From the NCBI RefSeq assembly GCF_000428045.1, contig NZ_ATZE01000013.1, positions 62,001-126,000 of the forward strand: a stretch of DNA of 64,000 nt. The letters are read 5' to 3'. The translations under genes and the position numbers were made by a program. Below the pieces are notes generated by a model, which saw nothing but the letters and a program-made list of their open reading frames with translations, had not been told where the DNA came from and did no database searches. This document shows, one piece after another, positions 1-64,000 of this stretch (position 1 is the stretch's first letter; every line of letters begins with the position of its first letter). The stretch comes from Sedimenticola selenatireducens DSM 17993. GTDB lineage: Bacteria > Pseudomonadota > Gammaproteobacteria > Chromatiales > Chromatiaceae.

Positions 1-2389
1 TAACGTGGACGAAAGCGATGTCCTCCAGGCCGCGCTCCCATGTGGCGCGCAACGCGTTGTAGAGCTTCGCCACCTCGACCGCGTACTCGTCTTCCTGGTT
101 GTTGTCATGCAGCAGCTTTGCCGCACGTGCCGCCTTCTCCAGTTTGTCGATGCGATCTTCGACGCTCTGGGCCTTCCAGGGCAGGCCATCGGCCACCATA
201 CCGGCTCCCGCGGCGCCACGACTGAGCGTCGTGAGCCGCACTGCCCGCCCGGTCTTCGTCGCGTGGTCATTCAGATCGTTCACGAACACCAGATCATGCG
301 TGAAGACGATGACCTGGCGGTTCTCCGCTTCTTCCACGAGACGCTTGGCCACCTGCCCACGCCAGCGATGGTCCAACGAGGACACCGGGTCATCGAAGAC
401 CAGAGCAGAGCGGTGCATCGCGGTGGCAAGCTCGGTCATGAAGGCGGCCAGCGCCACGCAGGTCTTTTCCCCTTCGCTCAGGATTTCGTGGACCTTGGCA
501 TCCGGCTTGGCGAAGAGGCGCACCTGATACTGCGGTGAGCCGTACTTGCCGCCGGAGCGCACGATTTCGACGCGAACCTTCGAGGCCGCAAGCCTGACAA
601 TCTCTTCCTGAAATCTGTCGCGCAGCCGAGGCGTAATCACGGTGTCGGCAATGTCGTTGCCCATCTTGGTGATGGTGTTCGTCGCCGTGTCGCCCGCACA
701 CTCGGTCAGAAACTGGATTGTCTTCAGCCGCTGGATTTCGTCAGTAACGACCGGCAGCATGCCGGCGAGCAGCGCCCGGTCGCTCAGCTCGGCGAAATCG
801 GCTTCGAGCTTCTTGCGTTCATCCGCGTCAGCGGACTTGCGCAGCTCGGCGGCGTAGTTGCGGATCGTGGTCTGAAGCTGGCCGAGATCAGGCAGCGGCG
901 ACAGTGGAACGGGCGGGAGCTGTACCTCGCCGTTTCCGCCCAGGGCTTTGAGCAGAACGTGGCGCCGCAGCCGGGCTGCGGCGATGAAGCGGCGCGTCTG
1001 CTGCTGCAGCACCTCATTCTGGAGGCCCAGCTCGTCAAGACTGGCCTTCACCGCCCGCGTGCCGATTGCCCCGGCAGCTATGGTCTGCCGTGCGGTCTGA
1101 GCTGCCTTCTCTGCCTCGCGTGCCAGCTGTTCCGTGTCCTTCTGGATGAAATCCTCGAAGCGTGCCATCCGTGCACGTGCCTCAGCTTCCAATGGCTGCT
1201 GGCAAAGCATGCAATGCGCGTCTTCGGCCGACGGCGGGAACGGCTGTCCGGGGTATGCGATTTCCGTCGAGTAGCGCCGCGCGGAATCCCAAAGCACCCG
1301 CCATGCCTCGCCGCCGACCCCGGCAAGGGGTTCGCCCGTGAAGGCCTTCTCCGCGGCAAGACGTGCAGCACCCCGTTTCGACCGTGCGTCCCTGGCGAGG
1401 GCAGCGGCTGCCAGCAGCTCCTCATCGGTGGTTCTGGCTGCAACGCTGTTCACCACGGTAATCAGCCGCATGACGTTGTCGGCTTTGACGGTCTGTTCCG
1501 CCGCTGCCTTGGTCGGATTCTTCGACAGGTCTTCCCGCAGACGCTCAAGACGGGCGCTTTCGTCTGCCGAGAGTGCCGCCAGGGCTTCGATCTTCTTTGC
1601 GTCTGTGTTGGCGTTCAGCGCGGCAAGCGCCTTCCCCACGGCCGTGGCGGCCTTCCAGGTCGGCGCCGCAAAGATCGGATTGCGGGCCTTCTCAAGCTGC
1701 TTCTGTTCAGCTGCGAGGGCATCCTTCACCGCCTGACAGGCTGCAGCAAGCTCATCCGGCACGTCCAGACCAAAGGGCCGGAATGCAACTTCGTTCTTCT
1801 CGCGGATATGCACGGAGGCGCAGTCGCTATCGAACACGCTCACTGCAGACAGCGTTGCATGCGGATTTGCGCCGTTCTGCCACTGCTCGACCGGCTGCGG
1901 CACACCGCCGACCCCGTACGCGATGTTCGCGCCGACGCGCTTCGGGGGCTGATCGGCATACACATTGGGTTCGATTTTTCCGGCATGCCTTGCACGACAT
2001 GCGCGCTTCAGGATCCGTGCGTAGCCGGACTTGCCCGCACCGTTGTCGCCGTAGATGATCGTGATTCCATTCGGCTCGAAGCTGAGGGTCTGGCCGGCGG
2101 CAAGGTTGTTCACGCCGGTCACGTCGGCGATCGACAGAAGCGATACCGCCGCGGTCTGACCGGGGTTGGCCGGAAGGTGGGCCTTCTCCAGCGGTACCGC
2201 TTTCAGCGCGCCTACGGGTGGACCTTTGCCCTGTTTGCAAAGGTCCACGAGTTCGCCGATATCGGCGTCCGTCAGACGGCCGTTTGCGATGATGCGGCGC
2301 AGGGCGTCACGCTGCCAGAGTGGACGATCCTTTGACCAGTCCAGAATCGTCTCCAGGACGGTCTTTTGCGGTGCGGCGGGTTTCTGCAT
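1..2389 (-). CDS. AAA_13 / Rad50-RloC-like ATPase with CxxC hook, 3' end outside window
   Basis: At least 796 residues are read on the minus strand without a stop before the left edge, so the C terminus is missing. The ATG at 2389 follows a strong GGAGG. After an N-terminal region of about 100 residues comes a Walker A (GDNGAGKS, about residues 114-121), then long Ala/Lys/Glu-rich segments suggesting coiled coil. Within these lies a CMLC motif (Cys393 and Cys396, bases 1202-1213) followed by QQPL, resembling the zinc hook of Rad50 and RloC. Near the C-terminal part are an ABC-type signature (LSEGEKT) and a Walker B (LVFDDPVSSLD). This is the AAA_13 architecture shared with PrrC/RloC-type defence ATPases. 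Whether a nuclease domain follows cannot be seen. A defence role is inferred from the domain type and neighbours. Confidence 0.8.
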   Translation of the reverse strand, partial: MQKPAAPQKTVLETILDWSKDRPLWQRDALRRIIANGRLTDADIGELVDLCKQGKGPPVGALKAVPLEKAHLPANPGQTAAVSLLSIADVTGVNNLAAGQTLSFEPNGITIIYGDNGAGKSGYARILKRACRARHAGKIEPNVYADQPPKRVGANIAYGVGGVPQPVEQWQNGANPHATLSAVSVFDSDCASVHIREKNEVAFRPFGLDVPDELAAACQAVKDALAAEQKQLEKARNPIFAAPTWKAATAVGKALAALNANTDAKKIEALAALSADESARLERLREDLSKNPTKAAAEQTVKADNVMRLITVVNSVAARTTDEELLAAAALARDARSKRGAARLAAEKAFTGEPLAGVGGEAWRVLWDSARRYSTEIAYPGQPFPPSAEDAHCMLCQQPLEAEARARMARFEDFIQKDTEQLAREAEKAAQTARQTIAAGAIGTRAVKASLDELGLQNEVLQQQTRRFIAAARLRRHVLLKALGGNGEVQLPPVPLSPLPDLGQLQTTIRNYAAELRKSADADERKKLEADFAELSDRALLAGMLPVVTDEIQRLKTIQFLTECAGDTATNTITKMGNDIADTVITPRLRDRFQEEIVRLAASKVRVEIVRSGGKYGSPQYQVRLFAKPDAKVHEILSEGEKTCVALAAFMTELATAMHRSALVFDDPVSSLDHRWRGQVAKRLVEEAENRQVIVFTHDLVFVNDLNDHATKTGRAVRLTTLSRGAAGAGMVADGLPWKAQSVEDRIDKLEKAARAAKLLHDNNQEDEYAVEVAKLYNALRATWERGLEDIAFVHV

Positions 2390-2498
2390 TTCTTGTTCCT
2401 CCGTCGCGCTCCAGGATGATGGCAAAGCGCCGCTCGGTGTCCGAATCGAACTTCTCGGCGGGGCGCTTCAAGAACTTGTGACCGCCAATCTTGGGCGC
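2390..2498 (-). pseudogene. Remnant of a helicase/type III Res-like C terminus
   Basis: Directly after the AIPR stop codon, and in the same frame, the minus strand reads about 30 residues that look like real protein: KIGGHKFLKRPAEKFDSDTE and then RRFAIILERD. The pattern of a basic stretch, then KFDS-TERRFA-ILE-D, recalls the end of type III restriction Res subunits and related DEAD-box restriction helicases. There is no start codon and the frame runs on into the AAA_13 gene in a different phase, so it cannot be an intact gene. It is best read as a scar of a deleted gene once located between the AIPR and ATPase genes. The family assignment is from memory and needs a search. Confidence 0.45.
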
Positions 2499-4574
2499 TC
2501 AGGGTTCGCTCACAACCACGCCTTCGAGACGCCCCTTGTCGAGAATATCCAGCAACACCACACTCTGCTTTTCTGTCGGGAGCTTGGAGGGAATCTGCAT
2601 GGCAACCCTAAGCACGCCGTCTTCCTTTGGCGTGAGCAGATCCTTCTCAAGCAGCGACTGATGGATGCGAGCCCATTCCGCAGCGGGAACAGCCAGCACT
2701 TTTTGCTGCGCCTCGATGCCGTTGTCGATCCTCTGCGTCTGCTTCGCAGTCTTCACGATCGCTGCCTGATCATCCTGCGGAACAAGTCGATCGTAGAACT
2801 CGGGCGGGAGAAGATTGGCAATGGCGTCGGTACGAGCCTGTATCCTCGTCCAGCACGCCTCCTTCTTGCACCACTCGGAAATGTTGGAAATGCCTTGCGG
2901 TGGTCTGATGATGTCGTCGTTCACGACCCCCGACACGACAGCGATGGCACTTTCGAGCACTGGGTCGACCTTCTGTGCGTTCCAGATGCCCAGAAAGTCG
3001 ATGCTCTCCTTCCTGCGCTTCGTGATGTCACCGAGTACCGCCAGCGTGTAGGCCACGATGTTTGCTCGGTACCCGCCGTTGTACCAAGGCTGCGCAGAAA
3101 CGATGCGCTCCGTGGCGCGGAAGATCAGACCACGTGCGACAGCCCTCTTGAAGTAGAACTCGTTGAACGCGTCGGATGATTTCTCCCACTCGCTGCCGAT
3201 TCGGGCGGCGTAGCGCGCAAAGTTCTTCTGGGAGCCAAGATTCACCCACCTGGGGTGGTCATCCCAGACATTCTCGAACTTCGCGAGGTCCGTCTTCGTG
3301 AACATCTGTGGCTTGGGATGCTCCGCCTTGAAGCGACGCTGCTCCGCGGGTGTGAGCTTCGACTGTGCATCGGCATACTGGCCGCGTGCGCGCTCATAGA
3401 ACCACCTCGTCTCGCGCTGGGCGCCCTTCTGCGCGGGTGCCCAGATCCGTCGGGAAAACCCTTCCATCCGCACATGGAACGGGTGGTTCGAGAAGAAGTC
3501 GGCGGCATTCACCCGATTCTGGGTGTTCGCATACTCCGATATCCTTGGAACGACCGTTTCGCTCTGCAGGCTGTCGATGACGGACAGCTTCAACTGGACG
3601 AATATCTGGGAAAGATCGGCCTTGTCCCGCTTCCGTGTGTGGAACAGCGATGCTGTGGTCTGGCCACCATTGACGATCTGGAGATCGACAACCCTCGTGA
3701 TCGCCAGACCGGAATCCGTCATCCCTGTCTCGACACTCTGTGCAGTAGCCGTGATCCCGTTGTTGTAGGCAAAGAACATCCCAGGTTCGTTCAGGATCGT
3801 CGCCCTTATTCCCTGGTTCACATTGCCGCGCGCCTGCAGGAACGTACGGACGTTCTGCTCAAGCAATCGTGCTCCGAATCTTTCGTACAGGGTCGCCAGC
3901 ACCTCGGCAGGCATGACCATGAGATAGGATTGATAGGCATCGGTCCCCAGGTGTGCGGGAAGGCAGGCGATGCCCTTGCCGAACATCTGCTCGAAGTCGA
4001 GGTCGAGTGGCTCCTTGTGGCTGCGAGAGCTTCGCTGACGATGAAGTCGTGAGATGTCCCAGATGTGGTGAGCAACCGGAACACCTGCCACTTCCGTATC
4101 GGGAAGTGCCTGGATTTTCTCGCTGAGCGTGCGCTCGGAGAAGAGAACCAGGTTGACCTGCCGAATGGCGTCCTTGCGATCCGCAATCTGCCTGGCAAGG
4201 CCGTACTCCGGCGATGTGACCTCCAGTTCGCCGGCCAGGCCCTTGTTGGCGCTGGCCTCGAAGAAGTTGGCAACACGCTTGAATGCCGCGGCCACTTCCG
4301 TTCTGGTGAGCGATGCCAGCTCGTTTCGGGAGTCGAAGTCCGCGATGAAGAGGTCCAGAACTCCTTCGTCATTGAACCAGTAGCCGTCCACGCGCATACC
4401 ACGCTGCGCCCGGAAATGGCAGAGTTCGAACCCTTCCGTGAAGCCTGTCTCGACAAGGTCGTTCGCGATGGCCTCCATGAATTCGGAGAGCTGGAAGCTG
4501 CCATTGGCCTCGGCGCCCGCCAAAAGTTCCTGTCGGAAGTCATGGAAGAATTCTTCGCCGGTCTGCTCCATCAA
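2499..4574 (-). CDS. AIPR-family abortive infection protein
   Basis: The 691-residue protein carries the AIPR (PF10592) core: NVRTFLQARGNVN (from residue 241), FFAYNNGIT (267-275) and VNGGQTTASL (301-310), followed by a long C-terminal region. AIPR proteins are linked to phage resistance by abortive infection and occur with restriction systems; their biochemistry is not settled as far as I know. Its start overlaps the end of the upstream PD-(D/E)XK gene by 4 bases, so translation is probably coupled. Met1 and Met2 are adjacent (4574 or 4571). It is the last intact gene of the four-gene operon that begins with the MORC-type ATPase. Confidence 0.85.
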   Translation of the reverse strand: MMEQTGEEFFHDFRQELLAGAEANGSFQLSEFMEAIANDLVETGFTEGFELCHFRAQRGMRVDGYWFNDEGVLDLFIADFDSRNELASLTRTEVAAAFKRVANFFEASANKGLAGELEVTSPEYGLARQIADRKDAIRQVNLVLFSERTLSEKIQALPDTEVAGVPVAHHIWDISRLHRQRSSRSHKEPLDLDFEQMFGKGIACLPAHLGTDAYQSYLMVMPAEVLATLYERFGARLLEQNVRTFLQARGNVNQGIRATILNEPGMFFAYNNGITATAQSVETGMTDSGLAITRVVDLQIVNGGQTTASLFHTRKRDKADLSQIFVQLKLSVIDSLQSETVVPRISEYANTQNRVNAADFFSNHPFHVRMEGFSRRIWAPAQKGAQRETRWFYERARGQYADAQSKLTPAEQRRFKAEHPKPQMFTKTDLAKFENVWDDHPRWVNLGSQKNFARYAARIGSEWEKSSDAFNEFYFKRAVARGLIFRATERIVSAQPWYNGGYRANIVAYTLAVLGDITKRRKESIDFLGIWNAQKVDPVLESAIAVVSGVVNDDIIRPPQGISNISEWCKKEACWTRIQARTDAIANLLPPEFYDRLVPQDDQAAIVKTAKQTQRIDNGIEAQQKVLAVPAAEWARIHQSLLEKDLLTPKEDGVLRVAMQIPSKLPTEKQSVVLLDILDKGRLEGVVVSEP

Positions 4575-5545
4575 TCCTCTCCGAAGATGGCTGCTTCGTC
4601 ACACTCGTACGGAGCAATCGTTTCCAGCCTGATGTCGTAGGCCACGTTGGCAATCCCTGGCGGCAGTTGCGACCGCATCAGCCGCGGAAATCCGTCACCA
4701 ACACGATAGCTGCGCACGTCGCTGACGACAAAGCGAGGCTCATCGTAGTCAGGGAGCGGCGCATAGCCGTGCGCAACCAGCTTCCGGTCAAAGGCCTCGA
4801 CGGCGTCCGCCTCGCCGAGCCGTGCCTGGACTGCAGTGACGATCTCGTTGAGCGATCGAGCTCCTGCCGCGTCGGCCAGACTGCTCAGCCGGTACACGCG
4901 CAGGAACAGCGCATCGTTCAGGGATTCGAGCTGGTCTTCCGATGAAATGCGGACGCTGCTCCGCTCTGCGCCAGAGAGCGATTTGACCTCGACGGCTGTG
5001 TTGCCAAAGATGAAATCCTGATGTGATCGTTCCGGACCGAGCCAGGCTTCGACGGCGTCACTGCTCGACATCTGCCGATCGATCAGTTCCGTCAGAAAGA
5101 CGATTTCGGCGAAGAGACCGCGGACTTCCTCGATGGACAGGTGCTGACTCCGGCCTGACAGGAAGGTCTTCCAACGGCGGATGTGTGCCAGAGAGACCGC
5201 GAGAGAACTCGCCGAGTCGGTGGCGTGCTCCAGCGAGGATGCAAGGGTGCGGCACAGTCCTTCGAAGAGATCGCGGTCGACCTGCCTTTCAAGGGCGAGG
5301 ACCAAGTGCTGCTGCCCCTGATCTCCGGCACGAAGATCGACATCGATGCCGTTCACCGTGACCGCGTTCTTCCGGTACTGGGCTGCGTGGTCGCCATGAA
5401 GCTCCACGATGAACAGGCAGGCGCCACCGGCATCGCGTCCCCAGAAACAGGGCACGGCCGTTCCCACCGCAACCTGGCGGACATTGAAGTCCGCTCCCGG
5501 AACGGCGATGTCATCCCACGGGGAGGACTCAGGCATCGTAGTCAT
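4571..5545 (-). CDS. PD-(D/E)XK motif protein (DUF4420)
   Basis: The 324-residue protein shows a restriction-endonuclease-like core. A helix with Glu147 (LFAEIVFL) is followed by HQDFIF with Asp177 and then AVEVK with Glu186 and Lys188, the D...ExK catalytic arrangement. Proteins of this type (DUF4420, PF14390) are found beside Z1 helicases and MORC ATPases and are expected to be the DNA-cutting subunit. The start overlaps the end of the Z1 gene; either Met1 (5545) or Met4 (5536) could be used. The 3' end overlaps the AIPR start by 4 bases. The catalytic residues look intact, so an active nuclease is likely. Confidence 0.85.
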   Translation of the reverse strand: MTTMPESSPWDDIAVPGADFNVRQVAVGTAVPCFWGRDAGGACLFIVELHGDHAAQYRKNAVTVNGIDVDLRAGDQGQQHLVLALERQVDRDLFEGLCRTLASSLEHATDSASSLAVSLAHIRRWKTFLSGRSQHLSIEEVRGLFAEIVFLTELIDRQMSSSDAVEAWLGPERSHQDFIFGNTAVEVKSLSGAERSSVRISSEDQLESLNDALFLRVYRLSSLADAAGARSLNEIVTAVQARLGEADAVEAFDRKLVAHGYAPLPDYDEPRFVVSDVRSYRVGDGFPRLMRSQLPPGIANVAYDIRLETIAPYECDEAAIFGED

Positions 5546-8189
5546 CCTCCTCGTCAGGATCGTCGGCGTAACCCTGCATCTGCTGGAGCCAGACCTTGTT
5601 CACGACGACATTGATGGTCGTCGAATAGTCCCCGTAGGGAAAACTGACGCCGAAGGCGGCGATCGGTCCCGTCACGGCCTCGCCCTTGGGCTCCAGGCTG
5701 TGAATCATGAGGAGCGGCTTGTTCCGAACCATGCGGTAATGTGTGTCGGATACCGCTCCTGAGCCATCTTCGCCGCCTGCCAGCGTCCTGGCCTCATTGC
5801 GTTGTGCGTCGCTGAGCCCAAGCTTCTCGTCGCCACGCGAGGCAACCCTGTCCTTGTTCAGGCGCCACGAAGTGCCGTTCGGCTGATCCTTCCCGACGAC
5901 GCGCACCTGATTCCTCAGGGTGAACGGGTTTTCACCGCCTGAGCCACCCGAAGGGGAAATCAGCAGAACATCGGCCAGCGGGCGCTTCGTCGCAATCCGT
6001 TCGAGATAGCTCACCACGTCCGACTTCTGTCCAGAAAAGGTCGAGTGGCATTCGAACCGGGTGAGGAAGTCGTCGATTACCTCGACGGGCACGTCCCTGA
6101 AGATGACGCCCTTTTCGGTGGACTCCTCCGGTCGCCCGCCGAATCCACTTCGCCAGTGATCGCCGATCAGCGCAAGGTTCCTAGCATTCACGTCAGGGTC
6201 GGTGGAGACAATGTAGCTCTCCCGCAATCGCCCACTGAAACTCTGCTCGACCGTGACCTCCTGGCCGGATCGCATCTTGTTCGCCGCCGTGATCAGCAGG
6301 CTGTCCGGATGCGAGCGGACGTACAGGCCAAAATCCTTCGGGCTAAGGCGATCGCGCCGCATGCGCTTGACCTGCTGTACAAGCTCTTCGGCGGCATCGG
6401 CGATGTGGGAGTACCAGTTGATCGAATCGCGTGAGAGATGGACGCGGCAGAGGTCCTCGAAGCCCGGCCGGTAGCCGAACCAGCGGCCCATCTGCATGAG
6501 GGTGTCGTACATCTTCGTGTTGCGGTACATGTAGCTGACGGTCAACCCCTCGATGGTCAGGCCTCGGGAGAGGCTCAGACCACCGACCGCGACCGCGGTC
6601 AACCCGACTCCTTCCTTCGCGTAGCGGGCGTAGTCGAGCACCTCGTCACTCTTGCTGTTGATGACATAGAGGTGGAGGTGCTCGAAGACGCCGCTGAGGG
6701 CAGCCTTCACCTCCGCCCAAGTAAACCCAGCATCGGCATACTCAGCATCGAAGGCGTGCTTCAGGCCCTGCATGTACGCGTTTCTTGCGGAAACCTCTTC
6801 CGGCATCGCGTAGTTGGCGAGAACCGCTTCCCTGATCTTCTTCTCCCTGAGACTCAGGAAGTCACGCACGGCCTTCTGAACGGGCACGAAGCGCGACACA
6901 TTGACCATCATTGAGCAATGCTTGCCGGTCTGCCCACGCAGGTTCCGGATGGCGCGGGCGACGATGAATTCGTCGAGTGCGCGATAGAGGCTGGGGGGCA
7001 ACTCGGGGACAGGATCGTCACGCTTGTGGGCGTACGGGATGAGATTCTCGCAATCGTCGATCGGCCTCACGATCGATTGACTGGTCGCCTCGTCGAGGAA
7101 CACCTTCTCGGCACCGAAGTACGTCGTTGGCGCGTCCAGGCAATAGATGAAGTCGCGCGGGAACAGCTCCTCACGCACATCATCGCCATAGGCGTCGGGG
7201 TTGATGAAGATGTTGGCGAACGGTGTCGCCGTGTAGCCGACATAGCACGATTTCGCGAACAGCCCGAGGATGCGCCGGATCATCGCATTCGTTCGGGTCG
7301 GATCCAGATCCTCCTTGTTCGTGTTGATCGACGCGTTGTCGGCCTCGTCGTCAATCAGCAGCATCGGCACGTCGGAAATCCGGCCATCGCCCTCGGCGTT
7401 CAGCTCCTTCAGCCACTTGTGAAGAGCCGTGAGCGTCGTGACGTTCTTCTTGATGACCAGAATGATCGGCTTGCTGAAGTCGTTGATCTTCCAGCCGCTC
7501 TTTTCCGCCGTGTTCTTGTTGAAGTCCTCGTTGATGTTGGTGAGGGTAGCCGGATGCGGATAGCCCGGCGCGAGGCCGACACCGATGTTGCGACGATCCT
7601 CGGGATCGCTGGACCGGCCGATGAAGGCCTCATCGATGCGCTGCTGCGTCTGCTTACGCAGATTGTTGTGAATGCCGGCGACAACGATGATGAACTTGTA
7701 GCCGGCGTCGGCGGCGCGTGCTATCAGGCCGGTGTAGTTGGCCGTCTTGCCCGACTGCACATGACCGATGACAAGGCCGCGACGGTTCCAGGTTGTGCCC
7801 TCGCTTAACGGATCCTGCAGGTGGCCGAGAATGCGGGTCGTCACATCGCTCAGCGACTGGACCATCTGCGGTGGCCAACTTTCCTTGAGAAGAAAGTTTC
7901 CATAGGATTCCGCATACGTCCAGGCGACATCCTCACGCTTGTGGACCCACTGATCGTCATGCTTCGCAGTGACATCCACCAGCGAAACACCGGCCCCCAT
8001 GCGCGTGTCGACCGAGATCATCGCCTCGGTGACGATATTACGGAGATCACCCGTATAGCCGAAGATCGCGGCGATCTGTCTCGCCTTCTCCTCCACCTGC
8101 TCGCGCGTCGGCGTCTCGGCCATGTTGGCAAGGCCTGAGATGAGCGCGTTGGCAATGTTCCGTTCTTCCGTGATGACTGTGAGGCTCAT
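5529..8189 (-). CDS. Z1-domain superfamily II helicase-like ATPase
   Basis: The 886-residue protein has a Walker A of the Z1 type (GHVQSGKT, residues 142-149), a Walker B DDEAD (280-284) and a GYTATPFAN motif III (about 318-326), typical of the Z1 domain (PF10593) found in restriction-type operons. It probably uses ATP hydrolysis to move along or remodel DNA for the partner nuclease. The N-terminal 120 residues precede the helicase core, and the C-terminal half includes a KMYDTLMQMGRWFGYRPG segment characteristic of Z1 proteins. Its first codon overlaps the last codons of the MORC-type gene (8186-8189), and its end overlaps the nuclease gene. Confidence 0.9.
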   Translation of the reverse strand: MSLTVITEERNIANALISGLANMAETPTREQVEEKARQIAAIFGYTGDLRNIVTEAMISVDTRMGAGVSLVDVTAKHDDQWVHKREDVAWTYAESYGNFLLKESWPPQMVQSLSDVTTRILGHLQDPLSEGTTWNRRGLVIGHVQSGKTANYTGLIARAADAGYKFIIVVAGIHNNLRKQTQQRIDEAFIGRSSDPEDRRNIGVGLAPGYPHPATLTNINEDFNKNTAEKSGWKINDFSKPIILVIKKNVTTLTALHKWLKELNAEGDGRISDVPMLLIDDEADNASINTNKEDLDPTRTNAMIRRILGLFAKSCYVGYTATPFANIFINPDAYGDDVREELFPRDFIYCLDAPTTYFGAEKVFLDEATSQSIVRPIDDCENLIPYAHKRDDPVPELPPSLYRALDEFIVARAIRNLRGQTGKHCSMMVNVSRFVPVQKAVRDFLSLREKKIREAVLANYAMPEEVSARNAYMQGLKHAFDAEYADAGFTWAEVKAALSGVFEHLHLYVINSKSDEVLDYARYAKEGVGLTAVAVGGLSLSRGLTIEGLTVSYMYRNTKMYDTLMQMGRWFGYRPGFEDLCRVHLSRDSINWYSHIADAAEELVQQVKRMRRDRLSPKDFGLYVRSHPDSLLITAANKMRSGQEVTVEQSFSGRLRESYIVSTDPDVNARNLALIGDHWRSGFGGRPEESTEKGVIFRDVPVEVIDDFLTRFECHSTFSGQKSDVVSYLERIATKRPLADVLLISPSGGSGGENPFTLRNQVRVVGKDQPNGTSWRLNKDRVASRGDEKLGLSDAQRNEARTLAGGEDGSGAVSDTHYRMVRNKPLLMIHSLEPKGEAVTGPIAAFGVSFPYGDYSTTINVVVNKVWLQQMQGYADDPDEEDDYDA

Positions 8190-9664
8190 GCAAAGGTCTC
8201 GCTGATGAATTTTTCGGCCAGTTCGATCTGGCCATCGAAAAGGTGCGTCGAGCGCACGATCTGGAGAAAGGCATTCGGATCGCCCGGCCCGTCGCCGTAG
8301 AGCACCTTCCTGAGACTCTTCAGGCGCTCCAGAGTCTGGCTTTCATCCACCGCCCTCTGGTTGATCTCGCGCGGATGGGTCGAGTAATCCGAATAGATCA
8401 TCTCCACCGGTAGGGAGGCGGCAATCGAATCCAGCAGGACACGAAGCAGATCCACATCCTCGGACGAAAGTCTTGTGCCCAGGGATGCGATGAGCGGGTG
8501 CTGCTCGTTGATTGCGAAACGGATGCCGCCGTGATCGGCGTAGCGCTCCCAGAACGGGGCTTGGCTCTCCTGAAAGAGCTTCTGCCCACGCCCCCTATGC
8601 ACCGTTACGCTGCGGGCAGTGATCCTGTTGATGATCTGACGCAGCCGCTCCCGCACCCCATGCGGCGGGCGGGCACGGGATTTCTTGATGTCGATGGTCC
8701 AGGCTTCGTCCAGGCTGTTGGGAAAGTCGATCTGTACCCGCGCCAACTTGGTGGCCTCGCCCTTCGGCACGAGTCTGAACCAGTCGCCCCAGGCCATCAG
8801 GCGGCCGTTTCGATAGACGTAGCCCCCCTGATTGGAGATGAAGTCACTGCGATCCTGGTAGTAGTCGTACTCGGACGCGGACAGACGACTGTGGTGTGGA
8901 AGCACGTAAGGCTGCAGGCGCACCTCGGCCTCGCCGATGCGGACGATCTCCTCCGGAAGCACCTGGGTGGCAGGATTCTTCCTGCAGAAGGGATCGAATG
9001 CCGTAATCGGACGACCATTGACGGTGAGAGAAATCCTGGCATGTCCCTTGATCTCACCCGAGAGAAACCGGTGGAAGACAAGTGACAGATGTCTGCCTAC
9101 TGCCTCAAGCTTCTCATTGACGATCTCGTCTCGACGATCCCCGGCCTCGTCCTCCATCAATCGGTCGAGCTCTCGCCAGATAACGGCCGTGCCCCGGGCG
9201 CCGAGCCGTTCGACATAAGGCAGCCCATGGATGTCCGCATCGTCCAGGATGGAAAGAATCCAGTCGTCGGCAGCATCGATGCGATCCAGATTCCATTCGG
9301 CTCCGCAGACAGTTCCATCGCGTGTGCTCACAACGGTCAGCGAGCGACATTGGGAAAACGAGGCTGTCTTCAGGCCAAGGCCGAAGCGCCCAAGATCCTT
9401 CGGCGACCGATGCTGCCTGGGGTTGCCGGTCCCATGACGCATCGCATCGAGCAGCTCGTCTTCCGTCATCCCCCTGCCGTTGTCGAGGATGACCATCACA
9501 GGATGCTCACCGGACACATCGCAAATGATGTCGATGGTGTCCGCGCCAGCGGAAATGCTGTTGTCGATCAGATCGGCAATCGCAGTTTCGAGCGAGTACC
9601 CAAGGTCCCGCATCGATTCGGAAAGGCAGGCCGCGCTCGGCGGATGACTGCGATCACGAGCCAT
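8186..9664 (-). CDS. MORC/MutL-type GHKL ATPase
   Basis: The 492-residue protein begins with a complete GHKL ATP-binding fold: N-box with Glu26, Asp31 and Asn35 (ETAIADLIDNS), G1 DNGRGM (61-66), and G2 GRFGLGLKT (92-100). The rest has no domain I can name. Prokaryotic MORC-type ATPases of this kind are known from comparative genomics to sit with Z1 helicases, REase-fold proteins and methylases, and are thought to act as ATP-dependent clamps on DNA. AGAGGAAG lies just before the ATG. This is the first gene of the four-gene minus-strand operon, and it is divergent from vsr, so 9665-9799 must hold both promoters. I saw no strong promoter match there. Confidence 0.88.
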   Translation of the reverse strand: MARDRSHPPSAACLSESMRDLGYSLETAIADLIDNSISAGADTIDIICDVSGEHPVMVILDNGRGMTEDELLDAMRHGTGNPRQHRSPKDLGRFGLGLKTASFSQCRSLTVVSTRDGTVCGAEWNLDRIDAADDWILSILDDADIHGLPYVERLGARGTAVIWRELDRLMEDEAGDRRDEIVNEKLEAVGRHLSLVFHRFLSGEIKGHARISLTVNGRPITAFDPFCRKNPATQVLPEEIVRIGEAEVRLQPYVLPHHSRLSASEYDYYQDRSDFISNQGGYVYRNGRLMAWGDWFRLVPKGEATKLARVQIDFPNSLDEAWTIDIKKSRARPPHGVRERLRQIINRITARSVTVHRGRGQKLFQESQAPFWERYADHGGIRFAINEQHPLIASLGTRLSSEDVDLLRVLLDSIAASLPVEMIYSDYSTHPREINQRAVDESQTLERLKSLRKVLYGDGPGDPNAFLQIVRSTHLFDGQIELAEKFISETFA

Positions 9665-9799
9665 CGGCTTCCTCTTGCGTCTTCTCGTGAGTCACGTGCA
9701 TGGTAAGCTCCGAATTGCTGCTTCGGGTGTCGTCTTCATCCGTTCGCATTGCCAAGCGGAAGCGCGGAGCTGCCATTTCTGCAGACATTCAGGCGGAAG

Positions 9800-10258
9800 A
9801 TGCTCAAGACCATGCGCGTTCCTACCACTCCGCAGCGCAGCCGCATGATGTCGAGCATTCGCGGAAAGAACACCCGGCCGGAACGGATACTTCGCTCCCT
9901 CCTTTTCGCCAGGGGTTTTCGATATCGACTTCATGTGCGGGGGCTGCCCGGCTCCCCCGACCTTGTGTTCCCGAAGCGCAAAGCAGTGGTGTTCGTCCAT
10001 GGCTGCTTCTGGCACCGACATGAAGGCTGCCGCTACACAACCACTCCCAGGACCAATGAAGATTTCTGGCGGCAGAAATTCCAGGGAAATGTCGCTCGCG
10101 ACAGGCGCCATGCGGAGATGCTCCATGCTCTCGGCTGGCGCGTGGCGGTCGTCTGGGAGTGCGCCTTGAAGCACTCGGTCGAGGAGACTACGCAAGCGGT
10201 TGAGGAGTGGCTGCATGGCGATGAGGATGTCCTGGTGATTGGTCAGAGCATTGGCTAG
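9800..10258 (+). CDS. vsr: Very short patch repair (Vsr) endonuclease
   Basis: The 152-residue protein matches Vsr along its length: SRMMSSIRGKNTRPE near the N terminus, GLPGSPDLVFP with the catalytic Asp, FVHGCFWHRHEGC with the His residues and zinc ligands, and VVWECALK near the end. Vsr nicks next to the T of T:G mismatches formed when 5-methylcytosine deaminates, which fits the methyltransferase encoded next door. An upstream in-frame ATG at 9749 adds 17 residues not typical of the family. I prefer 9800 (AGGCGGA just before) with 9812 as an alternative. It runs convergent to the methyltransferase gene and both stop codons fall in the same CTAG at 10255-10258. Confidence 0.9.
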   Translation: MLKTMRVPTTPQRSRMMSSIRGKNTRPERILRSLLFARGFRYRLHVRGLPGSPDLVFPKRKAVVFVHGCFWHRHEGCRYTTTPRTNEDFWRQKFQGNVARDRRHAEMLHALGWRVAVVWECALKHSVEETTQAVEEWLHGDEDVLVIGQSIG

Positions 10259-11874
10259 CCCGCTTCGGCAAGCACCGGAAGCTGTTCTGGCAGGTTTCGC
10301 GGCACGCTTCCCGCCGGCCTCTTCTGTACGGCATCACCAGCCTGCCTCCGCCTCCTCCTGCTCATCTCGTTCAGAAGGCTACGAACGATCCTGGCCAGCT
10401 TGTGAGCAAGCAACGGAGGCACCGCATTGCCTACCTGGGTGTACTGCTCAGTGCGGTTGCCCGCGAAGACGTAGTTGTCGGGAAACGTCTGGAGCCGTGC
10501 TGCTTCCCTGACCGTGAGACTTCTGCATTGGGAGGGGTCGTAGTGGATGTAGTAGTGCCCGTCCTTGGCAATGTGAGCCACCACCGTGGTGGACGGTTCG
10601 TTCCTGCACTGCACGCGGAACCGATCCTTGAACGGGATCGTTTCGGATTCCCGATCGACATGCACATTGATGTGATCGGGAAGCAGCTTGGGAGGGAACA
10701 CATCCAGCCGTGGGCAATATCCCCATAAATGAGCGAAGCTGGCCGAGAAAAGATAGCGAGCAAGATCGGATGCCATGTGCGCGCGCGCTTCATGCTGACA
10801 GACACCACCCAGGCTTCGGTCGTGAAGCCATTGCTGAAGCTCGGTCGGCTTCTTCGGCCTTCTGTAGCCTCGTGAAATGAAGGCGCCACCGGTCGTGGTG
10901 CTGGTTGCCGCAGCGGCAAAGGCACGCATTGTCCCGATCATGACGGACTCGTTTTCTGTCCTCCATCCCTTGACGTAAGAGGGGCCAGCCTGAACAGCCT
11001 TGCGCCATGCCTCCACTGAATCGCCACGCGACAGCTTGCTGCGGATTCGGGGAAGATCGTCAATGGCCTGTTTGACCGTGACAGGCCTCGCTACTGGTGC
11101 CAGCAACTGGTGTTGAGGCATGTCCAGCCCCTTTCTCACTCCGAGCAGAATCACGCGATGCCTGCTTTGCGGGATCCCATGGCGCTCAGAATGGATAAGG
11201 TAGTCGGTGGGTTCCAGCGAACTGCCGTCGCCCTTCTTGGTGAAGGATCGGATCTCATATTCGAGCCCCTCGGTCGGCATCGAAAGATCCGCAATGATCT
11301 TCTCGAACATTGGGTCGCCGGAGTGCTTCGAGGAAAGCAGACCCTTGACATTTTCCATCACGAAGATGGTGGGCTTGTGCACTTGGATGATTCTCAGGTA
11401 TTCCCTGTAGAGGAAGTGCTTTTCATCCTTGTGAAAGTCCTTGTCGTTGGCGCGTCTGGAGCGCCCCGCCAGCGAATACGCCTGGCAGGGCGGGCCGCCG
11501 ATCAGCACCCAGGTTTCCTGCCCCTTCAGTGCAGCGCGAATTTCCCTATCAATACTGGCTTCGTCGGACTTGCCAAGCTCTAGGCACCTCGCTTCGGTGG
11601 CAGCATGCTCGAAGGCGCTGGCCACGGCAGGGATCCTGCGGAAAGCGGCCTCATCGATCTCGCCTCGTATGTAGCTGTAGTAGTGCTTGACGTCCTTGGT
11701 GCCACGCAAACGCCTGAACACTGCCCTGAGCGTCAGCGTGCGATGTGCGACAGCATCCTTTTCAATGGAAAGGGCGATCTCGAAGAATGGCTGCCGTTTG
11801 TGGCCCTGCAGGGAAGCAAATCCTTCCCCGAGCCCTCCTGGGCCAGCAAAAAGATCAATTATGGGAACTGGCAC
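10255..11874 (-). CDS. DNA (cytosine-5) methyltransferase
   Basis: The 539-residue product has the C5-methylase motifs in order: motif I IDLFAGPGGLGEGF at the N terminus, motif IV GGPPCQ with the catalytic Cys near residue 130, motif VI ENVKG (about 174), motif VIII QSRHRV, and motif X QVGNAVPP near the end. I chose GTG at 11874 because AAGGGGAGG lies about 9 bases upstream and motif I then begins where the family usually starts. The open frame extends another 77 residues upstream but reads through the helix-turn-helix gene. It probably protects host DNA for the neighbouring restriction genes and creates the 5mC whose deamination Vsr repairs. The recognition site cannot be predicted from this reading. 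Confidence 0.92.
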   Translation of the reverse strand: MPVPIIDLFAGPGGLGEGFASLQGHKRQPFFEIALSIEKDAVAHRTLTLRAVFRRLRGTKDVKHYYSYIRGEIDEAAFRRIPAVASAFEHAATEARCLELGKSDEASIDREIRAALKGQETWVLIGGPPCQAYSLAGRSRRANDKDFHKDEKHFLYREYLRIIQVHKPTIFVMENVKGLLSSKHSGDPMFEKIIADLSMPTEGLEYEIRSFTKKGDGSSLEPTDYLIHSERHGIPQSRHRVILLGVRKGLDMPQHQLLAPVARPVTVKQAIDDLPRIRSKLSRGDSVEAWRKAVQAGPSYVKGWRTENESVMIGTMRAFAAAATSTTTGGAFISRGYRRPKKPTELQQWLHDRSLGGVCQHEARAHMASDLARYLFSASFAHLWGYCPRLDVFPPKLLPDHINVHVDRESETIPFKDRFRVQCRNEPSTTVVAHIAKDGHYYIHYDPSQCRSLTVREAARLQTFPDNYVFAGNRTEQYTQVGNAVPPLLAHKLARIVRSLLNEMSRRRRRQAGDAVQKRPAGSVPRNLPEQLPVLAEAG

Positions 11875-11935
11875 GCCAGCAATCCTCCCCTTGGTTCTTT
11901 CCCGAATGTGATTCGGTTGCTGATTTGGTGCACGC

Positions 11936-12136
11936 TCACTCTGCCTCCGGCTTCTTCTTGCTGATGCTTTCGGCGATCCACCGATCCAGCTCCGAGCGGC
12001 GAAAGCGCCAGGTTCCCCCAAGCTTGAACGCCGGAATCTCGCCTTTCTGGGCAAGGCGATAGACCGTCCGTTTCCCGGCTTTGAGGTAGGCCGCGACCTC
12101 CTCAAGCGTGAGGATCTCGCTCTCGACTTCAGTCAT
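11936..12136 (-). CDS. Small helix-turn-helix (excisionase/MerR-like HTH_17) protein
   Basis: The 66-residue protein has the classic single-domain pattern LTLEEVAAYLKAGKRTVYRL followed by KLGGTWRFRRSELDRWI, which is the HTH_17 winged-helix fold seen in excisionases and small DNA-binding regulators. It lies 61 bases upstream of the methyltransferase and in the same direction, so it is likely co-transcribed. It may control the defence genes, as C-proteins and excisionase-like factors do in other cassettes. The open frame continues upstream, where residues such as ELASTYRSLVELAKLG also look protein-like, so a longer form is possible. The ATG at 12136 gives the usual family length. Confidence 0.75.
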   Translation of the reverse strand: MTEVESEILTLEEVAAYLKAGKRTVYRLAQKGEIPAFKLGGTWRFRRSELDRWIAESISKKKPEAE

Positions 12137-12360
12137 CCGGAAACCATCCGATCTGGCCTTTCGTTGATTACGATTGCCAAGTTTAGCCAATTCTACCAAG
12201 CTGCGGTAGGTGCTGGCCAACTCCACAATCCCGGGAGCATTGGACGGTTGATCGCCAGCTCGCCCCGGAAATCCGGTCATGCCGTAGTTCCCATTCCCTG
12301 CGGCGCAAAGCGAGAGCGCGCCACAGCATCTGGCCATCCGCTTCAACGGGGAATGGCACG

Positions 12361-12726
12361 ATGGGACAGACCAACCGCCGCGCATCCGCATGGCCTTCGC
12401 TGGCCGTGCTGTTGGCCGTGTTGCTCTCGGCCATGCAACCCGCCATCGCCGACGACACCCCGGAGCGTGAGCAGCTCGCCGCGCTCGCCCGCCAACTCGA
12501 CCTGATCGACCGCCTCGCCGAGCACGCCGCCCATACCGCTCCGCAGGAACGCGCCCGCTACCACTTCGACTACGCCCGGCTGCGCGCGGACCTGAAGCGC
12601 GTTCGCGCCGGCCTGCAGGACTACCTCGTGCCCCAGCGTGCCCAGCCGCGCGATCCCGTCCCGCTGGTCGGCGATTACGTCCGCCGTGACCGCGCCGACG
12701 ACGAGGACGAGGAGCCATCGCCATGA
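12361..12726 (+). CDS. ICE protein, RAQPRD family
   Basis: The 121-residue exported protein has an N-terminal signal peptide (hydrophobic stretch ending near AIADD) and the defining RAQPRDPVPLVGDY motif close to the C terminus. The family (TIGR01690) marks the beginning of a transfer-gene block in ICEs of the PFL_47xx type; its exact role in mating-pair formation is not known to me. GGGGAA lies a short distance before the ATG. The gene starts a run of plus-strand genes with overlapping or nearly touching ends, consistent with one operon. The 224 bases between this gene and the helix-turn-helix gene presumably hold divergent promoters. Confidence 0.9.
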   Translation: MGQTNRRASAWPSLAVLLAVLLSAMQPAIADDTPEREQLAALARQLDLIDRLAEHAAHTAPQERARYHFDYARLRADLKRVRAGLQDYLVPQRAQPRDPVPLVGDYVRRDRADDEDEEPSP

Positions 12727-12962
12727 CGCCCTCTGCCGATCAGGTCGCCGCCTTCCAGGCCAACGGCGGCTTTGCGCCTTCGGCCGTCTCTGCCGTGGTG
12801 CTGGGCTTCGTGTTCGCCGTGTTGCTGCTGTGGGGCGTGTGGGCCATGCGCACCGCCTACGTCGGCTGGGCCGAGCACCGCATCACCGAACGTCAGTTCC
12901 TCGCCGTCGTCGTGCGCTTCGTGGCGATGTACCTGGTGCTGACCTTCTTCCTCCTCTCCTGA
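12723..12962 (+). CDS. ICE membrane protein, TIGR03758 (PFL_4701-type)
   Basis: The 79-residue protein has two membrane segments (around residues 18-40 and 60-78) separated by a short polar loop, the usual shape of the TIGR03758/DUF3262 proteins found at this position in related ICEs. Its ATG overlaps the RAQPRD stop (ATGA). It is probably an inner-membrane component of the mating-pair apparatus. Position and size support the call more than any single motif. Confidence 0.8.
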   Translation: MTPSADQVAAFQANGGFAPSAVSAVVLGFVFAVLLLWGVWAMRTAYVGWAEHRITERQFLAVVVRFVAMYLVLTFFLLS

Positions 12963-12984
12963 CCGTCACGAAAGGCCATACGCC

Positions 12985-13353
12985 ATGAACACGCCACCGA
13001 CATCCCATCGCATTCCGTCCCGCATCGCCGCACCGCTGCTGCCGCTGGTGCTCGCGGGCCTGCCGCTGTCGGCCTTCGCGCAGGGCCTGCCGACCATGGA
13101 AGACCCATCGCGCGGCCAGGGCAGCGGCATCCTGCAGACCTTGCAGAACTACGGCTACGACATCGTGCTGCTGATCGCGCTGCTCGTGGTCGCCTCGATG
13201 TTCGTCGGTGTCTGCTATCACGCCTACACCCGCTACTCGGAGATCCACACCGGCCGCGCCACCTGGGGCCAGTTCGGCCTGACGGTCGCCGTGGGCGCGA
13301 TCCTGCTGGTGGTCGGCATCTGGCTGCTCACCAAGGCCACCGGCGTGCTGTAA
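12985..13353 (+). CDS. ICE pilin-like membrane protein, TIGR03745 (PFL_4702-type)
   Basis: The 122-residue protein has a cleavable signal (ending near LSAFAQG) and two membrane helices (around 52-75 and 95-118) connected by a short loop. This is the layout of VirB2/TraA-like prepilins and of the TIGR03745 (DUF2976) family. It is followed 12 bases later by the TIGR03750 gene. It likely forms the conjugative pilus or a pilus-like channel element. The gene order matches the conserved ICE block. Confidence 0.8.
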   Translation: MNTPPTSHRIPSRIAAPLLPLVLAGLPLSAFAQGLPTMEDPSRGQGSGILQTLQNYGYDIVLLIALLVVASMFVGVCYHAYTRYSEIHTGRATWGQFGLTVAVGAILLVVGIWLLTKATGVL

Positions 13354-13365
13354 GGGCGGCAAGCG

Positions 13366-13776
13366 ATGACTGTCTCTTCGGAGAGCCCGCACGACACGCT
13401 GGTGACCTTCCTGCCGCACCGACTGAATCGCCAGCCGGTGGTCGTGCGCGGGCTGACCGCCGACGAGTTGTGGATCTGCGCCGGCCTGTCGGCCGCAGCC
13501 GGGTTCGCGCTCGGCCTGCCCTTGGCCTGGCTCACGCACAGCATCGCCATGGTGCCCACGCTGATCGTCGCCGGCATCGCGTTGGGCGTCTTTGTCGGCG
13601 GAGGCTTCCTGCGCGCGCAGAAGCGCGGCCGGCCCGACACCTGGCTGTACCGGCAGCTCCAATGGCGGTTGGCCCTGCGGCATCCGGCGCTGGCGGCGCT
13701 CCTGGGCGGGCAGCGCCTCATCACCCGCTCGGGCTACTGGACTACCCGGCGCAACACCGATCGAGGGGCGCCATGA
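13366..13776 (+). CDS. ICE membrane protein, TIGR03750 (VirB3/TraL-like)
   Basis: The 136-residue protein starts with a short cytosolic part containing FLPHRLNRQPVV, then two closely spaced membrane helices (about 38-56 and 61-80) and a basic C-terminal tail. This matches the TIGR03750/DUF3487 family, considered VirB3/TraL-like. VirB3-type proteins partner the VirB4 ATPase, which is encoded further along (17214-20102). The stop codon overlaps the next start (ATGA at 13773-13776). Confidence 0.8.
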   Translation: MTVSSESPHDTLVTFLPHRLNRQPVVVRGLTADELWICAGLSAAAGFALGLPLAWLTHSIAMVPTLIVAGIALGVFVGGGFLRAQKRGRPDTWLYRQLQWRLALRHPALAALLGGQRLITRSGYWTTRRNTDRGAP

Positions 13777-14465
13777 GCCGTTTCAAGAACGAGGTTGCGC
13801 ACCTGCAGGCGCACGTGAAGACGTTGCGTCTGGGGGCCGGCGCGCTGTTCGTGGTGGCGCTGCTGCTCGGCTTCGGTTGGTGGAGTGCGCCGAAGAGTCT
13901 CACCATCCATGTGCCGCCGGATCTGCGCTCGGGCAGCACGCGCAAGTGGTGGGACGTGCCGCCCGAGAGCGTGTATGCCTTCTCGTTCTACATCTGGCAG
14001 CAGGTACAGCGCTGGCCCACGAACGGCGAAGAAGACTATCCGCGCAACCTGCGCGCGCTGTCGGCCTACCTGACGCCGAGCTGCCGGGCCTTCCTGCAAC
14101 AGGACTACGAGTACCGGCGCGCCAGTGGCGAGCTGCGTCAGCGCGTGCGTGGCATCTACGAGATTCCCGGCCGCGGCTACGGCGATGATCCGGCCACGCG
14201 CGTCAAGGTGGTCTCCGACCGCGATTGGATCGTCACGCTCGACGTGAGCGCGGACGAATACTACGGCTCCGAGCAGGTCAAGCGCGCCCTGGTGCGCTAC
14301 CCCATCAAGGTCGTCCGGCTGGACATCGACCCGGAGCACAACCCCTTCGGCCTGGCGCTGGACTGCTACGCCGGCGCACCCCAGCGCATCGAACCGCCGC
14401 CGACGCCGACCCAGGCCGGCGCGCCCGCCAACGCCTCCGGCCATCTGCAGGGAGACTCCCCATGA
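13773..14465 (+). CDS. ICE protein PFL_4703 family (TIGR03746, TraE/VirB8-like)
   Basis: The 230-residue protein has an N-terminal membrane anchor (about residues 20-40, ALFVVALLLGFGWW) followed by a periplasmic domain with PESVYAFSFYIWQQ and SAYLTPSCRAFL, typical of TIGR03746 (DUF2895). By position and topology it corresponds to VirB8/TraE, a scaffold of the secretion channel. A longer in-frame extension upstream (from 13470) reads through the TIGR03750 gene and is rejected. The ATG at 13773 overlaps the previous stop. Confidence 0.85.
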   Translation: MSRFKNEVAHLQAHVKTLRLGAGALFVVALLLGFGWWSAPKSLTIHVPPDLRSGSTRKWWDVPPESVYAFSFYIWQQVQRWPTNGEEDYPRNLRALSAYLTPSCRAFLQQDYEYRRASGELRQRVRGIYEIPGRGYGDDPATRVKVVSDRDWIVTLDVSADEYYGSEQVKRALVRYPIKVVRLDIDPEHNPFGLALDCYAGAPQRIEPPPTPTQAGAPANASGHLQGDSP

Positions 14466-15376
14466 AGCCCATTGCCTTGTCGGCCCTGGCCGGCGTCCTG
14501 CTGATCCTCGGTGTCGTGCCGGCCAGCCAGGCCGTGGAAATCCTGCGCTGGGAGCGCCTGCCCCTGCCGGTGCCGCTGGTGGTCGGCCAGGAGCGCGTGG
14601 TCTTCATCGACCGCAATGTGCGCGTCGGCGTGCCGGCCAGCGTCGGCGATCACCTGCGCGTGCAGAGTGCCGGCGGCGCGATCTACCTGCGGGCGAGCGA
14701 GCCGATTCCGCCCACGCGGCTGCAACTGCAGGACGTGGAATCCGGCGCGCTGATCCTGCTCGACATCGCCGCCGAGCCGGCGAAGGACGGTCAGGCGCCG
14801 CTGGAGCCGGTGCGCATCGTGGAAGCGGAAGCCCCCGCGAAGCGCTACGGCGGCGGTGCGGCAAGCGGCGCGGACGAGCAGGCCGACGCGCCCGCAGACA
14901 AATCCGTTCCCCGGCGCGAGACGCCGGTACCGGTCGTGCTGACGCGCCATGCCGCACAGAACCTGTACGCGCCGCTGCGCACCGTCGAGCCGGTCGCCGG
15001 CATCGGGCGCGTGAACCTGCGCCGTGGCCTCGCACTGGACACCTTGCTGCCGACGTTGCCGGTGCACGCGCGGGCACTGGCCGCGTGGCGCCTGGAAGAC
15101 CAGTGGGTGACGGCCGTGCGCCTCACCAACACCTCGGCGCGCTGGCTCGACCTCGACCCGCGCGCCCTGCAGGGGAACTTCGTGGCGGCGACCTTCCAGC
15201 ATCCGAACCTGGGGCCGGCCGGCACCGCGTCCGACACCACGGTGCTCTACCTGGTCACGCGCGGCCACGGCCTGGCCGAGTCGCTGCTGCCGGCGCTGAG
15301 CCCGATCGATGCCACCGCGAACCTGCCGCCGGCCGCCGCGGCCGGCTCGACCGGAGGAGCGCGCGATGAAAAGTAA
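14462..15376 (+). CDS. ICE protein PFL_4704 family (TIGR03749, TraK/VirB9-like)
   Basis: The 304-residue secreted protein begins with a signal peptide (VLLILGVVPASQAVEIL) and continues as a beta-rich periplasmic domain with LPLPVPLVVGQERVVFID and RLTNTSARWLDLDPRALQGN. It matches the TIGR03749 (DUF3438) family, in the place of VirB9/TraK in the core complex. The start overlaps the previous gene by 4 bases, and its end overlaps the VirB10-like gene by 11 bases. Confidence 0.85.
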   Translation: MKPIALSALAGVLLILGVVPASQAVEILRWERLPLPVPLVVGQERVVFIDRNVRVGVPASVGDHLRVQSAGGAIYLRASEPIPPTRLQLQDVESGALILLDIAAEPAKDGQAPLEPVRIVEAEAPAKRYGGGAASGADEQADAPADKSVPRRETPVPVVLTRHAAQNLYAPLRTVEPVAGIGRVNLRRGLALDTLLPTLPVHARALAAWRLEDQWVTAVRLTNTSARWLDLDPRALQGNFVAATFQHPNLGPAGTASDTTVLYLVTRGHGLAESLLPALSPIDATANLPPAAAAGSTGGARDEK

Positions 15377-16799
15377 TCCGTTGCTCAAGTGGCTGCTGAT
15401 CCCGATGGCGCTGCTGCTGGTGTTCGTCGGCATCAAGCTGTTCTCCGGCGCGCCCGGCGGCCAGCCCGCTCCCAAGGGCGCGGCCAGTACGCTCACGCCC
15501 GAGGAGATGAAAGCCCTGGGCATCGCTGGCGACACGCCGCGCGATACCGTCGCCACGCTGGTGGCCCAGGTGAAGCAGTTGCGCACCGAGCTGCAGAGCG
15601 CGCTGGGCGACAACAAGCAGCACAAGGCCGAGAACGAGCGCCTGCGCGCGCGGGAAAGCGCGATCGACCAACGCATCCAGAGCGCGCTGGAAGGCGAGCG
15701 CAGCCGCCTGGAGCAGGAGCGCAATCAGGTGGCCAGCGACAGGCAGCAGACCCAGGGGCTGCTGCAGGATCTGCAGCGGCAACTGGACGGCCTTTCCGGC
15801 AAGGGTGGCCCGTCCGATCTGCCCGTCGGGCTGGGGCTCGAAGAGGGTGACGGCCAGCGCTTCAACCGCGGCGTCGCTAGCACGCAGTGGGTCGAGCCCG
15901 ACGATGCCAAGGTCGACGCCAAGAACAGCAGCAAGGAGCCGAGCTTTCCCCTGAGCTTCGGGCCGGCCCAGAAAAGCCTGTCGGCCGCAGTGGAATCCGT
16001 CGCCGACGTCGGCAGCCGCGCGGTGGGCGCATCCACGAAGGCTGTCTACACCGTGCCGTCGAACTCGACGCTCATGGGGTCGATTGCCATGACGGCGCTG
16101 ATCGGGCGCGTGCCAATCGATGGAACCGTCAACGATCCCTATCCGTTCAAGGTGCTGATCGGCCCGGACAACCTCACGGCCAACGGCATCGACATCCCCG
16201 ACGTGGCCGGCGCCGTGGTCAGCGGCACGGCCTCGGGCGACTGGACGCTCTCGTGCGTGCGCGGGCAAATCCGCTCGGTCACGTTCGTGTTCCAGGACGG
16301 CACCATCCGCACGGTGCCGGAGGACAGCAGCAAGGGCGGCAGCAGCGGCGGCAACTCGGGGCACAACGGCGCCAGCATCCAAGGCGGTCTGGGCTGGATC
16401 AGCGACCCCTACGGCATTCCCTGCGTCAGCGGCGAGCGGCGCAGCAACGCCCAGCAGTACCTGGGCAGCCAGGCGCTCATCACCGCGGCCGGCGCCGGCG
16501 CGGCCTCGCTCATCAAGTCCGACAACGGCAGCGTGGCCGTGGTCGCCAACAGCAACGGCTCGCTGGGCACCGTCGGCATCAGCGGCAACGAAGCGATGGG
16601 CCGCATCCTCGCGGGCGGCGTGCGCGACATGGCCGATTGGGTCAACAAGCTCTACGGCCAGGCCTTCGCGGCGGTCTACGTGCAGCCGGGCGCCAAAGTG
16701 GCCGTGCACCTGGAGCAGCCGCTCGACATCGACTACGACGCCAAGGGGCGTCGGGTCCACCACCGCACCGGAGAAGCCCATGCCTCGGATCTGGATTGA
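15366..16799 (+). CDS. ICE protein PFL_4705 family (TIGR03752, TraB/VirB10-like)
   Basis: The 477-residue protein has an N-terminal membrane helix (about 9-27), then a coiled-coil stretch (roughly residues 55-140, rich in Glu, Gln and Arg), and a C-terminal domain with SNSTLMGSIAMTALIGRVP and a Ser/Gly-rich loop. This is the VirB10/TraB plan: inner-membrane anchor, periplasmic coiled coil and outer-membrane barrel-forming part. The ATG at 15366 is chosen because upstream in-frame codons overlap the preceding gene. The 3' end overlaps the lipoprotein gene by 20 bases. Confidence 0.88.
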   Translation: MKSNPLLKWLLIPMALLLVFVGIKLFSGAPGGQPAPKGAASTLTPEEMKALGIAGDTPRDTVATLVAQVKQLRTELQSALGDNKQHKAENERLRARESAIDQRIQSALEGERSRLEQERNQVASDRQQTQGLLQDLQRQLDGLSGKGGPSDLPVGLGLEEGDGQRFNRGVASTQWVEPDDAKVDAKNSSKEPSFPLSFGPAQKSLSAAVESVADVGSRAVGASTKAVYTVPSNSTLMGSIAMTALIGRVPIDGTVNDPYPFKVLIGPDNLTANGIDIPDVAGAVVSGTASGDWTLSCVRGQIRSVTFVFQDGTIRTVPEDSSKGGSSGGNSGHNGASIQGGLGWISDPYGIPCVSGERRSNAQQYLGSQALITAAGAGAASLIKSDNGSVAVVANSNGSLGTVGISGNEAMGRILAGGVRDMADWVNKLYGQAFAAVYVQPGAKVAVHLEQPLDIDYDAKGRRVHHRTGEAHASDLD

Positions 16800-17214
16800 C
16801 GCGGCCGCCGTGCTGCTGGCGGCCACCCTGCTCGGCGGCTGCGCCACCAGCAAGGAGAAGCTGCTGCCGCACGGCGACAGCACCATGCTCGACATCTGGC
16901 ATCAGGAGACCGGCGGCAGCGCAGGCGGGGGCCAAGCTGCGCGGCAACTGCTCGACGCGCGCCAGGGCCTGCGCCGGCCGCTGGCCGATGCCGATGTGCA
17001 GGCGGCGCCCGGCGTGCAGGCGCGCTACACCCGCACCGCGCAGAACGAGATTTACCGCCAGTTCCACCGCCTGCCGAACCCCGACCTGGTGATGTACGTG
17101 TTCCCGCACCTGGCGGGCACCGACCCGGTGCCGGTGCCCGGCTACAGCACGGTGTTCCCGCTCTACCAGCGCGTGCAGTACGCGATGCCGGGCGAGCGCG
17201 TGGAGGACTATTGA
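16780..17214 (+). CDS. Conjugative transfer lipoprotein, TIGR03751 (VirB7/TraV-like)
   Basis: The 144-residue protein has a clear lipobox (LLGGC, Cys about residue 23) after a hydrophobic signal, and the family pattern LLPHGDSTMLDIWH and FHRLPNPDLVMYVFPHL. It should be anchored in the outer membrane and stabilise the VirB9/VirB10-like core, as VirB7/TraV does. It overlaps the genes on both sides, the downstream one by sharing an A (TGATG at 17212-17216). Confidence 0.87.
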   Translation: MPRIWIDAAAVLLAATLLGGCATSKEKLLPHGDSTMLDIWHQETGGSAGGGQAARQLLDARQGLRRPLADADVQAAPGVQARYTRTAQNEIYRQFHRLPNPDLVMYVFPHLAGTDPVPVPGYSTVFPLYQRVQYAMPGERVEDY

Positions 17215-20102
17215 TGGCCTGGTCGCTGCCGTGGTCACGCAAGTCCGACGCATCGCCTGTTGACGCCGCGGATGCGACCGATGATGCCTGGGCACGGCAC
17301 GTAACGGCCTTGGCGGCACAGGGTGTCGCCGAGCCGGGCAGCGCGCTCGGCCGGGGCCGGCGCAGACCGGCCACCCAGGCCGACCACGATGCGCTCTATG
17401 GCGTCGCGCCGTCGTTCGCGGACTTGCTGCCCTGGGTCGAGTACCTGCCCGGCAGCAAGTGCATGTTGCTGGAAGACGGCCAGTCGGTGGCGGCCTTCTT
17501 CGAACTGGCGCCGGTCGGCACCGAGGGCCGCGAGATGGCCTGGCTGTGGCAGGCGCGCGATGCGCTGGAGAACGCCCTGCAGGACTCCTTCGACGAGTTG
17601 GACGACAACCCCTGGGTAGTGCAGCTCTACGCCCAGGACGAGGCCGACTGGGACAACTATCTGCGCTCCCTGGCGAACTATCTGCAGCCGCGTGCGCAGG
17701 GCAGCGCGTTCAGCGACTTCTACCTGCGCTTCTTCGCCCATCACCTGCGGGCCATCGCCAAGCCGGGTGGCCTGTTTGAGGACACCACGGTGACGCGCCT
17801 GCCGTGGCGCGGCCAGGTGCGGCGCGTGCGCATGGTGGTCTACCGCCGCACGTCCGCGGCCACGACCCCGCGGCGTGGCCAGTCGCCCGAGCAGGCGCTG
17901 ACCACGATCTGCGACCGCCTCGCCGGCGGGCTGGCGAATGCCGGCGTGAAGGCTCGGCGTCTCGGCGCGGCGGACATCCACGCCTGGCTGCTGCGCTGGT
18001 TCAACCCGAATCCGACCTTGCTCGGCACCACTGCCGAAGATCGGGAACGCTTCTACGCGCTGACCCGCTACCCGGAAGAGCAGGAGGAGGGCGAGATCGA
18101 ACTCGCCAGCGGCACCGACTTCGCGCAGCGCCTGTTCTTCGGCCAACCGCGCTCGGACGTGCCCAACGGCCTGTGGTTCTTCGACAGCATGCCGCATCGG
18201 GTGATCGTGATGGATCGCCTGCGCACGCCACCCGTGACCGGCCATCTGACGGGCGAGACGCGCAAAGGCGGCGATGCCATGAACGCGCTGTTCGACCAGA
18301 TGCCCGAGGATACGGTGATGTGCCTGACGCTGGTCGCCACACCCCAGGACGTATTGGAGGCGCACCTCAACCACCTCGCCAGGAAGGCCGTCGGCGAAAC
18401 CCTGGCCTCGGAGCAGACCCGGCAGGACGTGCAGCAGGCGCGCGGCCTGATCGGCAGCGCGCACAAGCTCTACCGCGGCGCGCTGGCGTTCTACCTGCGC
18501 GGCCGCGACCTGGCCCAGCTCGATGCGCGCGGTCTGCAGCTCGTCAACGTGATGCTCAACGCCGGCCTGCAACCGGTACGCGAAGAGGACGAGGTGGCGC
18601 CGCTGAACAGCTATCTGCGCTGGCTGCCGTGCGTGTTCGATCCGGCTGCCGACAAGCGCCAGTGGTACACCCAGCTCATGTTCGCGCAACATGCGGCGAA
18701 CCTGGCGCCGGTCTGGGGCCGCAGCCAGGGCACGGGGCATCCGGGCATCACGTTCTTCAACCGCGGCGGCGGCCCGATCACCTTCGATCCGTTGAACCGT
18801 CTCGACCGGCAGATGAACGCGCATCTGTTCCTGTTCGGCCCCACGGGGTCGGGCAAGAGCGCGACGCTCAACAATATCCTGAATCAGGTGACGGCGATCT
18901 ATCGGCCGCGCCTGTTCATCGTCGAGGCGGGCAACAGCTTCGGCCTGTTCGGCGACTTCGCGGCACGGTTGGGCCTCACCGTGCATCGGGTGAAGCTCGC
19001 GCCGGGTGCGGGCGTCAGTCTGGCCCCGTTCGCCGATGCCTGGCGCCTGGTCGATACGCCGAGCCAGGTACAGACGCTGGACGCCGATGCGCTCGACCAG
19101 GACCAGACCGATGCCGGCATGGCCGTGGAAGGCGATGAGCAGCGTGACGTGCTCGGCGAACTGGAGATCACCGCACGACTGATGATCACCGGCGGCGAGG
19201 ACAAGGAAGAAGCGCGCATGACCCGCGCCGACCGCAGCCTGATCCGCCAGTGCATTCTCGATGCGGCCCAGCATTGCGTGGCGGACGAACGCACGGTGCT
19301 CACGCGCGATGTGCGCGACGCGCTGCGCGAGCGCGCCCGCGACGCCACGCTGCCGGAGATGCGGCGCGCACGGCTGCTGGAGATGGCCGACGCCATGGAC
19401 ATGTTCTGCCAGGGCGTGGACGGCGAGATGTTCGACCGGTCCGGCACGCCGTGGCCCGAGGCGGACATCACCATCGTGGACCTGGCCACCTTCGCGCGCG
19501 AGGGCTACAACGCCCAGCTCTCGATCGCCTACATCTCGCTCATCAACACCGTCAACAACATCGCCGAGCGCGACCAGTTTCTGGGCCGCCCGATCATCAA
19601 CGTGACGGACGAAGGCCACATCATCACGAGGAACCCACTGCTCGCGCCCTACGTGGTCAAGATCACCAAGATGTGGCGCAAGCTCGGCGCCTGGTTCTGG
19701 CTCGCCACGCAGAACCTGGACGACTTGCCGAAAGCGGCCGAGCCCATGCTCAACATGATCGAGTGGTGGATCTGCCTGTCGATGCCGCCCGATGAAGTCG
19801 AAAAGATCGCGCGCTTCCGCGAACTCAACGCTTCGCAGAAGGCGCTGATGCTCTCGGCCCGCAAGGAGGCCGGCAAGTTCAGCGAGGGCGTCATCCTGTC
19901 CAAGTCGATGGAAGTGCTGTTCCGCGCTGTGCCGCCCAGCCTCTACCTGGCGATGGCGATGACCGAGCCCGAGGAGAAGGCCGAACGCTTCCAGTTGATG
20001 CAGCAGCACGGCATCAGCGAGCTGGATGCCGCCTTCCGCGTGGCCGAGAAGATCGACCGTGCGCGGGGAATCGAACCTCTGGCGCTGGACACGTTGGCCT
20101 GA
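17214..20102 (+). CDS. traC: Conjugative transfer ATPase, PFL_4706 family (TraC/VirB4-like)
   Basis: The 962-residue protein is the energising ATPase of the type IV secretion apparatus. Walker A GPTGSGKS is at residues 542-549, Walker B-like NVTDEGHIIT near 800, and a further WLATQNLDDLP motif lies in the RecA-like C-terminal half. The N-terminal half (from about residue 50) is the TraC/CagE-type domain that contacts the membrane subunits. An upstream in-frame TTG at 17211 is directly before the ATG; I use the ATG. The antisense strand is also open over its full length, as expected in such GC-rich DNA, but lacks family features. Confidence 0.93.
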   Translation: MAWSLPWSRKSDASPVDAADATDDAWARHVTALAAQGVAEPGSALGRGRRRPATQADHDALYGVAPSFADLLPWVEYLPGSKCMLLEDGQSVAAFFELAPVGTEGREMAWLWQARDALENALQDSFDELDDNPWVVQLYAQDEADWDNYLRSLANYLQPRAQGSAFSDFYLRFFAHHLRAIAKPGGLFEDTTVTRLPWRGQVRRVRMVVYRRTSAATTPRRGQSPEQALTTICDRLAGGLANAGVKARRLGAADIHAWLLRWFNPNPTLLGTTAEDRERFYALTRYPEEQEEGEIELASGTDFAQRLFFGQPRSDVPNGLWFFDSMPHRVIVMDRLRTPPVTGHLTGETRKGGDAMNALFDQMPEDTVMCLTLVATPQDVLEAHLNHLARKAVGETLASEQTRQDVQQARGLIGSAHKLYRGALAFYLRGRDLAQLDARGLQLVNVMLNAGLQPVREEDEVAPLNSYLRWLPCVFDPAADKRQWYTQLMFAQHAANLAPVWGRSQGTGHPGITFFNRGGGPITFDPLNRLDRQMNAHLFLFGPTGSGKSATLNNILNQVTAIYRPRLFIVEAGNSFGLFGDFAARLGLTVHRVKLAPGAGVSLAPFADAWRLVDTPSQVQTLDADALDQDQTDAGMAVEGDEQRDVLGELEITARLMITGGEDKEEARMTRADRSLIRQCILDAAQHCVADERTVLTRDVRDALRERARDATLPEMRRARLLEMADAMDMFCQGVDGEMFDRSGTPWPEADITIVDLATFAREGYNAQLSIAYISLINTVNNIAERDQFLGRPIINVTDEGHIITRNPLLAPYVVKITKMWRKLGAWFWLATQNLDDLPKAAEPMLNMIEWWICLSMPPDEVEKIARFRELNASQKALMLSARKEAGKFSEGVILSKSMEVLFRAVPPSLYLAMAMTEPEEKAERFQLMQQHGISELDAAFRVAEKIDRARGIEPLALDTLA

Positions 20103-20115
20103 CGGGAGCGACACG

Positions 20116-20859
20116 ATGCGCATGCCTTCCTTCGCCCGCCGTCATCCCCGGATCGGTCTGCTGATCGTGGCGACGATTGCGGTGGCCTCGTGGATGTTGC
20201 TGCGCGCGCCGCATCCGGCAACCGAGTCCATGTCCCTGGTCGCCGCCGGGTCCGAAGTGCCGAAACCGGCCGGCCCGCCCTGGCTGTATGGCCGTGCCGA
20301 TGCGCGCTTCACGGTGGTCGGGTACGCCGACCTGGAGTGTCCGTACTGCCGGGCCTACTTCCCCGAACTCAAGCGCTGGATCGACGCCCATCCCGAGGTG
20401 AACTGGCAGTGGCACCACCTGCCGCTGTCCATGCACGAGCCGGCTGCGACTGCCGGGGCACGCCTGGCCGAGTGCGCGGGCGAGACGGGCGGGCATGCCA
20501 CGTTCTGGCAAGCCGTGGCGTGGCTCTACGCGAACACCCGTGGCGACGGCCAGGGCCTGCCGGAAGGCCTGCGCTATCCCGACCTCACGCCAGCCATGCA
20601 GGGTTGTCTCGACAGCGATCGCCCCGATGCCGTCATCCGTGCCCAGGCGGCGGAAGCGGCACAGCAGGGCATCGCGGCCACGCCGGCCCTGCAACTGCGC
20701 GACCGCGAGTCCGGCAAGACCCTCCTGCTGCACGGCCCCGTCGAAGGCGATGCCTTGCTGTCGGCCATCGACCTGCTCGCCGCCGGCAACACGACCGCAG
20801 CCGAACCTGCCCATTCCCCAGACATGCCCGCCGGCGTTGCCGGTGACATGCCCAGGTAG
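20116..20859 (+). CDS. DsbA-family thioredoxin-fold protein
   Basis: The 247-residue protein has an N-terminal membrane anchor or signal (GLLIVATIAVASWML) and a thioredoxin fold with the redox motif CPYC (Cys75, Cys78) in ADLECPYCRAYFPEL, and a cis-Pro loop region IAATPAL further on. It likely makes or isomerises disulfide bonds in the exported transfer proteins, several of which (the TraU-like and TIGR03755 proteins) are Cys-rich. It follows the ATPase gene by 13 bases, the usual place for this gene in the ICE family. Confidence 0.87.
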   Translation: MRMPSFARRHPRIGLLIVATIAVASWMLLRAPHPATESMSLVAAGSEVPKPAGPPWLYGRADARFTVVGYADLECPYCRAYFPELKRWIDAHPEVNWQWHHLPLSMHEPAATAGARLAECAGETGGHATFWQAVAWLYANTRGDGQGLPEGLRYPDLTPAMQGCLDSDRPDAVIRAQAAEAAQQGIAATPALQLRDRESGKTLLLHGPVEGDALLSAIDLLAAGNTTAAEPAHSPDMPAGVAGDMPR

Positions 20860-21054
20860 CCATCGATCTTCAAGGCTGCGGCGCGGCTCGTCCGCGTTGA
20901 TCGAAACCCGTTCGCATCGCATCCCTTGACGCGAACAGCCACCGCATCCGCGGTGGTGGATGCCCGCTCGTCACCTGTTCCATCCCCATCGTCCCCAGGA
21001 GGGTTTGCCCTCCAGGGGCAGGCGCCCTCCGATCTCATCCATTGGAGGTTCGCC
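20860..21054 (+). promoter_or_regulatory. Structured leader upstream of radC-like gene
   Basis: This 195-base gap breaks the otherwise tight transfer operon. It contains two hairpins: CCACCGC with GCGGTGG (20939-20956, 4-base loop) and CCCCAGGAGGG with CCCTCCAGGGG (20993-21018, TTTG loop, one mismatch). A good TTGGAGG then precedes the radC-like ATG. No U-run follows the hairpins, so they do not look like terminators. They may be an RNA leader, a protein-binding region or a promoter region. The gene's own terminator downstream suggests separate expression. Confidence 0.5.
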
Positions 21055-21549
21055 ATGTCTCTCGTCATCGCCGACTCCCGCCCGGAGTCGCTCACCCTGA
21101 TCGCCGCCCAGCACGAAGACTGGATCATCCGGCAGGCCATCACCCTGCTGGAGAACCGCGTGTTCAAGGCCGGTCCGGCGCTGGGCAGTCCCGCCGCCGT
21201 GCGCGACTACCTGCGCCTGAAACTGGTCGCGGAGCCGAACGAAATCTTCGCCGTCGTGTTTCTCGACAACCAGCACCAGGTGCTCGCCTTCGAGCCGCTG
21301 TTCAAGGGCACGGTCGACCAGACTTCGGTGTATCCGAGGGTGGTGGTCCAGCGTGCGCTGGCGCTCAACGCTTCGGCGCTGATCCTGGCGCATCAGCACC
21401 CCTCGGGGAACACCGAGCCCTCGGCCGCTGATCGTGCGATCACCGAGCGGCTGAAGAGCGCCCTGGCCACCGTCGATGTCCGGGTGCTGGACCACTTCAT
21501 CGTCGGCAAGGGCAGCCCGTACTCGTTCGCCGAAGCCGGCTTGTTGTAG
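21055..21549 (+). CDS. radC: RadC-like JAB/MPN domain protein
   Basis: The 164-residue protein has the JAMM metal-binding signature [16 protein letters not shown], and the preceding [17 protein letters not shown] and following LDHFIVG are typical of the C-terminal RadC domain. Chromosomal RadC proteins are longer with an N-terminal HhH part; this short form is common on genomic islands and phage-like elements. Its role there is unknown; peptidase or nuclease activity has not been proven for the family to my knowledge. The ATG follows a clear Shine-Dalgarno and the gene ends at its own terminator. Confidence 0.88.
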
Positions 21550-21582
21550 CAGCACCAGCCGACGCGCATTCATGTCATCACC

Positions 21583-21610
21583 ACGGGAGCCCTTGGCTCC
21601 CGTTTCCTTT
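21583..21610 (+). terminator. Rho-independent terminator after radC-like gene
   Basis: ACGGGAGCC and GGCTCCCGT form a 9-bp perfect stem with a CTT loop, immediately followed by TTCCTTT. It lies 34 bases after the radC-like stop codon. It would end a transcript covering radC, so the downstream TIGR03757 group should have its own promoter in 21611-21717 or rely on read-through. Confidence 0.8.
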
Positions 21611-21717
21611 CGCCGACCCGCAGAGAAATCGGGACTGACCGGTTTCGGTTTCTTTGTCGTCCCCTGATCTGCGTTGCGCTCGACTACGAGTCTGCATCGA
21701 CTCCGCGGAGGCGCGAC

Positions 21718-22167
21718 ATGCCGGCTCATTCCCTCAACCTTCCTGCCGCCTCGCGGCGCCTCCTGGCCGCCCGGCTGGCCGCTGGACTGTGCGCCGCGCT
21801 GCTCGGTCCCATCGCGGCGGCCGCCGATGTGCTCGTCGTCACCGACAGCCGTCATCCGGTGCAGGCCCCGGCCGGCGTGCGGATCATCGAGCTGGACCAG
21901 GCCACGCGCATCGAGGTCGAACTCGCCGCGCACCTGCCGGCCGACCCGCAACAGGCCGCAGCCGTGGTGCGGCAGCGGTTGCATGACGGCGGCGAGGCGC
22001 TGCAGCGCCGCATCGGCCATGCCTATCAAGGTGTCGCGGATGCCTGGGGACTGGGCATCGCCAAGATTCCCGCCGTGGTGGTCGATCGACGCTACGTGGT
22101 CTACGGCGAGCCCGACGTGTCCCGCGCCGTCGCGCGCATCGACGCCTACCGGAGCACGCAGCCATGA
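21718..22167 (+). CDS. ICE protein PFL_4709 family (TIGR03757, TrbC/TraW-like)
   Basis: The 149-residue exported protein has a signal peptide (ending near AAAADVLVV) and the thioredoxin-like motif region ADVLVVTDSRHPV and KIPAVVVDRRYVVYG of the TIGR03757 (DUF1525) family. Members act in pilus assembly or mating-pair formation. The next gene overlaps by 4 bases. An earlier in-frame start is not supported; the ATG at 21718 follows GCGGAGGCGCG. Confidence 0.85.
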   Translation: MPAHSLNLPAASRRLLAARLAAGLCAALLGPIAAAADVLVVTDSRHPVQAPAGVRIIELDQATRIEVELAAHLPADPQQAAAVVRQRLHDGGEALQRRIGHAYQGVADAWGLGIAKIPAVVVDRRYVVYGEPDVSRAVARIDAYRSTQP

Positions 22168-23108
22168 GCCTCCTGCTGGCGTCCCGGCGTCTGCGCGCCA
22201 CCGCCGCCTCGCTGCTGCTGGGCGCGGCCACGTCGACGTTCGCCCTGGACACCGCCACCATCGTCTCGTCGGCGCTGTCCCCCGACTGCCTCGAATACCG
22301 CGTGGTCGGAATCTGCTACTGGCTGTACTGCACGCCCTTCGGCTGCTCGGTTCGCACTTCCGTCAAGGTGCGCCACTACGTCCCCGATGCGGTGGTGTCG
22401 AGCTACTCGAACACCGGAGAAAACCCGTGGCAGGAAGTCAGGGCGATGAGCATGCCCAACCCGACCGCCAAGGCTGGCGGTGACGGCACGACCAATCACG
22501 ACAACGAGAACAACCTCGCCAAGTTCAAGAACGCCGATGTCATCGGCCATCCGGCCGGGATGGTGTTCAGCCAGTTCGCCAGCGCCTCCGGCTACACCTG
22601 CGAAGGCGCTGGCACGGCCTTCATGCCGTATCTGCTGAGCACGCTCGACACGATCGCCTGGCGCTACAACATCCCGGAAGCGTTCTACCCCGAAGCGCTC
22701 ATCCCCGGCCGGCGCGAAATCGGTACGCGCACCGGCCTGAACCTCTGGGGCAACGTGTATCCCCGCGGTGGCTTCCTGCACCAGACCGACGACCACAAGA
22801 GCGGCGCCGTGGTCGCGCAGCGCGCGGGCGACATCGTGACGCGCCGCAACCAGATTCACGTGTACCAGCCCCTGCTGGCCAGCGCCCGCGACGGCTACTG
22901 GCCGGCCGGCGCGTTGATGGAGACCGACGCCTCGACGGGCAAGTGGCAGGAGCTGACGCCCACGCTCTCGAACAGTTGCGTGGTTTTCCCGCACAGCCGC
23001 ACCCGCGTGCAGGCCCAGCAAGGCGACTACGCCTGGGCCCTGTGGCGGCCGTACTCCTGCTGCCGGCGCCGTGGCCAGGTCTTCCTCGGCAGCGTCGATT
23101 TCATGTGA
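22164..23108 (+). CDS. ICE protein PFL_4710 family (TIGR03756, TraU-like)
   Basis: The 314-residue protein has a signal peptide and the family's Cys-rich start, CLEYRVVGICYWLYCTPFGC. Later blocks such as FYPEALIPGRREIG and the C-terminal WRPYSCC fit TraU-like TIGR03756 proteins, which help mating-pair stabilisation or DNA transfer in the periplasm. The many cysteines fit with the DsbA-like enzyme encoded upstream. It overlaps the TIGR03757 gene by 4 bases. Confidence 0.87.
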   Translation: MSLLLASRRLRATAASLLLGAATSTFALDTATIVSSALSPDCLEYRVVGICYWLYCTPFGCSVRTSVKVRHYVPDAVVSSYSNTGENPWQEVRAMSMPNPTAKAGGDGTTNHDNENNLAKFKNADVIGHPAGMVFSQFASASGYTCEGAGTAFMPYLLSTLDTIAWRYNIPEAFYPEALIPGRREIGTRTGLNLWGNVYPRGGFLHQTDDHKSGAVVAQRAGDIVTRRNQIHVYQPLLASARDGYWPAGALMETDASTGKWQELTPTLSNSCVVFPHSRTRVQAQQGDYAWALWRPYSCCRRRGQVFLGSVDFM

Positions 23109-23118
23109 GGAACCCACG

Positions 23119-24525
23119 ATGAACGCCTCCCTCCCTGACTTCCTGCGCCGCGCGAAATCGCCCCTGCGGGCCACGCTGCTCGTGGCGGCCATCACGCTGG
23201 TCGTCGGCGTCGCCTGGGCGCAGACCCGCATCGATCCCAATGGCGTGAACGTCAGCGGCAGCGTGATCGGCGACGACGTGCTCTACAGCATCGGCGGCGG
23301 CCGGGCCGTGTCGATGGGTGGTGCCGGCAACATGCAGAGCATCGGCGTCGGCGTCGGCTGGAACAGCAACCTGATCTGCGGCGACATGAGCATCACCACG
23401 ACGCTGCAGAACCAGCTCAACGGCATCACCAACGGCTTCCAGACGATCATGAGCAACGTGATCCAGAACGCCACCAGCGCCGTGGCCTCGCTGCCGGCGC
23501 TGATCATCCAGCGCGCCGACCCGGGCCTGTACAACCTGCTCACCAACGGCATCCTGCAGGCGCGCCTGGATTTCGACCGCTCGAAGATGACCTGCCGCGC
23601 CATCGCCAATCGCATGGCGGACATGGCCGGCGGCCAGGCCGGCTGGGACCAGCTCGCCGAAGGGATGGCGCTGCGGGATGCGGTCAGCAGCACCGATGCC
23701 GTCTCCGCCATCGAGCAGGCCGAGTCCAACAAAGGAAACAACGGCGTGCCATGGGTCGGCGGCGGCAACGCGGGCGGCTCCGGTCAGAGTTCGATCAAGG
23801 TGGTCGGCGACGTGACGCGCGCGGGCTACAACCTGCTCAACGGGCGCAGCGCCACCGATACCTCGTCGATCGCGCGCAGCGCCTGCGGCAACCGCCTGAC
23901 CTGCCAAACCTGGTCCTCGCCCCAGGCGGCCGCGGACTGGGCGACCCGCGTGTTGGGCGAACGCGAGCAGCGCACCTGCGAAAACTGCACGAAGACCCAG
24001 ACCACGCCTGGCGTCGGGCTGACGCCAATGATCCAGGAAGAGTACGAGACCAAGCTGCAGGCGCTGCAGGAACTGGTGACGGGCGCCCGGCCGACGACGC
24101 TGGCCAATCTCGACGCAGCCGGCAGCAGCTCGCTGCCGATCACGCGCGGCGTGATCGAGGCCCTGCGTGACGAACCCGACCAGGACGTGCTGGGCCGGCG
24201 CCTCGCGTCCGAGGCTGCGCTGTCCAGCGTGCTGGAGAAGGCCCTGCTGCTGCAACGCACGTTGCTGACCGGCAAGAAGGAGCCGAACGTCGCCGCCAAC
24301 GAGCTCGCCGTGCAGGCGGTGGACCAGGAGAACAGCGCGCTGGAGCAGGAGATCAACAACCTCAAGACCGAGCTGGAGCTGCGCCGCACGCTGGCCGGCA
24401 ACTCGGCGATGGCGATCATCCAGCGCCACAGCACCCGCGCTGCCGGCTCGCGCGGCGTCTTCGAGGGCGACACCACGCGCGACCGTCTGCGGGAAGTCCA
24501 GAAGCCGCGGAGCGGCACGCCATGA
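23119..24525 (+). CDS. ICE protein PFL_4711 family (TIGR03755)
   Basis: The 468-residue exported protein has a signal peptide (VVGVAWAQT) and the conserved DVLYSIGGGRAVSMGGAGNM region, followed by CGDMSITTTLQNQLNGI and a long helical C-terminal half. It belongs with the TraH-like TIGR03755 family of the mating-pair apparatus. The ATG at 23119 is preferred because upstream in-frame codons lie inside the TraU-like gene. The stop overlaps the next start by 4 bases. Confidence 0.85.
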   Translation: MNASLPDFLRRAKSPLRATLLVAAITLVVGVAWAQTRIDPNGVNVSGSVIGDDVLYSIGGGRAVSMGGAGNMQSIGVGVGWNSNLICGDMSITTTLQNQLNGITNGFQTIMSNVIQNATSAVASLPALIIQRADPGLYNLLTNGILQARLDFDRSKMTCRAIANRMADMAGGQAGWDQLAEGMALRDAVSSTDAVSAIEQAESNKGNNGVPWVGGGNAGGSGQSSIKVVGDVTRAGYNLLNGRSATDTSSIARSACGNRLTCQTWSSPQAAADWATRVLGEREQRTCENCTKTQTTPGVGLTPMIQEEYETKLQALQELVTGARPTTLANLDAAGSSSLPITRGVIEALRDEPDQDVLGRRLASEAALSSVLEKALLLQRTLLTGKKEPNVAANELAVQAVDQENSALEQEINNLKTELELRRTLAGNSAMAIIQRHSTRAAGSRGVFEGDTTRDRLREVQKPRSGTP

Positions 24526-24875
24526 GCCGGCTCGCCTGGCTGTGGCTGCCATGGCTGTTCAACCGCCGCGTCGGCGTGGCGCTGCTGTGGACCTTGCTGG
24601 TGGTCGCCGCCGCGGTGGCGGTGAACATCGCCGGCATCCACGTGGTCGGCGGCGTCGAGGGCTGGCAGCACTGGCTGCAGGCGCACGCCGGCCACTTCTT
24701 CGTGTGGCGTCTGTGCCTCTACGGAGCGACGGCTTACGGCTGGTGGTGGATGCGTCGGCGCCTGTTGCGGCGGGAGCCGTCCCGCGAAACGCATCAGCGC
24801 CTGCTGCGCACGGAGATCGCTGCCGTGATCGCCGTGGTCGCGCTGGAAGCCAGCCAATTGTTGCGGCACGGCTGA
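24522..24875 (+). CDS. Small membrane protein of the ICE transfer block
   Basis: The 117-residue protein has a Trp-rich N terminus, two membrane helices (around residues 17-40 and 60-78) and a cluster of Arg between the second helix and a final hydrophobic stretch (about 95-110). I recognise no named domain. It lies between the TIGR03755 and TraG genes, overlapping the first by 4 bases, in a position where related ICEs carry an unnamed conserved membrane protein. Confidence 0.7.
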   Translation: MSRLAWLWLPWLFNRRVGVALLWTLLVVAAAVAVNIAGIHVVGGVEGWQHWLQAHAGHFFVWRLCLYGATAYGWWWMRRRLLRREPSRETHQRLLRTEIAAVIAVVALEASQLLRHG

Positions 24876-24890
24876 GACCGGGAGGCAGGC

Positions 24891-26423
24891 ATGACGCTCT
24901 ACACCACGGACTACCTGGAGTATTACCTGACCCTGGTGGCTTGGGTGGTCAACAACGGCATCTGGAGCATTCTCGTGGCCAGCGGCGTGTTCGCGCTGCC
25001 GTTCGTGGCCATCGTGATCCAGGAATGGCTCAAGGCCCGCAGCGAGGGTGCGGACGAAGGCAACAAGGGCGTGCTGTCGTCGATGCGCATCGAGAACCGG
25101 GTGTGGGTGGCGATCGTGGTCATCATGTTCGCCGGCATCCCGTTCATCCCGGTGGATCTCGCCACGATCAAGTTCGACACCACGCGCTCCGCGCAATGCC
25201 AGGTCAACGTCCCGTTGCCCAACGACACGGGCTGGTCCAACGTCTACACGGCGCTCAACGACCAGAGCGCGCTGGTGCCGGTGTGGTGGTTCTTCATGCA
25301 CGCGCTGTCGAAAGCCGTGACGGGCTCCGCGGTGGCGGCGATCCCCTGCGGCACGGACCTGCGTCAGATTCGCATGGATGTGGATGCCACGCGCATCGAC
25401 GATCCGGTGCTGGCACAGGAGGTCGCCGACTTCACGCACGACTGCTACGGGCCGTCGCGCGCCAAGCTGTTCATGAACCGGCCGACGCTCTCCGACGAGC
25501 AGATGAACGACGTCACCTGGATCGGGTCGAGTTACTTCCTCGACACGCCCGGCTTCTATGACACCTATCGCGCCAAGACCCCACGCACGGCCTGGCCCTA
25601 CGACGCGACCCGCGATGCGGGGCTGGCACAGGTGGACAGCGGCGGCGGCTATCCGTCCTGCCGGCAGTGGTGGGCCGATGGCGGCCAGGGACTGCACAGC
25701 CGGCTGCTGGCACAGGTGGACCCGGACCTGCTGACCCGCATCGGGCGCTGGGTGGGCTTCCTGTCGTCGAGCGAGGTCAATGACTCCGTGATCCGCGCCG
25801 TGGTCTCACCGAGGCAGCAGAAGATGAACCAGGGCGCCGTCTACACCGACTACGGCGGCCAGATCGACAAGACGCTGCCGAACGTCGTCACGCGCGGCGC
25901 GAGCGACCTGGGGCTGACCGTCGGCTCACTGGGCTTTTTTCCGGCGATGGACGTGGTGCGCCAGGCGCTGCCGATGGTGCTGACGATGCTCAAGATGGCG
26001 CTCGTCATCTGCATCCCGCTGGTGCTGCTGATCGGCACCTACGACCTGAAGACGGTGGTGACGGTGAGCTGCGTCCAGTTCGCGCTGTTCTTCGTGGACT
26101 TCTGGTTCCAGCTCGCGCGCTGGATCGACAGCACGATCCTGGACGCGCTCTACGGCTGGGGGTTTGGCGCGGACAGGCCGCACACGAACTTCGATCCGCT
26201 GATCGGCTTGAACAACGCCTTTGGCGACATGCTGCTCAACTTCGTCATGGCGATGATGTTCATCGTGCTGCCGACGTTTTGGGTGATGGCACTGGCCTGG
26301 GCTGGTGTACGGGCAGGCAATATTCTTGGAGCGCTTACCGTCGCTACCGGCGACGCAAAGGCGGCTGGAGGTAGTGGCTCTCGCCTTGCGATGACGGCTG
26401 CGTCGAAAGGCGGCGCGAAGTAA
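24891..26423 (+). CDS. traG: TraG N-terminal-domain conjugation protein
   Basis: The 510-residue membrane protein has helices at the N terminus (about 15-40 and 65-85), a large periplasmic Cys-containing region, and a C-terminal group of helices (about 355-390 and 430-460). This fits the TraG_N (PF07916) proteins of ICEs, which act in pilus assembly and mating-pair stabilisation. GGGAGGC precedes the ATG. It is the last plus-strand gene of the transfer block; the DUF3742 gene beyond is convergent, with only 28 bases between. Confidence 0.87.
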   Translation: MTLYTTDYLEYYLTLVAWVVNNGIWSILVASGVFALPFVAIVIQEWLKARSEGADEGNKGVLSSMRIENRVWVAIVVIMFAGIPFIPVDLATIKFDTTRSAQCQVNVPLPNDTGWSNVYTALNDQSALVPVWWFFMHALSKAVTGSAVAAIPCGTDLRQIRMDVDATRIDDPVLAQEVADFTHDCYGPSRAKLFMNRPTLSDEQMNDVTWIGSSYFLDTPGFYDTYRAKTPRTAWPYDATRDAGLAQVDSGGGYPSCRQWWADGGQGLHSRLLAQVDPDLLTRIGRWVGFLSSSEVNDSVIRAVVSPRQQKMNQGAVYTDYGGQIDKTLPNVVTRGASDLGLTVGSLGFFPAMDVVRQALPMVLTMLKMALVICIPLVLLIGTYDLKTVVTVSCVQFALFFVDFWFQLARWIDSTILDALYGWGFGADRPHTNFDPLIGLNNAFGDMLLNFVMAMMFIVLPTFWVMALAWAGVRAGNILGALTVATGDAKAAGGSGSRLAMTAASKGGAK

Positions 26424-26451
26424 GGCGCATCCTTTCGCACCGATGGGGCAG

Positions 26452-26814
26452 CTACGACTCGTCAGAGTCGCCCATGTCGTGGCGCCACTCGTTCTTGTCG
26501 TACAGACCATGGCCGGAGTGTCCTTCACGCCACTCTGGCTGGTTCTCATCATCCGCATCGGCGTTCCGCGCGAGCCATGCGGCGACCACCGCAAAGGCAA
26601 GCAGCAGGACGAGCCAGGATACGGTGTAGAGCAGCACGCCAAGTACGGCCAGCTTGACGATCCAGAGCACCGCCGTGATCGCGCCCGCAGGCACCCCGCG
26701 CGTCACCAGCCAGCCGGCTACACGCTGCTCGCGGCGCAGGTATCCACGCCAGGCACGGCCAGCCCCCCGGCCCAGCCGGTGGCTCCAGCGCCCGTTGTGC
26801 GTGTTGGTGGTCAT
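26452..26814 (-). CDS. DUF3742 family protein
   Basis: The 120-residue protein shows the family pattern: a basic N terminus, WRGYLRREQRVAGWLVTRGV, a hydrophobic stretch (about 50-80) and a charged tail with EWREGHSGHGLYDKN. DUF3742 proteins sit beside the relaxase in this ICE family and their function is unknown to me. I choose the ATG at 26814 because CGAGG is about 9 bases upstream; the ATG at 26820 is possible but too close to it. Confidence 0.82.
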   Translation of the reverse strand: MTTNTHNGRWSHRLGRGAGRAWRGYLRREQRVAGWLVTRGVPAGAITAVLWIVKLAVLGVLLYTVSWLVLLLAFAVVAAWLARNADADDENQPEWREGHSGHGLYDKNEWRHDMGDSDES

Positions 26815-26944
26815 GCTCATATGCCTCGGCTTCAGTGGTGCCTCACCTCGCGGAGCGGCCGGTCGTGGCCTGCCCTCCAGCATAGACCGCGATCAGGAGG
26901 GCGGGTTGCGGCCGGCAGAGCCGGGTTGGCTCGGGTCGCAGATC

Positions 26945-27043
26945 GATTAGATTCTGCACGATAAATCAAACCTAATGCTACTTTCCATGCACGTTCTTGC
27001 AATGGCTCTAGGGGTAGATTGGATTCTGTGTTATTTTTATAAC
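26945..27043 (+). promoter_or_regulatory. Candidate AbiE operator/promoter region
   Basis: Two direct copies of GATTnGATTCTG lie at 26945-26956 and 27017-27028 (11 of 12 bases the same), 72 bases apart. A perfect inverted repeat GTTAT-TTTT-ATAAC (27030-27043) directly precedes the AbiEi ATG. AbiEi antitoxins are known to repress their own promoter by binding repeats, so these are reasonable operator candidates. The region is much more AT-rich than its surroundings. Confidence 0.4.
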
Positions 27044-27802
27044 ATGGATGGAAATTCTCGGCACCAGGTAATCAAGCGACTGCAGGCCGGACTCCCCCGC
27101 GGGGCGCCGTTCGACCTTGCCACCCTGAGCCAGTTCGGGGTGTCGCCCCAGCTCGCCGCCCACTATGCCGACGGCGGGTGGCTCGTGCGCCTGGCCCATG
27201 GCGTCTATGCCTTCCCGAACGATGAGTTCGGGGTCTACGGTGCGCTGAAGTTCCTGCAACAGCGCGTGCCCGGCCTGCACGTCGGCGGCAAGAGCGCCCT
27301 GGCCCTGCAGGGGGTGCGGCACAACCTGGGCAGCCGGGAGGCGCTGGTGCTGTGGGGCGACGGTCGTTTCGCGTTGCCGGCCTGGTTCACTTCGCGCTTT
27401 CCGGCCCGCTATGTCCACGCCCGCCTGTTCGACTGGCCGGACACGGCGCTGGCCGGCAAGACCCTGACCACGCCGCCTGGCCTGCCCGAGGATCTGCGGG
27501 TGGCAGCCCCCGAGCGTGCCGTTCTGGAGCTGCTGTACGAAGCCGGCGTCAAGCAGAGCCTCGAAGAGGCCCGCAACCTCTTCGATGGACTGCGTTCCCC
27601 CCGCAAGGACTTGCTCGGGCAACTGCTGTCTTGCTGCGCCAGCGTGAAGGCCGTGCGCCTGTTCCTCACCTGGGCGCGCGAGACCAGCCTCGTGGATGTC
27701 GATGCCCTGCTGGAGCAGTACCCGGTTCGCACCGGCAGCAACACGCGCTGGATGAGCCGGCTCGATGACGGCACCTTGCTGAGCCTGAGACCTCATGGAT
27801 AA
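27044..27802 (+). CDS. abiEi: AbiEi-type antitoxin / regulator (type IV TA)
   Basis: The 252-residue protein has an N-terminal winged-helix part (LATLSQFGVSPQLAAHYADG and LVRLAHGVYAFP) and a larger C-terminal domain with SALALQGVRHNL, as in AbiEi antitoxins. These counter the AbiEii nucleotidyltransferase and autorepress the operon. I start at ATG 27044; an open frame continues 23 codons upstream but its residues do not look like the family. The gene overlaps abiEii by 8 bases. Confidence 0.85.
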   Translation: MDGNSRHQVIKRLQAGLPRGAPFDLATLSQFGVSPQLAAHYADGGWLVRLAHGVYAFPNDEFGVYGALKFLQQRVPGLHVGGKSALALQGVRHNLGSREALVLWGDGRFALPAWFTSRFPARYVHARLFDWPDTALAGKTLTTPPGLPEDLRVAAPERAVLELLYEAGVKQSLEEARNLFDGLRSPRKDLLGQLLSCCASVKAVRLFLTWARETSLVDVDALLEQYPVRTGSNTRWMSRLDDGTLLSLRPHG

Positions 27803-28715
27803 GACCTACGCGGACACCGTTCGCCTGCTGCTGGCCGTCGCGCCCGACGTGTTCGCCAACGACATCTTCGCCATGAAGGGCGGCACGGCCATCAACCTCT
27901 TCGTGCGGGACATGCCGCGCCTTTCGGTGGACATCGACGTGGTGTACCTCCCGTGGCAGACGCCGCGCGACGAAGCGCTGCAAGCCATCAACCAGGAGCT
28001 GGCCGCCATCGCCACGCGCGTTGCGCCACTGGGCGTGCAGACACGCCTGGTTCGCGCCAAGGACCTGGGAGACACCAAGCTGATCGTCGAGAACGACGCC
28101 AGCCAGGTGAAGATCGAGGTCAACGTCGTGTTCCGAGGCAGCGTGCTGCCCGTCGAGCGGCGGCCGCTGAGCGCAAAGACCAGCGATCTGTTCGGCGTCG
28201 AGTTCGAGCTGCCGGTTCTGGCACCGGACGAGCTGTACGCCAGCAAGCTGGTGGCCGCGCTGGATCGGCAGCACCCCCGCGACCTGTTCGACGTGTGGCA
28301 GCTCTACGAATCGGGCGACATCAGCGACGGCATGGTCGAGTGCTTCGTGATCTATCTGGCGGGCCACAACCGGCCGCCCCACGAAGTGCTGTTCGGCAAC
28401 GACAAGGACATCGCCGGCGAGTACGAGCGGGCCTTTGTCGGCATGACCGAAGTGGGCTGCTCCCTGGAGACACTGCTCGACGCTCGCGCCAGGGTGCGGC
28501 GCGAGCTGCCACAGCGACTGAGCACCGCGCACAAGCAGTTTCTGAGCGGGCTGGCGCGCGCAGAACCGGACTGGTCGCTGGTGCAATGCCAGCACGCCGC
28601 GCAACTGCCGGCACTGCGCTGGAAGCTCGCCAATCTCGAAACCTTCCGCAAGCGCCGTCCCGACGACTTCGCAGCGCAATCCGCCGCCCTCGACACCGGC
28701 TTGGGCCAGAGCTGA
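27795..28715 (+). CDS. abiEii: AbiEii-type nucleotidyltransferase toxin
   Basis: The 306-residue protein has the nucleotidyltransferase signature MKGGTAINLF followed by LSVDIDVVY, giving the GG/S..D-x-D active site of AbiEii/AbiGii toxins, and later ASKLVAALDRQHPRDLFDVW, another conserved family block. Such toxins block growth when phage infection upsets the antitoxin balance and can also stabilise the mobile element. The catalytic residues are intact and the pair overlaps by 8 bases, so the system looks functional. Confidence 0.9.
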   Translation: MDKTYADTVRLLLAVAPDVFANDIFAMKGGTAINLFVRDMPRLSVDIDVVYLPWQTPRDEALQAINQELAAIATRVAPLGVQTRLVRAKDLGDTKLIVENDASQVKIEVNVVFRGSVLPVERRPLSAKTSDLFGVEFELPVLAPDELYASKLVAALDRQHPRDLFDVWQLYESGDISDGMVECFVIYLAGHNRPPHEVLFGNDKDIAGEYERAFVGMTEVGCSLETLLDARARVRRELPQRLSTAHKQFLSGLARAEPDWSLVQCQHAAQLPALRWKLANLETFRKRRPDDFAAQSAALDTGLGQS

Positions 28716-28796
28716 CGAACATCCCGCAGCTTCCGGCTTGCCGGGATTGCCCCATGCCGCATTCATCGTGGCACCCGCGCAGCAGCGGCCCTATAC

Positions 28797-28918
28797 CCAA
28801 AAGCTTCCGACAAAGGCCAAAGGGCTGGGAAGGGGCAAAGGAAGGGCGCCAAGGGGAAAGGCCCTATCCTGAAAAGGCCAAAAGGCGCCCCCGAGCAGCC
28901 CGTCATCCGGGGTTCGCC
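28797..28918. other. Repeat-rich non-coding region before relaxase gene, candidate oriT
   Basis: The 203-base gap before the relaxase gene contains a strongly purine-rich stretch. AAAGGCC occurs at 28812, 28857 and 28873, two of these as AAAGGCCAAA(A)GG. A 7-bp inverted repeat GGGCGCC/GGCGCCC (28844-28850 and 28884-28890) spans 33 bases between its arms. Strand asymmetry, repeats and location next to a MobH relaxase fit an origin of transfer. This is inference; no nic site can be named. Confidence 0.4.
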
Positions 28919-30763
28919 ATGCTCTCGCTGTTCCAGCGCAAAAGGGTGCCACCCACCGCCGGCACGCCGCCCACCTCCGCCATCGAAACTCCGAAAGGGT
29001 CGATGCGGCCGGAGTCGGCCGCATCGCTGCTGGCCACGCCGCGCCGGCAGAAACTGCTGGAACACATCTGGCAGCGCACATCGCTCTCGCGCCGGCAGTT
29101 CGCCACGCTCTACCTCGCCCCACTGGAGCGCTACGCCGAGCTGGTCCAACAGTTCCCGGCCTCCGAGAACCACCACCATGCCTATCCGGGCGGCATGCTG
29201 GACCACGGCCTGGAGATCGTCGCCTATGCGCTGAAGCTGCGGCAGTCATACCTGCTGCCTGCGGGCGTCACGCCAGAGGCACAGGCAGCCCAGGCCGAGG
29301 CCTGGACTGCAGGCACGGCCTACGCGGCCCTGCTGCACGACATCGGCAAGATTGCCGTCGATCTGCACGTCGAGCATGCCGACGGCAGCGTCTGGCATCC
29401 CTGGCACGGCCCGCTGCGAAAGCCCTACCGCTTCCGTTACCGAAAGGAGCGTGAGTACCGCCTGCACAGCGCCGCCACCGGGCTGCTCTACGCGCGCCTT
29501 CTCGATCGGGACATCTTCGACTGGCTCTGCGGCTATCCCGACCTCTGGGCCGCACTGCTGTACGTGCTGGCCGGCCAGTACGAGCATGCCGGCACGCTCG
29601 GCGAACTGGTCGTGCAGGCCGACCAGGCATCGGTCGCCCAGGAACTCGGCGGCGATCCCAGCAAGGCGCTGGCGGCGCCCAAGCATGCGCTGCAACGCAA
29701 ATTGCTCGACGGCTTGCGCTACCTGCTCAAGGAAGAATTCAAGTTGAACCAGGGCGGCCCGGCGGACGGTTGGCTGACCCAGGACGCCTTGTGGCTGGTG
29801 AGCAAGACCGTCTCCGACAAGCTGCGCGCACATCTGCTGTCGCAGGGCATCGACGGCATCCCGGCGAGCAATACGGCGGTGTTCAACGTGTTGCAGGATC
29901 ACGGCATCGTGCAGCCGACACCGGATGGCAAGGCGATCTGGAAGGCTACCGTCACCAGCGACGCCGGCTGGTCGCACGCCTTCACCTTCCTGAAACTCTC
30001 GCCGGCGATGATCTGGGATGCCGCCGACCGGCCGGCGCCGTTCGCAGGCCGTGTGCAGATCGAAGAGGAACAGGCGGAGCCGACGCCGCCGGCGGTGGCC
30101 GATGGGCCGCGCGCGGAAGGCATCGAGGCTGCATCCGCGAGCACGGCGCCGATCGCATCCGCAGCCATGGACACCGGCGTGGCCGCGCTGCTCGACCTGC
30201 TGGGCGACGCCGCTCCACCCACGGCACCGGAGATCCCGAGTTCCCCTGTTGCCGAGCCCGAGCCGGCCCCTTCGACCGTGCCCCCGCCGCAGATGAGCCT
30301 CGCGCCTTCCCAGGATCGCACGGAGCCCTCCGGGGCGCACTTCATGGCCTGGCTGCGTCAGAGCGTCCAGACGCGCAAGCTCATCATCAACGACGCCAAG
30401 GCCCTGGTGCATACCGTCGCCGGTACGACCTATCTCGTCAGCCCCGGCGTGTTCCAGCGCTACGCGCAGGAGTACCTTCAAGTCGCCGCGCTAGCCAAGC
30501 AGGAGAAGCTGGAGGGGTGGCAGTGGGCGCAGAAACGCTTCGAGAAGCTGGGACAGCACCGCAAGCAGCCGAGCGGGCTGAACATCTGGACCTGCGAAGT
30601 CACGGGGCCGCGCAAGTCGCGCCGGCTGCACGGCTACCTGCTCGCCAGCCCGGATGCGCTGTTCCAGGAGACGCCGCCAGACAACCCATACCTGCGGCTC
30701 GTCAACGAGGCCGCAAAGCGCGAAGATTCAGCCCTTGGGGGCAAGGACGACGATCAGGCGTAG
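28919..30763 (+). CDS. traI: MobH-family relaxase (TraI, TIGR03760-like)
   Basis: The 614-residue protein has the MobH three-His motif NHHHAYPGGMLDH (His85-87) and an HD-type motif LLHDIGKI (His140, Asp141), the signature of the TraI_2 domain. A Pro/Ala-rich linker (about 375-475) is followed by a C-terminal TraI_2_C/DUF1528-type domain with AKALVHTVAGTTYLVSPGVF. It should nick the ICE at oriT and lead the strand into the recipient. The open frame extends far upstream through the abiEii gene; ATG 28919 gives the usual N terminus. Confidence 0.92.
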   Translation: MLSLFQRKRVPPTAGTPPTSAIETPKGSMRPESAASLLATPRRQKLLEHIWQRTSLSRRQFATLYLAPLERYAELVQQFPASENHHHAYPGGMLDHGLEIVAYALKLRQSYLLPAGVTPEAQAAQAEAWTAGTAYAALLHDIGKIAVDLHVEHADGSVWHPWHGPLRKPYRFRYRKEREYRLHSAATGLLYARLLDRDIFDWLCGYPDLWAALLYVLAGQYEHAGTLGELVVQADQASVAQELGGDPSKALAAPKHALQRKLLDGLRYLLKEEFKLNQGGPADGWLTQDALWLVSKTVSDKLRAHLLSQGIDGIPASNTAVFNVLQDHGIVQPTPDGKAIWKATVTSDAGWSHAFTFLKLSPAMIWDAADRPAPFAGRVQIEEEQAEPTPPAVADGPRAEGIEAASASTAPIASAAMDTGVAALLDLLGDAAPPTAPEIPSSPVAEPEPAPSTVPPPQMSLAPSQDRTEPSGAHFMAWLRQSVQTRKLIINDAKALVHTVAGTTYLVSPGVFQRYAQEYLQVAALAKQEKLEGWQWAQKRFEKLGQHRKQPSGLNIWTCEVTGPRKSRRLHGYLLASPDALFQETPPDNPYLRLVNEAAKREDSALGGKDDDQA

Positions 30764-30789
30764 GCATGCGGCCGCTGTGCGGGCCGGCT

Positions 30790-31089
30790 TCAATCCGCGG
30801 ATGGGGCCGACTCTGCCAGCTTGGCTTCGGTCAGAGTCATCAAGTGGGCGGAACTGCATTTCAGCGCACGGGCAATCTTGAGGATGAGAGGGAGCGTGGG
30901 GACATGCTCGCCGCGCTCGATCTTGCCCATGTGCGACCGTTCGATGCCGGCCATGTGGGCCAGCGTTTCCTGAGCGATGCCCTGGTTGGTTCTTTCTTCC
31001 CGCACGGCAGCCCCAAACGCGATGGCTGGTTCCGCTTCGTAGGTAGTGGTGCCGGTGGGGCGGCCCCTTTGGATCGAACGCTTTGGCAT
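30790..31089 (-). CDS. Xre-family transcriptional regulator
   Basis: The 99-residue protein has a full HTH_3 domain: FGAAVREERTNQGIAQETLA followed by GIERSHMGKIERGEHVPTL and LKIARALKCSSAHLM. Its N terminus is basic (PKRSIQRGRPTG). It converges with the relaxase gene, ending 26 bases past it. Small Xre regulators in this position may control relaxase or cargo expression. I use ATG 31089; a TTG two codons upstream is less likely. Confidence 0.85.
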   Translation of the reverse strand: MPKRSIQRGRPTGTTTYEAEPAIAFGAAVREERTNQGIAQETLAHMAGIERSHMGKIERGEHVPTLPLILKIARALKCSSAHLMTLTEAKLAESAPSAD

Positions 31090-31195
31090 TGCCAAGAGCG
31101 TCGAACACGGTCACGATTTAAACCACGTTAAACTTAACTCATTCAACGGCTTCGAGATCAGTTGCCACGAGTTCACCGCCTGGGGGGAGCTGGAC

Positions 31196-31822
31196 GTGGA
31201 ATCGAGTGACATCACCGCCGAAATTCGCATGGCCGTCCTCGGCGAATGGGTGCCTCCCCAGCTCGCCGACGTGCTCGCCCTGCAGCGCGCCGAAGAGCCG
31301 GAGACTCATGCCGTCCTGGCCGGATGGACAGATCCCGGTCGAGGCGCGGAGCTGCCGGGCGACGGCTTCGACTTCGCCTTGTCTGCGGCTGCCCGGCAGT
31401 GGCCTGGCTGGATATGCGAGCCGCTGTGGCATGACACGCTGGCGGTCGCCGTGGCCAAGCGCTCCCACCTGCTGGCCTACCGTGAAGTGCCGTGCGAGGA
31501 AGTGCTCAAGCAGCCCTTGATCTGCTCGCAGTCCACGGCCGATGAACCATGGCGCGTGACCGTGCAGCGCGTGTTCGAAAACGCGCTGCAGGAGCGGGAG
31601 CAAACGGTGGAGACATTCGATGTGGCGATGACGCTGGTTGCTGCCGGGTACGGGATCGCCATTGCGCCTGCCGCGAGACTGGCGAGCTACCTACGCCGAG
31701 GCATCGCCGTACGGCCGCTGGCCGGCGCACCAATGATCGTGATGGCTTACCTGCTCCGCCGCAACGCTACCTTGTCGGACACCCAGGCAAGATTCGCCCG
31801 ACGAGCGCGCTTGGTGTCCTGA
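31196..31822 (+). CDS. LysR-type effector-binding domain without HTH
   Basis: The 208-residue product resembles only the substrate-binding half of a LysR regulator: an early [15 protein letters not shown], then [20 protein letters not shown] and the C-terminal [20 protein letters not shown] block. The DNA-binding helix-turn-helix of the usual 300-residue protein is missing. GGGGGGAG lies about 6 bases before GTG 31196, so it may be translated as it stands. Upstream in-frame codons run into the promoter region of the divergent Xre gene. It could be a truncated relic or a small sensor domain. Confidence 0.6.
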
Positions 31823-32003
31823 CTGATGCGCTGGCCTTCCCATTGATGCGTAACGGCCGGAACTGCACGTCTTCGGCCCTCCGGCTCTGCCGCCATACGT
31901 AGTCGCCGATCAAATTGATGTGCTCCCAGCCCAGCGGCGACAGGTATTGCAGCAACCCGTCGTCGATCCCGTTGCCGGAGTCGCGCAGCGCCTGCGTCGC
32001 AGC
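31767..32003 (-). pseudogene. C-terminal remnant of a Tn3-family transposase
   Basis: Reading on from the stop codon of the PAP2-LspA gene, in the same frame, the minus strand encodes [20 protein letters not shown], then WRQSRR and FRPLR. This is the highly conserved end of Tn3-family TnpA. Only about 75 residues remain of roughly 1000, with no start. The remnant's 3' end overlaps the end of the LysR-like gene on the other strand. It suggests that the lead/cadmium genes came in on a Tn3-like transposon whose transposase was later deleted. I could not identify a terminal inverted repeat. Confidence 0.8.
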
Positions 32004-33083
32004 TCATCCTGACAACAATCTACCCTTGTTACCCTTGTCTCGAATTTCAAGGAACCTAGCGATCAAACAGCCGACTCCGATGGAGATCGCAACATCGGCG
32101 AGGTTGAACGCGGGCCAGTGCATGCCCTGCCAGTGGAAGTCGAGGAAGTCCACAACCTGACCGCGCAGCAGGCGATCCACCACGTTGCCAAGTGCCCCGC
32201 CAAGAATGAGGCTGTAGCCGACGGCTTCGAAGCGCGGCAGCGTCTGCTTCAGTTGTCGGATGAGCCAGACCGCGACGAGCAGTCCTAACGTGATGAAGAA
32301 GTAACGTTGCCAGCCACTCGCTCCGGCCAAAAAGCTGAACGCGGCGCCCGGATTGAGCACATGCACGAGGTTGAAGAACGGCGTGATCTCGACCTGTTTG
32401 CCATAGACGAACGCCCGTTCGATCGAGAGCTTGGCTGCCTGATCAGCAGCAACCGCTGCCGCAGCCACCCCGTACCACGGCAAGGCCGGCGCGAGCAGCC
32501 CCTTTGCGCGCGCCGCAGTGGCGAACGAGATCAGCCACCGCGAGAGCACGGTGCAGCCCAAGCCCAGCCCCCAGCCTGCCAGCACGTCGCCCGGGAAGTG
32601 CATACCTGCCGCCATGCGTGACCAGCCAACCAGGGCGGCATACATCAACAGGCAACCGCGACCGCGCCAGGCCAGCAGCGGCCACAACGCAGCGGCCACC
32701 AGCGCCGCGTAGGTCGCGTGCCCGCTGGGCAGGCTGTAATGCAGCTCCACAGCGCCGATGACATGCACCGCTGCGCCCAGCACCGCATGCGGGCGCGGAA
32801 AGTCGAGCCACCACTTCAAGGCCGACGCCGCCGCCAAGGCCAGCAAGAACGCGACGCCGAAGTGCAACAAACGGCTCCGCACTAGCCGAACGCGGGCCGG
32901 ATCGGAAGATGCCTTTGACCATGCCCATAGGCCCAGTACGGTTAGGGGCGCGGTCCAGTAGCTGCCGATTAGGCTGAAGAGCGACGCCAGCGGCCACAGC
33001 ACTGCGGGCGTCCCAGCATTGATCGCTTGAAATAGCGCGAGATTCAGACCGGCCCAGTCATACAGCACGAATTTCCAACTCAT
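32004..33083 (-). CDS. pbrBC: PAP2 phosphatase - LspA signal peptidase II fusion (PbrB/PbrC-like)
   Basis: The 359-residue membrane protein joins two enzymes. The first half has the PAP2 motifs KWWLDFPRP, PSGHA and SRMAAGMHFPGDV, as in undecaprenyl-pyrophosphate phosphatases. The second half is LspA-like, with LNPGAAFSF, GGALGNVVDRLLRGQVVDFL and FNLADVAI holding both catalytic Asp residues. The same fusion (PbrB/PbrC) is known from lead-resistance operons, where phosphate released in the periplasm is thought to precipitate exported Pb(II). The start overlaps the stop of the metal ATPase gene by 4 bases. Confidence 0.88.
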   Translation of the reverse strand: MSWKFVLYDWAGLNLALFQAINAGTPAVLWPLASLFSLIGSYWTAPLTVLGLWAWSKASSDPARVRLVRSRLLHFGVAFLLALAAASALKWWLDFPRPHAVLGAAVHVIGAVELHYSLPSGHATYAALVAAALWPLLAWRGRGCLLMYAALVGWSRMAAGMHFPGDVLAGWGLGLGCTVLSRWLISFATAARAKGLLAPALPWYGVAAAAVAADQAAKLSIERAFVYGKQVEITPFFNLVHVLNPGAAFSFLAGASGWQRYFFITLGLLVAVWLIRQLKQTLPRFEAVGYSLILGGALGNVVDRLLRGQVVDFLDFHWQGMHWPAFNLADVAISIGVGCLIARFLEIRDKGNKGRLLSG

Positions 33084-35482
33084 CGGCGCAGCAGCCTCAA
33101 GCCATTGCCCACCACCAGCAGGCTAGCTCCCATGTCGGCGAACACCGCCATCCACATGGTCGCGTGGCCGGTGAAGGTGAGCACCAGGAACACGGCCTTG
33201 ATGCCCAGCGCAAGCGCGATGTTCTGTGTGAGCACCTGTGCCGTGGTGCGGGACAGCCGCACGAAGGTCGGAATCTTGCGCAGGTCATCGTCCATCAGCG
33301 CCACGTCGGCCGTCTCGATGGCCGTGTCGGTGCCCGCCGCGCCCATCGCGAAGCCAATGTCGGCACGAGCCAACGCCGGAGCGTCGTTGATTCCATCACC
33401 GACCATGCCGACCCCGCCGGACTGGGCAAGCGCTTCGATCTCGCGCAGTTTGTCATCGGGGAGCAGGTTGCCTTGTGCGCGGTCGATCCCGGCCTGTGTG
33501 GCAATCGCCTTGGCGGTGTGTGGGTTGTCGCCGGTCAGCATCATGGTCTGGATGCCCAGCGCGTGCAGTTCGGCCACGGCGCTCCGGCTGCTGTCCTTGA
33601 TGGTGTCGGCCACTGCCATGAGCGCCTGCACGCCCTCGGGCTCCACCAGCATCACCGCCGTCTTACCCTCGGCTTCCAGTGCGGTGATGCGTTGTTCCAT
33701 TGCGGGGGAGCAATGTCCCAGCTCGTCGAGCATCCGATGGTTGCCGAGGTGATAGGCCACTCCGTCGATCACGCCGCGCACGCCTCGGCCGGGCAATGCG
33801 GCGAATTCCGCGACTTCGCGCAGCGCCACGCCGTCGGCAAGGGCGGCTTGCGCGATTGCCTTGGACACCGGATGGTCGGAGCGGCTGGCCAGGCTGGCCG
33901 CGAGACTACGGGCGTGCTGGGGCGAAGCGTTACCCAAGGCAACGAAGTCGGTCTGCGCGGGCTTGCCGTGGGTGATGGTGCCGGTCTTGTCCAAGGCCAG
34001 CCAGCGCAGCTTGCGGCCCTCTTCCAAATACACGCCGCCCTTGATGAGAATGCCGTGGCGTGCCGCTGCGGCCAACCCGCTGACGATGCTGACGGGTGTC
34101 GAAATCACCAGCGCGCACGGGCAGGCGATCACCAGCAAAACCAGCGCCCGATAGATCCAATCCAGCCATGCCGCTCCCACAAAGAGCGGCGGCACCAGTG
34201 CGACGACCACGGCCAAGGCGAATACGGCGGGCGTGTACCAGCGCGCGAACTGATCCACGAAGCGCTGGGTCGGCGCGCGGCTGCCTTGTGCGGCCTCCAC
34301 CGCATGAATGATGCGGGCCAGCGTGGAGTTGTTCGCCAGCGCCGTGACACGGTACTCGAACGAGCCTGACTCGTTGAGGGAACCCGCAAAGACGGGATCG
34401 CCTAGGCCCTTGTCGACGGGCAGACTCTCCCCGGTGATCGGCGCTTGGTTCACGGTCGAGCGGCCTTCTACGACCTCCCCATCGAGGGCGATGCGTTCGC
34501 CAGGCCGCACTCGCACCCGGCTGCCGATCGCAACCTGCTTGGCATCCACCTCGCGCCATGAGCCATCAGGCTGTTGCACCGTGGCTCGCTCCGGGGCCAG
34601 ATCGAGCAGCCCCGCGATGGCGTTGCGGGCGCGGTCCAGCGACTTGGCCTCGATGACCTCGGCCAAAGCGAACAACACCATCACCATCGCCGCCTCCGGC
34701 CAGTGCCCGATCAACATGGCCCCGGTGACGGCAATCGACATCAGGGCGTTCATGTTGAGGTTGCGGTTCTTGAGGGCAATCCATCCTTTCTTGTAGGTGG
34801 ACAGGCCACCGGTGAGGATGGCGACCAGAGCCAGAACCATCACCGACCAATGATTGCCGCCTTGGAGCCAGTACACGGCCTCCGCCGCAACAGCGGCGAC
34901 TAGCGAGATGCCGAGCGGCCACCAATGGGTCGTGGTCTGCCCCGGTGCTGATGACGCAGGCGTGCGGTTGGCTTCTTCGAGCACTTGGGCCTCGAAGCCG
35001 AGCGATTGCAGAGCACCCAGCACGTCAGGCAGCACGGCTGGGGCATGGCGCACGGTGAGCGTGCGTTGCATCAGGTTGAAGTCGAGATCGATCACACCGG
35101 CCAGCGTGGCGAGATTGCTGCGGATCAGCGCCTCCTCGGACGGACAATCCATCTTGGCGATGGCAAGGCGGGTGGTCTGCACCGCCGAGCGGTCGTCCTG
35201 TCGCACCGCCTGCATATCGACAGCCGCCAAGGCTTGTTCCACGGGGGCCAACGACGCCAGGGTGTGCCGCACGGTCAAGGTGCGCCGCATCAGGTTGAAA
35301 TCGAGCTCCACCACGCCGGGCACGCCGCCCAGCTTGCCCCGGATCAGCGCTTCTTCCGTGGGGCAGTCCATGTTCTCGATGTGATAGACGGCAACCGCCA
35401 CCCCGGTAGTGGCGCTGGTCTGTGTTTCTGATTTGAGAACGGGAGCATCAGCACAACCGTACCCGCTTGATCCGCAACTCAT
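33080..35482 (-). CDS. pbrA: P1B-type Pb/Cd/Zn efflux ATPase (PbrA/CadA-like)
   Basis: The 800-residue pump has two N-terminal metal-binding domains with unusual CPTEE (Cys40) and CPSEE (Cys113) motifs in place of CxxC. The transport motif is CPC (VIACPCALV), the phosphorylation motif DKTGT, and the hinge GDGINDAPAL; a TGES actuator motif is also present. CPxEE sites and the partners point to lead, cadmium or zinc export from the cytoplasm. It is divergent from the MerR-type regulator gene and preceded by a classic 19-bp-spacer promoter. The downstream PAP2-LspA gene overlaps it and completes the operon. Confidence 0.92.
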   Translation of the reverse strand: MSCGSSGYGCADAPVLKSETQTSATTGVAVAVYHIENMDCPTEEALIRGKLGGVPGVVELDFNLMRRTLTVRHTLASLAPVEQALAAVDMQAVRQDDRSAVQTTRLAIAKMDCPSEEALIRSNLATLAGVIDLDFNLMQRTLTVRHAPAVLPDVLGALQSLGFEAQVLEEANRTPASSAPGQTTTHWWPLGISLVAAVAAEAVYWLQGGNHWSVMVLALVAILTGGLSTYKKGWIALKNRNLNMNALMSIAVTGAMLIGHWPEAAMVMVLFALAEVIEAKSLDRARNAIAGLLDLAPERATVQQPDGSWREVDAKQVAIGSRVRVRPGERIALDGEVVEGRSTVNQAPITGESLPVDKGLGDPVFAGSLNESGSFEYRVTALANNSTLARIIHAVEAAQGSRAPTQRFVDQFARWYTPAVFALAVVVALVPPLFVGAAWLDWIYRALVLLVIACPCALVISTPVSIVSGLAAAARHGILIKGGVYLEEGRKLRWLALDKTGTITHGKPAQTDFVALGNASPQHARSLAASLASRSDHPVSKAIAQAALADGVALREVAEFAALPGRGVRGVIDGVAYHLGNHRMLDELGHCSPAMEQRITALEAEGKTAVMLVEPEGVQALMAVADTIKDSSRSAVAELHALGIQTMMLTGDNPHTAKAIATQAGIDRAQGNLLPDDKLREIEALAQSGGVGMVGDGINDAPALARADIGFAMGAAGTDTAIETADVALMDDDLRKIPTFVRLSRTTAQVLTQNIALALGIKAVFLVLTFTGHATMWMAVFADMGASLLVVGNGLRLLRR

Positions 35483-35516
35483 AGCAATTCCTCGGCGTCG
35501 TCATTCGTTCAAATGC

Positions 35517-35547
35517 ATTAAAATCCCTATAGTGGCTATAGGGTCAA
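35517..35547 (-). promoter_or_regulatory. MerR-type promoter/operator of the pbr operon
   Basis: Reading toward the ATPase gene, TTGACC (35547-35542) and TTTAAT (35522-35517) are separated by 19 bases, the stretched spacing typical of MerR-controlled promoters. Within the spacer and reaching into the -35 lies a perfect dyad, CCCTATAG-TGG-CTATAGGG on the plus strand (35525-35543). The regulator would bind here and untwist the promoter when metal is present. Confidence 0.9.
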
Positions 35548-35563
35548 GCATTGGAGGACCAGC

Positions 35564-36007
35564 ATGGAAATCAGGATCGGCGAACTGGCGCAGCGCACGG
35601 GATGCGAGGTCGTGACCATTCGTTACTACGAAAAGGAAGGGCTATTGCCTGAGCCGGCGCGAAGCAGCGGGAACTATCGGCTGTACGGCGAGGAGCAAGT
35701 CAAGCGCATGCAGTTCATTCGCCACTGCCGTTCGCTGGACATGTCGCTGGGCGAGATTCGGACCTTACTGAACCTGTGGGACAGCCCCACCCAGGATTGC
35801 GGAAAAGTGAATGCCCTGCTGGATGACCATATCCGGCAGGTGGAGGCGCGGGTCGAGGCGTTGTTGCAGCTAAGGCTGCATTTGACGGCCTTGCGTGAAA
35901 AGTGCGCCGGCGCACGACCCGTCGAGGCGTGCGGCATTCTTCAAGGGCTCGTGAATTGTTCTTGCCATACCGTCAGCACCCGAGACGAGGCCAGCGCTGG
36001 CGTTTAG
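35564..36007 (+). CDS. pbrR: MerR-family Pb(II)/Cd(II)-responsive regulator (PbrR/CadR)
   Basis: The 147-residue protein has the MerR helix-turn-helix (RIGELAQRTGCEVVTIRYYE) and a dimerisation helix followed by a metal loop. Cysteines are at 14, 55, 79, 114, 123, 132 and 134. As I recall, Cys14, Cys79 and Cys134 are the ones tied to lead sensing in PbrR, so the pattern supports PbrR rather than a CadR with a His-rich tail. TTGGAGG lies before the ATG. It is transcribed away from the pump gene across a shared 81-base region with the operator. Confidence 0.9.
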   Translation: MEIRIGELAQRTGCEVVTIRYYEKEGLLPEPARSSGNYRLYGEEQVKRMQFIRHCRSLDMSLGEIRTLLNLWDSPTQDCGKVNALLDDHIRQVEARVEALLQLRLHLTALREKCAGARPVEACGILQGLVNCSCHTVSTRDEASAGV

Positions 36008-36042
36008 CGTACGATTTTTCCCAAATTCTGTGGCTTCCCCTG

Positions 36043-37896
36043 CTAGGCGACCCCGACTCGCGGCGGGGTCCATTCGCTTTCCTTCACGGCCGTGCTCACT
36101 GCCATGGCGAGCTTGTCGAGATTGCTGGCAGTCACGCCCTCCAGTGCCGAACGCCCCCGCAGCATCGAGCGCGGTTGCAGCAGTGCATGGTAGATCTGCC
36201 AAGGGTCCGCATCCCTGGTCAGCTTCAGGACGGACTGGATCAGCTCGTGCTTGAGCGGGTCGAGGTGCCAGTCCGGCACGCGCTGGCCGCGGTTGCCTAC
36301 GTTCAAAGCCAGCAAGTTGCCCGCCTTGATCTCGTAGCTGATCCACCTGCGGGATTTGCCTGCCATCTTGGCAAACGCAGCGACGGGAAGGTTGTGCGGC
36401 GCTTCGAAGACATCGAACAGCTCCATCCGCTCGCGCTGAATGTCCGAAGGCACCAGCGGCGCGGCCGATCGAGGGGGCGGAACCGCCGGCAGCCGATGTG
36501 CGGCGGCAGAAACCAACGGCATGGCGTCACCCGGCTTTGTCACGAGCAGGATTGGCGAAGCAGCAACCGGCGTAGAGGGGGCGTTTGCGGTTTGCTCACT
36601 CGGGAATGCGGGCACGCCTTCCAGATGCACGGTGAGGGGCATGCTGGCCGCCTCGACCTGGTTCTGCTCGAAGAGGTCGAGCCGATCGGCCCAGTCCTGC
36701 ATCATGCGGCGACGCTGCTCCACGTACTCGGCATGGTTGTAGGTCGCGCTGACCTTGTTGGGATCGACGTGCGAGAGCTGTGCATCCACCCAGACTTTCG
36801 GGTAGCCGATCTCGTTGAGCGCAGTGGACATCGTGCCGCGGATGCCGTGTCCGGTCAGGCGTTCCTGATAGCCCATGCGCTTGAGGGCACCATTGAGGGT
36901 GTTCTCGCTGATGCGCTTCTTCAAGTCGCTGTCGTGCCGGAACAGGTGGCGCTGGGCCGGCTTGAACTCATCGAGCAGGTGCCGGACGATCTCCATGGCC
37001 TGAATCGACAGCGGCACGATGTAGGGCGGGATGTCCTTCGCCTGCTGCCGCTTCTTGCGCATATCCAACTGGAGTTGCTTCACGACGTCGGGCGGGATGA
37101 TCCACAACCCACGGTCCAGATCGAATTGATCCGGCATCGCCTGTCGCAGCTCGCCGGTTCGCACGCCGGTCAGCAGCAATAGCCGCAGCCCGAGCTGGGT
37201 CTGCCGCCTGCCGCGATAGCTGCGCAGCCGCTGCAACAGCTTCGGCAGCTCGGCCATGCGCAGGAACGGGTTGTGGTTGACGGGTGGCAGCGGCAGCGCC
37301 ACCACATCGAGATCGGAGGCGGGGTTCTGCTCCAGGCCCGGCACGATCACCAGCGCGTAGCGGAACAGTTGGTTGAACCACGTCCTGACTTTCTCGGCGA
37401 CGGAGAGCGCCCTGCGCTTCTCGATCTTGGCGATCACCTCCAAGAGGTCGGGACGCTTGATCTCATAGATCGACCGCTTGCCCAGGGCGGGCAGCACATC
37501 TTTGTCGAAGATGCGCGGAAGTATCGAGAGGGTCGTCTGCCGGCCTTCCTTGAGGCTGAGCCCGCGATGCTTGAGCCACTTGCGATACACCGCCTCGAAG
37601 GTGTTTTCGTCGGCGAGCCGGACAGCGGTGCGCTTCTGCTTGCGGTGAACGCGAGGATTGGTGCCTTTGGCCAGCAGGGCGCGCGCTTCGTCGCGCAGGC
37701 TGCGGGCCTCGCGAAGCGTCACCTCCGGGTAGGTGCCGAGCGACATCCGCTTCTGCTTGCCCGCCCAGTAGTAGCGGAAGTGCCAAGTCCTGCCCCCTGC
37801 AGCGGTGACGGCCAGGGAGAGGCCATCCAAGTCAGGGAGGGTGTATGCCTTGCCTGTTGCCTTGGCCTGTCGAACGGCCAGGTCTGAGAGTGCCAT
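36043..37896 (-). CDS. int: P4/ICEclc-type tyrosine integrase with long C-terminal extension
   Basis: The 617-residue integrase has the DUF4102 arm-binding N terminus, a core-binding domain, and the tyrosine recombinase residues Arg246 (GVRTGELR), His350-x-x-Arg353 (HGIRGT), His376 (LSHVD) and Tyr386 (ATYNHAEY). About 200 residues follow the catalytic domain, with a segment (about 530-605) resembling small DNA- or toxin-binding domains (WQIYHALLQPRSMLRGRSAL). Such length is typical of ICEclc-like integrases. It should catalyse excision and insertion at the tRNA-Gly 3' end. I use ATG 37896, with CAGGAG 8 bases upstream. Confidence 0.93.
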   Translation of the reverse strand: MALSDLAVRQAKATGKAYTLPDLDGLSLAVTAAGGRTWHFRYYWAGKQKRMSLGTYPEVTLREARSLRDEARALLAKGTNPRVHRKQKRTAVRLADENTFEAVYRKWLKHRGLSLKEGRQTTLSILPRIFDKDVLPALGKRSIYEIKRPDLLEVIAKIEKRRALSVAEKVRTWFNQLFRYALVIVPGLEQNPASDLDVVALPLPPVNHNPFLRMAELPKLLQRLRSYRGRRQTQLGLRLLLLTGVRTGELRQAMPDQFDLDRGLWIIPPDVVKQLQLDMRKKRQQAKDIPPYIVPLSIQAMEIVRHLLDEFKPAQRHLFRHDSDLKKRISENTLNGALKRMGYQERLTGHGIRGTMSTALNEIGYPKVWVDAQLSHVDPNKVSATYNHAEYVEQRRRMMQDWADRLDLFEQNQVEAASMPLTVHLEGVPAFPSEQTANAPSTPVAASPILLVTKPGDAMPLVSAAAHRLPAVPPPRSAAPLVPSDIQRERMELFDVFEAPHNLPVAAFAKMAGKSRRWISYEIKAGNLLALNVGNRGQRVPDWHLDPLKHELIQSVLKLTRDADPWQIYHALLQPRSMLRGRSALEGVTASNLDKLAMAVSTAVKESEWTPPRVGVA

Positions 37897-37991
37897 GCTC
37901 TTGCTCCTGAACATGAGTCAGGAACCAGATGCTGGTCACGTCGACCTCGCCCCTCCATCAACAATCCGGAATCAGCCGCGCCCGCAAAAAT

Positions 37992-38120
37992 GGACTTGTT
38001 TGTGGACTTAAAAGTCCCGGCTGTAGGCGGATCGCAGTGGACTACGGCAGAACATCAAAGAGAGGAAAAGTCCTTGTGCAGCAACGACTTGCGGACTCTC
38101 TTGGACTTCTGCGGAAGTCC
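37992..38120. repeat. Cluster of GGACT/AGTCC repeats between integrase and att site
   Basis: Eight copies of GGACT or its complement start at or near 37992, 38004, 38013, 38039, 38069, 38093, 38103 and 38116. Two pairs form short palindromes: GGACTTaaAAGTCC (38004-38017) and GGACTT-6-AAGTCC (38103-38120). Chance would give well under one in 130 bases. Position and arrangement fit arm-type integrase sites or excisionase sites beside attR. Confidence 0.6.
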
Positions 38121-38134
38121 ACAGAATGATGCGG

Positions 38135-38152
38135 TGGAGCGGGTGAAGGGAA
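38135..38152 (-). other. ICE attachment site (attR side) in tRNA 3' end
   Basis: The integrase gene faces the tRNA 3' end, and related elements recombine within the last 18 or so bases of a tRNA gene, here the part ending GCTCCA on the minus strand. The second copy expected at the far end of the ICE is outside the window. The exact core length is inferred from related elements. Confidence 0.6.
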
Positions 38153-38208
38153 TCGAACCCTCGTATGCAGCTTGGGAAGCTGCCGTTCTACCATTGAACT
38201 ACACCCGC
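38135..38208 (-). tRNA. glyU: tRNA-Gly(CCC)
   Basis: A 74-base cloverleaf with encoded CCA. The acceptor arm GCGGGTG pairs with CACCCGC. The D-loop contains AGTTCAATGGTAGAA, the anticodon loop is TTCCCAA (anticodon CCC) on a GCAGC/GCTGC stem, and the T-arm is GAGGGTTCGATTCCCTT. The gene is intact despite the integrated element at its 3' end, so the ICE restores the tRNA sequence. Confidence 0.95.
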
Positions 38209-38220
38209 ATCGCGCAGCAG

Positions 38221-38250
38221 ATTCTATGCGCTGCCGGGGGTCGGGCGCAA
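38221..38250 (-). promoter_or_regulatory. tRNA-Gly promoter
   Basis: On the minus strand TTGCGC (38250-38245) and TAGAAT (38226-38221) are separated by 18 bases, and the tRNA begins 12 bases after the -10 box. Spacing and boxes are close to the sigma-70 consensus. The tRNA is therefore expressed from the chromosomal side. Confidence 0.65.
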
Positions 38251-38277
38251 GCACCGCAACATGGCCGACCCCCCTCT

Positions 38278-40113
38278 TCATCGCTTACCCTGGGTCGGCC
38301 CCTCCTGGTACATGGCATTGATGGCCTGGTGATTTCGCTTCAGTACCTGGGCACGCTTTACCTTGAGCGTTGGCGTCAGCAGTCCATTTTCCACCGTCCA
38401 GGGCTCCAGCTGCAGGGTCACCCGGCGTACCTTGGCATAACCCGGAAACTGTCTCAGCATCGCCTTGATACGTTGCATAACGGCAGCGACCACGCGGGGG
38501 TGCCGCAGACTGTCACGCGCCAGCGGATCAAGGCCGCAATCCTGTGCCAGCGCCGGCCAGTGATCCGCCTCCAGCACCACCAGCGCACTCAGATAGGGCC
38601 GTCCTTCGCCCAGCACCATCACCTGCGACACCAGGGGATCAAGCGCAATGGCCAGCTCCATGTCGCCCGGCGGCACTTTCTCGCCATTGGAGAGCACCAG
38701 GATATCCTTGATACGGCCAGTGATGTAGATGTGGTTGTTTTCGATGCGCGCCTGATCTCCCGTATGCAGCCAGCCGTCGGAATCGATCATCTTGGCGGTA
38801 GCCGCATGGTTGTTCCAGTAGCCGAGCATCACACCGGGTCCACGCACCAGCAACTCGTCGTCATCACCGGTGCGCACCTCGACACCGCGCAAAGGCACTC
38901 CGACACTGGCGGGGTCATTGTCTTCCAGGGGATTGACGCTCACCACCGGACTGGTTTCGGTCAGGCCATAGCCCTGCAGAATGGGTATACCCAGGCCAAT
39001 GAACAGTTGGGCGATCTCCGCCGAGAGCGGTGCCCCACCACTGACTGCGATGCGCAGACGCCCACCCAGTCTTGCCGTCACTTTGGAAGCGACCAGGCGG
39101 TCCAACAGGGGCCATAACAGCATGGAGGGCCGCAGGCCCGCTCGCTGTTGTGCACGTTCAAAACGACTCCAGCCGACCCGCACGGCAGCACGGAACAGCA
39201 GCCTCGGCAGTAACGGCCGCTGCCGCATCTGGTCGGTTATGCGCCCGTATACCCGTTCAAAAATGCGCGGCACCGCAATCAACACCGTGGGACGCAGCAG
39301 CGTCAGATCCTCCGCGAGCTGTCCGATAGAGCGGGAGTAGGCCACGGTCGAGCCGGTCATGATCGGCAGGTAGTAACCGGCGGTCCGCTCCAGGGTGTGG
39401 GAGAGCGGCAGAAAGGAGAGAAACCGGTCCTCCTGGTAGCAGTCGATGACGGTGATCGAGGCGTGGGCGATGGAGAGCATGTTGTGATGACTCAGCATCA
39501 CCCCTTTTGGCCGTCCGGTGGTACCCGAGGTATAGACGATTGAGGCGAGGGCATGGGGATCACCGTTGCGTGGCGGGATCTTCGGCACCGCCGCCGGCAG
39601 CAGATCATCAACCCGTCTGACACGCGCATCAGCCGACATCAGGGCGGTATCCGCGTCAGTGGCATCCTGAATCAGGACACGCTGCAACGCACCCTCGGCC
39701 GGGATCGCCTCGGCCAGCCGCTTCCAGCGGCCGCCATCCTGAACCAGCAACAACTTCACCGCGGCGTCCTGCAGAATGTAGGCGATGTTATCCGGCCGGT
39801 CGTCGGTATAGAGCGGCACCACCACCAGCCCCATCCCCAGGCTTGCCTGATCAAACGCCACCCACTCGGGGGAATTACGCAGGGTGAGGGCTACCCGATC
39901 ACCGCGACGCAGATTTTCTCCGGCCAGCACTGCCTGCCAGCGTGCGACCATATCGCCCATCTCACGCCAGCTATAGTCCCGCCACTCTCGACTTTGACGA
40001 TCGTAGTGGCGGTAGGCGGTCCGTTCCGGGCTACGCCTGACGCGCTGCTGAAAAAGGCCGTCCAGGGTTCTCGCCAGTTCAACCGATATCAGATCCTCAC
40101 TCCACTGGTTCAA
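38278..40113 (-). CDS. Long-chain acyl-CoA synthetase (AMP-forming, FadD15-like)
   Basis: The roughly 611-residue enzyme has the AMP-binding motifs YTSGTTGRPKGVMLSH, GYGLTETSPVVS and LHTGDQARIENNHIYITGR with DILVLSNGEKVPP after it. It activates fatty acids to acyl-CoA using ATP. The frame is open to an upstream codon at 40233, but those residues look non-coding. I prefer TTG at 40113, just after GAGGTGAGG; a GTG or other start nearby is possible. It is divergent from trmB and lies next to the tRNA. Confidence 0.88.
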   Translation of the reverse strand: MNQWSEDLISVELARTLDGLFQQRVRRSPERTAYRHYDRQSREWRDYSWREMGDMVARWQAVLAGENLRRGDRVALTLRNSPEWVAFDQASLGMGLVVVPLYTDDRPDNIAYILQDAAVKLLLVQDGGRWKRLAEAIPAEGALQRVLIQDATDADTALMSADARVRRVDDLLPAAVPKIPPRNGDPHALASIVYTSGTTGRPKGVMLSHHNMLSIAHASITVIDCYQEDRFLSFLPLSHTLERTAGYYLPIMTGSTVAYSRSIGQLAEDLTLLRPTVLIAVPRIFERVYGRITDQMRQRPLLPRLLFRAAVRVGWSRFERAQQRAGLRPSMLLWPLLDRLVASKVTARLGGRLRIAVSGGAPLSAEIAQLFIGLGIPILQGYGLTETSPVVSVNPLEDNDPASVGVPLRGVEVRTGDDDELLVRGPGVMLGYWNNHAATAKMIDSDGWLHTGDQARIENNHIYITGRIKDILVLSNGEKVPPGDMELAIALDPLVSQVMVLGEGRPYLSALVVLEADHWPALAQDCGLDPLARDSLRHPRVVAAVMQRIKAMLRQFPGYAKVRRVTLQLEPWTVENGLLTPTLKVKRAQVLKRNHQAINAMYQEGPTQGKR

Positions 40114-40274
40114 AGCCTCACCTCGCTGGTCCCTGTTATTATTTTGCCGGGTATATCCGATCACGGGCCGTGCCGGTTTCGTGTAGAATCCCGCTGAAAA
40201 TGTCTTTATACCTTTATGGCGGTGGCTGACCAAGCCCTGCGCGCCCTGACCCTTTGATTACTGACCCGAACCGC

Positions 40275-40973
40275 ATGTCTGAACAGGAAAAACCGCATCG
40301 CCCGATCCGCAGCTTTGTGTTGCGGCAGGGCCGCCTCACCGTCGGCCAGCAACGGGCCTTCGACAGCCTCTGGCCGCGTTTTGGCATCGACTACGACGGC
40401 CAGCCGATCGATTTTTCCGCGCTGTTCGGCAATGACAACCCGGTCTTTCTGGAGATCGGTTTCGGCAACGGGGAGTCCCTGGCCAGCATGGCACAGGAAC
40501 ACCCGGAGCATAACTATCTCGGCATCGAGGTGCATGGTCCGGGTGCGGGGCATCTGCTGATCCGGATCGAGACCCTGGGCCTGGAGAATATCCGCATCCT
40601 GCGTCATGACGCCATCGAGGTGCTCAAGCACTGTATTACGACGAACTCACTGCAGGGGCTGTTTCTGTTCTTCCCCGACCCCTGGCACAAGAAGCGGCAT
40701 CACAAACGGCGCATCCTCAACCCGGACTTCGTCACCGAACTGGGCCGGGTGATCCGGCCGGGCGGCTTTTTCCATGCCGCCACTGACTGGGAGGATTATG
40801 CCCTGCAGATGATGGCGGTGCTCTCCGCTGCCGACACGCTGTTTGAGAACAGCGCCGGTGCGGGTCAATATACCCCCCGGCCAGATTACCGCCCGCTGAC
40901 CAAATTCGAACAGCGTGGCCATCGACTGGGCCACGGCGTCTGGGACCTGATCTTTATTCGGCGCGGGGTGTAG
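40275..40973 (+). CDS. trmB: tRNA (guanine-N7-)-methyltransferase
   Basis: The 232-residue protein has the SAM-binding motif FLEIGFGNGESLA and the TrmB signature FLFFPDPWHKKRHHKRR, with ATDWEDYA further on. It methylates G46 in the variable loop of tRNAs. I start at ATG 40275 because the family begins with a short charged segment before RSFVLRQGR; an in-frame TTG at 40254 is less likely. fetA starts 5 bases downstream. Confidence 0.93.
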   Translation: MSEQEKPHRPIRSFVLRQGRLTVGQQRAFDSLWPRFGIDYDGQPIDFSALFGNDNPVFLEIGFGNGESLASMAQEHPEHNYLGIEVHGPGAGHLLIRIETLGLENIRILRHDAIEVLKHCITTNSLQGLFLFFPDPWHKKRHHKRRILNPDFVTELGRVIRPGGFFHAATDWEDYALQMMAVLSAADTLFENSAGAGQYTPRPDYRPLTKFEQRGHRLGHGVWDLIFIRRGV

Positions 40974-40978
40974 CGCGC

Positions 40979-41578
40979 GTGGGCCGCCTGATACTGAGAC
41001 AGTTTCAGGGAGCCGGTCTGGAGCCTGTTGATCTCACCATTGATGCGGGTGAGTGCGTCACCCTGACCGGCCCTTCCGGTAGCGGCAAGACCCGGTTGCT
41101 GCGGGCCATTGCCGATCTGGATCCACACAGTGGAACTGCGCTGTTTGACCGGCGGGCGGTTGATGAGACGGCACCACCGGAGTGGCGGCGACATGTCGGC
41201 CTGCTGCCGGCGGAGAGCCACTGGTGGCATGACCGGGTGGCGGAACACTTCACCGGTTCCGGCACCCGGCTGCTTTCCGAACTGGGTTTGGACGAGGCCT
41301 GTCTGGAGTGGCAGATCGCGCGCCTCTCCAGCGGGGAACGCCAGCGCCTCGCCCTGGCCCGGTTACTGGACCGCCAACCGGCGGTGCTGCTGCTGGACGA
41401 ACCGACCGCCAATCTGGACCCTGAAAACGGCGCCCGGGTGGAACGGCTGGTGCAGCACTATGCGGAACAACGGGGTGCGGCCGTACTCTGGGTAAGCCAC
41501 GATCCCCGGCAGCGTCGCCGGGTCGGCCAGCGCCACCTGATCATCCGCGACCGGCGAATAGAAGCGGAAGCCGCCTGA
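40979..41578 (+). CDS. fetA: ABC transporter ATP-binding protein, FetA-like
   Basis: The 199-residue ATPase has Walker A GPSGSGKT, signature LSSGERQ, Walker B VLLLDEPTANLD and the H-loop WVSHD. It pairs with the FetB permease encoded directly after it (overlapping TGATG-type junction at 41578). FetAB exports iron and helps resist oxidative stress in E. coli. The start is GTG 40979; no strong Shine-Dalgarno is visible, suggesting coupling to trmB. Confidence 0.85.
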   Translation: MGRLILRQFQGAGLEPVDLTIDAGECVTLTGPSGSGKTRLLRAIADLDPHSGTALFDRRAVDETAPPEWRRHVGLLPAESHWWHDRVAEHFTGSGTRLLSELGLDEACLEWQIARLSSGERQRLALARLLDRQPAVLLLDEPTANLDPENGARVERLVQHYAEQRGAAVLWVSHDPRQRRRVGQRHLIIRDRRIEAEAA

Positions 41579-42375
41579 TGGAGCTGATCCACCTCACTCC
41601 CTCCGACCTGTCAATTCCGGCCTTGCTGGTGCTGGCACTGGCGGCACTCTCCTGGCGGCTCCGCCTGGGGGTCGAGCGACAACTGCTGATCGCCGCGCTG
41701 CGCAGCATCCTGCAACTGCTGCTGCTCGGCCTGGTGCTGAATACGCTGTTCAGCCAGCGCGCCCCCCTGCCGATCCTGGCGCTGGCCCTGTTCATGCTGA
41801 TGGTCGCCGGCTACGAGGTGATGGCCCGGCAGAAGCGCCGCTTTCGTGGTCCCTGGGGCATCGGCATCGGCACCCTCTCGATGTTCATCTCCTCCTTCAG
41901 CATTACCCTGCTGGCGGTGCATCTGGTGGTCCGGGTTGATCCCTGGTACACCCCGCAGTACCTGATCCCGCTACTCGGCATGCTGCTGGGCAACACCATG
42001 TCGGGCATGGCCATTGCGCTGGACAACCTGACCCGTGAGGCGTGGCAACAGCGTGGCGTGATCGAGGCACAATTGATGCTGGGCGAGAACTGGGACCAGG
42101 CGATCCGCGAGATCCGGCGGGACGCCCTGCGCTCCGGCCTGATACCCATTATCAACGCCATGGCCGCCGCCGGCGTGGTCAGCCTGCCCGGCATGATGAC
42201 CGGCCAGATTCTCTCCGGCAGCCCCCCGCTGGAGGCGGCCAAATATCAGATTATGATCCTGTTGCTGATCGCCGTCGGTACCGGGCTGGGTGCCATCGTG
42301 GCGGTATGGATCGGCTCCCGGCGGCTGTTCGACCAGCGCCAGCGACTGCGTCTTGACCGGCTGAGCGGTGGTTAG
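41578..42375 (+). CDS. fetB: Iron export permease, FetB-like (UPF0014)
   Basis: The 265-residue protein has about seven hydrophobic segments and the UPF0014/FetB blocks GNTMSGMAIALDNL, GENWDQAIREIRRDALRSGL and AAGVVSLPGMMTGQILSG. It forms the membrane part of the FetAB exporter. Its ATG overlaps the fetA stop. After its stop the sequence holds REP-like repeats rather than another co-directional gene. Confidence 0.9.
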   Translation: MELIHLTPSDLSIPALLVLALAALSWRLRLGVERQLLIAALRSILQLLLLGLVLNTLFSQRAPLPILALALFMLMVAGYEVMARQKRRFRGPWGIGIGTLSMFISSFSITLLAVHLVVRVDPWYTPQYLIPLLGMLLGNTMSGMAIALDNLTREAWQQRGVIEAQLMLGENWDQAIREIRRDALRSGLIPIINAMAAAGVVSLPGMMTGQILSGSPPLEAAKYQIMILLLIAVGTGLGAIVAVWIGSRRLFDQRQRLRLDRLSGG

Positions 42376-42503
42376 GCAGAAATGGCCCGGGCGAGTGGCA
42401 TGCCGCTTGGCGCTACCAAGGTAAGCGGCTTCAGCCGTGAAAGCGCAGGATGGGTCGGCCATTCAGCGCATCCTGCAATCCTAATCGGCCAGGCCCGGTC
42501 AAA

Positions 42504-42581
42504 ATCGCGGCGGGGCGCCGCTCCTACAAGATGCGATTCTCACCGGCGGTGGCACGACCTGCGGGAGGCCCGCCCCGGGCC
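42504..42581 (-). repeat. REP-like hairpin doublet (divergent)
   Basis: The complement of 42504-42528 begins TGTAGGAGCGGCG and contains a GCGGCG/CGCCGC stem. It is identical over 25 bases to 60608-60632. A second unit at 42558-42581 (beginning CCTGCGGGAGG, with a CCCG hairpin) matches 60664-60687 in reverse complement at 23 of 24 bases. The units point away from each other. This fills most of the 263-base gap between fetB and the next gene. Confidence 0.8.
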
Positions 42582-42638
42582 GAATCCCTGACAAGATACC
42601 GAGCCCCTGAGTTGAGTGGATTTCTGCGCCCTGTGTCA

Positions 42639-42866
42639 CTATCGCGGCCGGGCGGCCTGACGCATTCGCAGCAGCTTCAGCAGCAACACCACGAAAGGTG
42701 CACCGTGCAGCAGCAGGTCAAACATATCCAGCGGCTTGACCAGCGTGCCACTGAACAGCATCTTCAGCTTCTCCCAGACATGGGGTTCAGGGGTGAAGGG
42801 CGCCAGGCCAAGCAGCAGGCAGGCGATAATTATCAGGGTCAGGGAAAACTCATCCAGCCAGGCCAT
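42639..42866 (-). CDS. Small membrane protein of unknown function
   Basis: The 75-residue protein has two hydrophobic segments (about 7-22 and 50-66) and a conserved-looking middle, APFTPEPHVWEKLKMLF. I have seen similar short proteins in gammaproteobacterial genomes, sometimes labelled as RND-transporter-related, but the basis of that label is weak. It precedes ymdB by direction but shares no clear operon features. Function unknown. Confidence 0.65.
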   Translation of the reverse strand: MAWLDEFSLTLIIIACLLLGLAPFTPEPHVWEKLKMLFSGTLVKPLDMFDLLLHGAPFVVLLLKLLRMRQAARPR

Positions 42867-42905
42867 GTTCAGTTACATCCTCCCAATCGGCGCCCACGGG
42901 ATGCC

Positions 42906-43427
42906 CTATTTCCGGCCCATAGGGCGCTCTTTACCCGGCACCATCAGCGAGCGATAGAGTACCGCATCCGCTTCGCTGTAGCAGCAGGCAATCAGTTCAT
43001 CAAACCCTTCGGCAACGCCCATCTCCTCCAGCGCAATCACTGCCGCCTGCTGTTTGGGATAGCCATACACACCGGTGCTGATGGCGGGAAAGGCCACACG
43101 CTGCAACCCCTTCTCCCTGGCCAGGGCCAGGCTGTTGCGGTAACAGGCCCGCAGCAGTTCCGGCTCACCCGCATCACCACCGCGCCAGACCGGACCGACC
43201 GTGTGGATGATCCAGGTGGCGGGCAGATCGAATCCTGGCGTGACGCGCGCCTCCCCGGTCGGACAACCGCCCAGTTTTCTGCAGTAATCCAGCAGTTCCG
43301 GCCCCGCCGCCCGGTGAATGGCACCATCAACGCCACCACCACCCAGCAGGCTGGGATTGGCCGCGTTGACAATGGCGTCCACTGCCAGCCGGGTAATGTC
43401 TTCCTGTATGATGCTGATGCGGCTCAT
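42906..43427 (-). CDS. ymdB: O-acetyl-ADP-ribose deacetylase / macrodomain protein
   Basis: The 173-residue protein is a stand-alone macrodomain: [20 protein letters not shown], the [14 protein letters not shown] loop, and [11 protein letters not shown]. It corresponds to YmdB, which removes acetyl from O-acetyl-ADP-ribose and may act on ADP-ribosylated substrates. All key loop residues are present. There is no operon partner. Confidence 0.9.
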
Positions 43428-43642
43428 CTCATTCGTTCTCTGCGTACTCCGGTGGGTCGAGTCAAATCATTTGGCAAGTGAGTGGTCGAACACCGCCTAT
43501 CCGCTTTCCGGGTGGGATCGGTTTCTCGCGGAACTACCAAGCGTGCGAAGAAAAACCACGGGGTACGCTTTGCGGCTTTGCGAGAGAGAAACGGAACACC
43601 ATTAACTCTTCATCGAGCTGTTTATTCTGTACCATAGCCGTT

Positions 43643-43987
43643 ATGACCACCCTTGTCCCACTACTGCTGCTTGGCCTGCTGATCTGGTTCTGGCTGGACA
43701 GTGCCCGCGCCCGCGAGATCGCCACCGGCATCTGCCAGGCTGCCTGCGAGCAGCGCAATTTGCAGTTTCTCGACCAAACAGTGGCATTGCGGCGCATCGG
43801 GCTGCGCTGGACGCAACGGGGTATCCGCATCCGACGACTGTTTCAGTTCGATTATAGCGAGGAGGGGGTCGGACGTCGTGACGGTCACGTGATACTGGTC
43901 GGCGTCCAACTGGAGGAGTTCAGTCTGGGCCTGCCCAGCGAAGCTGACAGGGTGGTGCCATTTCGACACAAACCGCCCGATCATTGA
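43643..43987 (+). CDS. DUF3301 family protein
   Basis: The 114-residue protein has an N-terminal membrane helix (LVPLLLLGLLIWFWLD) and then the DUF3301 pattern CEQRNLQFLDQTVALRRIGL and RIRRLFQFDYSEEG. The function is unknown. I choose ATG 43643; the longer open frame upstream has no family features. It converges with sspB. Confidence 0.82.
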   Translation: MTTLVPLLLLGLLIWFWLDSARAREIATGICQAACEQRNLQFLDQTVALRRIGLRWTQRGIRIRRLFQFDYSEEGVGRRDGHVILVGVQLEEFSLGLPSEADRVVPFRHKPPDH

Positions 43988-44009
43988 AGCATCGGGGCTC
44001 GGCGAGCCC

Positions 44010-44402
44010 TTACTTGACCACCTTCAGGGTTGGCCGGTCACGCGGCGGCTTGGGGTCATCGTCCGGCGGGGTGTCGTTCTCATCGGACGGCGTCTCTTCC
44101 GGGAACAGCATGCCGCGACCGTTCTCACGGGCGTAGATGCCCAGCACCGCATCCGGTGGCACCACCACGTCCATCGGTGTGCCGCCAAACCGGGCGTTGA
44201 AGGTGATGTAGTCATTGCCAAGCGCCAGATCGCGTACCGCGGTCGGGGTCACGTTGAGCACGATCCGCCCCTCCTCGACAAACTGCCGGGGCACGATCAC
44301 ATCCTTTTTTTGCGCGTCCACCAGCAAGTGGGGGGTGAGATCGTTATCCACCAGCCACTCATAGAGCGCACGGATCAGATAGGGGCGGTTGGAAGTCAGC
44401 AT
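44010..44402 (-). CDS. sspB: ClpXP specificity-enhancing factor SspB
   Basis: The 130-residue protein has the SspB core (RPYLIRALYEWLVDNDLTPH, then FNARFGGTPMDVVVP) and an acidic linker ending in a short basic and hydrophobic tail, RPTLKVVK, which is the ClpX-docking motif. It delivers ssrA-tagged proteins to ClpXP. sspA lies 15 bases upstream in the same operon. Confidence 0.93.
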   Translation of the reverse strand: MLTSNRPYLIRALYEWLVDNDLTPHLLVDAQKKDVIVPRQFVEEGRIVLNVTPTAVRDLALGNDYITFNARFGGTPMDVVVPPDAVLGIYARENGRGMLFPEETPSDENDTPPDDDPKPPRDRPTLKVVK

Positions 44403-44417
44403 GGCGACAGGCGGTAA

Positions 44418-45041
44418 TCAGTCCCGCATCTCCCGCTCGACCTCGGATAGACTCTCCTGGAACGACTCGCGTTCAAACAGCCGGGCGGCATAATCCAGTA
44501 CCGGCTTGCCCTGGGCGGGCAGCTCGATACCGAGCATCGGCAGACGCCATAGCAGCGGCGCTATGGAGCAATCCACCAGGGAGAAATCGTCACTCATGAA
44601 GAAGGGCTTGTGGGTAAAGATGGGCGCGGCAGCGACCAGGCTCTCACGCAGCTCCTTGCGCGCCTTGGTCGCCCCCTTGCCACCGGCCAGGATCTCTTCC
44701 ATCTGAGTGTACCAGTCCTTGCTCACGCGGTGCATGTAGAGGCGTGAACTGGCGCGAGAGACCGGATCCACCGGCAGCAACGGCGGGTGCGGAAAGCGTT
44801 CGTCCAGATACTCCATGATGATGCGCGACTCGAACAGGGTCAGATCCCGATCCACCAGCGTAGGGAGAGTGCCGTAGGGATTCAGGTCCATGATGTCTTC
44901 GGATATGTTCAGCGGATCAACATCCGTGATCTCAACGGTAATACTCTTCTCAGCCAACACCAGACGCACGCGATGACTGTAGGGGCTGCTCGGATCCGAA
45001 TACATGGTCATCACAGATCTCTTGTTCGCAACAACGGCCAT
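44418..45041 (-). CDS. sspA: Stringent starvation protein A
   Basis: The 207-residue protein has a glutathione-transferase fold with the SspA N terminus VVANKRSVMTMYSDPSSPYS and a C-terminal domain with DFSLVDCSIAPLLWRLP. It binds RNA polymerase and aids acid and starvation tolerance. The ATG at 45041 gives the typical MAVVAN start, with CTGGAG upstream. Two strong hairpins lie between petC and this gene. Confidence 0.93.
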   Translation of the reverse strand: MAVVANKRSVMTMYSDPSSPYSHRVRLVLAEKSITVEITDVDPLNISEDIMDLNPYGTLPTLVDRDLTLFESRIIMEYLDERFPHPPLLPVDPVSRASSRLYMHRVSKDWYTQMEEILAGGKGATKARKELRESLVAAAPIFTHKPFFMSDDFSLVDCSIAPLLWRLPMLGIELPAQGKPVLDYAARLFERESFQESLSEVEREMRD

Positions 45042-45071
45042 ACAAACCACTCCAGGATAGTATCAGGAACG

Positions 45072-45103
45072 GGGAGCCTGTCGGACTTGACCGACAGGCT
45101 CCC
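45072..45103. other. 13-bp perfect hairpin upstream of sspA
   Basis: GGGAGCCTGTCGG and CCGACAGGCTCCC pair perfectly around a 6-base loop. Toward sspA no U-run follows it, and on the plus strand it is followed by an A-rich stretch, so it is not a standard terminator in either direction. It may lie in the sspA leader RNA. Confidence 0.6.
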
Positions 45104-45132
45104 AGCAATAAAAAATCCGCTGCCCAAATGCA

Positions 45133-45171
45133 ACGGGGGCGTACAGTATACAATAAACTGTACGCCCCCGT
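45133..45171 (-). terminator. 15-bp hairpin after petC, candidate terminator
   Basis: ACGGGGGCGTACAGT pairs perfectly with its complement around a 9-base loop. It begins 21 bases after the petC stop. The following bases (GTTGCATTT, then a T6 run about 20 bases on) are only weakly U-rich. It probably ends the petABC transcript, alone or with a factor. Confidence 0.5.
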
Positions 45172-45191
45172 GTTACCGGATACGCAGACGA

Positions 45192-45929
45192 TCAGTGGAC
45201 GTCTTTCCAGTACTCTTTCTTCAACAGATAAGAGAGCACGAAGAACACCGCCAGGAACAGCAGTACCCAGGTACCCAGGCGTTTACGCTCCAGCTGGACC
45301 GGCTCGGCCACATAGCTGAGGAAGGCGGTCAGATCGCGCATCGCGCCGTCGAACTCTTCCGGACTCAGCTTACCCTTGCCGGCGGCACCCTCGACCGGCA
45401 CCAGCTCCTTGACCACCTGCTGGCCATCCACTTCTTCGAACACGGCCTTCTGCATGCCCTGCAGTTCCCACATCACGTGCGGCATGCCCACATCCTTGAA
45501 CACCACGTTATTGACGCCGAAAGGACGCGCCTCATCCACGTAGAAGCTGCGCAGGTAGGTGTAGATATAGTCGACACCCCGGGCCCGGGCAATCAGGCTC
45601 AGATCGGGCGGCACCACGCCGAACCAGGCTTCCGCGTTGGCATCACTCATGGCGATGGTCATGGTGTCACCGATCTTGTCCGTGGTGAACATCAGGTTCT
45701 CTTTCACCTCGTCCTCGGTCAGGCCCAGGTCACGCGCCATCCGGTTGTAACGCTGGAACTTGGCCGAGTGACAGCTCAGGCAGTAGTTGACGAAGAACTT
45801 GGCGCCGCGCTGCAGGGATGCCTGATCAGAGACATCGATATCCGCGTCATCCAGGTGTACACCACCGCCGGCCGCCAGACCGAGCAGGGGTGCCGTAGCT
45901 AATAAAAATGCAACAATCAGCTTTTTCAT
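45192..45929 (-). CDS. petC: Ubiquinol-cytochrome c reductase, cytochrome c1
   Basis: The 245-residue protein has a signal peptide, the haem-binding CLSCH (Cys50, Cys53, His54), a likely axial Met in DVGMPHVMW and a C-terminal membrane anchor (LGTWVLLFLAVFFVLSYLL). It passes electrons from the Rieske protein to soluble cytochrome c. The start overlaps the petB stop by 4 bases. Confidence 0.95.
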   Translation of the reverse strand: MKKLIVAFLLATAPLLGLAAGGGVHLDDADIDVSDQASLQRGAKFFVNYCLSCHSAKFQRYNRMARDLGLTEDEVKENLMFTTDKIGDTMTIAMSDANAEAWFGVVPPDLSLIARARGVDYIYTYLRSFYVDEARPFGVNNVVFKDVGMPHVMWELQGMQKAVFEEVDGQQVVKELVPVEGAAGKGKLSPEEFDGAMRDLTAFLSYVAEPVQLERKRLGTWVLLFLAVFFVLSYLLKKEYWKDVH

Positions 45930-47143
45930 TGGGTCACCCTCTCAGGAACAGGCTTGGTCTTATCCATTTTGCTGTAGATCGGCATCAACAGGAAAAAGGC
46001 GAAGTAGAGCACAGTACAGATCTGCGCCAGCAAGGTCAGAAAGGGTGTTACCGGTTGGGTACCCAACCAGCCCAGCAGGATGAACACCACCACGAAGATG
46101 GCGATGGCGCCCTTCACGATCGGCCCCTTGTAGCGGACCGACTTGACCGGGCTGCGGTCCAACCAGGGCAGGAAGAACATCACCACGATAGCCGCCCCCA
46201 TGGCCAATACGCCAGGGAAGGCCGAACCGGCCATGGAGGGCACTGCCCGCAGGATGGCGTAGAACGGGGTGAAGTACCAGACCGGCGCGATATGCAGCGG
46301 CGTCTTCAACGGGTCGGCCGGATCAAAGTTGGGCGGCTCCAGGAAATACCCGCCCATCTCCGGCGCGAAGAAAACCGCTGCCGCGAACAGGAACAGGAAC
46401 CCGGCCACACCAACCGTATCCTTCACCGAGTAGTAGGGATGGAACGGGATGCCGTCTTTCGGGATGCCGTTCGCGTCCTTGTTCTTCTTGATCTCGATAC
46501 CGTCCGGGTTGTTGGAACCGACCTTGTGCAGCGCCACGATATGGATAAACACCACCGCGGCCAGCAGGAACGGCAGCAGGAAGTGCAGCGCAAAGAAGCG
46601 GTTCAGGGTGGCATCGGAGATGACATAGTCACCACGAATCCAGACACCCAGGTCGGGGCCGATCACCGGCACGGCGGAGAACAGGTTGATAATCACCTGC
46701 GCACCCCAGTAAGACATCTGGCCCCAGGGCAGCAGATAGCCCATGAAGGCAGTGGCCATCATCAGCACATAGAGCACCACACCAATGATCCAGAGCAGCT
46801 CGCGCGGCGCCCGGTAGGAGCCGTAGATCAGACCCCGGAACATGTGCAGATAGATCACGATGAAGAAGGCCGAGGCCCCGGTAGAGTGCAGATAGCGGAT
46901 CAGCCAGCCCCACTCCACGTCACGCATGATGTACTCGACCGAGCCAAAGGCCAGCATGGCATCCGGCTTGTAGCTCATGGCCAGCCAGATACCGGTGAGG
47001 ATCTGATTGACCAGCACCAGCATGGCCAGGGAGCCGAAGAAATACCAGAAGTTGAAATTTTTTGGCGCGTAATATTCCGCCAGGTGCTCATTCCACACCT
47101 TGGTGGCCGGGAAGCGCTCATCAATCCAGGTCATTAAGCTCAT
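45926..47143 (-). CDS. petB: Ubiquinol-cytochrome c reductase, cytochrome b
   Basis: The 405-residue protein has the two haem-ligating helices (HSTGASAFFIVIYLHMFRG and RFFALHFLLPFLLAAVVFIH) and about eight membrane segments. The Qo-site motif usually read as PEWY is PVWY here (IAPVWYFTPFYAILR), a variant I associate with some proteobacteria. It carries both quinone sites of the bc1 complex. The gene starts at the last base of the petA stop region (47143). Confidence 0.95.
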   Translation of the reverse strand: MSLMTWIDERFPATKVWNEHLAEYYAPKNFNFWYFFGSLAMLVLVNQILTGIWLAMSYKPDAMLAFGSVEYIMRDVEWGWLIRYLHSTGASAFFIVIYLHMFRGLIYGSYRAPRELLWIIGVVLYVLMMATAFMGYLLPWGQMSYWGAQVIINLFSAVPVIGPDLGVWIRGDYVISDATLNRFFALHFLLPFLLAAVVFIHIVALHKVGSNNPDGIEIKKNKDANGIPKDGIPFHPYYSVKDTVGVAGFLFLFAAAVFFAPEMGGYFLEPPNFDPADPLKTPLHIAPVWYFTPFYAILRAVPSMAGSAFPGVLAMGAAIVVMFFLPWLDRSPVKSVRYKGPIVKGAIAIFVVVFILLGWLGTQPVTPFLTLLAQICTVLYFAFFLLMPIYSKMDKTKPVPERVTQ

Positions 47144-47727
47144 CAGGCAGCTCCTCCATCTTCACCCACCAGTATCTGGGTATCGGTCAGGAAGTAGTAA
47201 GGGGGTATTTCCAGGTTCAGGGGGGCGGGCACACCGCTGTAGACGCGGCCGGCCAGATCAAATCTTGAACCGTGACAGGGGCAGAAGAAACCACCCACCC
47301 AGTCCGCGCCCAGATCATGCGGCGCCACATCGGGGCGGTAAGTGGGAGAACAACCCAGATGGGTACAGATACCCACGGCCACCAGATACTTCGGTTTACG
47401 CGAACGGTAGGGATTCTGGCAGTACTCCGGTTGCTGCGGCTGCTCTGAATCAGGATCAAGCAGGACATCGACCAGCCCTTCCATATCCTTGAGATTCTTT
47501 TCTGTGCGATTGACCACCCAGACCGGTTTGCCACGCCACTTGACGCGCATCATCTGGCCAGGCTCCAGCTTGCTGACGTCGGCCTCAACCGGCGCACCTG
47601 CGGCCTTCGCCTTTTCACTTGGATTCCAAGACTTCAGAAAAGGTACTGCGACAAAGCCGGCGCCCACAGCACCGACCACACTGGTTGCAGCGGTAAGAAA
47701 CCGCCGCTTTTTTAGATCCACACTCAT
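47143..47727 (-). CDS. petA: Ubiquinol-cytochrome c reductase, Rieske iron-sulfur subunit
   Basis: The 194-residue protein has a twin-arginine-type N terminus ([11 protein letters not shown]) with one membrane helix, and the Rieske ligands CTHLGC and CPCHGS with Cys and His intact. It moves electrons from ubiquinol to cytochrome c1. First gene of petABC; the 197 bases upstream must hold the promoter. Confidence 0.95.
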
Positions 47728-47795
47728 TAGTATAAGACTCCCGGAGTAGCCGGACGCTGAAATTCCCGGCCGAATCTTAGCAGAATTGGCGCAGG

Positions 47796-47817
47796 AAAAT
47801 CAGTATATGCTGATATT
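47796..47817. promoter_or_regulatory. Imperfect 22-bp palindrome upstream of petA
   Basis: AAATCAGTATATGCTGATATT and its flanks form a dyad with two mismatched pairs, centred between 47806 and 47807. It lies about 75 bases upstream of the petA start in the gap between petABC and the Nif3-like gene. A transcription factor site is possible; I cannot name the factor. Confidence 0.3.
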
Positions 47818-47924
47818 TACCCCAAAATAGACGGCGCATTCTCTTACATGCGCCGGCCGAGGTCAAGATTGGACTGTCGCGAGGGATGGCGATTGGCGCG
47901 GCGTCAGGGCCTTGGAATGCCCGA

Positions 47925-48671
47925 TCAGACCGGGTTGTCATCATCAATAAACAGATGATCCAAGGCAAATTTTTCCGCCAGGTGCTGGCCCAACGCCTGT
48001 ACTCCGAAACGCTCGGTGGCGTGATGACCCGCGGCAAAATAGTGAATCCCCAACTCCCGGGCCAAGTGAGTCGTGGACTCCGAAATCTCACCGCTGACAA
48101 AGGCATCGAGCCCGGCAGCGGCGGCCTCCACGATCGCCCCCTGGGCCGCTCCGGTACACCAGCCGATACGCCGGATCGGCCGGTCGCCGGCCGCAATCAG
48201 CAGTGGTGCCCGCCCGAGCAATCGGGTCATCCGACGGGCCAAAGCGGCCGGTAACTCATCCTCCAACTCCCCCTGCCAGACCAGGCCCTGCGCCAGGGCG
48301 CGGCCCTGCCTGATCCCCAACAGATCGCCCAGGGTACGATTGTTCCCCAGCTCCGGATGGGCATCCAGCGGCAGGTGATAGGCCATCAGGCCTATTTCCG
48401 CCCGGATCAGATGACGCACGCGCCGCCCCTTCACGCCGGTAAGCGGGGCAGGCTCCCCGCGCCAGAAATAGCCGTGATGAACCAGCAGCAGATCCGCCCC
48501 GGCCTGCTCCGCCGCCGCGATCACCGCCTGACTGGCGGTAACCCCTGTCACCAGGCGCCGGATCTCCCGTCGCCCGGCATCCAGCTGCAGGCCGTTGGGA
48601 CAGTAATCTTCAAATCCACCGGCATCGAGCAGTCCGTTGCAGTACCGTTCTAGTTCAAAAATATCAATCAT
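47925..48671 (-). CDS. Nif3-like dinuclear metal centre protein
   Basis: The 248-residue protein has the Nif3/YbgI motifs DYCPNGLQL, LLLVHHGYFW, HLPLDAHPELGNN and FAAGHHATERFGV, giving the His/Asp/Glu ligands of a two-metal site. Function is uncertain (GTP cyclohydrolase-like or hydrolase roles were suggested). Its position next to algW is conserved in Pseudomonas and relatives. Confidence 0.9.
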   Translation of the reverse strand: MIDIFELERYCNGLLDAGGFEDYCPNGLQLDAGRREIRRLVTGVTASQAVIAAAEQAGADLLLVHHGYFWRGEPAPLTGVKGRRVRHLIRAEIGLMAYHLPLDAHPELGNNRTLGDLLGIRQGRALAQGLVWQGELEDELPAALARRMTRLLGRAPLLIAAGDRPIRRIGWCTGAAQGAIVEAAAAGLDAFVSGEISESTTHLARELGIHYFAAGHHATERFGVQALGQHLAEKFALDHLFIDDDNPV

Positions 48672-48753
48672 TGATCAGCCTCGCCCTCACCCTTTGTGTT
48701 GGGACATAATAGGTTATCCATTTTCAACTGCTGCAGTGTAACCTGACTCGACA

Positions 48754-49899
48754 ATGAAAAGAGCCTTCACCTATATCGTCAGTTCCGCCGTCGCCGGCAT
48801 GGCGGCCGCCTACCTTGCCGTCACCCTGTTCACCACACCGCCACCGGCAGACCTGCTCACGCCAGCCCCGTTACCCCCCATGGCACTCACCCAGGGTCCG
48901 GTCTCCTACGCCGGCGCGGTACAGTCGGCAGCCCCGGCGGTGGTCAACATCTTTACCGCAAAGGTAACGCTGCAGCGCGGCAGCTCCCTGTTTGACGACC
49001 CGTTTTTCCAGCGCTTTTTTGGAGATCGCTTCCAGTCCCCCCCGAGAAAAAAGCTGCAGACCAGCCTCGGTTCCGGCGTCATTATCAGTGGTAACGGTTA
49101 CATCCTCACCAACAATCATGTCATTGAAGATGCCGACCAGATCCGTGTCGTGCTCTCCAGCGGCCGCACCCTTGACGCTCGGGTCGCCGGGGTGGACCCG
49201 GACACCGACCTGGCGGTCCTGAAGACCGACGCGGATGATCTTCCCACCATCACGGTAGGAGACTCCCAGGGACTGCAGGTGGGTGATGTGGTACTGGCGA
49301 TCGGCAACCCGTTCGGCGTCGGCCAGACCGTCACCATGGGCATTGTCAGCGCCACCGGGCGCAATCAGCTCGGCATCAACACCTTCGAGAACTTTATCCA
49401 GACCGACGCCGCCATCAATCCCGGCAACTCCGGCGGCGCACTGATTAACGCCCACGGCCAGTTGGTGGGCATCAACACGGCTATCTTCTCAAAGAGCGGC
49501 GGCTCCCAGGGCATCGGTTTTGCCATTCCCGTGGCATTGGCCAAAGGCGTGATGGAGCAGATTCTGAAACAGGGTCGCGTGGTGCGTGGCTGGCTCGGTA
49601 TCGCCGGCCAGGACATCACCCCGGAACTGGCCGAGTCGTTCAACTTGAAAGCGGGCAGCGGCGTGCTGATCTCGGGGGTGCTGGAGGGTGGGCCGGCCGA
49701 CAAGGCCGGTCTGGCGCCGGGGGACGTGATCTCAACCATCAACAACCAGCCGTTGACCAACGCTCACGACATTCTCAACCTGATTGCCGCCGTCCCGCCG
49801 GGAGACAAGGTACGAATTAAAGGTTGGCGCAATCAGGAACCGTTCGACCTACAGGTCGAGGTGAGCGAACGTCCACTGATGGATCCGCGACAGCAGTAG
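48754..49899 (+). CDS. algW: Periplasmic serine protease, DegS/AlgW-type
   Basis: The 381-residue protease has an N-terminal membrane anchor, a trypsin-like domain with His122 (NNHV), Asp152 (TDLAV) and Ser226 (GNSGG), and one PDZ domain (about 280-370). One PDZ and a membrane anchor fit DegS/AlgW, which starts the sigma-E stress response by cutting the anti-sigma factor. It is divergent from the Nif3-like gene and convergent with hisD. Confidence 0.9.
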   Translation: MKRAFTYIVSSAVAGMAAAYLAVTLFTTPPPADLLTPAPLPPMALTQGPVSYAGAVQSAAPAVVNIFTAKVTLQRGSSLFDDPFFQRFFGDRFQSPPRKKLQTSLGSGVIISGNGYILTNNHVIEDADQIRVVLSSGRTLDARVAGVDPDTDLAVLKTDADDLPTITVGDSQGLQVGDVVLAIGNPFGVGQTVTMGIVSATGRNQLGINTFENFIQTDAAINPGNSGGALINAHGQLVGINTAIFSKSGGSQGIGFAIPVALAKGVMEQILKQGRVVRGWLGIAGQDITPELAESFNLKAGSGVLISGVLEGGPADKAGLAPGDVISTINNQPLTNAHDILNLIAAVPPGDKVRIKGWRNQEPFDLQVEVSERPLMDPRQQ

Positions 49900-49942
49900 G
49901 CCGGCGCCGATTCGCCACGTGGGGCGATGAGATAGCCCTTAT

Positions 49943-49968
49943 GCGTTCCCACGCAGAGCGTGGAAACG
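49943..49968. repeat. Interspersed palindromic repeat
   Basis: GCGTTCCCACGC and GCGTGGAAACG form a hairpin around AGA, with one mismatch. Elements with this CGTTCCCACGC core occur in many copies in several gammaproteobacterial genomes, as I recall. It sits in the 86-base gap between two convergent genes, a common place for such repeats. Confidence 0.55.
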
Positions 49969-49985
49969 AGGAATCGATCTTCTCG

Positions 49986-51284
49986 CTATTTCAATCGGTA
50001 CTCAGCGGAGCGCGCGTGGGCCGTCAGTCCTTCGCCGCGGGCCAGTATGGAAGCGGTCCGGCCGAGGGTATCCGCGCCGGCATCCGACACCATGATCAGA
50101 CTGGAGCGCTTCTGGAAATCATACACGCCCAAGGGTGATGAGAAACGCGCGGTCCGCGATGTGGGCAGAACATGGTTCGGGCCGGCACAGTAATCACCCA
50201 GCGGCTCGGACGTGTAACGCCCCATGAAGATGGCCCCGGCGTGCTGGATCTGCTCCACCAGGGTCAACGGATCAGCCACTGACAGCTCCAGATGCTCCGG
50301 CGCGATGTGGTTGGAGACCCGGCATGCCTCGTCCATATCGCGACAGACTATCAGTGCCCCGCGCTCTTTCAGGGCGGTGGCGATGATCGGCTCACGCTCC
50401 ATGGTCGGCAGCAACCGGTCGATGCTCTGTTTGACCCGGGCCACGAAATCCGCGTCCGGTGAGATCAGGATCGACTGGGCATCCTCGTCGTGCTCCGCCT
50501 GGGAGAACAGGTCCATCGCCACCCAGTCGGGATCGGTCTGGCCGTCACATACCACGAGGATCTCCGAGGGCCCGGCCACCATGTCGATACCGACCTGCCC
50601 GAACACCGCCCGCTTGGCGGTGGCCACGTAGATATTGCCCGGCCCCACCACCTTGTCCACTGGCGGCACCAGGCCTGTTCCGTAGGCCAGCGCGGCCACC
50701 GCCTGGGCGCCGCCGATGGCGAACACCCGGTCAACACCACAGATGTGGGCTGCCGCCAGGACCAGTTCATTCAGTTCACCGCCCGGTGTCGGCACCACCA
50801 TGATCAGCTCGCTGACTCCCGCCACCTTGGCCGGCAAGGCGTTCATCAGCACCGACGAGGGATAGGCTGCCTTGCCGCCGGGCACATAGAGCCCCACCCG
50901 CTCCAGCGGCGTCACCTTCTGGCCGAGCAGGGTGCCGTCGGCCTCCCGGTAGCTCCAGGACTCCCCTTTCTGTTTTTCATGATAAATCCGCACCCGCTCG
51001 GCGGCATGTTTGAGCGCCGTCTGCTGCGCCTCCGGAATGGTGTTCCAGGCCTGTTCCAGCCGTGCCAGCGGCACTTCCAGGTCGGCGGCGCCGGCGGCGT
51101 TCCAGCCATCGAACCTGTTGGTGTATTCCAGCAGCGCCTCATCCCCGCGCTGGCGGATATTGGCGATGATTTCATTGACGGTACTATTGACCGCACCGTC
51201 AGAGACCGATTCCCAGGCCAGCAACCGGTCCAACTGCTGCTGAAAATCGCTATCGGTGGTGGAGAGCTGACGTATTTCAGACAT
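49986..51284 (-). CDS. hisD: Histidinol dehydrogenase
   Basis: The 432-residue enzyme shows HisD motifs such as [34 protein letters not shown] and [12 protein letters not shown], with [13 protein letters not shown] carrying zinc-ligand and catalytic residues. It performs the last two steps of histidine synthesis. I use ATG 51284, the second candidate start, as the family begins close to there. hisG lies just upstream in the same direction. Confidence 0.95.
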
Positions 51285-51330
51285 GATCAATCCTAAACTC
51301 AAAAAAACTCAGGGTGTGACGCGGAACAAC

Positions 51331-51975
51331 TCAGGCCGCCCTGGCGATCGCCTCCTGCAGGGCGTCCAACAGCTGCATGACGGTGGCGTGCTTCATTTTC
51401 CAGGAGGCCTTGTTGACCACCAGGCGGGAGCTGATGTCGGCAATATGCTGCAGTGGCACCAGTCCGTTGGCTTTCAGGGTATTGCCGCTCTCGACCAGAT
51501 CTACAATCAGGTCCGACAGTCCCACCAGCGGCGCCAGCTCCATGGAGCCGTACAGCTTGATGATCTCCACCTGCTGACCACGGGCAGCAAAGTAGCGCCG
51601 CGCCGATTCAACATACTTGGTGGCGATGCGCAGGCGGTTGCCTTCCAGACTGGCATCCGCCGCACCCGCCACCATCAGGCGGCAACGGGCAATCTGCAGA
51701 TCCAGCGGTTCATACAGCCCCTCGCCGCCATGCTCCAGCAGCACATCCTTGCCGGCAACCCCCAGATCGGCGGCGCCCCACTGCACGTAGGTGGGCACAT
51801 CGGTGGCGCGGATGATCACCAGCTTCACCTGGGGGTGATTGGTATCCATGATCAGCTTGCGGCTGGTTTCCGGGTCATCCGTGGGTACGATACCGGCGTG
51901 CGCCAGCAGTGGCAGCGTCTGCTCGAAAATCCGCCCCTTGGAGAGGGCGATGGTAATCGGGGTGTCAAAATTCAT
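51331..51975 (-). CDS. hisG: ATP phosphoribosyltransferase, short form
   Basis: The 214-residue protein is the short HisG type: [15 protein letters not shown] at the start, [13 protein letters not shown], and the C-terminal PRPP loop [15 protein letters not shown]. It starts histidine biosynthesis and in this short form needs the regulatory partner HisZ, which is not in the window. It is probably co-transcribed with hisD. Confidence 0.95.
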
Positions 51976-52013
51976 CTGCTCATTCCGGTCTGTCGCCCAG
52001 TATGCTCAAGCGG

Positions 52014-53273
<1,260 letters not shown>

Positions 53274-53415
53274 CTAAGAACCATTTTTCCGGGCACCGAA
53301 GTACACCGACTAGGAAGGACATAAGCCCAAAGGAACCGGTTATTCTATGAGAAAAAGCGCTAAATCGAAAGGCGTAGACAGAGGAGTCTCTTACCAGGCC
53401 CGGTTCGACACCCAC

Positions 53416-53724
53416 TCAGCTCTCTAGCAACAACAGCTTTTCCACATTACTCAGCCGGGCAATGCCCAGCAGTGCTTCCGGCAGTGACCGGATCCGCAAT
53501 GTCACTCCATGATGCCGGGCGCGCTCCAGAACTTCCAGCAGCAGCGCCAACCCGGAGCTGTCCACGTCACCCACCCGGGACAAGTCGATCACCAGCGATT
53601 CCTTCTTGACTCCGCCGAGCAGTCGCTCTATCTGGCCCAACAGCGCCGTCACATTGGCGAATACCAGATCACCGGATAACTGCATGACACCCTGATCGTC
53701 GATCGCGGCCTGCACGGAAGACAT
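53416..53724 (-). CDS. mlaB: MlaB, STAS-domain subunit of Mla transporter
   Basis: The 102-residue protein is a single STAS domain with the nucleotide-loop-like VIDLSRVGDVDSSGLALLLE. It binds the MlaF ATPase and supports the MlaFEDB complex. It immediately follows mlaC, with no gap, at the end of the operon. Confidence 0.9.
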   Translation of the reverse strand: MSSVQAAIDDQGVMQLSGDLVFANVTALLGQIERLLGGVKKESLVIDLSRVGDVDSSGLALLLEVLERARHHGVTLRIRSLPEALLGIARLSNVEKLLLLES

Positions 53725-54342
53725 TCAGTTCCTCTGCTCATTGCGCTGCTCGAGCTTCTCGATCAACCCGGACAAATTATGTCGCCTGATCTGGGAAGCA
53801 AACGAGGAGCGGTAATTGGAGACCAGGCTGATGCCGTCGATGGAGACGTCGAAGACCTTCCATTCTTCGCCATTGAGATGAAGTCGATAGTCGATCGGTA
53901 TCGGCAGTGCACCGGATGCCTGAACCTGGGTGTTCACCGTGGCCTCATTCCTATCCGTCCCCTGATGCGAAGGCAGATAGACAATCTCCTGGCCGGAGTA
54001 GTTGAGCAAGGCCGTGGCGTAGGTGCGCACCAGCAGTTGCCGGAACGCCTTCACAAAGGCCTCTTTCTCGCCGTCACTGGCACGCGGCCAGTACTTGCCC
54101 AGCACCAGCTGCGACATACGCTGAAAATCAAACCGGGGCAGTACGATATGCTCGACCAGGTCGTAAATTTTCCCCGGCGACGCCTGCAACTCCGGTTTGC
54201 GGTCGATCAGCTCGGCCAGCATCTGGTCAGATGTCTGGCGCACAATCTCTTCGGGCACCGCCGCCGAGAACGCGGGCGTGGCCAGAAACAACAGCAGCAC
54301 CAGCCACAAACCGGTCAAGTATTGTTTATTCAAGTTTGCCAC
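53725..54342 (-). CDS. mlaC: MlaC, periplasmic phospholipid-binding protein
   Basis: The 205-residue protein has a signal peptide (ending near TPAFSAAVPEE) and the MlaC core (LVEHIVLPRFDFQRMSQLVL and WPRASDGEKEAFVKAFRQLL). It ferries phospholipids between outer and inner membrane complexes. It overlaps mlaD by 17 bases. Confidence 0.92.
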   Translation of the reverse strand: MANLNKQYLTGLWLVLLLFLATPAFSAAVPEEIVRQTSDQMLAELIDRKPELQASPGKIYDLVEHIVLPRFDFQRMSQLVLGKYWPRASDGEKEAFVKAFRQLLVRTYATALLNYSGQEIVYLPSHQGTDRNEATVNTQVQASGALPIPIDYRLHLNGEEWKVFDVSIDGISLVSNYRSSFASQIRRHNLSGLIEKLEQRNEQRN

Positions 54343-54805
54343 CCTCTTCCGCTTTGCTGAATAGGAACTGACCGATAATCTCCTCCAGCACCAGCGCTGA
54401 CTGGGTCAGGGAGATTTCGGAACCGCCTTGCAGATACTTTTCACTGCCGCCCGGGTCCAGACCGATATACTGCTCACCCAGCAGTCCCGCCGTGAAAATC
54501 TTGGCGAAACTGTCCTCGGGAATCACATTGTACTGGGCATCGATGCGCAACGTGACCACCGCTTCGTAGGTTTTCCGGTCGAAGCCGATCGCGCTGACCC
54601 GGCCTATACGCACCCCGGCCATGGTGACAGGCGAGCGCACCTTCAGACTGCCGATATTATCAAACCGGGCGGTCACATCGTAACCTTCACCATTGCTGGA
54701 GGCGCTCAAATTGCTCACCTGCATCGCAAGGAAGAAGAAAGCGACCAGCCCCGCCGCCATAAAGGCACCGACAAGAATCTCTATCGTCCTGCTATGTATC
54801 ATCAA
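54326..54805 (-). CDS. mlaD: MlaD, MCE-domain subunit
   Basis: The 159-residue protein has an N-terminal membrane helix (VGAFMAAGLVAFFFLAMQV) and an MCE domain with ARFDNIGSLKVRSPVTMAGV and TAGLLGEQYIGLDPGG. It forms the hexameric lipid channel on MlaFE. It is shorter than some homologues but complete over the MCE domain. Confidence 0.93.
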   Translation of the reverse strand: MMIHSRTIEILVGAFMAAGLVAFFFLAMQVSNLSASSNGEGYDVTARFDNIGSLKVRSPVTMAGVRIGRVSAIGFDRKTYEAVVTLRIDAQYNVIPEDSFAKIFTAGLLGEQYIGLDPGGSEKYLQGGSEISLTQSALVLEEIIGQFLFSKAEEGGKLE

Positions 54806-55585
54806 TCAATCCCCGAACATCAGTGCCGTTAATATGAAATCCAGTCCCAATACCGCCAGTGACGAGTGGACCACCGTCCTGGTTGTTGCCCGGCTCACGC
54901 CCTCAGAAGTCGGAACCGCGTCAAATCCCTGAAACAGGGCGATCCAGGTACAGACCAACCCGAAAACCACGCTCTTGATCGCGCCGTTGAACACATCTTC
55001 ATGCAGATCGATTTTGGCCTGCATCTGTGCCCAGAAGGCGCCGTCGTCCACCCCCAGCAAGCCGACCCCGACAAAGTAGCCGCCGACCACACCCAGGGCG
55101 CTGAACAGGGCCGCCAGTAGTGGCATGGAGATAAAACCGGCAAAAAAACGCGGGGTCAGCACGCGCCGCACCGGATCCACTGCCATCATCTCCAGACCCG
55201 AAAGCTGTTCGGTTGCCTTCATCAGCCCGATCTCGGCCGTCAATGCCGAACCGGCGCGTCCGGCGAACAGCAACGCGGCCACCACCGGCCCCAGTTCACG
55301 CACCAGTGATGCGGCCACCATCACCCCCAGCGTCTGCTCGGCGCCAAACTGGGAGAGGATATAGTAGCCCTGCAGACCCAGCACCATGCCGACAAACAGA
55401 CCGGACACACTGATAATCAGTATAGACAGCACACCGACGGAATAGATCTGTTTTACCAGCAGGCCCGGTCTGGGCAACAGGTCCGGCAATCCACGCAGGA
55501 TACCCAATAACAGGAGATGTCCACGCCCCAGCCGCTCCAGCACGCCGATGCCGACTCGCCCCAACTGCGCCAGAACGTTCAACAT
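54806..55585 (-). CDS. mlaE: MlaE, permease subunit
   Basis: The 259-residue permease has five or so membrane helices and the MlaE blocks [34 protein letters not shown] and [20 protein letters not shown]. It moves phospholipids in the inner membrane with MlaF and MlaD. It touches mlaD and overlaps mlaF by 7 bases. Confidence 0.95.
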
Positions 55586-56400
55586 GACTCCCCCAGCAGA
55601 TCCTCGGCCAGTTCAGCGGCCGGATAGTGAAACGGCACCGGACCATCCGCCAGCCCCTGCATAAACTGGCGGGTCCAGGCCGACTCCGAGTTGATCATCG
55701 CTTCCGGTTGGCCTGACTCGATCACCTTGCCATTGGAGATAACATAGATAAGATCCGCGATAGCCGATGTCTCCTGAACATCGTGGGAGACGATAATGCT
55801 GCTCAGCCGGCTGGCGTCGTTCAGAGCGCGAATCAATTCCACCAGCACCCCCATGGAGATGGGATCCTGGCCGGTGAACGGCTCGTCATACATGATCATC
55901 ATCGGATCCAGCACCATAGCGCGCGCCAGGGCCACCCGCCGGGCCATGCCGCCGGACAATTCGCTGGGCATCAGATCGCGCGCCCCGCGCAGACCTACCG
56001 CCTCAAGCTTCAACAGCACCAGTTTGCGGATCATCGAGGGGGATAGATTGGTATGCTCCCGCAACGGGTAGGCGACATTTTCGAACACATTAATATCGGT
56101 CAGCAGAGCGCCGCTCTGGAACAGCATGCCCATGCGCATGCGCAGTCGGTAGAGATCCCGGTTCCCCAGCCGATGGATATCCTGCCCATCCACATGGATG
56201 GTCCCGGCCGACGGACGCAATTGCCCGCCGATCAGTTTCAGCAGGGTGGTCTTACCGGTGCCGCTCGGCCCCATGATGGCCGTAATCTTGCCACGCGGGA
56301 TATCGATATCCACGCCATCAAAAATGACCCGACTGCCGCGGGAAAACCGCAACCCCCGGATACTGACCAGCGGCACCTGCTTGTCAACCGAACCCACCAT
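55579..56400 (-). CDS. mlaF: MlaF, ATP-binding subunit
   Basis: The 273-residue ATPase has Walker A GPSGTGKT, signature ELSGGMARR and Walker [14 protein letters not shown]. It powers MlaFEDB-mediated phospholipid traffic. I use ATG 56400, where the family starts; the open frame goes on 32 codons upstream without family likeness. First gene of the mlaFEDCB operon. Confidence 0.93.
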
Positions 56401-56512
56401 ATCTGATCCACGCTCCAACTGCTCACTCCATTGAATATTTCCACCCGCACGGCAGGCAAAAGGAGCATTCTCACCTTTTGGAATCAACAGCGTCAAGCCC
56501 GATCAACAATCC

Positions 56513-57139
56513 CTAACGCTGCAATCCACTCAGCAGCTGCCACAAAATTGCCGCTTCCCGCATCACCTTGATTGGCGGCGGCCGCCCGGAGAAAAACAGC
56601 ATGGGCGATACCGCCCCCCTGATCCGGACGGACAACGATTCCAGCACCGAGCGCAGCGACTTGAGGTCAGACACCGCCTCGCCGGCAACCAGGGCGCAGA
56701 GCGTAATCCCATCTTCAGCCACCTGCACAGCCGGCTCCTGTTCCAGCGAGCCCGTCACCGCCAGAAATCGCGCCTCTCCCAGCCGGCTTCGCACCCGTTC
56801 GCGTACAGGTTCGGTGAGCGGCATCCAGGAGACGGCACCGGCCAGCCGATCACCCAACGCCGCCTGACAGCGACCAAGCGGCCCCATTGCCTCCACATCG
56901 CCGGCTGCCATCCCGGTAATATCCAGAACAAAGTGGAATCGGTCGGACACATCCTCACGCCAGCCATCAAGCTGCTCATGATCACCCGCCAACCAGCATT
57001 CGAGTGGCAGCACTACCGTCTGAAATTCATTTGCGTAATAACTGAGCCGCCACTCAGGCGGCAGATCATCGGGGTAGAACTGTTCGCTCCAGGCGGAGTG
57101 ATCCCAACCCACTGCCCCAATCGTCAATTCAGACACCAT
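56513..57139 (-). CDS. DUF72 family protein (short)
   Basis: The 208-residue protein begins with ELTIGAVGWDHSAWSEQFYP, the start seen in DUF72/YecE-like proteins, and RLSYYANEFQTVVLP follows the same pattern. It is shorter than the usual 240-280 residues and the later part diverges. No enzymatic role is known to me. The end of the upstream ampG-like gene is 12 bases away, and both point the same way. Confidence 0.65.
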   Translation of the reverse strand: MVSELTIGAVGWDHSAWSEQFYPDDLPPEWRLSYYANEFQTVVLPLECWLAGDHEQLDGWREDVSDRFHFVLDITGMAAGDVEAMGPLGRCQAALGDRLAGAVSWMPLTEPVRERVRSRLGEARFLAVTGSLEQEPAVQVAEDGITLCALVAGEAVSDLKSLRSVLESLSVRIRGAVSPMLFFSGRPPPIKVMREAAILWQLLSGLQR

Positions 57140-57150
57140 AACGGATTCCC

Positions 57151-58689
57151 TCACTCAGCAGCGGCATAACGACTTGCCAGATAAATCAACAGCAACACCG
57201 GCAGCCCCAGAACGGCGGTGAACAGAAAGAAGCGCTCATAGCCGAAGGCATCGACCAGGCTGCCCGAGTAACCGCCGAGCAGTTTCGGCACCAGCGTCAT
57301 CAGGGAGCTGAACAGGGCATATTGAAAGGCGGTAAAGGCGACATGGGTCAGCCCCGAGAGATAGGCGACAAAGGCCGCACCGGCCAGTCCGGCGCTGAGA
57401 TTATCGGCGGTGATGACCAGTATCAACAGGGAGACATCCGCGCCACTGCGCGCCAGCAGCAGAAACAGCAGATTGGTCCCGGCCGAGAGCAGCGCCCCGA
57501 CAAACAGAATACGCATCACACCATAACGCAGTGTCAGCATGCCGCCGAGAAATCCACCCAGTATGGTCATTACCAGGCCGAAAGTCTTGGTAATGTCGGC
57601 GATCTGATCCTTGCTGAAGCCCATGTCCTGATAGAACACGTTGGAGATGACCCCCAACACGATATCCGACACCCGATAGAGGCCGACCAGCGCCAGCACC
57701 AACAGGGCCACTCGCCCATAACGGCGGAAAAAATCGGCCACCGGCTCCAGGTAGGTCTCACGCAGCACCGCGGCGCGGACCAGGCCCAGGGCAACACCCA
57801 GGCGGGCAGCCAGCCCGGCCAGAAGCATGGCCAGCAGCAGGCGCCCCCCTTCCAATCCAAAACCGATCAGCAGGGAATCCTGCGGCAAAGCGGCCGCCCA
57901 GTCGGCCTTGGCGGCAGCGACCCGATCAGCGCTGAGAAAAAAGACCGCCGCGAAAACCGATACCGCCAGCAGAAACAGCAACAGGAAGCGCAAATAGTCG
58001 AAGGCATCGTGGAACAGGACGGGACGCCCGGACTCGACCTTCGGCTCCGACACCAGCAGCGTAGTGATCAGGCCAATGGACATGACTGCCGCCATGCAGA
58101 GGTAGGTCCACTGCCAGGCACTGTAGTTGTAGCCCCCCTCGGCACCAAACCAGACCGCCAGTTTGAGCGAGCCGGCACCCGCTACCAGCATCCCCACCCG
58201 GTAACCGGCGATATACATGGAGGCCATCAGGGCCTGCAGCTCCCGTTCGGCCGACTCGATGCGATAGGCATCGATGACAATATCCTGGGTGGCGCCGGAA
58301 AATCCCAGCAGCACCGCGGCAAACGCCATCATGTGCAGATTTTCCGCCGGATCGGTAAAGGCCATCCAGGAAATAGCGCCGATTACCGACAGCTGCGCCA
58401 GCAGCAACCAGCCTCGACGACGTCCCAGCAGGGCAGTCAACAGCGGCAGCGGCAGCCGATCCACCAGCGGCGCCCAGATGAATTTGAACGAATAGCCCAG
58501 TGCCGCCCAGCTGAAATAGGTCACGGTAGAGCGGTCGATATCGGCTTCGCGCAGCCAGAGCGAGAGGGTGGAAAAAATCAGCAATAGTGGGAGACCGGCA
58601 GAAAACCCGAAAAACAGCATCACCAGCACCTTCGGGTGCCGGTACGCGCGCAGCGTAGCCGCCCAGTCTCTGCCCTCCTCTGTCACCAT
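57151..58689 (-). CDS. ampG: AmpG-like MFS muropeptide permease
   Basis: The 512-residue protein has about 14 membrane helices and the AmpG pattern: LVMLFFGFSAGLPLLLIFST, LGYSFKFIWAPLVDR, LGFSGATQDIVIDAYRIE. It imports cell-wall muropeptides for recycling. I choose ATG 58689 because the preceding open frame has no membrane or family features. It is divergent from pyrE. Confidence 0.9.
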   Translation of the reverse strand: MVTEEGRDWAATLRAYRHPKVLVMLFFGFSAGLPLLLIFSTLSLWLREADIDRSTVTYFSWAALGYSFKFIWAPLVDRLPLPLLTALLGRRRGWLLLAQLSVIGAISWMAFTDPAENLHMMAFAAVLLGFSGATQDIVIDAYRIESAERELQALMASMYIAGYRVGMLVAGAGSLKLAVWFGAEGGYNYSAWQWTYLCMAAVMSIGLITTLLVSEPKVESGRPVLFHDAFDYLRFLLLFLLAVSVFAAVFFLSADRVAAAKADWAAALPQDSLLIGFGLEGGRLLLAMLLAGLAARLGVALGLVRAAVLRETYLEPVADFFRRYGRVALLVLALVGLYRVSDIVLGVISNVFYQDMGFSKDQIADITKTFGLVMTILGGFLGGMLTLRYGVMRILFVGALLSAGTNLLFLLLARSGADVSLLILVITADNLSAGLAGAAFVAYLSGLTHVAFTAFQYALFSSLMTLVPKLLGGYSGSLVDAFGYERFFLFTAVLGLPVLLLIYLASRYAAAE

Positions 58690-58833
58690 CGCCTGGAACA
58701 CTCCGCCCTTGAAAGAGATTTCAGCGCGGGATTGTACCTGATAATAGTGACCGATCCGCACTACCACCCTTTCTCCCCTTGCATCACAACCGCAGGGAAC
58801 GGACAATTTGCCCTCCCGTAATTGGAGTCAGAC

Positions 58834-59475
58834 ATGCAAAGCTATCAACGAGATTTCCTGGATTTTGCCCTTGACGTGGGGGTGTTGCGTTTCGGCGAGT
58901 TTACCCTCAAGTCCGGTCGGATCAGCCCTTACTTCTTCAACGCCGGCCTGTTCAACAGTGGCGCCAGCCTGGCTCGGCTGGGGAAATTCTACGCCCAGGC
59001 CATCGTCAACTCCGGCATCCGCTTTGACGTCCTCTACGGACCGGCCTACAAGGGCATTCCCCTGGCAGCCGTCACCGCCGCGGCACTGTATGATCACCAC
59101 AACATCGACATCCCCTACGCCTTTAACAGAAAAGAGGCCAAGGATCACGGCGAGGGTGGCAGCATCGTCGGCCACCCGCTGGAGGGTCGCATCATGATTA
59201 TCGATGATGTCATCACCGCCGGCACCGCCATCCGCGAGTCGATGGATATTATCAATGCCCAGGGCGCCACCCCGGCCGGGGTAGTGATCGCCCTGGACCG
59301 GCAAGAGCGGGGAACCGGGGAGTGCTCGGCCATTCAGGAGGTCGAAAAAGACTACCGGATGCCGGTAGCGGCGATCGTCCGGCTGGAGCATCTGGTAGAG
59401 TATCTGGCGGAACAGCCGGATGCTGAGGGGTCACTGCAACAGATCCGCGCTTATCGCGATCAATACGGTGTGTGA
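58834..59475 (+). CDS. pyrE: Orotate phosphoribosyltransferase
   Basis: The 213-residue enzyme has the PyrE N terminus ([19 protein letters not shown]) and the PRPP motif [16 protein letters not shown]. It makes OMP in pyrimidine synthesis. TTGGAG precedes ATG 58834; the in-frame ATG at 58822 is less likely. Confidence 0.95.
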
Positions 59476-59562
59476 CCGGATGGACTTTACATAGTCCCCA
59501 ATCTATCTGATAGTGCACACAGCCCGCAAACAGACGACCGAGCACCAGCATCACCGATCTAT

Positions 59563-60564
59563 ATGAGCAGAACCTACAGACTACCCATTGGATTACTTAC
59601 CGCGATCATGCTCCTCGCCCCAGCGGCCGAGGCGGGCAAAATCTATCGCTGGGTGGATGCGGAAGGGAATGTTCATCTCTCCGACCGGGTGCCCACGGAA
59701 CACGCCCGCAGCGCCCGCAGCGAACTGAGCGAAACCGGCCGCGAAGTGGAACGCGTTCAGGCAGCCAAGACTGCGGAGGAGATCGCCAGGGAACAGGAGC
59801 TTGAGAAACTGCGTGCGGAGCAACAGCGGCTGATCGAGATACAGCACGCCAAGGACCAGGTGCTGCTGCGGACATTCCGCACGGAAGACGATCTGCTCAT
59901 GGCCCGCAACGGCAAGCTGGCCGCCATCGATTCCAATATCCAGGTGATCCGCAGCAATATCCGCCGCATGAAAAACCGCCTGGCCGAAATGCAGCAGAAC
60001 GCAGCCTCCATGGAACGGCAAGGCCAGCGGCTCTCTGATAATCTGCTCAAGGATATCGAAAACACCCGCGCCCAACTGCGCGACAGCTATACCACGATCA
60101 TTCAGAAAGAGCAGGAGAAGGAGGCAATCCGCAACAGTGCGTCCAAGGACCTGGCCCGTTTCCGCAGTCTGAAAAACCTGCGTGAAGAGAACGCCGACCC
60201 GCAACTCAACCAGGAGAAGACCGCTTCGCTACTGGATACCGTGGTGGTGTGTGAGGATGACCGCGCCTGCGACCAGGCCTGGATCAAGGTTGAAGAGTAC
60301 GTGCGTAAATTTGCCACCACCCGGCTGCAGATGCTCAGCGACAGCATTATCATGTCCGCCGCCCCGCTGAAGGATGACGACATCAGCCTGACCGCCTCGC
60401 GCATTGTCTACAAGGACAGACCCGGCGCGGAGCTGTTCATGGACTTGCAGTGCAAACCCTCGCCGCGCGGAATCGACCTGTGCAACACCGAAGCGGTGGA
60501 GAAGATCCGCACCGGCTTCCGCGACTATCTGGCTGAATCCAAGCGCGTTCAATCCGCGAACTGA
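59563..60564 (+). CDS. DUF4124 domain-containing secreted protein
   Basis: The 333-residue protein has a signal peptide (ending AAEAGKIY) and a DUF4124 start (IYRWVDAEGNVHLSDRVP), then a long coiled-coil region (about 65-210) and a C-terminal domain with four Cys residues. DUF4124 proteins are common in envelope-associated proteins of gammaproteobacteria; function here is unknown. Confidence 0.8.
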   Translation: MSRTYRLPIGLLTAIMLLAPAAEAGKIYRWVDAEGNVHLSDRVPTEHARSARSELSETGREVERVQAAKTAEEIAREQELEKLRAEQQRLIEIQHAKDQVLLRTFRTEDDLLMARNGKLAAIDSNIQVIRSNIRRMKNRLAEMQQNAASMERQGQRLSDNLLKDIENTRAQLRDSYTTIIQKEQEKEAIRNSASKDLARFRSLKNLREENADPQLNQEKTASLLDTVVVCEDDRACDQAWIKVEEYVRKFATTRLQMLSDSIIMSAAPLKDDDISLTASRIVYKDRPGAELFMDLQCKPSPRGIDLCNTEAVEKIRTGFRDYLAESKRVQSAN

Positions 60565-60607
60565 GGCAGGCGGCCCGATGGAGAGGCCGCACCTGTCAAC
60601 CCCATCA

Positions 60608-60687
60608 TGTAGGAGCGGCGCCCCGCCGCGATAATCGTTCGATGACCGATGCCCCGGCCAATTGGCCCGGGGCGGGCCTCCTGCAGG
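60608..60687 (+). repeat. REP-like hairpin doublet (convergent)
   Basis: A TGTAGGAGCGGCG unit (60608-60632) is followed 31 bases later by GGCCCGGGGCGGG (60664-60687), each able to fold into a GC hairpin. Both units recur at 42504-42581, one identically over 25 bases. Here they face each other. The doublet lies in the 144-base gap between two convergent genes. Confidence 0.8.
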
Positions 60688-60708
60688 GACCCGGGTCGGC
60701 GGCGGATC

Positions 60709-61299
60709 TCAGGCCGCCGATTGAAACAGCGCGCGCTCCAGAATCGTCCATTGCGACTCCCAGCCAGTGGCCGGTGACACCTTGAAGCGGGTACGCAGGA
60801 ACTGGTGCATGCGCCCCTCGATCAAGGACAACATCAGCGCGGCACCGCTCTCCGCATCCACACAGAGGTCGTCATCGCGCATCCGCGACTCGCGCAGCAC
60901 CTGTCGCAGCTGGGTCTCCAGACGGGCGAAAAACTGCTCCACCCGCTGATGCAGCCGCTCGGTCTCGCCGACCAGGGCATCGCCCAGCAGCACCCGGGTG
61001 ATGCCCGGATTGCGCTCGGAAAAGACCAGCAGCAGATAGAGCAGCCGGGCACAGCGGCTACGCGTCTCCTTTTCACCTTCGAGGATCTGGTTAATACGGG
61101 CAAATACCGACTCCTCGGCAAACCCGATCAACCCTTCGAACATCTTCGCCTTGCTGGCAAAGTGCCGGTACAGGGCCGCCTCGGAGACCCCCACCGAGCG
61201 TGCCAACACCGCCGTGGTGATGCGCTCACCCGGACTGCGTTCCAGTTCTGCCGCCAGTGATTCAAGAATCTGCTGCTTGCGGGATACTTTCTGATTCAT
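60709..61299 (-). CDS. slmA: Nucleoid occlusion factor SlmA
   Basis: The 196-residue TetR-fold protein has the SlmA start (SRKQQILESLAAELE) and helix-turn-helix (ITTAVLARSVGVSEAALYRHF). It blocks FtsZ assembly over the chromosome. Its place next to argB supports the call over a generic TetR regulator. Confidence 0.92.
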   Translation of the reverse strand: MNQKVSRKQQILESLAAELERSPGERITTAVLARSVGVSEAALYRHFASKAKMFEGLIGFAEESVFARINQILEGEKETRSRCARLLYLLLVFSERNPGITRVLLGDALVGETERLHQRVEQFFARLETQLRQVLRESRMRDDDLCVDAESGAALMLSLIEGRMHQFLRTRFKVSPATGWESQWTILERALFQSAA

Positions 61300-61309
61300 C
61301 CGGACAGTC

Positions 61310-62305
<996 letters not shown>

Positions 62306-64000
62306 TCAAAAAGGAAGGTTCAGTCCGGGGTCCACACGCAACAGCCACTGCTGGAACTGCTGCTGTATCCGCGCCAACGCCGCCTCGCTGTCCGCCTCGA
62401 ACCGAAACACCACCGAGGGAGTTGTATTGGAGGGCCGGACCAACCCCCAGCCATCCTCGAATTCGACCCGCAGACCATCGATGGTCGTTATCTTGGCATC
62501 GGTGAAATCCGCCTGCCCGGCCAAACTCTCCATCAGCGCGAAATTCGCCCCTTCCTGGTCAAAAGCCAGATTCAGTTCAGGCGTCGACACGCTTTCCGGC
62601 AAGCTGTCGAATATCTCGGTGACCGGCACCGGCTCACTCGACAGCAGCTCCAGCAATCTGGCGCAGGAGTATAACCCATCGTCAAATCCGTACCAGCGCT
62701 CCTGAATAAAGATATGGCCGCTCATTTCACCCGCCAGCAGCGCACCGGTTTCACGCATCTTCGCCTTGATCAGCGAGTGTCCCGTCTTCCACATAATCGG
62801 ACGGCCGCCATAGGAGAGAATCTCATCAGCCAGATGACGACTCGATTTCACATCGTAAATCACGTCTCCACCAGGCTGACGGCTCAACACGTCCCGTGCC
62901 AGGAGCATCAGCAAACGATCCGGCCAGATAACCTTGCCGTTGCCATCGACAACACCCAACCGGTCACCATCACCATCAAACGCCACACCCAGATCGGCCT
63001 TGCGCTCCCGCACGGCCACGATCAGGTCCGCCAGATTCTCCGGCTTGCCCGGGTCCGGGTGATGATTGGGAAAATCGCCATCCACCTTGCAGTAGAGCGC
63101 CGTGACCTCACAGCCAAGGGCCTGAAACAGGGCCGGTGCCACCACGCTGGCAACACCGTTGCCGCAATCCACCACCAGCTTTAGCGGACGACTCAACTGC
63201 ACATCCCCCACCACCCGTTCAATATAGTCGGGCAGCAGATCCTGCTCATGCAGCGAGCCCCGGCCTTGCTGATAATCCTGTCGCTCGATGCGTTGCTTCA
63301 GGCCGCTGATCGCATCACCAGAGAGGGCCGCGCCATTAATGACGATCTTCAGTCCATTGTAATTCGGCGGGTTGTGACTACCGGTAATCATTACGCCCGT
63401 CTTGCTGCCGAGAAAGTGCGTGGCGAAATAGAGCACCGGTGTCGGCACCATGCCGATATCCAGTACATCCCGCCCACTGGCCATCAGCCCTTCGCTCAGC
63501 GCCTTGCTGAAGGCGGCGCCGGAGTGGCGGCCATCGCGGGCAACAATCACCGTCTGTTCACCCTGCTCATAGGCTTCGCTGCCGATGGCCCGGCCCAACT
63601 CATAAACGATCTGTTCAGTCAGGGTTTCACCCACCACACCCCGGATATCATAGGCGCGGAAGATTGAGTCCGGCAGTGATTCCAGCACCTCGGCAAAACC
63701 GGATCCGGATTCGTCCGGATCATCATCAAACGCCTCCAGCCCGGGCATGAGCATTTCATCCGCAGCGGCTTTCACCGCCGGTTCGGCCGGGGCCGCCTTT
63801 CTGCCCGCCTGATGCCACACCTGCCTGATCAGTCCGAACACATGGCCGAACTCTTCCAGCCTGGGCTGACTGACCCGGCCAACAGAACCGCTTTTAAGGA
63901 CCTCCACCAGACTGAACATTGACTCCAGGTCAGTGCGCAACGCCTGCTTGAGGTGGCGCGCCTGGAACCAGAGCACTGCCGCGATAAGCAGGGCGGCAAT
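62306..64000 (-). CDS. algC: AlgC-like phosphomannomutase/phosphoglucomutase, 5' end outside window
   Basis: At least 564 residues are read and the frame is open at the right edge, so the N terminus is missing. The visible upstream part is hydrophobic (ALLIAAVLWFQ), suggesting a membrane helix, followed by a linker and the catalytic domain with RAYDIRGVVG, the phosphoserine motif TGSHNPPNYNG, the metal loop FDGDGDRLG and the late RPSNTTP. AlgC-type enzymes make mannose-1-phosphate or glucose-1-phosphate for polysaccharides; longer forms with N-terminal membrane regions are known. Confidence 0.9.
   Translation of the reverse strand: MAALLIAAVLWFQARHLKQALRTDLESMFSLVEVLKSGSVGRVSQPRLEEFGHVFGLIRQVWHQAGRKAAPAEPAVKAAADEMLMPGLEAFDDDPDESGSGFAEVLESLPDSIFRAYDIRGVVGETLTEQIVYELGRAIGSEAYEQGEQTVIVARDGRHSGAAFSKALSEGLMASGRDVLDIGMVPTPVLYFATHFLGSKTGVMITGSHNPPNYNGLKIVINGAALSGDAISGLKQRIERQDYQQGRGSLHEQDLLPDYIERVVGDVQLSRPLKLVVDCGNGVASVVAPALFQALGCEVTALYCKVDGDFPNHHPDPGKPENLADLIVAVRERKADLGVAFDGDGDRLGVVDGNGKVIWPDRLLMLLARDVLSRQPGGDVIYDVKSSRHLADEILSYGGRPIMWKTGHSLIKAKMRETGALLAGEMSGHIFIQERWYGFDDGLYSCARLLELLSSEPVPVTEIFDSLPESVSTPELNLAFDQEGANFALMESLAGQADFTDAKITTIDGLRVEFEDGWGLVRPSNTTPSVVFRFEADSEAALARIQQQFQQWLLRVDPGLNLPF

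What the first reader, a model, noticed from the sequence alone, without database searches (positions are those of the whole stretch)
2499..12136. Composite MORC-Z1-PD-(D/E)XK-AIPR defence operon with its own methyltransferase, Vsr and HTH
Four minus-strand genes are chained by overlapping ends (8186-8189, 5529-5545, 4571-4574), implying coupled translation and one complex. They encode a GHKL clamp ATPase, a Z1 helicase, an intact PD-(D/E)XK nuclease and an AIPR protein. A C5-methyltransferase, a Vsr enzyme and a small HTH lie next to them. MORC-Z1-REase sets were described by comparative genomics (work by Iyer, Abhiman and Aravind, as I recall). The fixed link with AIPR and Vsr on an ICE, and the mechanism, appear unresolved. 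The set suggests methylation-dependent self/non-self choice with an abortive back-up.
Basis: partly seen in the sequence, partly recalled or inferred. Interest (0 to 1): 0.78.

Follow-up and report, generated by a model that had tools for sequence, protein, structure and literature searches.

The report
Mza-like methylation-linked anti-phage operon
This is a real bacterial defence gene set of an already described kind, sitting in a known defence-gene slot of a mobile element; comparing relatives suggests that its cutting parts and its self-recognition parts are inherited as separate blocks.

The parts
2499..4574 (-). AIPR-family protein (MzaE-like), 691 aa
   Evidence: PF10592 7.4e-102, PF22879 1.4e-45; PADLOC MzaE 4.7e-83; NCBIfam MzaE 361 bits, below the cut-off of 1050
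4571..5545 (-). DUF4420 PD-(D/E)XK protein (MzaD-like), putative nuclease; E147, D177, E186xK188
   Evidence: PF14390 1.1e-61; MzaD 7.7e-25; the four residues are kept in 75 of 76 to 77 of 77 sequences and invariant in 58 aligned sequences
5529..8189 (-). [not shown]
   Evidence: PF10593 1.1e-71; MzaC 7.7e-133; conserved GKT 147-149, DDEAD 280-284, QMGRWFGYR 566-574
8186..9664 (-). GHKL/MORC-MutL-type ATPase (MzaB-like), 492 aa
   Evidence: PF13589 1.4e-33; MzaB 2.1e-87; MutL and MORC chains in PDB at E about 1e-3; conserved D31xxxN35, D61xGxG65, G92-G97
9800..10258 (+). Vsr-type endonuclease, 152 aa, opposite strand, its stop overlaps that of the methyltransferase
   Evidence: PF03852 2.5e-28; TIGR00632 145 bits, over the cut-off of 97.85; conserved E31, D57, H75 in the numbering (protein read from 9791)
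10255..11874 (-). C5-cytosine DNA methyltransferase, likely GTG start at 11874 after GGGGAGG
   Evidence: PF00145 2.1e-44; TIGR00675 138 bits over the cut-off; start read
11936..12136 (-). small HTH_17/excisionase-type protein, accessory regulator
   Evidence: PF12728 3.1e-20; NCBIfam MAD1 82 bits against a cut-off of 80; present in 8 of 80 related loci
2..2425 (-). AAA_13 ATPase (PADLOC candidate PDC-S06), cut by the window edge; neighbour, not part of the system
   Evidence: PDC-S06 5.3e-192; in 4 of 80 related loci, some of which end before its place; CBASS-like genes in its place in L006
12361..12726 (+). RAQPRD-family ICE protein, one boundary of the defence hotspot; not part of the system
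   Evidence: TIGR01690 98.9 bits over the cut-off of 50

Best explanation
[not shown]
Confidence: 0.55

Rival explanations
1. AIPR is an abortive-infection effector: the core senses invading or damaged DNA and AIPR kills or stalls the cell.
For: AIPR carries the abortive-infection name and a weaker PADLOC AbiU match (3.9e-22); Miller 2022 calls it an abortive infection protein. It is highly conserved, with 61 invariant columns in 60 sequences, as an enzyme could be.
Against: AIPR is inherited with the methyltransferase and the MORC N-terminal part, not as a detachable toxin. No fold was recognised. The printed part of its N-terminal domain (residues 20-110, 22 sequences) has no invariant acidic catalytic set.
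Confidence: 0.2
2. [not shown]
For: E. coli MZA has no neighbouring methyltransferase annotated in 4 of 4 strains opened. The pair changes side at least 5 times (70 rows). In Caulobacter, loss of ScmA is harmful because of VsrA (abstract of PMC12907096).
Against: A C5 methyltransferase is present in 55 of 55 loci with flank and beside the core in all five fetched Mza-like loci of G199's order whose contig reaches that far. AIPR follows the methyltransferase.
Confidence: 0.2
3. Vsr is itself a restriction effector (a nicking REase), not a repair enzyme.
For: Iyer 2008 counts VSR-superfamily endonucleases among the nucleases of these operons.
Against: Vsr is missing in 6 of 55 loci with flank that keep core and methyltransferase; it moves with the methyltransferase and not with the core. 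Canonical Vsr residues (roles recalled) are kept.
Confidence: 0.08

Closest known systems
Type II (II-A/II-B) putative defence system of Miller et al. 2022 (PMC9523054, section 11 read)
   Different: That section does not link Vsr to type II (it links type I with DNA repair endonucleases). Supplementary tables were not readable here, so direct identity of the loci was not checked
[not shown]
   Different: Nothing essential; the block structure found here is not in the parts read
MZA (MzaABCDE) of Gao et al. 2020 (paper recalled, not seen; known here through NCBIfam/PADLOC models and E. coli annotation)
   Same: MzaB, C, D and E homologues in the same order
   Different: No MzaA sigma factor in the window or L002; all four scores far below the NCBIfam cut-offs; 31-41% identity to the Mza-like L131 core; own methyltransferase and Vsr
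CglI/NgoAVII restriction systems (PMC4267653, passages)
   Different: Nuclease there is PLD+B3; in the passages seen MORC occurs only in the reference list, and AIPR or DUF4420 not at all
MADS
   Same: The HTH passes the NCBIfam MAD1 cut-off (82 against 80 bits)
   Different: No other mad model in the rows shown for the seven proteins (for the methyltransferase only 25 of 56 PADLOC rows were shown); the neighbouring AAA_13 protein has a weak mad3 match (6.3e-17). The HTH also passes the general excisionase model

Membership tests
MZA (MzaABCDE) | MzaA sigma-70-type factor upstream of MzaB | tested here: not met
   No match to the L131 MzaA-like factor among window and L002 ORFs of 40 or more codons at E <= 10
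MZA (MzaABCDE) | MzaB, C, D, E in order on one strand | tested here: met
   PADLOC matches 2e-87, 8e-133, 8e-25, 5e-83, overlapping genes
MZA (MzaABCDE) | NCBIfam equivalog cut-offs for MzaB-E | tested here: not met
   318/850, 510/1500, 133/420 and 361/1050 bits
[not shown]
[not shown]
   Motif read but not scored on the window protein; the ATPase is called MORC-type only
[not shown]
   regulator present in the window but in few relatives
PD-(D/E)XK nuclease (DUF4420) | conserved acidic and ExK residues on a compatible secondary structure | tested here: met
   E147, D177, E186, K188 invariant in 58 sequences; in the model E147 lies in helix 138-156, D177 next to strand 178-180, E186/K188 in strand 183-191
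PD-(D/E)XK nuclease (DUF4420) | fold match to a solved nuclease | tested here: inconclusive
   Foldseek: 0 PDB matches at E <= 0.001; top rows are poor kinase superpositions
Vsr | Vsr family model and canonical catalytic/zinc residues | tested here: met
   TIGR00632 over the cut-off; E31, D57, H75, C72, C80, C124 conserved; the residue roles are recalled from E. coli Vsr
Anti-phage defence system | protection against phage | not testable with these tools
   No bench data; the inference rests on MZA and hotspot context
Abortive infection system | cell death or dormancy on infection | not testable with these tools
   Only the AIPR name points there

The most novel reading that the evidence does not exclude
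Probability: 0.3. Interest if true: 0.65.

Novelty: new member of a known kind. Interest (0 to 1): 0.4.

Why it matters

Tried and rejected
AIPR N-terminal nuclease: the predicted helix and strand order of residues 28-146 and a weak Foldseek row (2vld, a Pyrococcus repair endonuclease, E 0.73) suggested a PD-(D/E)XK-like domain. Rejected as a claim because the candidate acidic residue (D63) is not kept in Mza-like AIPRs, where serine stands there, and no match was significant. AIPR as a relative of DUF262/GmrSD (DGQxR-like NGGQT motif, a recalled idea): hhalign probability 0.1 on a percent scale, E 0.59; the DUF262 side had only 2 sequences, so this is a weak test. HTH as a fixed part: rejected. 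AAA_13 ATPase as an eighth gene: rejected (4 of 80; other genes in its place in L006). ICE end: no second copy of the tRNA-Gly end was found in the window or L002, so the far end of the element is not located. Diagnostic 'specificity residues': only 2 in AIPR and 2 in MORC. The partial correlation over all loci did not support MORC. The first architecture table was wrong for some loci because second methyltransferase hits overwrote the best one; it was recomputed, and one search is not used. The script drew the tree but failed at the change counts; these were run. Rows dropped: searches use 55 of 80 loci (all six genes at full length; not the same 55 as those with flank); searches use the 32 of these in the two largest methyltransferase clusters; the tree uses 77 of 80 loci plus the window. 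Of the 8 genomes of G199's order with an MzaC-family match I fetched six loci. Clusters were cut at about 55% identity after I had seen the identity table, so the tests that follow are post hoc.

Full report

RELATION TO MZA. In 369 genomes of the window's class, 13 have an MzaC-family match and none passes the cut-off; in 40 genomes of G199's order, 8 match and again none passes. I fetched six near-Mza loci of that order. L131 carries an RpoD-like MzaA (586 bits against a cut-off of 800), and a match to it stands before MORC in every one of the five whose contig reaches there (L131, L145, L146, L147, L149). In all five whose contig reaches behind AIPR (L131, L145, L146, L148, L149) a methyltransferase-Vsr pair lies there on the opposite strand. 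The window has no such sigma factor, and its core is 31-41% identical to L131. In E. coli, 55 of 5426 genomes match the L131 MzaC DNA. Of these I opened 4; none has a cytosine methyltransferase or Vsr annotated in the 8-12 kb shown on each side, and in 2 the gene in the mzaB place is split by IS421. A Thalassospira plasmid has the mza genes followed by a restriction endonuclease and a cytosine methyltransferase, with no Vsr in PLSDB's (incomplete) gene table. Hence the guess, not tested, that E. coli MZA may lean on the host's Dcm-Vsr (their presence in E. coli is recalled).

CONTEXT. The cassette lies between TraD/TIGR03747 (L002:12768-15670) and RAQPRD (12361-12726) of an ICE, with TraC, TraU and TraG further on and an integrase (36043-37914) beside tRNA-Gly(ccc) (38135-38208). 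Those are the boundaries given for GI-Hotspot 8 of PAGI-2/PAGI-3/LESGI-3 islands, where the authors count Mza 1338 times in a set of over 40,000 regions (section 18 of PMC12629846). A 22.7-kb stretch of a Burkholderiales MAG (L004) is 99.1% identical, and a Stutzerimonas stutzeri contig (L006) is 97.3% identical over 15.7 kb but carries CBASS-like genes (DncV-like, E1/E2, JAB, patatin) where the AAA_13 gene stands in the window.

LITERATURE SEEN. PMC2292703 (parts 1-3 of 4); PMC9523054 (section 11 and a passage); PMC4267653, PMC8011034, PMC5379612, PMC10855318, PMC7251935 (passages); PMC12629846 (section 18 and passages); PMC12907096 (abstract and outline). Gao 2020 is recalled only. I found no description of the block structure or of AIPR co-inheritance with the methyltransferase in the listings of searches and in what I read; this library lacks most subscription journals, and I did not open most listed papers.

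VERDICT. The system is of a known kind, so the claim of an unresolved new link is mostly answered by older and recent papers. The abortive back-up is unsupported. The mosaic and the Vsr-methyltransferase coupling are the useful additions.

Noticed in passing
window 2-2425 / L002:15762-18425: AAA_13 ATPase of PADLOC candidate family PDC-S06 (887 aa) shares the hotspot; in Stutzerimonas L006 CBASS-like genes (DncV-like, E1/E2, JAB, patatin) stand in its place.
   Followed up: partly
window 36043-38208: Tyrosine integrase next to tRNA-Gly(ccc), the likely attachment end of the ICE; a second match to the tRNA stretch (91% over 74 bases) lies on contig C8. No direct repeat found in the window or L002.
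   Followed up: partly
window 33080-35482: Heavy-metal P-type ATPase (HMA, E1-E2 ATPase domains) near the integrase.
   Followed up: no
L150, L151 and L152 (E. coli strains 214-4, G1/2, ES5): In 2 of the 4 E. coli MZA loci opened the gene in the mzaB place is split by an IS421-family element; in ES5 a second mza copy (mzaD and mzaE seen, two mzaC places in the search row) lies in front of a complete one.
   Followed up: no
window 8186-9664 (residue D31): The GHKL catalytic position is Asp, not the usual Glu (recalled), in all 76 sequences with that column and in E. coli MzaB.
   Followed up: partly
L131:9612-11894: The MzaA-like factor scores 587 bits with a housekeeping RpoD model, over that model's cut-off of 555; sigma-factor mimicry by MZA deserves its own look.
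   Followed up: no
L002:7083-9410: SNF2/ResIII-type helicase gene further along the contig, on the other side of TraD; not classified.
   Followed up: no
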